This document shows, in pieces, positions 1-25,600 of a stretch of 25,600 bases of DNA (its first letter is position 1; every line of letters starts with the position of its first letter). A model generated the notes under the pieces. That model was not told the origin of the DNA and did no database searches. It saw only the letters and a program-made list of their open reading frames with translations. The translations under genes and the position numbers were made by a program. Origin of the DNA: a virus; the IMG/VR virus record IMGVR_UViG_3300047546_002090, positions 1-25,600 of that record. One strand, given 5' to 3'.

Positions 1-2
1 TT

Positions 3-272
3 CGGGACATCCTCACGACCCCAATCGGCACGCGTGTCATGCGCAGAGACTACGGCTCGCGGCTTTTCCAGCTCATTGATGCGCCCCTCAACGCGCGCAC
101 GGTGTTGGAAATCTACGCGGCCACGGTGGAGGCGCTCATCCGTTGGGAGCCCCGCATTTCCGTGCAGAGGGTCAGCACGACGCAGGTGCAGCCGGGGAGC
201 ATCACTCTGACGCTTGAGGCGCTGGACGTTTCGACCGGCGAACTCGTGCTTGTGGACGGGATTATTGTATGA
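3..272 (+). CDS. W: Baseplate wedge protein, gp25/gpW-like (5' end missing)
   Basis: The frame is open from the window edge, so the start codon lies outside. The first visible residues read RDILTTPIGTRVMRRDYGS, the signature of the T4 gp25 / P2 gpW family, a small lysozyme-like-fold protein of the baseplate wedge that joins the tail tube region to the wedge and helps start sheath assembly. An internal Met at position 39 would cut this motif, so it is not the true start. The stop overlaps the start of the J-like gene (ATGA), as in P2 where W precedes J. Family assignment rests on the motif and the order. Perhaps 30 or more N-terminal residues are missing. Confidence 0.88.
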   Translation, partial: RDILTTPIGTRVMRRDYGSRLFQLIDAPLNARTVLEIYAATVEALIRWEPRISVQRVSTTQVQPGSITLTLEALDVSTGELVLVDGIIV

Positions 273-1183
273 GCGGATCGTTTTCTCCCGTTGACCTCAC
301 TGGCATTCCCGCCCCGACGGTGGTGGAGACGCTTTCCTATCAGACGGTCCTCGCCGCCATGCTCGCGGACCTTCAGGCGCGCGACACCGCTTTTTCTGCG
401 CTCGTCGAATCGGATCCGGCTTACAAAGTCCTCGAAGTGGCAGCCTACCGGGAGACGCTCATCCGGCAGCGCGTCAACGACGCTGCAAAGGCCGTCATGC
501 TCACCTACGCGCTTGGGACCGACCTCGAAAACCTCGGGGCGCTCTTTGGCATCACGCGCAAGGTGCTCGACCCTGGCGACCCGACAGCCTACCCGCCCGT
601 CGATCCGACCTATGAGGGCGACGAGTCGCTCCGCTACCGGATCACCCTGGCGCTCGAAGGGCTCAGCACGGCGGGGCCCGAGGGCTCTTACATTTTCCAC
701 GCGCTGAAGGTGGCTTCGATTGTGGACGTGGCCGTGGCCGGGCCGCCCGACACTAGCCCCGGCGTGGTGCGCGTCACCGTCCTCAGCAACGCGGGCAATG
801 GGCAGGCAACCAGCGCCGAAATCTCCGCCGTCCAGACCGAACTCAACGCCGACGACGTGCGCCCGCTCACCGATCAAGTCATCGTGCAATCGGCCACGAT
901 TGTGAGCTACGCGCTCGCGGTGAAACTCTTTGTTTTCGCGGGGCCGGACCCGGCGGTGATTCAGGCGCAGGCGCTCGCCAACCTTCAGACCTACGCAGCA
1001 GCCTCGCACAAGATCGGGCAAGACATTCGCGTCTCCGCAATCTATGCAGCCGCCCAGGTCTCCGGCGTGGAGCACGTGGAGCTTCTCGCAACCGGCGGGG
1101 CCATCACGGGCGACCTCATCGTCTCCAACGTGCAGGCTCCCTACTGTACCGGAATTTCCGTCACCTATCAGCTCGCTTCCTAA
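269..1183 (+). CDS. J: Baseplate J-like protein
   Basis: This 304-residue protein fits the baseplate_J / P2 gpJ family, the wedge protein lying at the periphery of the baseplate. Supporting features are the N-terminal pattern VVETLSYQTVLAAMLADL, the central block around AAKAVMLTYALGTDLENLG (a hallmark of gpJ) and the YRITLALEGLSTAGPEGSY block that follows. The length agrees with the family. The start ATG overlaps the preceding stop by four bases (ATGA) and its stop overlaps the next start (TAATG), so W-J-I are probably translationally coupled. I see no frameshift or missing region. Confidence 0.93.
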   Translation: MSGSFSPVDLTGIPAPTVVETLSYQTVLAAMLADLQARDTAFSALVESDPAYKVLEVAAYRETLIRQRVNDAAKAVMLTYALGTDLENLGALFGITRKVLDPGDPTAYPPVDPTYEGDESLRYRITLALEGLSTAGPEGSYIFHALKVASIVDVAVAGPPDTSPGVVRVTVLSNAGNGQATSAEISAVQTELNADDVRPLTDQVIVQSATIVSYALAVKLFVFAGPDPAVIQAQALANLQTYAAASHKIGQDIRVSAIYAAAQVSGVEHVELLATGGAITGDLIVSNVQAPYCTGISVTYQLAS

Positions 1184-1776
1184 TGCACCTCCTACCTCCC
1201 AACGCAACTCCGCAGGAGCGGGCACTGTCTGAAGCGACGGCGCGCGTGGGGGACGTGCTCGTTCCGATCCGCACGCTATGGAATCCGCAGACATGCCCCG
1301 CCGCGCTTCTGCCTTGGCTGGCGTGGGCAATGTCGGTGGACGATTGGGACGCAACATGGACGGAGCAGCAGAAGCGGGATGTCATCGCGGCATCCGTTGA
1401 GGTGCACCGGCACAAGGGCACCATCGGCGCGCTGAAAGCGGCTTTGCGCCCGTTGAATTACGACGTGCAAATCGACGAGCCGAGCGCGCTGCCGTACCAA
1501 TTCCGAATCCGGCTTGACCCAGGGCGTTCCACCGCAATGGACGTGACGCAGCTTACTTACTCGCGGGCGCAGCAAATCGCTTTGCGAGTCAAAAACGTGC
1601 GTTCCTGGCTGACCGGCATGCAGGCCATGCGGCAGAGCACCTCCGCTTTGTATTTTGGCGCCGCAACTGTTTCGGGGTTTCTGGCCTCGATTTATCCCTT
1701 GAAGCTGGCCGCGCGCCTCACTGAAGACGGCGGTTATCGGTTGCTAGAAAACTCCGCACTGCGCTCGCTCGAATAG
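1183..1776 (+). CDS. I: Phage tail protein I (baseplate)
   Basis: This 197-residue product matches the P2 gpI tail protein family. It has the typical opening LLPPNATPQERALSEATAR, the block TCPAALLPWLAWAMSVDDWD and then RDVIAASVEVHRHKGTIGAL. In P2, gpI works with gpJ in building the baseplate and connecting the tail fibres. The start lies in a TAATG stop-start overlap with J. The next gene, a fibre, begins two bases after its stop, matching the P2 order J-I-H. Length is normal for the family and there is no sign of damage. Confidence 0.93.
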   Translation: MHLLPPNATPQERALSEATARVGDVLVPIRTLWNPQTCPAALLPWLAWAMSVDDWDATWTEQQKRDVIAASVEVHRHKGTIGALKAALRPLNYDVQIDEPSALPYQFRIRLDPGRSTAMDVTQLTYSRAQQIALRVKNVRSWLTGMQAMRQSTSALYFGAATVSGFLASIYPLKLAARLTEDGGYRLLENSALRSLE

Positions 1777-1777
1777 T

Positions 1778-2998
1778 ATGGCCCTCGATTCAAAACTCTC
1801 TCAACTGCCGCCGATTGGAACCTACCCGGTTCCGGATTCGCACATTTTCGAGTTGGCCTTTCCGGGGGTTGGCAACTATCAGGCGTATTTCAACTCCGCA
1901 GTTCGCGCGAGTCGTCTTGACCAAATGGCCGCGCCCGCCAGCACGGTCTCCTTCAACGGGCAGGCGATCACCAATCTTGCGTCCATCACTCCAGTCAGCA
2001 CGCTCAACGTCCTCGGCCAGATCAAGGCCGCCAGTGCTTCGACGCAGCTAATTCTCAGCAACTCAAGCGGAACGAGTCAGGCGTCAATGCACTTCAGGCG
2101 CGAAGGTGCAGCGACGGACCAAAAACTTTGGGAAATAGTCCATTACGATGATTTGGCGAATGGAAACCTTGCAATTCGAGCCGTCAACGACGCTTACAGC
2201 GTAGGTGCGGGGGCAATTGAAATCGGGCGCTTGTCTTCCGGCTTTGGGATTGATTTCATTGCACTGAGCACAAACGGCTCGGAAGCGTTGCGAGTCAATT
2301 CGATCCGAAACGTCGGGATTGGAACGAGTACTCCAAGTCAACTTTTGCACGTTTCAAAGACTCAGGCTGCTGGAGCAACAATCATCAAGGTTGAAAACGC
2401 TTCAACCGGAGTGGGATCTATTGCTGGTTTTGAAATGGCAACTGGATCAGCAAACACTTATGCAAGTCTTGGTGTAACTGATTCTTCTACTCCATACAGC
2501 GAGTGGGCAATTGGATCTGGAGTGACAGGAGGAATGTATATAACTGCAAGAAATAGTTCTGCTCCAATTATCTTGCGTCAGTCATCATCTGAGCGGATGC
2601 GGATTGATTCTGCTGGAAACGTCGGGATTGGGACAAGTTCGCCTGCAACTAAACTTGAAGTCAAAGGTGCTGGATTTACAGCAATCTCAATTTCCAATGA
2701 TAGCACAAACGAATCGCAACTTCGCTTCAACACAAACACTGCGGCACGTATTACAAATCAAGCCAACACAGCTTTGATTTTTGACACAAATGGGTTGGAG
2801 CGCGGAAGATTTGATAATGTTGGAAATTTTGGAGTTGGAACAAATAACTTCGGCACGTCTGCGGTTCGCGTGATTGGAATTGCCAATGGAACCGCTCCGA
2901 CAACCTCGCCCGCTGGAATGGGTCAGTTTTGGGTGGAAAACGGGGCGCTCAAATACAGAGGATCATCGGGAACCGTCACAACTCTTGCACCAGCTTAA
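1778..2998 (+). CDS. Tail fibre / receptor-binding shaft protein
   Basis: This 406-residue protein sits where P2 carries its fibre gene H. Residues 1-75 (opening MALDSKLSQLPPIGTYPVPD) probably form the virion-attachment part. The rest contains three glycine-rich shaft motifs, NVGIGTSTP (178-186), NVGIGTSSP (281-289) and NFGVGTNNF (350-358), typical of beta-structured trimeric phage fibres. The C-terminus, with WVENGALKYRGSSGTVTTL, is a common phage fibre ending; no S74 chaperone peptidase is visible. From about 2280 to 2880 the DNA is clearly richer in A and T than its neighbours, with codons unlike the rest of the tail operon, suggesting exchange of the host-range part. Receptor is unknown. 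Confidence 0.8.
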   Translation: MALDSKLSQLPPIGTYPVPDSHIFELAFPGVGNYQAYFNSAVRASRLDQMAAPASTVSFNGQAITNLASITPVSTLNVLGQIKAASASTQLILSNSSGTSQASMHFRREGAATDQKLWEIVHYDDLANGNLAIRAVNDAYSVGAGAIEIGRLSSGFGIDFIALSTNGSEALRVNSIRNVGIGTSTPSQLLHVSKTQAAGATIIKVENASTGVGSIAGFEMATGSANTYASLGVTDSSTPYSEWAIGSGVTGGMYITARNSSAPIILRQSSSERMRIDSAGNVGIGTSSPATKLEVKGAGFTAISISNDSTNESQLRFNTNTAARITNQANTALIFDTNGLERGRFDNVGNFGVGTNNFGTSAVRVIGIANGTAPTTSPAGMGQFWVENGALKYRGSSGTVTTLAPA

Positions 2999-3002
2999 AC
3001 TT

Positions 3003-3218
3003 ATGAACGAAGAACAGATTGCACTGAACAACTTGTACAACGCCAGCCGGTTAGCACCTTTGCCCGCTGACCACCACGAGCAACTGAGGAAGTGCGCCGA
3101 ACTGCTTCAGTCAAAAATCCTTCCCCCGCCAGCCGAGGAGCCGAAGCCCGTTGAGCAGAAACCGAAGGCCAAGAAACCGGTTGAGCAGAAACCCAAAAGC
3201 GTGGGGGCTGCCAAATGA
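3003..3218 (+). CDS. Small Lys/Pro/Glu-rich protein, unknown function
   Basis: The start chosen is the ATG at 3003, four bases after the fibre stop, giving 71 residues. An in-frame Met further upstream would lie inside the fibre gene and is rejected. The N-terminal half is helical (MNEEQIALNNLYNASRLAPL). The C-terminal half is a low-complexity KP/EQ-rich tail containing a repeated VEQKPK unit. The product is very hydrophilic with no membrane segment. The position between two fibre genes suggests a virion or fibre-related role, but this is inference. It overlaps the next gene by four bases (ATGA). Confidence 0.6.
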   Translation: MNEEQIALNNLYNASRLAPLPADHHEQLRKCAELLQSKILPPPAEEPKPVEQKPKAKKPVEQKPKSVGAAK

Positions 3219-3544
3219 GCGCGCTCTGGAAAATCGAAAACATGGAAGTCCTTCCCACCTTCCAGGGGAAGGAGAACGTGGTCAAAACGGTGCACTGGCG
3301 AGCTTTGCTTGAGTCTGAAACTTCCGACCACGTGGTGAGTTCATACGGCTCCATTTCGCTGCCCGTCAAAGACCTCACGCCGTTCACCGAGTTTGAAGAC
3401 CTGACGGAAGCGGAGGTTGTGGCTTGGGTGAAGGCGCAAATTCCAAATGTCGCCTACATCGAGAGCAGCTTGGCGCAACAGCTCGCTGACCTCGAAAACC
3501 CGCCCGTTGTCACGCTCCCGCCACCTTGGCCTTCTGCAATTTGA
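3215..3544 (+). CDS. DUF7936-like phage protein of the fibre region
   Basis: This 109-residue protein has the pattern of a small phage family (recalled as DUF7936): a starting W-K-I-E block, then VKTVHWRALL, a conserved SSYGSISLP strand, FTEFEDLTEAEVVAWVKAQI and a short proline-rich tail. Members are usually found next to tail fibre or adhesin genes; their biochemical role is not known to me. It is linked to the preceding small gene by an ATGA overlap and followed 14 bases later by the collar fibre. Presence of the family pattern is seen; a role in fibre maturation or attachment is inference. Confidence 0.65.
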   Translation: MSALWKIENMEVLPTFQGKENVVKTVHWRALLESETSDHVVSSYGSISLPVKDLTPFTEFEDLTEAEVVAWVKAQIPNVAYIESSLAQQLADLENPPVVTLPPPWPSAI

Positions 3545-3558
3545 TTCCCTGACCTCCT

Positions 3559-4857
3559 ATGCCCGCAACTTACCAAACTCTCGTCACGAATTACGGACAG
3601 GCCGCGCTTGCGTCCGCCATTTCTGGCGGAACAACGGTCCAGCTCGCCACCCTAGTCGTCGGTGACGGCGGCGGATCCGCGACCACCCCGAGCGCATCCC
3701 AGACCGCGCTCGTGAATCAGGTTTACTCCGTCGCGCTCAATTCGGTTTCGGTGGATTCATCGAACCCGAACTACATTGTGGCCGAAGCGGTCATCCCGAG
3801 CAGCGTGGGCGGCTGGACGATCCGCGAGGCGGGCCTCAAGGACGCCTCTGGGAACCTCTTCGCGGTTGCCAACTACGCGGACACGGTGAAGCCAGTCGTC
3901 TCCTCAGGAACGGCGGCGGATCTCGTCATCCGGTTCATCTTCCAAGTGTCGAACACGGCGGCGGTCACGCTCCTCATCGACCCGGCGGTTGTGATGGCGT
4001 CCCAATCTTGGGTGCTCAGCCAGGCATACGTGAAGCGGGACGGAAGCGTGGCAATGACGGGGCCGTTGGTGCTCTCCGGCGCGCCGACGCTCAACCTGCA
4101 CGCCGCCACCAAGTCCTACGTGGACGGCCTCATTGCCACCTGCCAAGCGGCTCTTGGGTTCACCCCGGTGAACAAGGCCGGGGACACGATGACGGGGCCG
4201 TTGGTGCTCTCCGGCGCGCCGACGCTCAACCTGCACGCCGCCACCAAGTCCTACGTGGACGGCCTCATTGCCACCTGCCAAGCGGCTCTTGGGTTCACCC
4301 CGGTGAACAAGGCCGGGGACACGATGACGGGCTTTCTGACCCTCTCGGGAATGCCCACAGCAACGATGCACGCGGCGCCGAAGCAGTACGTGGACAACGC
4401 GGTCACATCGGCCGTTCCGGCAGGCACCGTGATTTACGTCGCAATGGCATCCGCCCCTTCGGGGTATTTGAAAGCAAACGGCGCGGCGGTCAGTCGAACG
4501 ACTTACGCGGTTTTGTTTGCGGCAATCGGAACGACCTTCGGGGTGGGTGACGGCTCCACGACTTTCAACCTCCCGGATTTGCGATCCGAATTCATTCGCG
4601 GCCTAGACGATGGACGCGGAGTGGATTCTGGGCGTGCGCTTGGTTCGCTACAGTCGGAAATGGTTGGGCCGCACACCCACGTTGTGACATCTCCCGGAAC
4701 GCGTTCAGGCTCGAACAACCAAAACCCCGGCGGAGTTTTGCTTGGCTCTTCAGGGGACGTTGGAAACTACGGCGCGGTTTCAATCACATCCAACTCAAAC
4801 TCCGGCACCGAAAACCGTCCCCGCAACATCGCCCTCCTTGCAGTGATTAAGTTCTAA
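3559..4857 (+). CDS. Tail-collar fibre protein
   Basis: The 432-residue protein has three parts. Residues 1-150 match the phage tail-collar fibre N-terminal family (DUF3751; opening PATYQTLVTNYGQAALASAI, later GGWTIREAGLKDASGNL), which attaches to the baseplate. Residues 166-255 are two identical 45-residue shaft repeats, followed by a diverged third unit from 256 to about 285. From about 287 comes a tail collar domain (GYLKANGAAVSRTTYAVLF, then TTFNLPDLRSEFIRGLDDG and VGPHTH), ending in ENRPRNIALLAVIKF. Such proteins bind the host surface. The repeat is perfect at DNA level, so the duplication is recent or kept identical by recombination. It is probably the second fibre of the particle beside the one at 1778. 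Confidence 0.88.
   Translation: MPATYQTLVTNYGQAALASAISGGTTVQLATLVVGDGGGSATTPSASQTALVNQVYSVALNSVSVDSSNPNYIVAEAVIPSSVGGWTIREAGLKDASGNLFAVANYADTVKPVVSSGTAADLVIRFIFQVSNTAAVTLLIDPAVVMASQSWVLSQAYVKRDGSVAMTGPLVLSGAPTLNLHAATKSYVDGLIATCQAALGFTPVNKAGDTMTGPLVLSGAPTLNLHAATKSYVDGLIATCQAALGFTPVNKAGDTMTGFLTLSGMPTATMHAAPKQYVDNAVTSAVPAGTVIYVAMASAPSGYLKANGAAVSRTTYAVLFAAIGTTFGVGDGSTTFNLPDLRSEFIRGLDDGRGVDSGRALGSLQSEMVGPHTHVVTSPGTRSGSNNQNPGGVLLGSSGDVGNYGAVSITSNSNSGTENRPRNIALLAVIKF
4054..4323 (+). repeat. Perfect 135-bp tandem duplication in the collar fibre gene
   Basis: Positions 4054-4188 and 4189-4323 read identically by eye. Each encodes 45 residues beginning MTGPLVLSGAPTLNLHAATK. A third, clearly diverged unit starts at 4324 (MTGFLTLSGMPTATMHAAPK) and runs to about 4401. 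The period is a multiple of three, so gain or loss of units keeps the frame and alters fibre length. Confidence 0.95.
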
Positions 4858-4876
4858 CCTCCAACCATCGAAACAA

Positions 4877-5044
4877 ATGAAAGCACTCATCGCACGTCTC
4901 GCCGAACCGTCCTCCTGGGCGGGCATCGCCGCGTTCCTCGGAATGCTCGGTATTCAAATCCCAACCGACACATACAGAGCCATTACCCTTGCTGGCTCTG
5001 GAATCGCCGCCGCTGCCGCCGTCTTGCTGCCTGAAAAGAAATGA
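4877..5044 (+). CDS. Small two-segment membrane protein, holin-like
   Basis: A 55-residue frame opens at the ATG at 4877, 19 bases after the fibre stop. It has a positively charged start (MKALIARLAEP), a hydrophobic segment SSWAGIAAFLGMLGI, a short polar turn IPTDTYR, a second Ala/Gly-rich hydrophobic segment AITLAGSGIAAAAAVLL and a charged end PEKK. This hairpin layout, the size and the place inside a tail operon resemble small phage holins, which permeabilise the inner membrane at lysis. No endolysin lies next to it, so holin is a likely but unproved role. It overlaps the following membrane/coiled-coil gene by four bases (ATGA), suggesting coupled synthesis. Confidence 0.65.
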   Translation: MKALIARLAEPSSWAGIAAFLGMLGIQIPTDTYRAITLAGSGIAAAAAVLLPEKK

Positions 5045-5373
5045 TCGAACCTGCCGCTTCCTCCTCGCCGGACATCCTCCACACGATCACCGCGCAAGGG
5101 CCGCTTGTGGCCGTGCTTGTGGTGGCGATTGTCTGGCTTCAGAAAACAATGTCCATGCAGGCGAGCGAGGCGGCGGCGGCTCTTCGCGCCGCAAACGAGC
5201 TTTTCCAGAAAGAGCGAGACGCCCGTCTGGACGCGATGGACGAGCACATTCGGAACCTCGATGCGCGCTCGCAGGCGTGCGAGACGGACCGGATCAAACT
5301 TTGGCAAATGCTCGCCCGTCGCCCCGTGCCCAAAGAAGAAAACGCACAAGACGCACACCCTTCCCACTCCTAA
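5041..5373 (+). CDS. Membrane-anchored coiled-coil protein, spanin- or holin-accessory-like
   Basis: The 110-residue product has one N-terminal membrane segment (about residues 18-36, GPLVAVLVVAIVWLQKTM) followed by a long charged, Ala/Glu/Arg-rich helix likely to form a coiled coil (about 40-90) and a polar tail. An N-terminal anchor plus coiled coil is the layout of Rz-type inner-membrane spanins; other small phage membrane proteins next to holins look similar. It starts inside the stop of the holin-like gene (ATGA) and ends 9 bases before the sheath gene. Together these two genes look like a lysis cassette inserted between fibre and sheath genes. No partner outer-membrane lipoprotein is visible here. 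Confidence 0.6.
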   Translation: MIEPAASSSPDILHTITAQGPLVAVLVVAIVWLQKTMSMQASEAAAALRAANELFQKERDARLDAMDEHIRNLDARSQACETDRIKLWQMLARRPVPKEENAQDAHPSHS

Positions 5374-5382
5374 TTTTGCACC

Positions 5383-6903
5383 ATGCCTGACCAATTTCTC
5401 CACGGCGTACAGGTTTCGGAAATCACTTCCGGGCCGCGCCCGATACGCACCGTCAACAGCGCCATCATCGGGCTCGTGGGGACTGCCCCGAACTCCGAAG
5501 CCGCAACGTCCGCCTCGCTTACGGTAGGGGCCGCAGCGACCAACAACGGCATCAAATTCACGGCGGCAGCCGCCGGGATCATCGGCAACAACACCGCCGT
5601 CCGTATTTTCAACCCCGGCACCAACTCGGCCTCGCTGACCGTGACGGTGACGACCGGCGCGACCAACCTCATTTCCATTTCCCTCGCCACGGACGGGACC
5701 GGCGCAGCGACCACAACCGCCACCGCGCTCCTGACCAACCTCAACTCCAACTCGGCGGTGACGGCCCTTGTCACCCCGACGGCGGTCGCGGGATCGTCCG
5801 GCGCTGGCGTGGTGCTCACGCAGGCTTCGACCTTCCTCAGTGACGGCAAAGACGCGGCGTTCCCGCTCGACACCCCCGTTCTCGTTCCCGCTGACCGCGC
5901 CCTTGCGGCTCGCCTCGGAACCGGCGGCACCTTGCCTGCCGCGCTCAACGCCATTTTCGCCCAGGCTGGCGCCGTCGTCGTTGTGGTGCGCGTTGCTCAG
6001 GCGAGCGGCTCCGACACCAGCGCGGGCACGCTCACCAACGTCATCGGCTCCGTTTCCGGCACCGGCCAATACCTCGGAATGCAGGCGCTCCTAGGCGCGG
6101 AATCCCAGCTCGGGGTTGTGCCGCGCATCCTTTGCGCGCCCGGCTTCACGCATCAGGCGGCGGGCCTCACCGCGATGGTTTCCATCGCCGACCGGCTCCG
6201 CGCCGTCATCGTTGCGGACGGCCCCAACACCACGGACGCAGCCGCCCAGGCTTACGCTGGCAACTTCGGCTCGTCCCGAATCTTTCTTGTGGACCCCGGC
6301 GTCCAGATCCTCAACACGGACGGCTCCGTGGGCTACGATTACGCTTCCGCCTACGTGGCGGGCGTGGTGGCCAAGACGGACAACGACCTCGGCTTTTGGT
6401 GGTCGCCTTCAAACAAGGAAATTCTCGGCATCACCGGCACCAAGCGCGCGATCGACTTCGTGCTGGGCGACGTCAACAGCCGGGCCAACATTCTCAACTC
6501 ACAGAACGTTGCCACCATCATCCGCCAGAGCGGTTATCGGGTTTGGGGCAACCGCTCGCTCTCCAGCGATCCGAAGTTTGCCTTCCTTTGCGTTCGGCGG
6601 ACGGCGGACATGATCAACGACTCGATCCTCCGCGCTCACCTCTGGGCCGTCGACCGGGCGATCTCCAAGACGTACCTCCGGGACGTGGTGGAGAGCGTCA
6701 ACGGCTACCTCCGCACGTTGCAGGCGCTCGGGGCGATCCTCGGCGGGCGTTGCTGGGCGGATCCCACGCTCAACACCCCGGCGAACATCAGCCAGGGCAA
6801 GGTCTACTTCAATTTCGAATTCACGCCTCCCTACCCGGCGGAAAACATCACCTTCCAGTCGCTCCTCACCAACAACTACCTCTCCGATCTCGTTGTCGCC
6901 TAA
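5383..6903 (+). CDS. FI: Contractile tail sheath protein (P2 FI-like)
   Basis: The 506-residue protein has the P2 FI sheath hallmarks: the opening LHGVQVSEITSGPRPIRTV, the AIIGLVGTAP strand, the block FPLDTPVLVPADRALAARLG, the subtilisin-like-fold core with WWSPSNKEILGITGTKRAID, and the C-terminal NISQGKVYFNFEFTPPYPAE block used in subunit linking. Sheath subunits form the contractile cylinder around the tail tube. Compared with P2 FI (about 400 residues) it is longer because a Thr/Ala/Gly-rich domain of about 115 residues is inserted at roughly residues 41-157. The next gene is the tail tube protein 14 bases downstream, the order seen in P2-like phages. Confidence 0.96.
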   Translation: MPDQFLHGVQVSEITSGPRPIRTVNSAIIGLVGTAPNSEAATSASLTVGAAATNNGIKFTAAAAGIIGNNTAVRIFNPGTNSASLTVTVTTGATNLISISLATDGTGAATTTATALLTNLNSNSAVTALVTPTAVAGSSGAGVVLTQASTFLSDGKDAAFPLDTPVLVPADRALAARLGTGGTLPAALNAIFAQAGAVVVVVRVAQASGSDTSAGTLTNVIGSVSGTGQYLGMQALLGAESQLGVVPRILCAPGFTHQAAGLTAMVSIADRLRAVIVADGPNTTDAAAQAYAGNFGSSRIFLVDPGVQILNTDGSVGYDYASAYVAGVVAKTDNDLGFWWSPSNKEILGITGTKRAIDFVLGDVNSRANILNSQNVATIIRQSGYRVWGNRSLSSDPKFAFLCVRRTADMINDSILRAHLWAVDRAISKTYLRDVVESVNGYLRTLQALGAILGGRCWADPTLNTPANISQGKVYFNFEFTPPYPAENITFQSLLTNNYLSDLVVA

Positions 6904-6916
6904 CCTTCCTTGACGT

Positions 6917-7429
6917 ATGCCCGCAGCCGCTCAAATCCTCAAGAATTTCGCCATGTTCATCGACGGGCGCGTGTACGCTGGGAACGTCGATTCCGTGCAG
7001 CTCCCCGCCCTCACCCTCAAGCTCGAAGACTACCGGGCCGGGGGGATGGACGCGCCCGTGGCGCTCGATATGGGCATGGAGAAGATGGAAAGCACGATCA
7101 AGATGAGCAACTGGAACCGCGACGTGGCGGGCCTCTGGGGCGTCGGGCCGGGCTCTCCTAAAATGTTCGCCTTCCGGGGCGCGCTCGAATCGCTCAACGG
7201 CACCATCGAACCCGTGGAGGTAATGATGGAAGGCACGCTCGACGACATTCAGCACGACGACGTGACGCCCGGCGCAAAAGCGGGCGTGACGCTCAAGGTC
7301 AGCGTCCGGGCGTACCGCTACACGCAGAACGGGCAGGAGGTGCACAACATCGACGTCGTGAACATGAAGCGCGTCATCAACGGCGTGGACCGCCTCACTT
7401 CGATGCGCACCGCGCTCGGCTTGAACTAA
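6917..7429 (+). CDS. FII: Major tail tube protein (P2 FII-like)
   Basis: This 170-residue protein matches the P2 FII tube family. Signs are the start with ILKNFAMFIDGRVYAGNV, the LPALTLKLEDYRAGGMDAPV block and MEKMESTIKMSNWNRDVAGL, followed by a compact beta-rich C-terminus ending in a KRVINGVDR segment. The protein polymerises into the inner tube through which DNA passes. Length and order (directly after the sheath gene) are standard. The start at 6917 has no clear Shine-Dalgarno sequence, like most genes of this operon. Confidence 0.95.
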   Translation: MPAAAQILKNFAMFIDGRVYAGNVDSVQLPALTLKLEDYRAGGMDAPVALDMGMEKMESTIKMSNWNRDVAGLWGVGPGSPKMFAFRGALESLNGTIEPVEVMMEGTLDDIQHDDVTPGAKAGVTLKVSVRAYRYTQNGQEVHNIDVVNMKRVINGVDRLTSMRTALGLN

Positions 7430-7443
7430 CCAACCAACCAACC
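7428..7443 (+). repeat. AACC tetranucleotide repeat, four units
   Basis: Four exact AACC units start in the stop codon of FII and fill most of the 24-base gap before gene E. They could vary by slippage and change the spacer, which has no ribosome binding site, but no functional consequence is visible. Confidence 0.6.
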
Positions 7444-7453
7444 AAGACAACCA

Positions 7454-7702
7454 ATGGCTCCTGATTACCTTGACGTACAGCTCGACCACCCCGTCACCAT
7501 CAACGGGGCGGTCGTGAGCACGCTCCGCGTTCGCAACCCCTCCGCCCGAGACGTGTTCTCGGCGCGGAAGGCGGCGGCAGACAAGGACACGCAGCAGCTC
7601 AACCTTCTCGCGTCCCTCACTGGATGGTCTCCCGACGACCTCCTCGAACTCCGCGCGGCTGACTTCGTGAAGGCTTCCGAGACGCTCGACAGTTTTTTTT
7701 AA
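7454..7702 (+). CDS. E: Tail assembly chaperone gpE
   Basis: The 82-residue product lies between the tail tube and tape measure genes, the place of the tail assembly chaperones in nearly all long-tailed phages. Its sequence (VRNPSARDVFSARKAAADKD, later LASLTGWSPDDLLELRAADF) fits the P2 gpE-type chaperone family (Phage_TAC_7). Such proteins coat the tape measure before tube polymerisation and are absent from the mature virion. The reading frame ends in a run of eight T residues directly before the TAA stop, and the overlapping -1 frame encodes an E'-like extension. A fraction of ribosomes is therefore expected to make a longer E-E' form. Confidence 0.88.
   Translation: MAPDYLDVQLDHPVTINGAVVSTLRVRNPSARDVFSARKAAADKDTQQLNLLASLTGWSPDDLLELRAADFVKASETLDSFF
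7693..7700 (+). promoter_or_regulatory. Probable -1 ribosomal frameshift site (T8 slippery run)
   Basis: The end of E reads AGT TTT TTT TAA in frame. Positions 7693-7699 form T-TTT-TTT, a valid slippery heptamer on which both tRNAs can re-pair after a -1 slip. The -1 frame then continues from TTA at 7699 to TGA at 7831-7833. P2 uses a T-rich -1 site at the same gene junction. No downstream pseudoknot was checked. Confidence 0.72.
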
Positions 7703-7833
7703 TGTCGGATGAGGAATGCCGCCGGGCCATCCTCTTCCTTGCAAACTTCACCGGATGGCCGCTCTCAGAATTGGAGCGGCTTTCTCTTTCCGAGCTTCGG
7801 GAATGGGTGGTGTTAGTGCCCAAGCCTCAGTGA
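7702..7833 (+). CDS. E': gpE' extension of the tail chaperone (made by -1 frameshift)
   Basis: The -1 frame entered after 7699 runs to the TGA at 7831-7833 and adds 44 residues to E, giving a fused product of about 126 residues. From the ATG at 7702 it would be 43 residues. The segment ILFLANFTGWPLSELERLSL followed by ELREW matches the short P2 GpE family pattern (a helix, then WP, then a second helix ending in E-W). The ATG at 7702 overlaps the E stop (TAATG), so restart is possible. There is no Shine-Dalgarno sequence before it, which favours frameshifting. It ends three bases before the tape measure start. Role: recruits tail tube subunits to the chaperone-coated tape measure. Confidence 0.75.
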   Translation: MSDEECRRAILFLANFTGWPLSELERLSLSELREWVVLVPKPQ

Positions 7834-7836
7834 TTT

Positions 7837-9765
7837 ATGGCCAACCGCAATTTCTCCGCCACCATTTCGATCGGCGCCAAACTTGAGCAGTCGTTCAAGG
7901 GCGTCTTTGGCGGGGTTAAACGGGACATCGAGGCGCTCGGGAAGAGCGTAGCGGCAGCCCGTGGCCAGCGGGATCTCATCTCTGGCGTGGTGGGGGCGCG
8001 CTCGCAGTTCTCCGCCGCCTCGCAGGCTCTCACCGAGGCGCAGGAATCCGTTGCGCTCTCCCGCAAGTTTGGCGACAAGGCGGACGTTCGAGCGTCGCAG
8101 AAACTCGAAGCCGCTGCGATGAAGCAGGCTCTCGCCGAGCGGCGGGCGCTGAACGAAATCACGGCCCACGCCAAGGCAGCCGGGATCAACGTCAAAAAGC
8201 TCACCGAGGAAGAGCGCAAGGCGACCGAGCAGCTCGGTAAGCTCGAAACGGAAATGCAGCGGCTTCAGCAGCGGAGCGACCGCATCGACTCCGTGGGGCG
8301 CGTGTTCCGTCGGGTTGGTGACGCCGCGCAGCACGTCGGGCAACGTTTCGGGCGGGCTGCGGAAGCATTCAGCGGCGCACGCAACCGGATGCTCCTCTTT
8401 ACGGCGGCGGCGACCGCTGCGGGATACGCGGTTTACAAGCTGACCAAGGGCTTCATCGACTCGGAAGACAGCCTGGGCGACACCGCTGAGGCGCTCAACA
8501 TCACGACGGGCAGCCTCAAACAATGGCAGGTGATGGCCGCCACCGTCGGGATCGGGGACGAGAAGCTCAACAAGTCGTTCGCCAAATTCTCGGCCTCCAT
8601 CGAGGAGGGCAGTGAGAAGACGATCAAGGTGCTCAACGAACTCGGCCTTTCCCAAGAGAAGCTGAAGGGGCTTCCGCTCGGGCAGCAAATCGCCATCATC
8701 GCGGACAAATTCAGAAACTACTCGGGGAAGATGAACCAAGCGGCGATGGTTCAGGCGCTCTTTGGTAAAGGGGCGACCAACCTTGCCACCGTGTTCCACA
8801 TGAGCCGGGCGGAGTTAGACGGATTCCTGGAACGCTCAAAAAAAATCGGGTACATCCTCGACAAAGAGGGGGTGCAAAAGGTGAGCGCGATGGCCGCCAG
8901 CATGGACACGCTGGACATCGCCCTCAAAGGCACGCGCAACACCATCGCGCTCGGGCTCGCCCCGGCGATCACCCGCGTCGGCGAAGCCATCACCAAGTTC
9001 CTCACTGAGCACAACGACGACATTCGGAAGTGGGCGACGGAGTTCGGGGAAACGCTCGAAAAGGAGCTTCTCCCGGCGGTGAAAGAGTTCCTCGTGGAGC
9101 TTCCCGGAATGGCTCAGAAATTCGGCGAGTTCGCCGGGGGCGTTTGGAAAGTTGTCACCGCAGTCAAAGACCTCATGGGCGGCTGGGGCGGGCTCGCGGC
9201 GGCTCTCACCATTGCCAACTTCACCCCCGTCTTCGCCGCGTTCGGTCCGTGGGGCCTCGCCGTTGAGGCGGTCGCCATTGCAGTCGTGGCGCTTTACAAC
9301 AACTGGGACAAAGTGCAGGCCAAGGTGGCCGAGTGGGGCAAGGCGACGGCGGACATCATCCGCGAGGTGGCGGGCGTCTTGAAAGAGGCGTGGGGACCGG
9401 CCTTCGACTGGATCGAGGCGAAATTCAAAGCGATCGGCGGCTTCATCAAGACTTGGGTGATCGACCCCTTCCTTTCGTTTGCGGACAAGCTCGAAAAGCT
9501 CATCCCGGACGTGAGCAAATACCTCCCGAGCGCCCCCACCGGCGCCTCAGGCGCTTACATGGGCATGGCCGGAGCGCCGGGCCTTGGGCTCATCTCGCAG
9601 GACCAAATGCGGCGGCTCACGCCGGGGGCAGGGACGATGAACAACAACGTCAGCGTCACGATCAACGCGCCGGGAGCCAACGGGGACGAAATCGCCAACA
9701 AACTCCGCGAGAATTTGCGGCGCAAGCCGCTCTTCGACCAGAACTACGTCCTCGCGCCCCAGTAG
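7837..9765 (+). CDS. T: Tail tape measure protein (gpT)
   Basis: The 642-residue protein is the tape measure by position after E/E' and by form. It has a long Ala/Glu/Lys-rich helical N-terminal half (residues 1-190, many coiled-coil heptads), a first hydrophobic segment near MLLFTAAATAAGYAVYKLTK (about 188-207) and a larger hydrophobic stretch near 450-485 (LAAALTIANFTPVFAAFGPW). A Trp/Lys-rich amphipathic region follows, and the C-terminus contains NNNVSVTINAPGANGDEIAN, a frequent ending in this family. The tape measure sets tail length and helps DNA cross the inner membrane. At 642 residues it is somewhat shorter than P2 gpT (about 815), suggesting a shorter tail. Confidence 0.93.
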   Translation: MANRNFSATISIGAKLEQSFKGVFGGVKRDIEALGKSVAAARGQRDLISGVVGARSQFSAASQALTEAQESVALSRKFGDKADVRASQKLEAAAMKQALAERRALNEITAHAKAAGINVKKLTEEERKATEQLGKLETEMQRLQQRSDRIDSVGRVFRRVGDAAQHVGQRFGRAAEAFSGARNRMLLFTAAATAAGYAVYKLTKGFIDSEDSLGDTAEALNITTGSLKQWQVMAATVGIGDEKLNKSFAKFSASIEEGSEKTIKVLNELGLSQEKLKGLPLGQQIAIIADKFRNYSGKMNQAAMVQALFGKGATNLATVFHMSRAELDGFLERSKKIGYILDKEGVQKVSAMAASMDTLDIALKGTRNTIALGLAPAITRVGEAITKFLTEHNDDIRKWATEFGETLEKELLPAVKEFLVELPGMAQKFGEFAGGVWKVVTAVKDLMGGWGGLAAALTIANFTPVFAAFGPWGLAVEAVAIAVVALYNNWDKVQAKVAEWGKATADIIREVAGVLKEAWGPAFDWIEAKFKAIGGFIKTWVIDPFLSFADKLEKLIPDVSKYLPSAPTGASGAYMGMAGAPGLGLISQDQMRRLTPGAGTMNNNVSVTINAPGANGDEIANKLRENLRRKPLFDQNYVLAPQ

Positions 9766-9768
9766 CCT

Positions 9769-10212
9769 ATGAGCGTCCAAATGATCCTCGGGTTTTTCCC
9801 GTTCAGCGTCTCGACCGCCGCTTACGACGAACTCACCCGCGCGCACTCCTACGACTGGGCTGAGCAGCGCCGCGTGGGCCAGCTCCCCCGTCTCCAATTC
9901 ACCGGGCCGAACTCGCCCGTCATTCAGCTCCGGGGAACCCTCATCCCACCATTCACCGGCACCAGGGCGAACGTCGCTCGGATCCGGCTCATGGCGGAGC
10001 AGGGCAAGCCGCTCCTCCTCATCGCCGGGACGGGGCTTGTGCTGGGGCGCTGGGTCATCACCGAAATCAGCGACACGGGCACTTTCTTCGCCCCCAACGG
10101 GCAGCCGAGGCGGACCGAGTTCAACCTCGCGCTCAAAAAATACGACGACGGGGCCGGGCCGTTCCAGCAGGCCCTCACCAAGATTTCCAACCTCGCGGCG
10201 TCAATCGTTTAG
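9769..10212 (+). CDS. U: Tail protein gpU (tail terminator/baseplate region)
   Basis: This 147-residue protein fits the P2 gpU family: the start MILGFFPFSVSTAAYDELTR, then YDWAEQRRVGQLPRLQFTGP, the IQLRGTLIPPFTG strand and the ending RRTEFNLALKKYDDG. gpU is needed to complete the P2 tail. Its gene follows the tape measure here at a distance of only three bases, as in P2. Length matches the family and there is no sign of damage. The start has no recognisable ribosome binding site, so it may depend on coupling to T. Confidence 0.92.
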   Translation: MSVQMILGFFPFSVSTAAYDELTRAHSYDWAEQRRVGQLPRLQFTGPNSPVIQLRGTLIPPFTGTRANVARIRLMAEQGKPLLLIAGTGLVLGRWVITEISDTGTFFAPNGQPRRTEFNLALKKYDDGAGPFQQALTKISNLAASIV

Positions 10213-10215
10213 GCC

Positions 10216-10425
10216 ATGCAATACCGAACCAAAGACAGCGAGATGCTCGACGAAATCCTCTGGCGCGTCTTCGATACGACCGAGAAGCAGGTGCTCGAAA
10301 AGACGCTGGCGCTCAACCCTGGGCTCGCGGACTACGGGCCGACGCTGCCCTCCGGGCTCCTCCTCGAACTGCCGGAGAAGCCGCTCAAGGACGTGACGGC
10401 CAGCACGCCGATCCTCTACGCATGA
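10216..10425 (+). CDS. X: Tail protein X (LysM-like)
   Basis: The 69-residue protein corresponds to the P2 gpX tail family. It opens with MQYRTKDSEMLDEILWRVF and carries the LysM-like pattern ALNPGLADYGPTLPSGLLLE followed by LPEKP. gpX belongs to the baseplate/tail hub region and is thought to help hub assembly. In P2 the X gene is located elsewhere in the tail cluster, but many P2-type tail modules have the order U-X-D seen here. The stop overlaps the D start by four bases (ATGA), consistent with coupled translation. Confidence 0.9.
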   Translation: MQYRTKDSEMLDEILWRVFDTTEKQVLEKTLALNPGLADYGPTLPSGLLLELPEKPLKDVTASTPILYA

Positions 10426-11198
10426 CGCCGCAATTCCGCATTCTTTCCAACGGGAGCGACCTCACGACGGACTACGCGCCCCGGCTGCTTTCGCTCGAAG
10501 TGGTGGACTCGACGGACGAGCAGAGCGACTCGCTCAGCCTGACCCTCGATTGCGCGCGCGACGGCGAGAAGCTCCTACCCATCCCGCAGCGGGGCGACCG
10601 CATCGAAGTTTGGATCGGCTACGGCAACGCCCTCGTCCGGGTGGCGAACGCCTTCGTCGTGGACGAAATCGAAATTGAGGGGCCGCCCGACACGCTTTCC
10701 GTCCGGTGCAGCTCCACCGCCTTCACTGCCGACACGTTCAAGGGCACGAAGTCGCTCGTCACCCGGCGCTCGGCCTCCTACGACAACACGACGGTCGCTG
10801 AAATCGTGAACGCCGTGGCGAAGCGGAACGGGCTCCAGGCATCCGTGGCGGACGAGATTGGAAGCCTTCAGATCCCGCACCTCGACCAGACGAACGAGAG
10901 CGACACCTCATTCCTCCTCCGCGTTGTCCGGCAGGCGGGCGGCATCCTCAAGCCGCAGGACGGGCGCATCGTGGTGCTCGCCGAGGCTGGCGGGACGACG
11001 ACAAGCGGGGAAAACGCCTCGATCACCATCACGCCGGACGTGGTGACGCGCTGGCGCGTGCAGCACGGGACGAAGCTCAACGACGTGAAGAAGGTGAAGG
11101 TGCAGCACCACGACTACAACGCAGCCCAAACGCTTTCGGTCAGCGCCGAACTGAAGAAGTCGGCGACGTGGAAGGAAGCAACGGAGGGGGTGGAATAA
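10422..11198 (+). CDS. D: Late control/tail hub protein gpD, N-terminal part
   Basis: The 258 residues match the N-terminal two thirds of gpD-type baseplate hub proteins: FRILSNGSDLTTDYAPRLLS, DEQSDSLSLTLDCARDGEKL, IEVWIGYGN, and the later block SDTSFLLRVVRQAGGILKPQ. gpD forms the trimeric hub under the tail tube. The family normally runs to about 350-390 residues, but this frame stops with TAA at 11196-11198. The missing C-terminal part lies in the -1 frame immediately downstream (see next entry). The junction holds five G residues at 11186-11190 and a TAATG stop-start. This could be a real split, a recoding site or an indel in the assembly. Confidence 0.88.
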   Translation: MTPQFRILSNGSDLTTDYAPRLLSLEVVDSTDEQSDSLSLTLDCARDGEKLLPIPQRGDRIEVWIGYGNALVRVANAFVVDEIEIEGPPDTLSVRCSSTAFTADTFKGTKSLVTRRSASYDNTTVAEIVNAVAKRNGLQASVADEIGSLQIPHLDQTNESDTSFLLRVVRQAGGILKPQDGRIVVLAEAGGTTTSGENASITITPDVVTRWRVQHGTKLNDVKKVKVQHHDYNAAQTLSVSAELKKSATWKEATEGVE

Positions 11199-11569
11199 TG
11201 CCGGGGACGATGACAGAAGCGACCGGGGAAGAGGGCGACATGGCTCTCCTCTACCACGCCGCAGACGGGACCAACGCCCAGCAGGAGGCGGAATCGTGCG
11301 CCCGCCGGATCGAGCGCCGGGGTCGCGCTTTCGAGGTCGAAATGCCGGGGAACCCGGACGTGGCGGCTGGGATGAACATCACCCTTTACGGCTTCCGGGA
11401 CGGCGTGGACGGCGAATGGGTTGCCAAGATCGTCCGGCATCGAATATCACGGGACGGCTGGCGGACGGTGATTCAGGGCGAGGGCACTGACGGCGCTTTC
11501 CTCGCGCAGAAAGCCAAGCGGCTCGGAGGTGAGTTTCAGCCTCGGGCAAAGAGCACTCCAACCGAATAG
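11198..11569 (+). CDS. D: gpD, C-terminal part in the -1 frame
   Basis: Read from the ATG at 11198 this gives 123 residues that complete gpD. They contain LYHAADGTNAQQEAESCARR, the typical FEVEMPGNPDVAAGMNITLY block, GFRDGVDGEWVAKIVRH and a closing GWRTVIQGEG strand. The ATG overlaps the stop of the N-terminal frame and is preceded at 11183-11190 by GGAGGGGG, a good Shine-Dalgarno sequence seven to ten bases away; this is unusual in this SD-poor operon and supports a separate or re-initiated product. A -1 slip on the G run would instead join both parts into one protein of about 380 residues. It converges with the integrase, overlapping its 3' end by 34 bases. Confidence 0.8.
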   Translation: MPGTMTEATGEEGDMALLYHAADGTNAQQEAESCARRIERRGRAFEVEMPGNPDVAAGMNITLYGFRDGVDGEWVAKIVRHRISRDGWRTVIQGEGTDGAFLAQKAKRLGGEFQPRAKSTPTE

Positions 11570-12750
11570 CGGAATGTTTTGGATGGTTCTGGGCGGCGGT
11601 CTTCATCGCTGCGGACGATGGAGAGGATTGCACCTGACGCGCGCGCCGCGTTGCGGTGTTTCTCGCTTTGCGGCCCGTGAATGTATCGGGCAGCGGTCGC
11701 CATCTGGCGGTGGCCTAGGAGGTCAGCAACCTCCCGCTGGCTCGCCCCGGCGCGGTGAGCGAGAGAGCCGACCGTGTGGCGGATGTCGTGGAGGCGCACC
11801 TCGGGCCGGATCCGCGCGGCGGCTTTGAGGTTGCGCCACATCCTCTGGTGCCCCTCGATGGGGCCGCCATCACGCCCCGGCAGGACGAAGAGCGACGTGC
11901 GAGGCAACTCGGCCAGCAGCTCGACGACCTCGGGAGGAAGCGGCACGTCTCGCGCCCCCGTTTTGCTGCCTTCGTGCGGGATCCGCAGCCGGGCGTTTGG
12001 CAGGTCCACCCACGACCAGAGCGCGCGCCTCCACTCCCCGCAGCGGCAGCCGGTCAGGAGCAGCAGCCGGACGAGGGTGGCGAAGGACGGCATCCAACGG
12101 GGCGAGTCCAGCTCGGCCCAAAGGCGGGCAACCTCGTCGGGCTCCAGCAGCGTCTCCCGGGGGGCCTCGGGGAAGTCCTCGATGTCCTCGCACGGGTTCG
12201 AGTGCCGGGGGCGCATTCCCCACTTCTCGGCGAGGCGGAATGCCACCCGGAGCATTTCAAAAACCCGGTTGCAGTTCGTGGGGCGCGGCGCGAGCTTGCG
12301 GTGGAGGCGCAGGAGGTCAGCCTGGGCGATGTCTGCCACGGCGGGGTTCCCAAGCGCAGGCAGCACGTGCAGCCGCCACGCGATTTCGTAGTTTCGGGCC
12401 GTGCCCTTGCGCTTCTGGGCCGCGTGCTCGGCCATGAAGCGATCCCGCAGCTCCTCCAGCCGGGCCGCTTGGCGGCGCCGCGTCCGATCGGCTTTCGGGT
12501 CGCCCCCGGCCCGCACGGCTTTGAACGCCTCGCGGGCCATCTCGCGCGCCTCCTCGGGGTGCAGCTCCTCAGACGTCCCGAGGGTCAGCAGCCGCCCCGT
12601 CCCCGTGTGGGTTCGGTAGCGGACGACAAAGGACCGGCGCCCCGACTCCAAGACGCGCAGGCCGAAGCCGGGCAAGACTGCATCCCACGTGAACCCGACC
12701 GCAGCGGCTTCGACACTGCGGACGGTGAGTTTCTGGCGGCTTTCAGGCAA
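11536..12750 (-). CDS. int: Tyrosine recombinase integrase
   Basis: The 404-residue protein starts at the TTG at 12750. AAAGGAG lies seven bases upstream of it, while the in-frame ATG at 12798 has no ribosome binding site and would cause a 56-base overlap with the gene before it. An N-terminal DUF4102-like arm-binding domain (SRQKLTVRSVEAA, then LPGFGLRVLESGRRSFVVRY) is followed by a core-binding domain and the catalytic domain. Catalytic residues by this start are Arg236 (GCRCGEWRR), Lys263, His321 and Arg324 (LHDIRHT), His347 (LLGHRQ) and Tyr356 (ARYIH). It catalyses site-specific integration, here most likely into tRNA-Met at the core site near 13825-13874. It is the last gene of a - strand series and converges with D. 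Confidence 0.95.
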   Translation of the reverse strand: MPESRQKLTVRSVEAAAVGFTWDAVLPGFGLRVLESGRRSFVVRYRTHTGTGRLLTLGTSEELHPEEAREMAREAFKAVRAGGDPKADRTRRRQAARLEELRDRFMAEHAAQKRKGTARNYEIAWRLHVLPALGNPAVADIAQADLLRLHRKLAPRPTNCNRVFEMLRVAFRLAEKWGMRPRHSNPCEDIEDFPEAPRETLLEPDEVARLWAELDSPRWMPSFATLVRLLLLTGCRCGEWRRALWSWVDLPNARLRIPHEGSKTGARDVPLPPEVVELLAELPRTSLFVLPGRDGGPIEGHQRMWRNLKAAARIRPEVRLHDIRHTVGSLAHRAGASQREVADLLGHRQMATAARYIHGPQSEKHRNAARASGAILSIVRSDEDRRPEPSKTFRYSVGVLFARG

Positions 12751-13120
12751 CAGGGCTCTCCTTTGTTCCGTTCTGGATTCGAACCTTGCCGTCGGCATCA
12801 ATTTCGAAATCTACGCGGTCGCCGCAGGTTAGTCCGTGCGCCGTAACGATTGCGGCCCAAATACTTCCCGCATTTACGTTGGCAATTCGGCAAACTCTCT
12901 CTTCGTGCTTTGACGTGACTTTTACACCCAAGGGGGAAGCCCCTTGGCTTGGCGGGATGAACAGGCGGAATGCCTGCACCGTCTCGGCAGTGTTTCGGAT
13001 CACAGCGCGGGCTTCTTTGAGTTCAGCGCGGAGGCCGTGGATGGTTTCACGCAGGCTCTCGCAATCGGAGCCTTCGCAGCCATTGCCGCCACGGCATTTG
13101 CAAATGAGATTACGGCTCAT
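12743..13120 (-). CDS. Cys-rich N-terminus protein, unknown function
   Basis: The 125-residue product begins with four closely spaced cysteines (C7, C9, C15, C20), possibly a small metal-binding knuckle. A helical, coiled-coil-like stretch follows (about 22-50) and then a C-terminal part rich in beta strands (VDFEIDADGKVRIQNG). I do not recognise a family. The ATG has a strong ribosome binding site (AGGAGGTGG) located in the end of the upstream gene and overlaps that gene by four bases. Its own end overlaps the TTG start of the integrase by eight bases, so it could be co-expressed with int. Confidence 0.6.
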   Translation of the reverse strand: MSRNLICKCRGGNGCEGSDCESLRETIHGLRAELKEARAVIRNTAETVQAFRLFIPPSQGASPLGVKVTSKHEERVCRIANVNAGSIWAAIVTAHGLTCGDRVDFEIDADGKVRIQNGTKESPVA

Positions 13121-13305
13121 TCCACCACCTCCTGCGATTCAGCTTCATTCCCTACCGGCACAAGCACCTCAATCAATCGCTTCTCCTTGCCGTCAATAAA
13201 TCCCACCCCAGCCCCTTTTAAAGCAGCTCCATTTGGTAAAGCCGCAGCCAATTTCATAAGGTCATTTACAGAAATGCCTCCGATTATCGTAAACATAACC
13301 CTCAT
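13117..13305 (-). CDS. Small protein, unknown function
   Basis: This is a 62-residue protein with a hydrophobic start (MRVMFTIIGGISVNDLMKLA) and an otherwise mixed alpha/beta composition (GVGFIDGKEKRLIEVLVPVG). The N-terminus is not a convincing membrane segment. Both ends show four-base ATGA overlaps with the neighbouring genes, and the ribosome binding site AGGAGGTGG precedes the ATG, which supports real translation. No family is recognised; the position between integrase and att core is the only context. Confidence 0.55.
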   Translation of the reverse strand: MRVMFTIIGGISVNDLMKLAAALPNGAALKGAGVGFIDGKEKRLIEVLVPVGNEAESQEVVE

Positions 13306-13703
13306 TTCGCCACCTCCTCTTTGGATGCGGCTATCAAGGCGTCGGCTTGAGCAAGCGCAACATCCTCATTTGTTGCCAATTCTGGGTTTGCACAACCTCC
13401 AGCCAGTAACATCGCCGCAATCTCCAGCCGCGATGGCTCGGGTCTTGCAACCATCGCGCTGATCTTTTCTTTGCGATGATCCGCAACTTTTTTCCAGTGC
13501 TTCCATTCGCCTTCGGCGTTTCTTAGCTCGGCTTTGAGCTTCACCACCTCAGCGCGCGCTTCGTCGCGGTCATCCTCAGCTTTTGAACGTGCAACGAGGA
13601 GCATTGCGGAAAATGCCTCTTCGTGTGCGAGTTTCGCTTTCAGCTGCTCAATCGTTGCGCGCGCTGTATGCGGGCAGGTTTCGGTGTTTTGGTGTTCGCT
13701 CAT
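13302..13703 (-). CDS. Coiled-coil protein, unknown function
   Basis: The start chosen is the ATG at 13703 (MSEHQNTETCPHTARATIEQ), giving 133 residues; an upstream extension would read into the att region. Residues 18-90 are strongly helical and charged with heptad character (LKAKLAHEEAFSAMLL, EVVKLKAELRNAEGEWKHWK), so a coiled coil is likely. The remainder is Ala-rich and also helical. There is no recognised domain. It is the first gene to the left of the att core, and an arm-type repeat copy at 13703-13711 overlaps its start codon. An integrase- or host-factor-bound att region would therefore sit on its promoter. Confidence 0.6.
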   Translation of the reverse strand: MSEHQNTETCPHTARATIEQLKAKLAHEEAFSAMLLVARSKAEDDRDEARAEVVKLKAELRNAEGEWKHWKKVADHRKEKISAMVARPEPSRLEIAAMLLAGGCANPELATNEDVALAQADALIAASKEEVAK

Positions 13704-13778
13704 TGTGCGCAGTTGGGGTTCATTGTCCGCAAACGCCCGCAATGGGGCGCAAGCGGCTCGGGTTCAGTTTCTTAGGTT

Positions 13779-13794
13779 TTGCAACGGGTTGCAA
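13779..13794. repeat. Inverted repeat TTGCAA-CGGG-TTGCAA
   Basis: A 16-base perfect inverted repeat with a four-base spacer lies 31 bases from the att core and upstream of the gene starting at 13703. It may be a binding site for an accessory factor such as the excisionase or a regulator. Its half-sites differ from the CTTGC-N4-GCAAG operators on the right side. Flanking it, GGGGCGCAA occurs twice (13744-13752 and 13796-13804). Confidence 0.5.
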
Positions 13795-13824
13795 GGGGGC
13801 GCAATCGCGCTCAATCGGATACCT

Positions 13825-13874
13825 TCAGGCTCATAACCTGAAGGTCACAGGTTCAAATCCTGTCCCCGCAACCA
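13825..13874 (+). other. att core: 3' half of a tRNA-Met(CAU) gene
   Basis: The segment folds as the 3' half of a tRNA: anticodon stem TCAGG/CCTGA with loop CTCATAA (anticodon CAT at 13832-13834), variable loop AGGTC, T arm ACAGG-TTCAAAT-CCTGT, acceptor strand CCCCGCA, discriminator A and encoded CCA (13872-13874). The CCCCGCAACCA end resembles initiator tRNA-fMet. No matching 5' half (expected acceptor strand around GCGGGG and a D arm) exists upstream, so it is not a complete gene. Phage integrases often use exactly this part of a tRNA gene as crossover region; integration would restore the host tRNA. Confidence 0.82.
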
Positions 13875-13888
13875 ACAATATCAGGCAC

Positions 13889-14131
13889 TTAGGTCGGTTC
13901 CGCCCTCGGGGGCGGCTCTGCCTTGTCCGCAGGTTGTCCGCAAAAATGGCGCGGAAGATATTCGATTTCCCAAGTCGGGTGAAACACCCCACGGCTGCCC
14001 TCGCTGGAAACGGCGCGGATGCAATCTCCTTTGGAGCTTGTCACGCGGAAGATAATGCGCCCCATGAAGAGAAATTCCGCCCCCCTGTAAGCTGGCACCC
14101 CATACGTTTTGCGAATGTAAGCAAGACTCAC
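13889..14131 (-). CDS. Small phage protein with YIRKTYGVPA start, unknown function
   Basis: An 80-residue protein from the GTG at 14131, which overlaps the stop of the preceding gene (GTGA) and has GTGAGGTG as ribosome binding site. The start SLAYIRKTYGVPAYRGAEFL and the later FHPTWEIEYL pattern recur in small phage proteins of 60-80 residues that I know only as hypothetical; the fold is likely a small beta barrel. The Pro-rich C-terminus runs over two attP arm repeats, so the tail of the protein may be constrained by the DNA signal. Function is unknown. Confidence 0.65.
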   Translation of the reverse strand: MSLAYIRKTYGVPAYRGAEFLFMGRIIFRVTSSKGDCIRAVSSEGSRGVFHPTWEIEYLPRHFCGQPADKAEPPPRAEPT

Positions 14132-14472
14132 GGATACACCTCACTTTCGAGTTTATGAACGCGGCGCCGCCATTGGTCTATAAGGTCAGAATTGAAAGGC
14201 GTGTTACACATCGAAAGCAGCTCCATTGCTTCCTCAAGTTGTCGTTTTAGTGCCTTGTACTCCTTTGGCTCCTGCGCCATCAGCGCTGCCTCCAACTCAA
14301 TAGAATACGTCTGCAACTCAGCAACTCGCGCCTTCAACCCGTCCAGTCGGCGAATGAGCGCAAGGATGCTCGGGGGTTCCGGCGGGAGCTTGCTTCCAAC
14401 GACATCAACCACCGAGGTCAGCGTTGGCAGCGCGCCCCAGAAGCCGTCGGGGTTCACAGGTTGGTCGCTCAT
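14128..14472 (-). CDS. Helical protein, unknown function
   Basis: The ATG at 14472 is chosen because it overlaps the preceding stop (ATGA) and has GGAG eight bases upstream; a longer reading would run through the previous gene. The 114 residues have an unstructured start (MSDQPVNPDGFWGALPTLTS) and a long helical region from about 40 (ILALIRRLDGLKARVAELQT) with coiled-coil character, ending in WRRRVHKLESEVYP. No domain is recognised. It belongs to the overlapping - strand gene series. Confidence 0.55.
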   Translation of the reverse strand: MSDQPVNPDGFWGALPTLTSVVDVVGSKLPPEPPSILALIRRLDGLKARVAELQTYSIELEAALMAQEPKEYKALKRQLEEAMELLSMCNTPFNSDLIDQWRRRVHKLESEVYP

Positions 14473-14621
14473 TTCGGGCACTCCGGGTTGAGGCACACAA
14501 ACACCCCTCCGCAAACGTAGGGCCGCCCGTTTTCGCCGACTTCAACGTCCGGCTCCTCCGTCATCACCCACCCGCAAACCACGCACTCTTCCTCGTCGAT
14601 TTCTTTTTGTGGGTCGTTCAT
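14469..14621 (-). CDS. Small zinc-ribbon-like protein
   Basis: A 50-residue frame with four-base overlaps at both ends. Cysteines C13-x2-C16 (ECVVCGW) and C43-x4-C48 (VCLNPEC), plus C37, suggest a zinc ribbon or knuckle; the rest is acidic (KEIDEEE, TEEPDVEVGENG). The ATG has the strong ribosome binding site GAGGAGGTGG. Small phage zinc ribbons of this sort are common and mostly unassigned. Protein or nucleic acid binding is plausible but not shown. Confidence 0.6.
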   Translation of the reverse strand: MNDPQKEIDEEECVVCGWVMTEEPDVEVGENGRPYVCGGVFVCLNPECPK

Positions 14622-14908
14622 TGCGCCACCTCCTCGTCTTCTTCTTCGTTGGTTATGAGTTCGGCCACGACCTCAACCTCTTGCCCGTCAAACCGGTCTC
14701 CGGTGTTGAATTTCGCCGTCCAAACGTGTTTGGAAAACGAGTTCTTGAGAGTCCAATCCGCGATCGATCGAACACAGTCGTCAGGGCGCTCGGTTTCCTT
14801 GCGCTTGAACAGCCGCCTTATTCTCAAAAAAAGGAAGACATGGACGCCCGCAGAGGCGACCCCAATAACGCCCGCACCGATTACAACAAGCGAATCAGGT
14901 TGGTTCAC
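14618..14908 (-). CDS. Single-span membrane protein, unknown function
   Basis: The GTG at 14908 is the best start: it overlaps the preceding stop (GTGA) and GGAAGGAGG stands just upstream; a longer frame upstream is the antisense-like second reading of the neighbouring gene. The 96 residues have a hydrophobic segment after a short polar start (about residues 7-28, VVIGAGVIGVASAGVHVFLF), a basic stop-transfer RIRRLFKRKE, and a soluble C-terminal domain rich in acidic residues ending EEEDEEVAQ. Topology is probably N-out with a cytoplasmic domain. No family is recognised. Confidence 0.6.
   Translation of the reverse strand: MNQPDSLVVIGAGVIGVASAGVHVFLFLRIRRLFKRKETERPDDCVRSIADWTLKNSFSKHVWTAKFNTGDRFDGQEVEVVAELITNEEEDEEVAQ
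14619..14634 (-). repeat. Gene-junction repeat carrying an RBS and ATGA overlap
   Basis: Read on the - strand this is AGGAGGTGGCGCAATG. It encodes the end of the upstream protein (EVAQ, stop), carries the ribosome binding site and gives the start of the next gene. The same 16 bases occur at 15593-15608, and near copies at 13303-13318 and 13118-13133. Confidence 0.75.
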
Positions 14909-15333
14909 TTGGCCTCCTTCCCCTTCTGCCGTTCGGCTTCCATCCACTCCATGGCGGTGACGCGCGCGGAGGCTTCGTCGAGCGCCAGCACAGAAGGCCA
15001 CCCCAACTCTTGGAACACCCACACCCGAGCATCTTTTGCGTCGGCTTTGCATTCGATCCCAGGAGCAGCGACTTGCCAGTTTTTCGCGCCCCAATCCGGG
15101 GCAACCGGTTTGGCCTCGACGACCGTTTCCTTTTTCCCGTGCTCGTTGAGCATTTGAGCCCGGAACGATTTCACGGCTCCAACAAACTCAGCCGCGCTCT
15201 CCACGCATTCGACGCACAGCGCATGCACGTCTTTCTGTCCTGGAGACCAATTTGAGATAAACAACCGTGTCGCTACTACCTCGGCTGATTCAAGTAGAGC
15301 AAGCAGCTCTTGTTTGCTTTTGACCTTAGACAT
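14905..15333 (-). CDS. Helical soluble protein, unknown function
   Basis: The start at 15333 (MSKVKSKQELLALLESAEVV) overlaps the preceding gene by eight bases and gives 142 residues. The first half is helical with a C-x2-C pair (HALCVECVES). The second half includes IECKADAKDARVWVFQELGW and ends in a very charged helix AEREKGK-like tail. It has no signal peptide and no membrane segment. I recognise no domain; codon use is like its neighbours. Its 3' end provides the ribosome binding site for the membrane protein gene that follows. Confidence 0.55.
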   Translation of the reverse strand: MSKVKSKQELLALLESAEVVATRLFISNWSPGQKDVHALCVECVESAAEFVGAVKSFRAQMLNEHGKKETVVEAKPVAPDWGAKNWQVAAPGIECKADAKDARVWVFQELGWPSVLALDEASARVTAMEWMEAERQKGKEAK

Positions 15334-15595
15334 AAAGCTTAGGGCCTTCGGTGTAGGTTGGTTTCTCGGGCACAATCGGGACGATTGAGCGCAGGTTTCG
15401 GATGGTTTCTTGTTTTACGGCAGCGCAGCCGCTCAGGAAGAGCGCCGCGAATAGGATGATGATGGATTTCATGCGGTCTAATTTTCTAAGCTCCAGCCAA
15501 TAGGCGATTGAAAAGACGGTGATGCCTATGCAAGCAACCGGAATGACTACGCAGGCGCGCAGGGTTTCTTTCACCACGGACAAGGCGCGCTTCAT
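15326..15595 (-). CDS. Membrane protein with embedded lipoprotein sequence
   Basis: From the ATG at 15595 (strong RBS AAAGGAGG seven bases upstream) the product has 89 residues. Residues 1-41 contain one membrane segment (about 14-33, ACVVIPVACIGITVFSIAYW). At residue 42, in the same frame, begins a second complete lipoprotein-like sequence: MKSIIILFAALFLSGC has a classic n-region, h-region and LSGC lipobox. A 48-residue lipoprotein from the ATG at 15472 is thus possible, but its RBS is poor (GGAG about 18 bases away). Either two genes fused by loss of a stop, or nested starts. A membrane/lipoprotein pair recalls spanins, though it lies far from the holin-like gene. Confidence 0.55.
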   Translation of the reverse strand: MKRALSVVKETLRACVVIPVACIGITVFSIAYWLELRKLDRMKSIIILFAALFLSGCAAVKQETIRNLRSIVPIVPEKPTYTEGPKLYV

Positions 15596-15819
15596 TGCGC
15601 CACCTCCTTTGCGGCCTCCTCGCGCTTTTTCTTGCGCAGGTAATGTCCGACCCTCAGCGGAAGGCTCGCTTGTTCGATTTCGATAAACCGTTTGGTCCAT
15701 TCGTCCGAAGTCGGGACTTGGAAACATAGGTTAACCAATTCGCTCAGGTAGCCAGCGAGTTCGTCTCGCTCAGCCTCGATTTGTCGCGCAAAAAGCGCGG
15801 ATACGGTTTCGTTTGTCAT
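15592..15819 (-). CDS. Small charged protein, unknown function
   Basis: The 75-residue protein starts at the ATG at 15819, directly after the stop of the upstream zinc-ribbon gene, and overlaps the next gene by four bases. It is helical, with an acidic first half (ALFARQIEAERDELAGYLSE) and a basic end (RKKKREEAAKEVAQ). The EVAQ ending is dictated by the shared junction repeat. No family is recognised and there is no membrane segment. Confidence 0.55.
   Translation of the reverse strand: MTNETVSALFARQIEAERDELAGYLSELVNLCFQVPTSDEWTKRFIEIEQASLPLRVGHYLRKKKREEAAKEVAQ
15593..15608 (-). repeat. Gene-junction repeat, second identical copy
   Basis: Identical over 16 bases to 14619-14634 and related to 13303-13318 (two differences) and 13118-13133. 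It again combines the EVAQ-coding end of one gene, an AGGAGG ribosome binding site and the ATGA overlap with the next. Confidence 0.75.
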
Positions 15820-16191
15820 TCAGTCTTCTTTGGTTACGCGGCGCCATACTTTGCAGGCAATGGCACCGCAGGTGATTTGGTCTTTTCTCTGCATCGCAAA
15901 AGTCTTCCCGCAGCCACCGCAAACCTGCGGGGACTTCATGAGTTCGGACGTGTAAGCGTCGTGGCATTCGAAGCAAAGCTTCCGCCGCCCGCCCCCAGCG
16001 AAAACTCGCCCGCATTTGCACTCGGTCGGAACCGGGGCGTTCGCGGGGCGGCTGTATTTCCCGGACGCCTCCTCGGCCAGCAGCGCGGCGTGGAATTCCT
16101 CGGCGAGGGAAACGGCGCGCTTCGCCGTCCCACGCTGCGGCGCCACCCGGTGAATGTAGGTGGGTTTCCCGTTGAGAAGGGCGATGTTCAT
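15820..16191 (-). CDS. Double zinc-ribbon protein, unknown function
   Basis: The 123-residue product has a basic N-terminal half (PTYIHRVAPQRGTAKRAVSL) and two Cys4 sites: C58-x-C60 with C73-x2-C76, and C91-x2-C94 with C108-x4-C113. Such paired ribbons occur in DNA- or RNA-binding proteins; the segment SLAEEFHAALLAEEASGKY is helical. The start overlaps the stop of the upstream coiled-coil gene (ATGA). There is no clear ribosome binding site, so expression probably depends on coupling. Nucleic acid binding is inferred from the cysteines only. Confidence 0.65.
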   Translation of the reverse strand: MNIALLNGKPTYIHRVAPQRGTAKRAVSLAEEFHAALLAEEASGKYSRPANAPVPTECKCGRVFAGGGRRKLCFECHDAYTSELMKSPQVCGGCGKTFAMQRKDQITCGAIACKVWRRVTKED

Positions 16192-16934
16192 TTTGTGACT
16201 TTGAGCTTTTCCACCACTCGGATCCCAGGCAGCCCGACCACGTGCCCGGCGTCGCGCATCCGTTTCAGTTCGGAGAGGATGGCCGCCCTCCTTGGGGTCA
16301 GCTCCACGAGCATTGGCGCGATCTCATAGAGGAGCCGGAGGTCCTCAATCTCGAAGTCCAACTCGGCCTTCACCCCTGAGACTGCCGGGGCCGTGAACCG
16401 CGTGGCCTCCTCGGCGGCGGCGGCACGCGCGGCAGCTTGGGCGGCGGCAGCTTGCGCGGCCTCCTGAGCCTGCTTCTCCCGAGCCGTGCGGGCTTCCTCG
16501 GCAGCAATCCGGCGGGCCTCCTCGGCGGCGGCGCGGGCCTTGGCCTCGGCCTCCCGGCGGGCGGCCTCGGCGGCTTCCCGGCGCTTTCGCTCCTCCTCGG
16601 CGGCGTAGGACGTCACCAGCCCGGTCAACCGCTTTTCCTCCTGGGCAGCATCGCCGCCGAATGATTTCGCCGCGTCGTCGATCTTTTTCCCCAGCTCCAG
16701 GAGCGGAGCTTTCACGGCCTTCCGCGATTCCTCCAGCCGGTTCCGGAAGCTCGCGAGGTCGCGGATCACCTCGCGAATGGTGACCGACTCGGCGGCGTTG
16801 GTGCAGACCTGCAGCTCGTCCGCCCGATCGAGGAGCGTCTCGCGCAGCTCAATGGCGGCGCGGTTAGCGGTCAGGCCGAAACCGTCGCCGGTGAGTTTGA
16901 AAACAGTGAGTTCAGTGTTTGGTGTGGGTGTCAT
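16188..16934 (-). CDS. Long coiled-coil phage protein next to recombination genes
   Basis: The 248-residue protein has an N-terminal helical part (ETLLDRADELQVCTNAAESV, then KAVKAPLLELGKKIDDAAKS), a very Ala/Glu/Arg-rich central helix at about 105-180 that must be a long coiled coil, and a compact C-terminal domain (LLYEIAPMLVELTPRRAAIL to HVVGLPGIRVVEKLKV). Proteins of this build are frequent in phage recombination regions near single-strand annealing proteins; no enzymatic motif is present. I infer a scaffolding or DNA-transaction role. The start at 16934 overlaps the upstream gene by 23 bases and lacks an RBS, so a slightly different start is possible. Confidence 0.7.
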   Translation of the reverse strand: MTPTPNTELTVFKLTGDGFGLTANRAAIELRETLLDRADELQVCTNAAESVTIREVIRDLASFRNRLEESRKAVKAPLLELGKKIDDAAKSFGGDAAQEEKRLTGLVTSYAAEEERKRREAAEAARREAEAKARAAAEEARRIAAEEARTAREKQAQEAAQAAAAQAAARAAAAEEATRFTAPAVSGVKAELDFEIEDLRLLYEIAPMLVELTPRRAAILSELKRMRDAGHVVGLPGIRVVEKLKVTK

Positions 16935-17124
16935 GGTTTGTGATTTTGTAGTGGTCTGCAGTCAGCCCGAAAGTTTTTGCGGCGGCTCGGGCCTCATCCG
17001 CCGTCTCAAAGCGGGTGCACGCCACCCGGTCCTTTGCGCTCACCCATGCGTCCCGCTGGCGGGGGCCGAAGCCCTCCACGATCAGGAAACAGCCGGTTTC
17101 CCGGTGCTGGATGGTGAACGCCAT
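16912..17124 (-). CDS. Small alpha/beta protein, unknown function
   Basis: The start at 17124 (MAFTIQHRETGCFLIVEGFG) gives 70 residues; it sits in a TGATG stop-start overlap with the upstream membrane protein gene. The pattern beta-beta-helix (FTIQH, FLIVEGFG, then FETADEARAAAKTFGL) resembles small phage proteins of unknown function that contain an F-x-T-x-x-E-A-x-x-x-A block. It has no cysteine motif and no membrane segment. The 3' end overlaps the coiled-coil gene by 23 bases. Confidence 0.6.
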   Translation of the reverse strand: MAFTIQHRETGCFLIVEGFGPRQRDAWVSAKDRVACTRFETADEARAAAKTFGLTADHYKITNHDTHTKH

Positions 17125-17381
17125 CACCGCAGCGATTTCAGGAGCTTCACTGCGCCCAAGAGGGAGCAAAGCCCCAAGATGTAAAGCCCAAGGCCGACCC
17201 CCTCGGGAAGGCCGGCAAACTTGGCGAGAAGCACGTCGGCGGCAAAAAAGCCGACAAGAATGCAGGCCAGCCCAAAGGTGAACCGCATACGACTGCGGCG
17301 GACGTTTCGTGCCTCGATGCCAAGGCGCTCGTGGGCGGGGAGTGTGGGGCGAAGAACGCCCTTGGAAGTAGTGAATTTCAT
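17124..17381 (-). CDS. Two-span membrane protein, unknown function
   Basis: The ATG at 17381 gives 85 residues; longer readings would run through the end of the preceding gene and the hairpin. A basic amphipathic N-terminus (RLGIEARNVRRSRMR) is followed by two hydrophobic segments, about 33-52 (FTFGLACILVGFFAADVLLA) and 60-80 (GVGLGLYILGLCSLLGAVKL), and a short basic tail. It probably sits in the inner membrane with both ends in the cytoplasm. Phage membrane proteins in early regions often act in superinfection exclusion, but nothing here shows that. Confidence 0.55.
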   Translation of the reverse strand: MKFTTSKGVLRPTLPAHERLGIEARNVRRSRMRFTFGLACILVGFFAADVLLAKFAGLPEGVGLGLYILGLCSLLGAVKLLKSLR

Positions 17382-17395
17382 GGGTTTGGAAAGGT

Positions 17396-17415
17396 GCGCC
17401 TCCCGGAGGAGGCGC
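17396..17415 (-). other. Stable hairpin with UNCG-type tetraloop
   Basis: On the - strand the bases read GCGCCTCC-TCCG-GGAGGCGC, an eight-pair perfect stem with a C(UCCG)G loop of the extra-stable UNCG class. It lies between the stop of the gene ending at 17423 and the start at 17381. No T run follows, so it is not a typical terminator. It may shield the transcript end or affect translation of the membrane protein gene. Confidence 0.6.
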
Positions 17416-17422
17416 GGGTTGC

Positions 17423-17608
17423 TTAGGCTTCGATCATCCCGCCTTCTTCTTCCGGGCCGTACATTTCGACCATCATGGCCACGCGATCCTGCCATGGTGT
17501 AGAGGCAAACGCCTCCTCGGTGTCGTGGCCGTCAATGTCAACATACGTGCGCCAGAGGTTCAAACTTTGAGCGATTTCGGTGTAAGTGGGCTTGGTGTTG
17601 TTGTTCAT
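17423..17608 (-). CDS. Small acidic protein under a predicted operator
   Basis: The 61-residue product opens MNNNTKPTYTEIAQSLNLWR and ends in an acidic stretch (EMYGPEEEGGMIEA). It is soluble with no cysteine motif, and I recognise no family. It is the first gene of the left-going series after the terminator at 17695-17729. A perfect 16-base inverted repeat lies 12 bases upstream of its ATG, so it probably has its own promoter and is controlled by the same protein as the gene at 22118. No Shine-Dalgarno sequence is visible. Confidence 0.55.
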   Translation of the reverse strand: MNNNTKPTYTEIAQSLNLWRTYVDIDGHDTEEAFASTPWQDRVAMMVEMYGPEEEGGMIEA

Positions 17609-17620
17609 AACGGGGTGAAT

Positions 17621-17636
17621 GCTTGCAAATGCAAGC
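17621..17636. promoter_or_regulatory. Operator, CTTGC-N4-GCAAG class
   Basis: GCTTGCAAATGCAAGC is a perfect inverted repeat (GCTTGCA, two bases, TGCAAGC). It is identical, on the other strand, to 22078-22093, and shares CTTGC-N4-GCAAG with sites at 20120-20133 and 20141-20154. The position just upstream of the start at 17608 suggests repression. Confidence 0.7.
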
Positions 17637-17694
17637 GCCCGAGGAAAGCAGAAAATTCTCTTTTCGCGCATTTTGTTCGCAAGTCCCTCGGGCT

Positions 17695-17729
17695 GAAAAG
17701 AAAAGCGCCCCCCGAAAATCGAGGGGCGC
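17695..17729 (-). terminator. Rho-independent terminator of the recombination unit
   Basis: On the - strand a stem GCGCCCC (17729-17723) pairs with GGGGCGC (17711-17705) around an 11-base loop and is followed by TTTTCTTTTC. It lies six bases after the stop of the HTH gene at 17736 and should end the transcript coming from the RecE/RecT genes. Confidence 0.8.
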
Positions 17730-17735
17730 TGTACT

Positions 17736-17936
17736 TTACCGCGAGTTTTTCTTTTCGTACTCTTCCACACCCGCCAGAGGGTAAAGCACTTTCCCGCCCA
17801 CTTTTACGTAGGGCGGTCCTTGCCTCCGACTCCGCCACGTGGTGAGGGTTGCGAGTTTGATTTCCTGTCTCCAGCGCTCCAACAGCTCGTTTTGCGTCAG
17901 GTATTTTTTTGATGGGTCAGTCCCACTCGTTTGCAT
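17736..17936 (-). CDS. HTH_17-type DNA-binding protein, possible excisionase
   Basis: From the ATG at 17936 (GAGGGAG six bases upstream) the product has 66 residues. The core KYLTQNELLERWRQEIKLAT, then LTTWRSRRQGPPYVKVGGKV, then LYPLAGVEEYE is the pattern of the MerR-like winged-helix HTH_17 / excisionase family. Such small proteins bend or bind DNA; in temperate phages they often act as Xis with the integrase or as regulators. It overlaps the end of recT by 20 bases and is the last gene before the terminator. Choice between excisionase and regulator cannot be made from sequence; distance to attP is about 4 kb. Confidence 0.75.
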   Translation of the reverse strand: MQTSGTDPSKKYLTQNELLERWRQEIKLATLTTWRSRRQGPPYVKVGGKVLYPLAGVEEYEKKNSR

Positions 17937-18849
17937 TTGCTCCCTCTTGAGCGGGTTCGTTTGCGGGGGCAGTTTTTGTTGGCGTTGGCAGCAACTCCGC
18001 ATCCACTTCAGGAGCGGGGGCCGAGGCTCTTCTCCGCGTTCTGGGCGCGGGTGGGGGGAGCACTTCTTGCGCAGGCTCAGAGGGCTCCGAAGGGGCCGAA
18101 GGCTCGGTAGCCTGCGGCGAACTGGGGGCGGATTGGATCGACGCGTTGAGCGCGTCCACGGCGGAGGATTTGACCGAAACCGGCGTCACGTCGATCGTGC
18201 CGGCGTCCTCGACCTCCTCGGCGGCGTGCATCCCGTTGAGCACGTCGGGCGCGTAGAGCCTACCGAAGAACGCGGCGGCACGGTAACGGCCCATGAGGTC
18301 CGGCATCGTCTGCCATTTCGAGCCTGGCTTCGTCCACCAGCCCTCGCGGACGGCGGTCTCAAATGATACCGGCGGCCCTTCGAGCACCTCGCCGGTCGCC
18401 TTGTCGTATGCCCACGCCACGAACTGGGCGTTGCGTTTCAGCTCGGTGCTTTCGGTTTTGAACTGGCGCTTGTTCTCCCGCTTGTCCCACCACGACCGCT
18501 CAGAAACGACCGTCTGGGGCCCGAGTTCTTCGACTCGGAAGCGTAGCGGGGAGAATCTCCCGCAGGCGTTGAGCGCCGCGATGATGAACGAGGAAGACCA
18601 CGAGGGGCGGCCCTCGATGATATGAAGGCTTTGCATCACGGCGAGCGGACTCGCTCCGATCCGCTGGGCCATCTCCAGCGCGATGAGGGCGTTCCCGATT
18701 TTCTCCCCGCGATAAGCTTCGGGGACGAGGTCCGAAGAGCACAGGCACCGGGCCATGCGCTGGGCCGCCTCAAAGGCGTCCAAGTTGGCAAATGGGCTTA
18801 GGGCCGACGACGTAGACGGGTTGTGGATTGCTAGGGTGTTGTCACTCAT
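17917..18849 (-). CDS. recT: RecT-family single-strand annealing protein
   Basis: The 310-residue protein matches the RecT family: CSSDLVPEAYRGEKIGNALI, ALEMAQRIGASPLAVMQSLH, IIEGRPSWSSSFIIAALNAC, and later AFVA-like and PDLMGRYRAAAFFGRLYAPD blocks. The annealing domain covers about residues 1-210. Residues 215-310 form an Ala/Pro/Ser/Glu-rich, probably disordered tail. RecT anneals complementary single strands after resection and mediates phage recombination. The RecE-like nuclease gene lies 15 bases upstream, giving the usual exonuclease-annealase pair. The start at 18849 has no clear Shine-Dalgarno sequence. The long tail is longer than in typical RecT. Confidence 0.92.
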   Translation of the reverse strand: MSDNTLAIHNPSTSSALSPFANLDAFEAAQRMARCLCSSDLVPEAYRGEKIGNALIALEMAQRIGASPLAVMQSLHIIEGRPSWSSSFIIAALNACGRFSPLRFRVEELGPQTVVSERSWWDKRENKRQFKTESTELKRNAQFVAWAYDKATGEVLEGPPVSFETAVREGWWTKPGSKWQTMPDLMGRYRAAAFFGRLYAPDVLNGMHAAEEVEDAGTIDVTPVSVKSSAVDALNASIQSAPSSPQATEPSAPSEPSEPAQEVLPPPAPRTRRRASAPAPEVDAELLPTPTKTAPANEPAQEGANANEWD

Positions 18850-18864
18850 TGGTTGTTCTTGGTT

Positions 18865-19683
18865 TTAGTTTTGGTTTTTCAATGCCCACGCGGGCAGGGA
18901 AAGGGGTTGGATTGTGGGCGGGTACCCCGGCCACGTGTCGGTCTCCAGGCATCGAGCAAAAGTCCGCAAATCCGCGCGGTACTCCTCACGCCCTTTGCTC
19001 AAAAAAATGTCATCCGCTGCGTATACTGCTGTCAAATAGGGCGGTTCTTTCTCCACGGCGATGAAGGAGAATACCTCTATGTCTGCGTCATTCCGGCGCA
19101 GGCCGTCGAGGTACATGGCAGCCTGGACGTGGTAGCGGTACGTGGCGCAGGAGCGGGCAAACGCCGCCGGGCTCGCGTCCTCCGTTGTCTTGAGGTCCGC
19201 CACAATCCCCCGGCACGTCACCGAATCGGGACGCCCCCGGCATAGGATCCCGGTTTCCTCGTCCTCCCAGAAGACGCTTTGCTGAAACTCCGCGTCTCCG
19301 GTCAGGAGCGCCCGAGCGGCAGGGTGCGCAAGCAGGGACTCGCGTTGTCCGCAGAGGGCTTCCCACTCGGAAGCCGTCACCGGCTCGCGCCCTTGGCTCT
19401 CCACCTCGGCAACAAACTCCTTCCAAGCTTTCTGTTGCTTGGACGTGATGGCGGCAGGGGCCGGGCAAACTACGTGCTCGGCGCCGTCGAACATCAGCGA
19501 ATCGAGCAGCGTCCCCCAACGGAGGGCGGCGGTCCGCTCGCGCTCCGGGTTGGCCAGCTTCCATTTGTAACGGGCCGGGGCGACGTGCAGCTCGTCGAGC
19601 CAGTGCTTCGAGATTGCGGAGCGATCCGCGTGGTATTGCGCAGCCGGAAGGCCGCGCACGATTCGGTTGGGTGTCGTTGTCAT
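18865..19683 (-). CDS. RecE-like PD-(D/E)XK exonuclease
   Basis: The 272-residue product fits the RecE C-terminal nuclease / YqaJ-like group. An N-terminal block ISKHWLDELHVAPARYKWKL (the iS..L..i..sP pattern) is followed by LRWGTLLDSLMFDGAEH. The catalytic region has ILCRGRPDSV with Asp153, IVADLKTTEDASP with Asp163 and Lys165, and the YRYHVQAAMYLDGL motif (Gln187). These enzymes digest 5' strands of duplex DNA to create 3' overhangs for RecT. It overlaps the upstream gene by four bases (ATGA) and is followed directly by recT. Length is typical for phage-encoded RecE-like nucleases. Confidence 0.88.
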   Translation of the reverse strand: MTTTPNRIVRGLPAAQYHADRSAISKHWLDELHVAPARYKWKLANPERERTAALRWGTLLDSLMFDGAEHVVCPAPAAITSKQQKAWKEFVAEVESQGREPVTASEWEALCGQRESLLAHPAARALLTGDAEFQQSVFWEDEETGILCRGRPDSVTCRGIVADLKTTEDASPAAFARSCATYRYHVQAAMYLDGLRRNDADIEVFSFIAVEKEPPYLTAVYAADDIFLSKGREEYRADLRTFARCLETDTWPGYPPTIQPLSLPAWALKNQN

Positions 19684-19991
19684 GCTTGGGAAAGGTAAGG
19701 GGCGACACGCTCCCAGTGGGAGCGGGTGAACTCGCGCAGGTGCCCGACGGGGCCGCCATGCCAGATCCGCACGGCGTCCTCAGGGGTTGGCATCCGCCCC
19801 AGCATCGAGGGCCGGGTGAAATGCGAAAGGTACAACCTCCCGAGCGCCCGAGCTTTCACCGGGTGAGCCAGGTCAGAGGTTTTCCACCGCGTTCCATACG
19901 TGGCGTTGAGCATCGTGATGTATTTCTCCCCGACCGTCAGCGTCCCGCCGTTGGCCCGAGCGATGGCGTCCAGAATTGCGTCGATGTCCAT
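19680..19991 (-). CDS. Short lysozyme-superfamily-like protein (tentative)
   Basis: The ATG at 19991 has a strong ribosome binding site (GGGAGGA five bases away), giving 103 residues. The C-terminal part, EDAVRIWHGGPVGHLREFTR followed by SHWERVAPYL, resembles the C-terminal RI-x-(N/H)-GGP-x-G block of small phage lysozyme-like or transglycosylase-like proteins. I do not see the usual E-x-x-x-ALGPYQI catalytic block before it, so enzyme activity is doubtful. It is the first gene of the left-going recombination unit, overlapping the RecE-like gene by four bases. It may have another role on this fold. Confidence that it is a gene is high, function low. Confidence 0.6.
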   Translation of the reverse strand: MDIDAILDAIARANGGTLTVGEKYITMLNATYGTRWKTSDLAHPVKARALGRLYLSHFTRPSMLGRMPTPEDAVRIWHGGPVGHLREFTRSHWERVAPYLSQA

Positions 19992-20119
19992 CCGTGTCCT
20001 CCCGCTGCGAATCAGCGCAACGGGCCGCATGGCAGCGCGGGAGAACCTTCGGCGGAAGGCGGAGTGTGCGGATTCTTGCGGCTTCATGCGGGGGCTTGAG
20101 CAACTTTGCATTGCGTTTC

Positions 20120-20133
20120 CTTGCAAAAGCAAG
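20120..20133. promoter_or_regulatory. Operator O1 in the divergent control region
   Basis: CTTGCAAAAGCAAG is a perfect inverted repeat with half-sites CTTGC and GCAAG and a four-base spacer, the same geometry as 17621-17636 and 22078-22093. It lies 21 bases, two helical turns, from O2. The surrounding 164-base gap (19992-20155) should hold the divergent promoters of the recombination unit and the HTH-helicase unit; I could not fix the -10 and -35 boxes. Confidence 0.7.
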
Positions 20134-20140
20134 AAAAAAA

Positions 20141-20154
20141 CTTACGCTTGCAAG
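20141..20154. promoter_or_regulatory. Operator O2 adjoining the HTH gene start
   Basis: CTTACGCTTGCAAG matches CTTGC-N4-GCAAG with one mismatch in the left half, and ends one base before the ATG at 20156. The inner GCTTGCAAGC (20146-20155) is also a perfect palindrome. Binding here would block transcription or early translation of the HTH gene, suggesting autoregulation. Confidence 0.6.
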
Positions 20155-20155
20155 C

Positions 20156-20344
20156 ATGAAGACAGACTTCAAAGCAGTCATCGCGGCGCTGGATGAGCGT
20201 CGAAAACTCAAACACCTCAGTCGCCGCAAGTGGCTCGCCCGTGCGGACGTGCAGGAGAGCACCTTCTACCGTTGGCTCCAGGGTAAAACGACGCCCCTCC
20301 GCACCACGGTGAAACGCCTTTCCGCCGCGTTGGATGAGCGTTGA
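20156..20344 (+). CDS. Small HTH regulator (Cro-like)
   Basis: The start at 20156 gives 62 residues consisting of one helix-turn-helix domain: LSRRKWLARADVQESTFYRW with recognition helix around VQESTFYRWLQGKTTP, and a last helix VKRLSAALDE. No dimerisation or cleavage domain is present, as in Cro-type proteins. Two inverted repeats stand directly before its ATG, which makes it the best candidate to bind the CTTGC-N4-GCAAG sites. There is no Shine-Dalgarno sequence; a leaderless or short-leader transcript is possible. It overlaps the helicase gene by 11 bases. No CI-type repressor is seen in the window. Confidence 0.75.
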   Translation: MKTDFKAVIAALDERRKLKHLSRRKWLARADVQESTFYRWLQGKTTPLRTTVKRLSAALDER

Positions 20345-21734
20345 GCTTCGACCCTACCAAGCCCAAGCGGTTGAGAGCGTCCGCGAATGCCTGAGGGCCG
20401 GGCGCAAGGCGCCGCTCCTCGTCGCTCCGACCGGCGCGGGCAAAACGGTCATGTTCTCGCACATCACCGAGGGCGCCGCCCGCAAGGGGAAGCGGGTGAT
20501 GATCCTCGCGCACCGATCCGAATTGTTGGACCAGACCTCGCGCGCGCTCCGGGGGCTCGGCGTGCCGCATGGCATGATTGCGGCGGGGCGTACTCCCGAC
20601 AAATCCGAGGCGGTTCAGGTTGCGGGCGTCCAGACCCTCGTCCGGCGGCTGGACAAGACCCCGCCCCCGGATCTCCTCATCATCGACGAGGCTCACCACG
20701 CGGCTGCGGGGAGTTGGCGGCAGATCGTGCAGGCGTTCCCGAAGGCTCGGATCCTCGGCGTGACGGCCACCCCCGAGCGGCTCGACGGGCGCGGGCTGGG
20801 AGACGTGTTCGACGACCTTATTCGCGGGCCGGAGGTCGCGGACCTCATCGAGGCGGGCTTTCTCTCGCGCCCCGTGTACTACGCGCCCCCGGGCGCCGAC
20901 CTCGGCGGCATACGCACCACGGCGGGCGACTACAACCGAGGCGACGCCGAGAAAGCAGTGGACAAGCCGACGATCACAGGGGACGCCGTGGGGCATTACC
21001 GGCGCCTTTGCGACGGCGTTCCGGCGGTCGCCTTTTGCGTCTCGATCCGCCATGCGGAGCACGTGGCCGAACAGTTCCGGTCGGCGGGGTATCGGTGGGC
21101 CGTGCTGGACGGGACGATGACGCCCGAGGCGCGGCGGCAGGCCGTGGCCGACCTCGGCTCTGGGCGGCTGCACGGGCTCAGCTCGTGCGACATCATCAGC
21201 GAGGGGTTTGACCTGCCTTGCGTCACCGCCGCGATCCTCCTTCGCCCCACAAAGTCCCTTTCGCTCTACCTTCAGCAGGTGGGCAGGGTGCTTCGGACGC
21301 ACCCGGCCAAAACGCACGCGATCATCTTGGACCACGTGGGCAACGTCCCCCGGCACGGGCTCGCTGAGGAGGTCCGCGAGTGGACGCTTGAGGGCGCGAA
21401 GGCGCGGAAAAAGAGGGTCGCGTCCGACGAGGTTCGCAACCGGCAGTGCCCGGCGTGCTACGCGGTCCACGCCTTTCGCCCCACCTGCCCCCTCTGCGGA
21501 CACGAATACATCGTGAAAGCCAAAGCGCCCGAGCAAGTGGACGGCGAACTGAAGCAGCTCAACCCCGAGCAGCTTGTCAGCCTTGCAAATCGGAAAATGC
21601 AAGGTCAGGCTCGCTCCCTTCCCGAACTCATCGCCTTGGGCAAAGCGCGCGGCTACCGCAACCCGGCGGCATGGGCCGCGCACATCCTTCGGGCGCGCGG
21701 ATACGGGGCAAAGCTCGAAACCGCCACCGCATGA
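20334..21734 (+). CDS. DEAD/DEAH-box superfamily 2 helicase with C-terminal zinc ribbon
   Basis: The 466-residue protein has all SF2 motifs: Q-like start LRPYQAQAV, Walker A APTGAGKT (31-38), DEAH (118-121), TATP (144-147), motif V region DIISEGFDLP (286-295) and motif VI QQVGRVLR (314-321). A Cys4 ribbon follows (CPAC 372-375, CPLC 385-388), then a helical tail. It resembles the phage Rad25/SSL2-like helicases placed beside VRR-NUC and primase genes in phage replication modules, where it would unwind or remodel DNA. It overlaps the HTH gene by 11 bases and the nuclease gene by four (ATGA). Confidence 0.93.
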   Translation: MSVELRPYQAQAVESVRECLRAGRKAPLLVAPTGAGKTVMFSHITEGAARKGKRVMILAHRSELLDQTSRALRGLGVPHGMIAAGRTPDKSEAVQVAGVQTLVRRLDKTPPPDLLIIDEAHHAAAGSWRQIVQAFPKARILGVTATPERLDGRGLGDVFDDLIRGPEVADLIEAGFLSRPVYYAPPGADLGGIRTTAGDYNRGDAEKAVDKPTITGDAVGHYRRLCDGVPAVAFCVSIRHAEHVAEQFRSAGYRWAVLDGTMTPEARRQAVADLGSGRLHGLSSCDIISEGFDLPCVTAAILLRPTKSLSLYLQQVGRVLRTHPAKTHAIILDHVGNVPRHGLAEEVREWTLEGAKARKKRVASDEVRNRQCPACYAVHAFRPTCPLCGHEYIVKAKAPEQVDGELKQLNPEQLVSLANRKMQGQARSLPELIALGKARGYRNPAAWAAHILRARGYGAKLETATA

Positions 21735-22072
21735 ACGAAAACACGCTCCAGGCGCAAATCATGCGCGCGATCGGCAGCCGCTCCGATTGCAGGGTTTTCC
21801 GCAACCACGTCCGCACGCTCAAAGACGACCGGGGGCAGTGGCATCAGTTCGGCCTCTTCCCCGGCTCGGCGGACATCGTTGGCATTCAGACGGTCGAGCA
21901 CGCGGGCCGGACGTTCGGAATCTGGTTTTCGATTGAGGTGAAGGCACCGGGGGCGCGCACGGATCCCAAGCGGCTCGCAGCGCAAAAGAATTGGCGCGAT
22001 TTCATCCTGAGCCGCGGCGGAAAAGCAGGTTTCGCAAGTTCAGTCGAAGAAGCGGAGCGAATCCTTGAATAA
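21731..22072 (+). CDS. VRR-NUC domain nuclease
   Basis: The ATG at 21731 overlaps the helicase stop (ATGA), giving 113 residues. The VRR-NUC pattern is present: an N-terminal helix NTLQAQIMRAIG, FRNHV, then GSADIVGI (Asp48), SIEVKAPGARTDP with Glu69 and Lys71, AAQKNWRDFI with Gln85, and a last GGKAGFASSVEEAERIL helix. These stand-alone Holliday-junction or flap nucleases accompany phage helicases and are thought to resolve branched replication or recombination intermediates. Length is normal for the phage form. It closes the HTH-helicase-nuclease unit; a regulated promoter follows. Confidence 0.9.
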   Translation: MNENTLQAQIMRAIGSRSDCRVFRNHVRTLKDDRGQWHQFGLFPGSADIVGIQTVEHAGRTFGIWFSIEVKAPGARTDPKRLAAQKNWRDFILSRGGKAGFASSVEEAERILE

Positions 22073-22077
22073 AAAAG

Positions 22078-22093
22078 GCTTGCATTTGCAAGC
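22078..22093. promoter_or_regulatory. Operator, second 16-base copy
   Basis: GCTTGCATTTGCAAGC is a perfect inverted repeat and the reverse complement of 17621-17636. A TTGCAT inside it (22080-22085) is followed 17 bases later by AGAATT (22103-22108), a possible weak promoter that would start close to the ATG at 22118. Repressor binding would cover its -35 box. Confidence 0.7.
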
Positions 22094-22117
22094 GACCGGG
22101 GAAGAATTGGCGCCGCT

Positions 22118-22528
22118 ATGAAAGTCATCGAAACAATCCTCTCCCTATTCCCTGAAGAACAGCAGTGCATCCGTATTGAGAACGACCCCTACATGACTTT
22201 GGTCATTGAACGGATTGGTCTTGGTCCAAACGGCAAGCCATCCATCAGCGTTGCTCACTACTACGAGCAAAACGGGGACCTCATGCGCGACCCTGAAATG
22301 ACGTTTGAGCAAGGCGGGCTCGGCTGGGTCCCGCTCAGCTTCACTCAAGACGGGCTGGGGCTTTACCAAGAGGCAATTTGGAAAGACGAAGAGTCAGGAA
22401 GCGTTCTGATTCGCACGAGGCTGTTTAAACAGCTTCAGAGTTTTGCACGCACTTGGAGCAGCAACCTCCGCGCGCAGGGCTTTATCAAAGCCGCGAAGGC
22501 AAAAGCCCACTCCCGCGCAACCGCCTAA
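22118..22528 (+). CDS. DUF6908-like protein
   Basis: The 136-residue protein contains YMTLVIERIGLGPNGKPSIS followed by VAHYYEQNGDLMRDPEMTFE, the pattern I associate with the DUF6908 family found in phages and mobile elements; its function is not known. The C-terminus is helical and basic (FKQLQSFARTWSSNLRAQGF, KAAKAKAHSRATA). It has its own operator and possible promoter upstream and no Shine-Dalgarno sequence, so a leaderless transcript is conceivable. A GC-rich hairpin follows eight bases after its stop. Control by the same regulator as the HTH gene suggests an early or lysogeny-linked role. Confidence 0.7.
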   Translation: MKVIETILSLFPEEQQCIRIENDPYMTLVIERIGLGPNGKPSISVAHYYEQNGDLMRDPEMTFEQGGLGWVPLSFTQDGLGLYQEAIWKDEESGSVLIRTRLFKQLQSFARTWSSNLRAQGFIKAAKAKAHSRATA

Positions 22529-22535
22529 CCAACCC

Positions 22536-22558
22536 GCCCCCCGGCGACCCCGGGGGGC
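22536..22558 (+). terminator. GC-rich hairpin, first copy
   Basis: GCCCCCCGG pairs with CCGGGGGGC over nine pairs around the loop CGACC. The following bases ACTACTTTTCC give only a short T run, so it may act as a weak or partial terminator. A nearly identical hairpin stands at 22827-22847. Confidence 0.55.
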
Positions 22559-22574
22559 ACTACTTTTCCAGATC

Positions 22575-22820
22575 ATGCAAGTTCAGATTTTGTCTCAGAC
22601 TGACCGGAGCTTGAGGGCAACATGCGGCAAAAAAACCGCCTTTGTCTATCGGGCAACCACAGGCGTATGGGTGACATGCGAGAATGCCTCACACCAAGTT
22701 TGGCGCGGCGGAGGGCGTACTTTTGCAACATGGCACGAGGCCCAAAACGGCTACAAGTCACCCGAAATGCGCGCGATCATCCAACTGGCGCAAGAGCAGC
22801 TCATGGCGGCCATTGTTTAA
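22575..22820 (+). CDS. Small protein, unknown function
   Basis: The ATG at 22575 is the first in frame after the hairpin and gives 81 residues. The protein looks beta-rich in the first two thirds (QILSQTDRSLRATCGKKTAF, VYRATTGVWVTCENASHQVW), with a W-R-G-G-G turn, and ends in a helix (MRAIIQLAQEQLMAAIV). I know no family. Each side is bounded by a copy of the same hairpin, so the gene looks like an inserted cassette. There is no ribosome binding site. Confidence 0.55.
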   Translation: MQVQILSQTDRSLRATCGKKTAFVYRATTGVWVTCENASHQVWRGGGRTFATWHEAQNGYKSPEMRAIIQLAQEQLMAAIV

Positions 22821-22826
22821 TCACCC

Positions 22827-22847
22827 GCCCCCGGCGACCCCGGGGGC
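22827..22847 (+). terminator. GC-rich hairpin, second copy
   Basis: GCCCCCGG pairs with CCGGGGGC (eight pairs) around the same CGACC loop. It is followed by ATCACTTTCC with a weak T run and lies 15 bases before the primase gene. Loop and flanks are shared with 22536-22558, so the two are copies of one element. Confidence 0.55.
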
Positions 22848-22862
22848 ATCACTTTCCGCCCT

Positions 22863-25490
22863 ATGGACTTTGACAGAATCAACGATGCAGCCCGCGGCTG
22901 CCTTGAATCCCTCCTTCACGCTTGGTTTCCAGCCGGAAGGCGTGAAGGACCGGAGTGGAAAGTTGGCTCTCTTCAGGGCGAGCCGGGCCGTTCGCTCTCG
23001 ATCAGCCTCCGAACCGGCGTCTGGAAGGATTTTTCCTCCGACGAAGGCGGCTCGGATCCGATTTCCCTCCTTGCAGCGATCAAAGGGTGCGACATGGGCG
23101 CCGCCGCCCGGGAGTTGGACGAACTCCTTCAGCTCGGCGAGTTCCCAAAACGGGAAGCCGCCCAGGCGGTCCCAAAACGGGAAGAGTGGGAGCCCCTCCC
23201 GCACGCTCCAGCAGCGGCGCCGCCCGCGAGCTTCGACCATTTCAAGCACGGGGCGCCGAGCGCCGTTTGGACGTACCGGGACGCCGAGGGCCGGATCATC
23301 GGACACGTGTGCCGGTTTGACCTCGGGGACGGGAAAAAGGACGTCTGCCCGATGGCATGGTGCCGGAACGCCGAGGGCCGGGAGCGGTGGAAATGGAAGA
23401 GCTTCCCAAAGCCGCGCCCCCTTTACGGGCTGGACGAGTTGGCAGCCAAACCCGCCGCCCCTGTGCTCGTCGTCGAGGGGGAGAAATGCGCGGACGCCGC
23501 CCGCGCGCTTCTTCAGAACGCCGTCGTCATCTCGTGGCCCGGGGGAGGGAAAGCGGTTGGATACACCGACTGGACCCCCCTCGCCGAGCGCCGGGTCACC
23601 GTTTGGCCCGACGCGGACGAGCCGGGCAGGGCAGCCGCCGAGCGCATCGCCGCGATCCTTGACGCCTCAGCTGCTTCGGTGCGGGTGCTCGCCGTCCACG
23701 GGCGTACCGAGGGCTGGGACGTGGCTGATGCCATCAGTGAGGGCTGGACTGAGGCGGACATTCGGGGGGCGCTGAAGGCCGGGCAGATTGGAGAGCCTGA
23801 GCCGGTTTACCAGTCGGAGGAGCAGGAGGCGCCGCGCGTGCAGCAGGTACACCCGGCAGACATGGAAGAACCGTTAGGCTATTCCGGCGCACATGCTGAG
23901 GAGCGCACCGATTCAAACGAAGACGACTGGCCTTTTCGCGTCCTCGGCTACAACAAAGGCGCGTATTTCTACCTTCCCGACGGGTCGCAGCAGATCATCG
24001 CGCTTACCCCAAGCGAACACCGCGAGCTTCCCCTCCTTCAGCTTGCCCCCGCGAATTTCTGGGAAAGCCAATTCCCGGCCAAAGAAGGCGCAAACTACAA
24101 AGCCGCCGCAAACTGTCTCATCCAACTTGCCCACCGGCAGGGAATGTTCTCGCACAAGCAGATTCGTGGGCGAGGGGCGTGGATCGACGGCGAGGCAACT
24201 ATCTACCACCTTGGGGACCATCTTGTGGTGGACGGGATCCGCGTTCCAATCCGGCAGCACCGAAGCCGCTACGTTTACGAGTTGGCCGAGCACATTGACG
24301 CCCCAGAGGCTGCCCCGGCCCCCAACGCCGAGGCCGTGAAGCTTCTCCGGGTTTGCGAACTCATGCCTTGGAAGCATCCGCTCCACGCAAAATTCCTCGC
24401 GGGCTGGCTTGTTTTGGCTCCCATTTCTGGCGTGCTTCAGTGGAGGCCGCACGTCTGGATTAACGGGCCGAGCGGCACGGGCAAAAGCTGGATCCTCTCG
24501 AACGTCGTTCAAAGGCTCATCGGGTCAGCGTGCATCAACGTCCAATCCGCCACCACTGAGGCAGGCATCCGGCAAAGCCTTGGGTGCGATTCACTCCCCG
24601 TAATTTTCGACGAGGCCGAGAGCGAAGACAAACGCGGGCAACAGCGGATTCAGGCCATTCTTGAACTTGCGCGCGGAGCTTCAGCGGAAACTGGGGCAGG
24701 CATTGCCAAGGGCACCGCAAGCGGTGAAGCGATGGTGTTTCGGATGCGATCGAGCTTCTGCTTTGCTTCGATCGGCGTGGCGGCGACCCAAAAGGCGGAC
24801 GTTTCGCGCATCACCTCCCTTGAGCTTCAAAAGGCGTTCGGGAAAACCGGGGAAGAGGCGTTTGCGCTCCTGAAGCGGCTTGTGAACGAAACGGCGGCGG
24901 ATCCGGCTTGGTGCGACTCGGTTCGAAGCCGGTCGCTTTCGATGTCCAAGGTCATCCGGTCAAACGCAGCGGTTTTTGCTGCTTCAGTGGCGGCGCACCT
25001 TGGGGACCAGCGCGTGGGCGATCAACTCGGGACGCTCCTTGCGGGCGCGTTCAGCCTCACATCAGCGAAGGCAGTCGATAGAGCTTTTGCCGATGATTGG
25101 GTTCGCTCCCAAGATTGGGGCCATTGGGTTCCAGAGGATGCAGACAAAGACGAGATTCGAGCCTTTTCGATGCTCTGCGAGGCGACTCTCCGCATCGACG
25201 GAGACGGGGCTCCGAAGACGGTTTCTGTGGGCGAACTTGTGAAGGCCGGGATGCGGGGCGAAGAGGTTGCAGTGCTCGCCCTCCTTCGCAACGGGGTAAA
25301 GATCCGGCGGGACGGCTCGGTGGCGGTTTCGAACACCCATCACGCGCTTGTCCGCATCTTCGACGAAACACCCTGGGCGAAGAAGTGGCACCACCAACTC
25401 CTCCGGCTCGACGGGGCCGCTCCTTCGGTCGAACGGTTCAACGGGCTTTCGCAGCGCGCGGTTGTCGTTCCAATGCCCTATTTTGAGTGA
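22863..25490 (+). CDS. TOPRIM primase-helicase, DNA replication protein
   Basis: The 875-residue protein combines primase and helicase parts. Residues 1-95 look like a DnaG-type N-terminal DNA-binding fold (LRTGVWKDFSSDEGGSDPIS) but lack the zinc cysteines. Residues 195-300 form a TOPRIM domain with VEGEK (204-208) and WPDADEPG (248-255). From about 500 a P-loop domain follows with Walker A GPSGTGKS (535-542) and Walker B LPVIFDEAE (578-586), like the DUF927 group of phage helicases; the C-terminal 200 residues are helical. It likely primes and unwinds phage DNA and pairs with the upstream helicase and nuclease. It is followed by a strong terminator. Confidence 0.88.
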   Translation: MDFDRINDAARGCLESLLHAWFPAGRREGPEWKVGSLQGEPGRSLSISLRTGVWKDFSSDEGGSDPISLLAAIKGCDMGAAARELDELLQLGEFPKREAAQAVPKREEWEPLPHAPAAAPPASFDHFKHGAPSAVWTYRDAEGRIIGHVCRFDLGDGKKDVCPMAWCRNAEGRERWKWKSFPKPRPLYGLDELAAKPAAPVLVVEGEKCADAARALLQNAVVISWPGGGKAVGYTDWTPLAERRVTVWPDADEPGRAAAERIAAILDASAASVRVLAVHGRTEGWDVADAISEGWTEADIRGALKAGQIGEPEPVYQSEEQEAPRVQQVHPADMEEPLGYSGAHAEERTDSNEDDWPFRVLGYNKGAYFYLPDGSQQIIALTPSEHRELPLLQLAPANFWESQFPAKEGANYKAAANCLIQLAHRQGMFSHKQIRGRGAWIDGEATIYHLGDHLVVDGIRVPIRQHRSRYVYELAEHIDAPEAAPAPNAEAVKLLRVCELMPWKHPLHAKFLAGWLVLAPISGVLQWRPHVWINGPSGTGKSWILSNVVQRLIGSACINVQSATTEAGIRQSLGCDSLPVIFDEAESEDKRGQQRIQAILELARGASAETGAGIAKGTASGEAMVFRMRSSFCFASIGVAATQKADVSRITSLELQKAFGKTGEEAFALLKRLVNETAADPAWCDSVRSRSLSMSKVIRSNAAVFAASVAAHLGDQRVGDQLGTLLAGAFSLTSAKAVDRAFADDWVRSQDWGHWVPEDADKDEIRAFSMLCEATLRIDGDGAPKTVSVGELVKAGMRGEEVAVLALLRNGVKIRRDGSVAVSNTHHALVRIFDETPWAKKWHHQLLRLDGAAPSVERFNGLSQRAVVVPMPYFE

Positions 25491-25547
25491 CAGCAGGGGC
25501 GCGGTTTGCTTAGTTTTCCAGCAGTAAGGGTGTCGTTTCATAGCAAA

Positions 25548-25581
25548 GGCCGGTCCTCGAGTGGGGGCCGGCCAACTTTTT
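25548..25581 (+). terminator. Strong rho-independent terminator
   Basis: GGCCGGTCCTC (25548-25558) pairs with GGGGGCCGGCC (25563-25573) over eleven positions including two G-T pairs, with loop GAGT, and is followed by AACTTTTT. It lies 57 bases after the primase stop and ends the right-going early transcript. Confidence 0.85.
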
Positions 25582-25600
25582 GCCCGGATGCCGCGCGGCA

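Follow-up and report, generated by a model that had tools for sequence, protein, structure and literature searches.

We analysed a complete virus record of 25,600 bases, hereafter called the window, in which the short tail gene E is followed in the -1 frame by a second coding stretch, E'. The question raised by this locus is how E' is translated. The initial annotation proposed a programmed -1 frameshift and named a restart at TAATG as the alternative. We consider it very probable that the locus is a P2-type E/E+E' junction, at which the longer form, E+E', would be made by -1 slippage on T TTT TTT. The phenomenon as such is already known, as an E/E' frameshift has been published for P2 and predicted in relatives. 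The features discussed below are listed in Table 1.

Table 1. Features at and around the E/E' junction, in positions of the window.
Feature	Position	Strand	Remarks
Tail tube FII	6917..7429	+	PF04985, 6.2e-51
Gene E, tail assembly chaperone	7454..7702	+	82 aa, ends FF-TAA; PF10109 Phage_TAC_7, phrog_166; between FII and tape measure
Putative slippery heptamer T TTT TTT	7693..7699	+	In phase with E, directly 5' of the E stop
T8 run	7693..7700	+	Heptamer plus the T of TAA
Predicted -1 extension E'	7699..7833	+	L + 43 aa = 44 aa, GpE-like; stop TGA at 7831-7833
TAATG	7700..7704	+	Overlap of the E stop with a potential E' start; alternative restart site
Predicted RNA hairpins 3' of the site	7703-7743 and 7753-7785	+	Possible stimulator
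Tape measure protein (T)	7837..9765	+	phrog_8462, 3e-26, tail length tape measure

The genes around the site are ordered FI (sheath), FII (tube), E, E', T (tape measure), U (GpU), X (tail protein X) and D (GpD), and baseplate J-like and Tail_P2_I proteins are encoded upstream of the tail genes. Judged by its gene content, the site belongs to a P2-type tail operon. The product of E matches PF10109 Phage_TAC_7 with an E-value of 8.1e-15 and 55.1 bits (cutoff 25). The genes are tightly packed, with stop-start overlaps: several neighbours are separated by 3 bases or share 4, and the baseplate J-like and Tail_P2_I genes also meet in a TAATG, at 1181-1185. Further along the plus strand, from approximately 11200 to 20300, the sole listed open reading frame of more than 205 aa is 11755-12846 (363 aa), the product of which is without a PHROG or Pfam match. 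A helicase is encoded at 20334 and a primase-like gene lies at 22863. On the minus strand, the open reading frames reach 421 aa.

In the E frame, bases 7690-7704 read C AGT TTT TTT TAATG, with the E stop TAA at 7700-7702. The run of eight T's and the phase of T-TTT-TTT described in the initial annotation are thus borne out by the coordinates. After the heptamer, the -1 codons are TTA ATG TCG, and this frame stays open until its TGA; upstream it opens 37 nt back inside E. The 44-residue -1 extension does end 3 bases short of the tape measure start, as had been stated. Its GpE label is borderline: PF06528 Phage_P2_GpE matches E' at 1.5e-4 and 21.7 bits, just below the cutoff of 23, and phrog_6416 matches at 4.6e-4. 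The peptide DSFFLMSDEE, put forward for detection across the junction, is indeed what the -1 reading gives, with DSFF from E and LMSDEE from E'.

At a GC content of 61.7%, the window contains two T runs of at least 7 bases, against a mean of 0.24 in mononucleotide shuffles (0.03 for runs of at least 8). It also has five A runs of at least 7, and a long run by itself therefore proves nothing. Among the 3545 codons of 15 tail-region open reading frames there are six in-phase X XXY YYZ heptamers, of which the one at the junction alone abuts a stop. Phe is encoded by TTC 76 times and by TTT 26 times in ten genes, and the slippery site is TTT TTT.

To place the site among its relatives, we collected loci via FII, U, sheath and tape measure in five scans of viral contigs and one scan of genome contigs. 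The best 80 matches were used from two FII scans and the sheath scan, so that the set leans to closer relatives. The main set of 271 loci includes the window and its copy L001, which count as one junction, and three named phage loci; P2 was left out. E' lies in the -1 frame in 207 loci, which comprise 169 distinct junctions in 92 clusters and 38 duplicates, and in the +1 frame in 18. In the remainder, no E' was found (28), no E was found (14), E was cut off (3) or FII was missing (1). An earlier set of 192 loci held 129 distinct and 22 duplicate -1 junctions, 18 in +1, 14 loci with no E', 6 with no E and 3 with E cut. Clusters were formed by single linkage at 80% identity over at least 150 bases, with one representative counted per cluster. 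Heptamers were sought in the E/E' overlap, at most in the last 75 bases of E. The close clade of the window consists of the window and three other contigs, L002, L003 and L004, with FII 92-98% identical. A distant blastn search against phage records gave one match of 71 bases, and tblastn with E matched two records.

The in-phase heptamer is kept in all four clade sequences, as T TTT TTT in three and T TTT TTC in one. The junctions of L002 and L004 read T TTT TTT TGATG, and that of L003, with six T's, reads T TTT TTC TAATG. An in-phase N NNT TTN is present in 146 of the 169 distinct -1 junctions (77 of 92 clusters), and T TTT TTN in 112 (59 clusters). The same pattern in the other two phases is found in 29 and 8 of the 169 junctions, counts to which T runs of more than 7 bases contribute through frame-shifted readings. 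In the earlier set, 58 of 68 clusters have the heptamer. Across 200 synonymous shuffles, on average 13.5 and never more than 21 clusters had it, and 200 codon-order shuffles averaged 0.8 with at most 4. The retention of the T run, which had been proposed as a check, is therefore found both in the clade and in most of the wider set. The claim that this is the conserved tail frameshift of long-tailed phages is supported by the domains, the operon order, the 146 junctions and the published P2 shift. A chance origin of the site is ruled out by phase, conservation and shuffles.

The heptamers of the 59 T TTT TTN representatives end in G (28), T (14), C (11) or A (6), and a further 18 representatives have a non-T6 heptamer alone, for example GGGTTTT. 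The conserved feature, as read from these alignments, is thus the tandem re-pairing pattern. No N NNT TTN heptamer occurs in the searched zone of 23 of the 169 junctions (15 of 92 clusters), and these are a true exception. Several of the heptamer-less sites in the earlier set read CTT TTT ACA or GGG TTT ATG and fall outside the simple rule. The heptamer abuts the E stop in 10 of the 169 junctions, the window among them, and termination would there compete directly with slippage.

The tape measure gene of the window carries a run of eight A's at 8838-8845 that gives an in-phase A AAA AAA, with the -1 frame open over the 40 codons read. This heptamer is kept in one of three other clade contigs (it is absent from L269 and L004; L003 and L270 are one contig). 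On this comparison it is a non-conserved contrast to the E/E' heptamer.

E and E' were never found in the same frame among the 187 distinct junctions, 169 in -1 and 18 in +1, under a counting rule that would skip a same-frame E' beginning before the end of the E match. The arrangement that the initial annotation had named as speaking against a frameshift was thus looked for. The 28 loci with E and without E' gave no same-frame E' match either, and their frames run at most 26 codons past the E match; they do not appear to be fused. In such loci, for example L014 and L022-L029, E' is lost or too diverged for detection by profile; two of the 28 stop within 41 bases of the E stop.

Within the clade, third positions of the -1 frame account for 19 of the 27 variable columns of E' and for 63 of 87 pairwise differences, and dS is higher than dN in all six pairs. 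These substitution patterns show that E' evolves as a protein and that the -1 frame is under protein-level selection. Nine residues are invariant in 12 aligned E': R8, L11, L13, A14, T17, G18, W19, E23 and W35.

We suggest that most ribosomes terminate E at TAA. In a minority, tRNA-Phe in the P and A sites would slip back one base on T TTT TTT, and the slipped ribosomes would read on through TTA ATG and produce E+E' of 126 aa. Some free E' may perhaps also be made via restart at the overlapping ATG. Ribosome slippage at the window site, and likewise its rate, is inferred. By analogy with gpG and gpGT of lambda, E and E+E' would serve the tape measure and the tube as tail assembly chaperones.

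The main alternative is translational coupling, in which E ends at TAA and translation restarts at the overlapping ATG (7702-7704), giving a free E' of 43 aa and no fusion. The window's E' does have this possible start of its own. TAATG or TGATG is present in all four clade sequences, and 9 of the 169 distinct junctions combine the E stop with an ATG in this way. The initial annotation had discounted a restart for lack of a ribosome binding site. A Shine-Dalgarno sequence is truly absent, but this is uninformative: 17 of the 18 starts tested in the window, that of E' included and a few of them belonging to open reading frames with unknown function, have no match of at least 4 bases located 4-20 bases upstream. 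The same test on the FII starts of cluster representatives gave a match at 67 of 91. With 17 of 18 starts lacking the sequence, and a second TAATG pair at 1181-1185, the absent binding site is no argument against restart. The host may not rely on Shine-Dalgarno sites, and restart without them may be ordinary in this phage, where close gene spacing is likewise compatible with coupling. The frameshift is favoured on other grounds: the heptamer is in phase and conserved, 47 of 92 cluster representatives have neither ATG nor GTG nor TTG in the -1 frame ahead of the E' match, and the start is lost in L200. This last sequence belongs to a second cluster, in which L199, L201 and L204 read T TTT TTC TGATG; L200 has the same layout with TGATA, that is ATA for ATG, and keeps the heptamer. 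The Met is also not a shared residue of the 12 aligned E' outside the window's clade. We therefore find coupling without a fusion very unlikely. That both routes operate, with frameshifting giving E+E' and restart giving free E', so that the same 11 bases yield three products, is unlikely too, at a lesser degree. The stop-start counts, the starts without Shine-Dalgarno and the pair at 1181-1185 count here as well. In addition, T TTT TTY TRATG is fused in all four clade sequences though the stop varies between TAA and TGA, and the fused layout recurs in three of the four members of the second cluster. However, these sequences are few and related, ATG has no synonym and its retention could reflect the Met residue alone, the ATG is lost in L200, and a start for a free E' is absent from approximately half of the cluster representatives.

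Homopolymers are error-prone in sequencing and assembly, and the T8 run is such a sequence. An error that split one gene in two is nevertheless hardly credible, as the separate contigs L002, L003 and L004 have the same frame relation, one of them without T8, and the distinct junctions contain no one-frame relative; we reject it. RNA polymerase could instead slip on the T8 run, adding a base that would join E and E' in a single frame in part of the transcripts, and eight consecutive T's in a record of this GC content are in line with such a route. Against it stand clade member L003, with six T's and then a C, the 45 of 59 T6N representatives ending in G, C or A, and the 18 others without a T6 heptamer. 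The L003 junction and the non-T7 heptamers of relatives disfavour transcriptional slippage as the main route, and we regard it as highly improbable.

Predicted RNA structure 3' of the heptamer is weak evidence for a downstream stimulator, and we do not claim one. The 91 bases after the site fold with z-scores of -3.5, -3.1, -3.8 and -2.45 in the four clade members relative to dinucleotide shuffles, the window having -3.5; bases 7706-7766 alone give -1.0. The 91-base fold beats 432 of 434 control segments along the tail genes and equals the other 2, of which one lies next to the site, at 7844. When the null preserves codons, the clade z-scores are -3.5, -3.64, -2.8 and -2.05, and with a larger codon pool -2.56, -2.94, -2.21 and -1.36. 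Under the codon-preserving null, the near hairpin scores -1.9 in the window and -2.2, -1.2 and +0.1 in L002, L003 and L004, respectively. The far hairpin, which begins 53 bases after the heptamer, scores -2.0 to -2.6 in all four. This strong, GC-rich hairpin lies within E' and has a T-rich stretch behind it; it may act as a stimulator or as a partial terminator, or be a product of chance. Among the relatives, the 85 nt after the site have a mean z of -1.52 (n=57) against dinucleotide shuffles, and six other offsets (n=56-57) give -0.12 to -0.48. With the codon-preserving null, the effect becomes smaller, with a mean of -0.94 (n=77) and 15 below -2, and seven control places give -0.12 to -0.66. 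A rank test of the relatives' fold against 537 pooled controls, which are not independent, gave p=2e-4, and a paired test against one control place gave p=0.06.

In 18 distinct junctions from 6 clusters (L093, L095-L099 and L102-L113), E' lies in +1. These contigs are assigned to Pseudomonas, Burkholderia, Ralstonia, Trinickia, Pseudoduganella and Burkholderiaceae. Each of the 18 overlaps has exactly one in-frame TTT, followed by CGN in every case, and two read TCC TTT CGA. In the -1 group, TTT CGN is found in the overlap of 2 of 169 junctions. Redrawing of the Phe codons in 1000 trials never gave 6 of 6 clusters (mean 2.2, maximum 5), and codon-order shuffles gave TTT CGN in a mean of 0.3 and at most 3 of the +1 clusters. 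Compared by eye, the TTT (in YFRL or YFRV) stands at the position of the slippery Phe codon of the -1 group in 16 of 18. Passages of two published accounts describe UUU_Ynn as a sequence that favours +1 shifting and give UCC_UUU_CGU as the site of influenza PA-X (PMC5009743, PMC3498833). These sequences suggest that one branch of the E/E' relatives changed its shift direction from -1 to +1. Restart could also account for this group, and start codons are present in the +1 frame of most of its members. A -2 shift would give the same frame as +1, and -2 shifting is known from phage Mu, as described in part of PMC5009743. A +1 shift between E and E' at TTT CGN is not named in the titles and abstract parts of a small literature sample.

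The extension E' resembles the C-terminal part of E. Alignment of E with E' by hhalign, from separate alignments of 92 sequences each, gave a probability of 78%, an E-value of 1.9e-5 and a score of 24.6. The highest score in 100 column shuffles was 12.2, a reversed profile scored 11.9, and split halves of the data scored 24.4 and 24.2. The aligned stretch pairs LLASLTGWSPDDLLELRAADF with LFLANFTGWPLSELERLSLSEL, and the stretches of the window that are alike are 7583-7672 in E and 7714-7803 in E'. Of the 12 aligned E', Phage_TAC_7 matches four at an E-value of at most 0.1 (best 0.0023), DUF6760 four and GpE three at the same limit. The AlphaFold2 models, made separately, have helices at 44-56, 60-63 and 68-80 in E and at 3-17, 21-25 and 29-38 in E', in the same order and with similar spacing. 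E' is thus likely, but not proven, to be a second copy of the C-terminal helices of E, with E+E' carrying the module twice; short helical repeats can look alike without common descent, which leaves the latter unproven. No significant hit came from searching PDB sequences with E, fold searches yielded none at an E-value of at most 0.001, and the model of E compared insignificantly with the HK97 chaperone 2ob9 (E=0.83). In the part of the literature searched, no paper treats E' as a repeat of E by title or abstract.

Taken further, we speculate that the recoding element has been rebuilt repeatedly around a constant product, E plus a diverged copy of its own C-terminal helices. Site, stop and restart codon are fused in the window's clade and in a second cluster, where three products would be possible, and the switch from -1 to +1 would have occurred with UUU_CGN in Pseudomonas, Burkholderia and Ralstonia relatives. 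This wider proposal is tentative, and we hold it to be rather doubtful. If true, selection would keep the ratio of one-copy to two-copy chaperone and not the sequence of the switch. The locus itself adds a P2-type lineage, in which gene starts are mostly without Shine-Dalgarno sequences, to those with a conserved tail frameshift. It is also a warning that a missing ribosome binding site is poor evidence for frameshifting in genomes with few such starts.

The closest described system is phage P2. An excerpt of PMC3091744 describes a frameshift at TTTTTTG that yields E (91 aa) and E+E' (142 aa), and the P2 record annotates E (276 bases), the joined E+E' and the -1 site, where T TTT TTG is in phase. 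The window resembles P2 in gene order around E, in its chaperone families and, by prediction, in a -1 shift on a T-rich heptamer that is in phase. In both, the open frame of E' reaches 37 nt back into E, the P2 value being taken from a passage of PMC3931495. The title of the Phage_TAC_7 family names E; it was the window's E that was scanned against this family, with P2's E left out. A pairwise BLAST of the two E proteins is weak, with 33% identity over 24 aa. In P2, six sense codons separate the heptamer from the stop and E' overlaps T, whereas in the window the heptamer touches the stop and E' stops before T. The window also has an ATG overlapping the E stop. Hairpins are predicted 3' of the window site, whereas their absence in P2 is cited in the available part of PMC3091744. 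P2 E' has a possible GUG start according to part of PMC3931495, and the lack of an own start in E' is thus no strict requirement.

The same kind of site has been predicted in phages of other hosts, which we liken to the window by their published descriptions. In the Burkholderia P2-like phages KS5, KS14 and KL3, a TTTTTTG site was predicted, and no hairpin was found as far as the relevant passages of PMC3091744 report. In the Stenotrophomonas phage Smp131, an excerpt of PMC3931495 gives a predicted T7G site, with T7C in related prophages. Phage lambda offers an analogy, with no claim of membership: as outlined in part of PMC5009743, a -1 shift near the end of chaperone gene G produces the minor extended form gpGT, and gpG and gpGT are needed at approximately 30:1 and link the tape measure and the tube.
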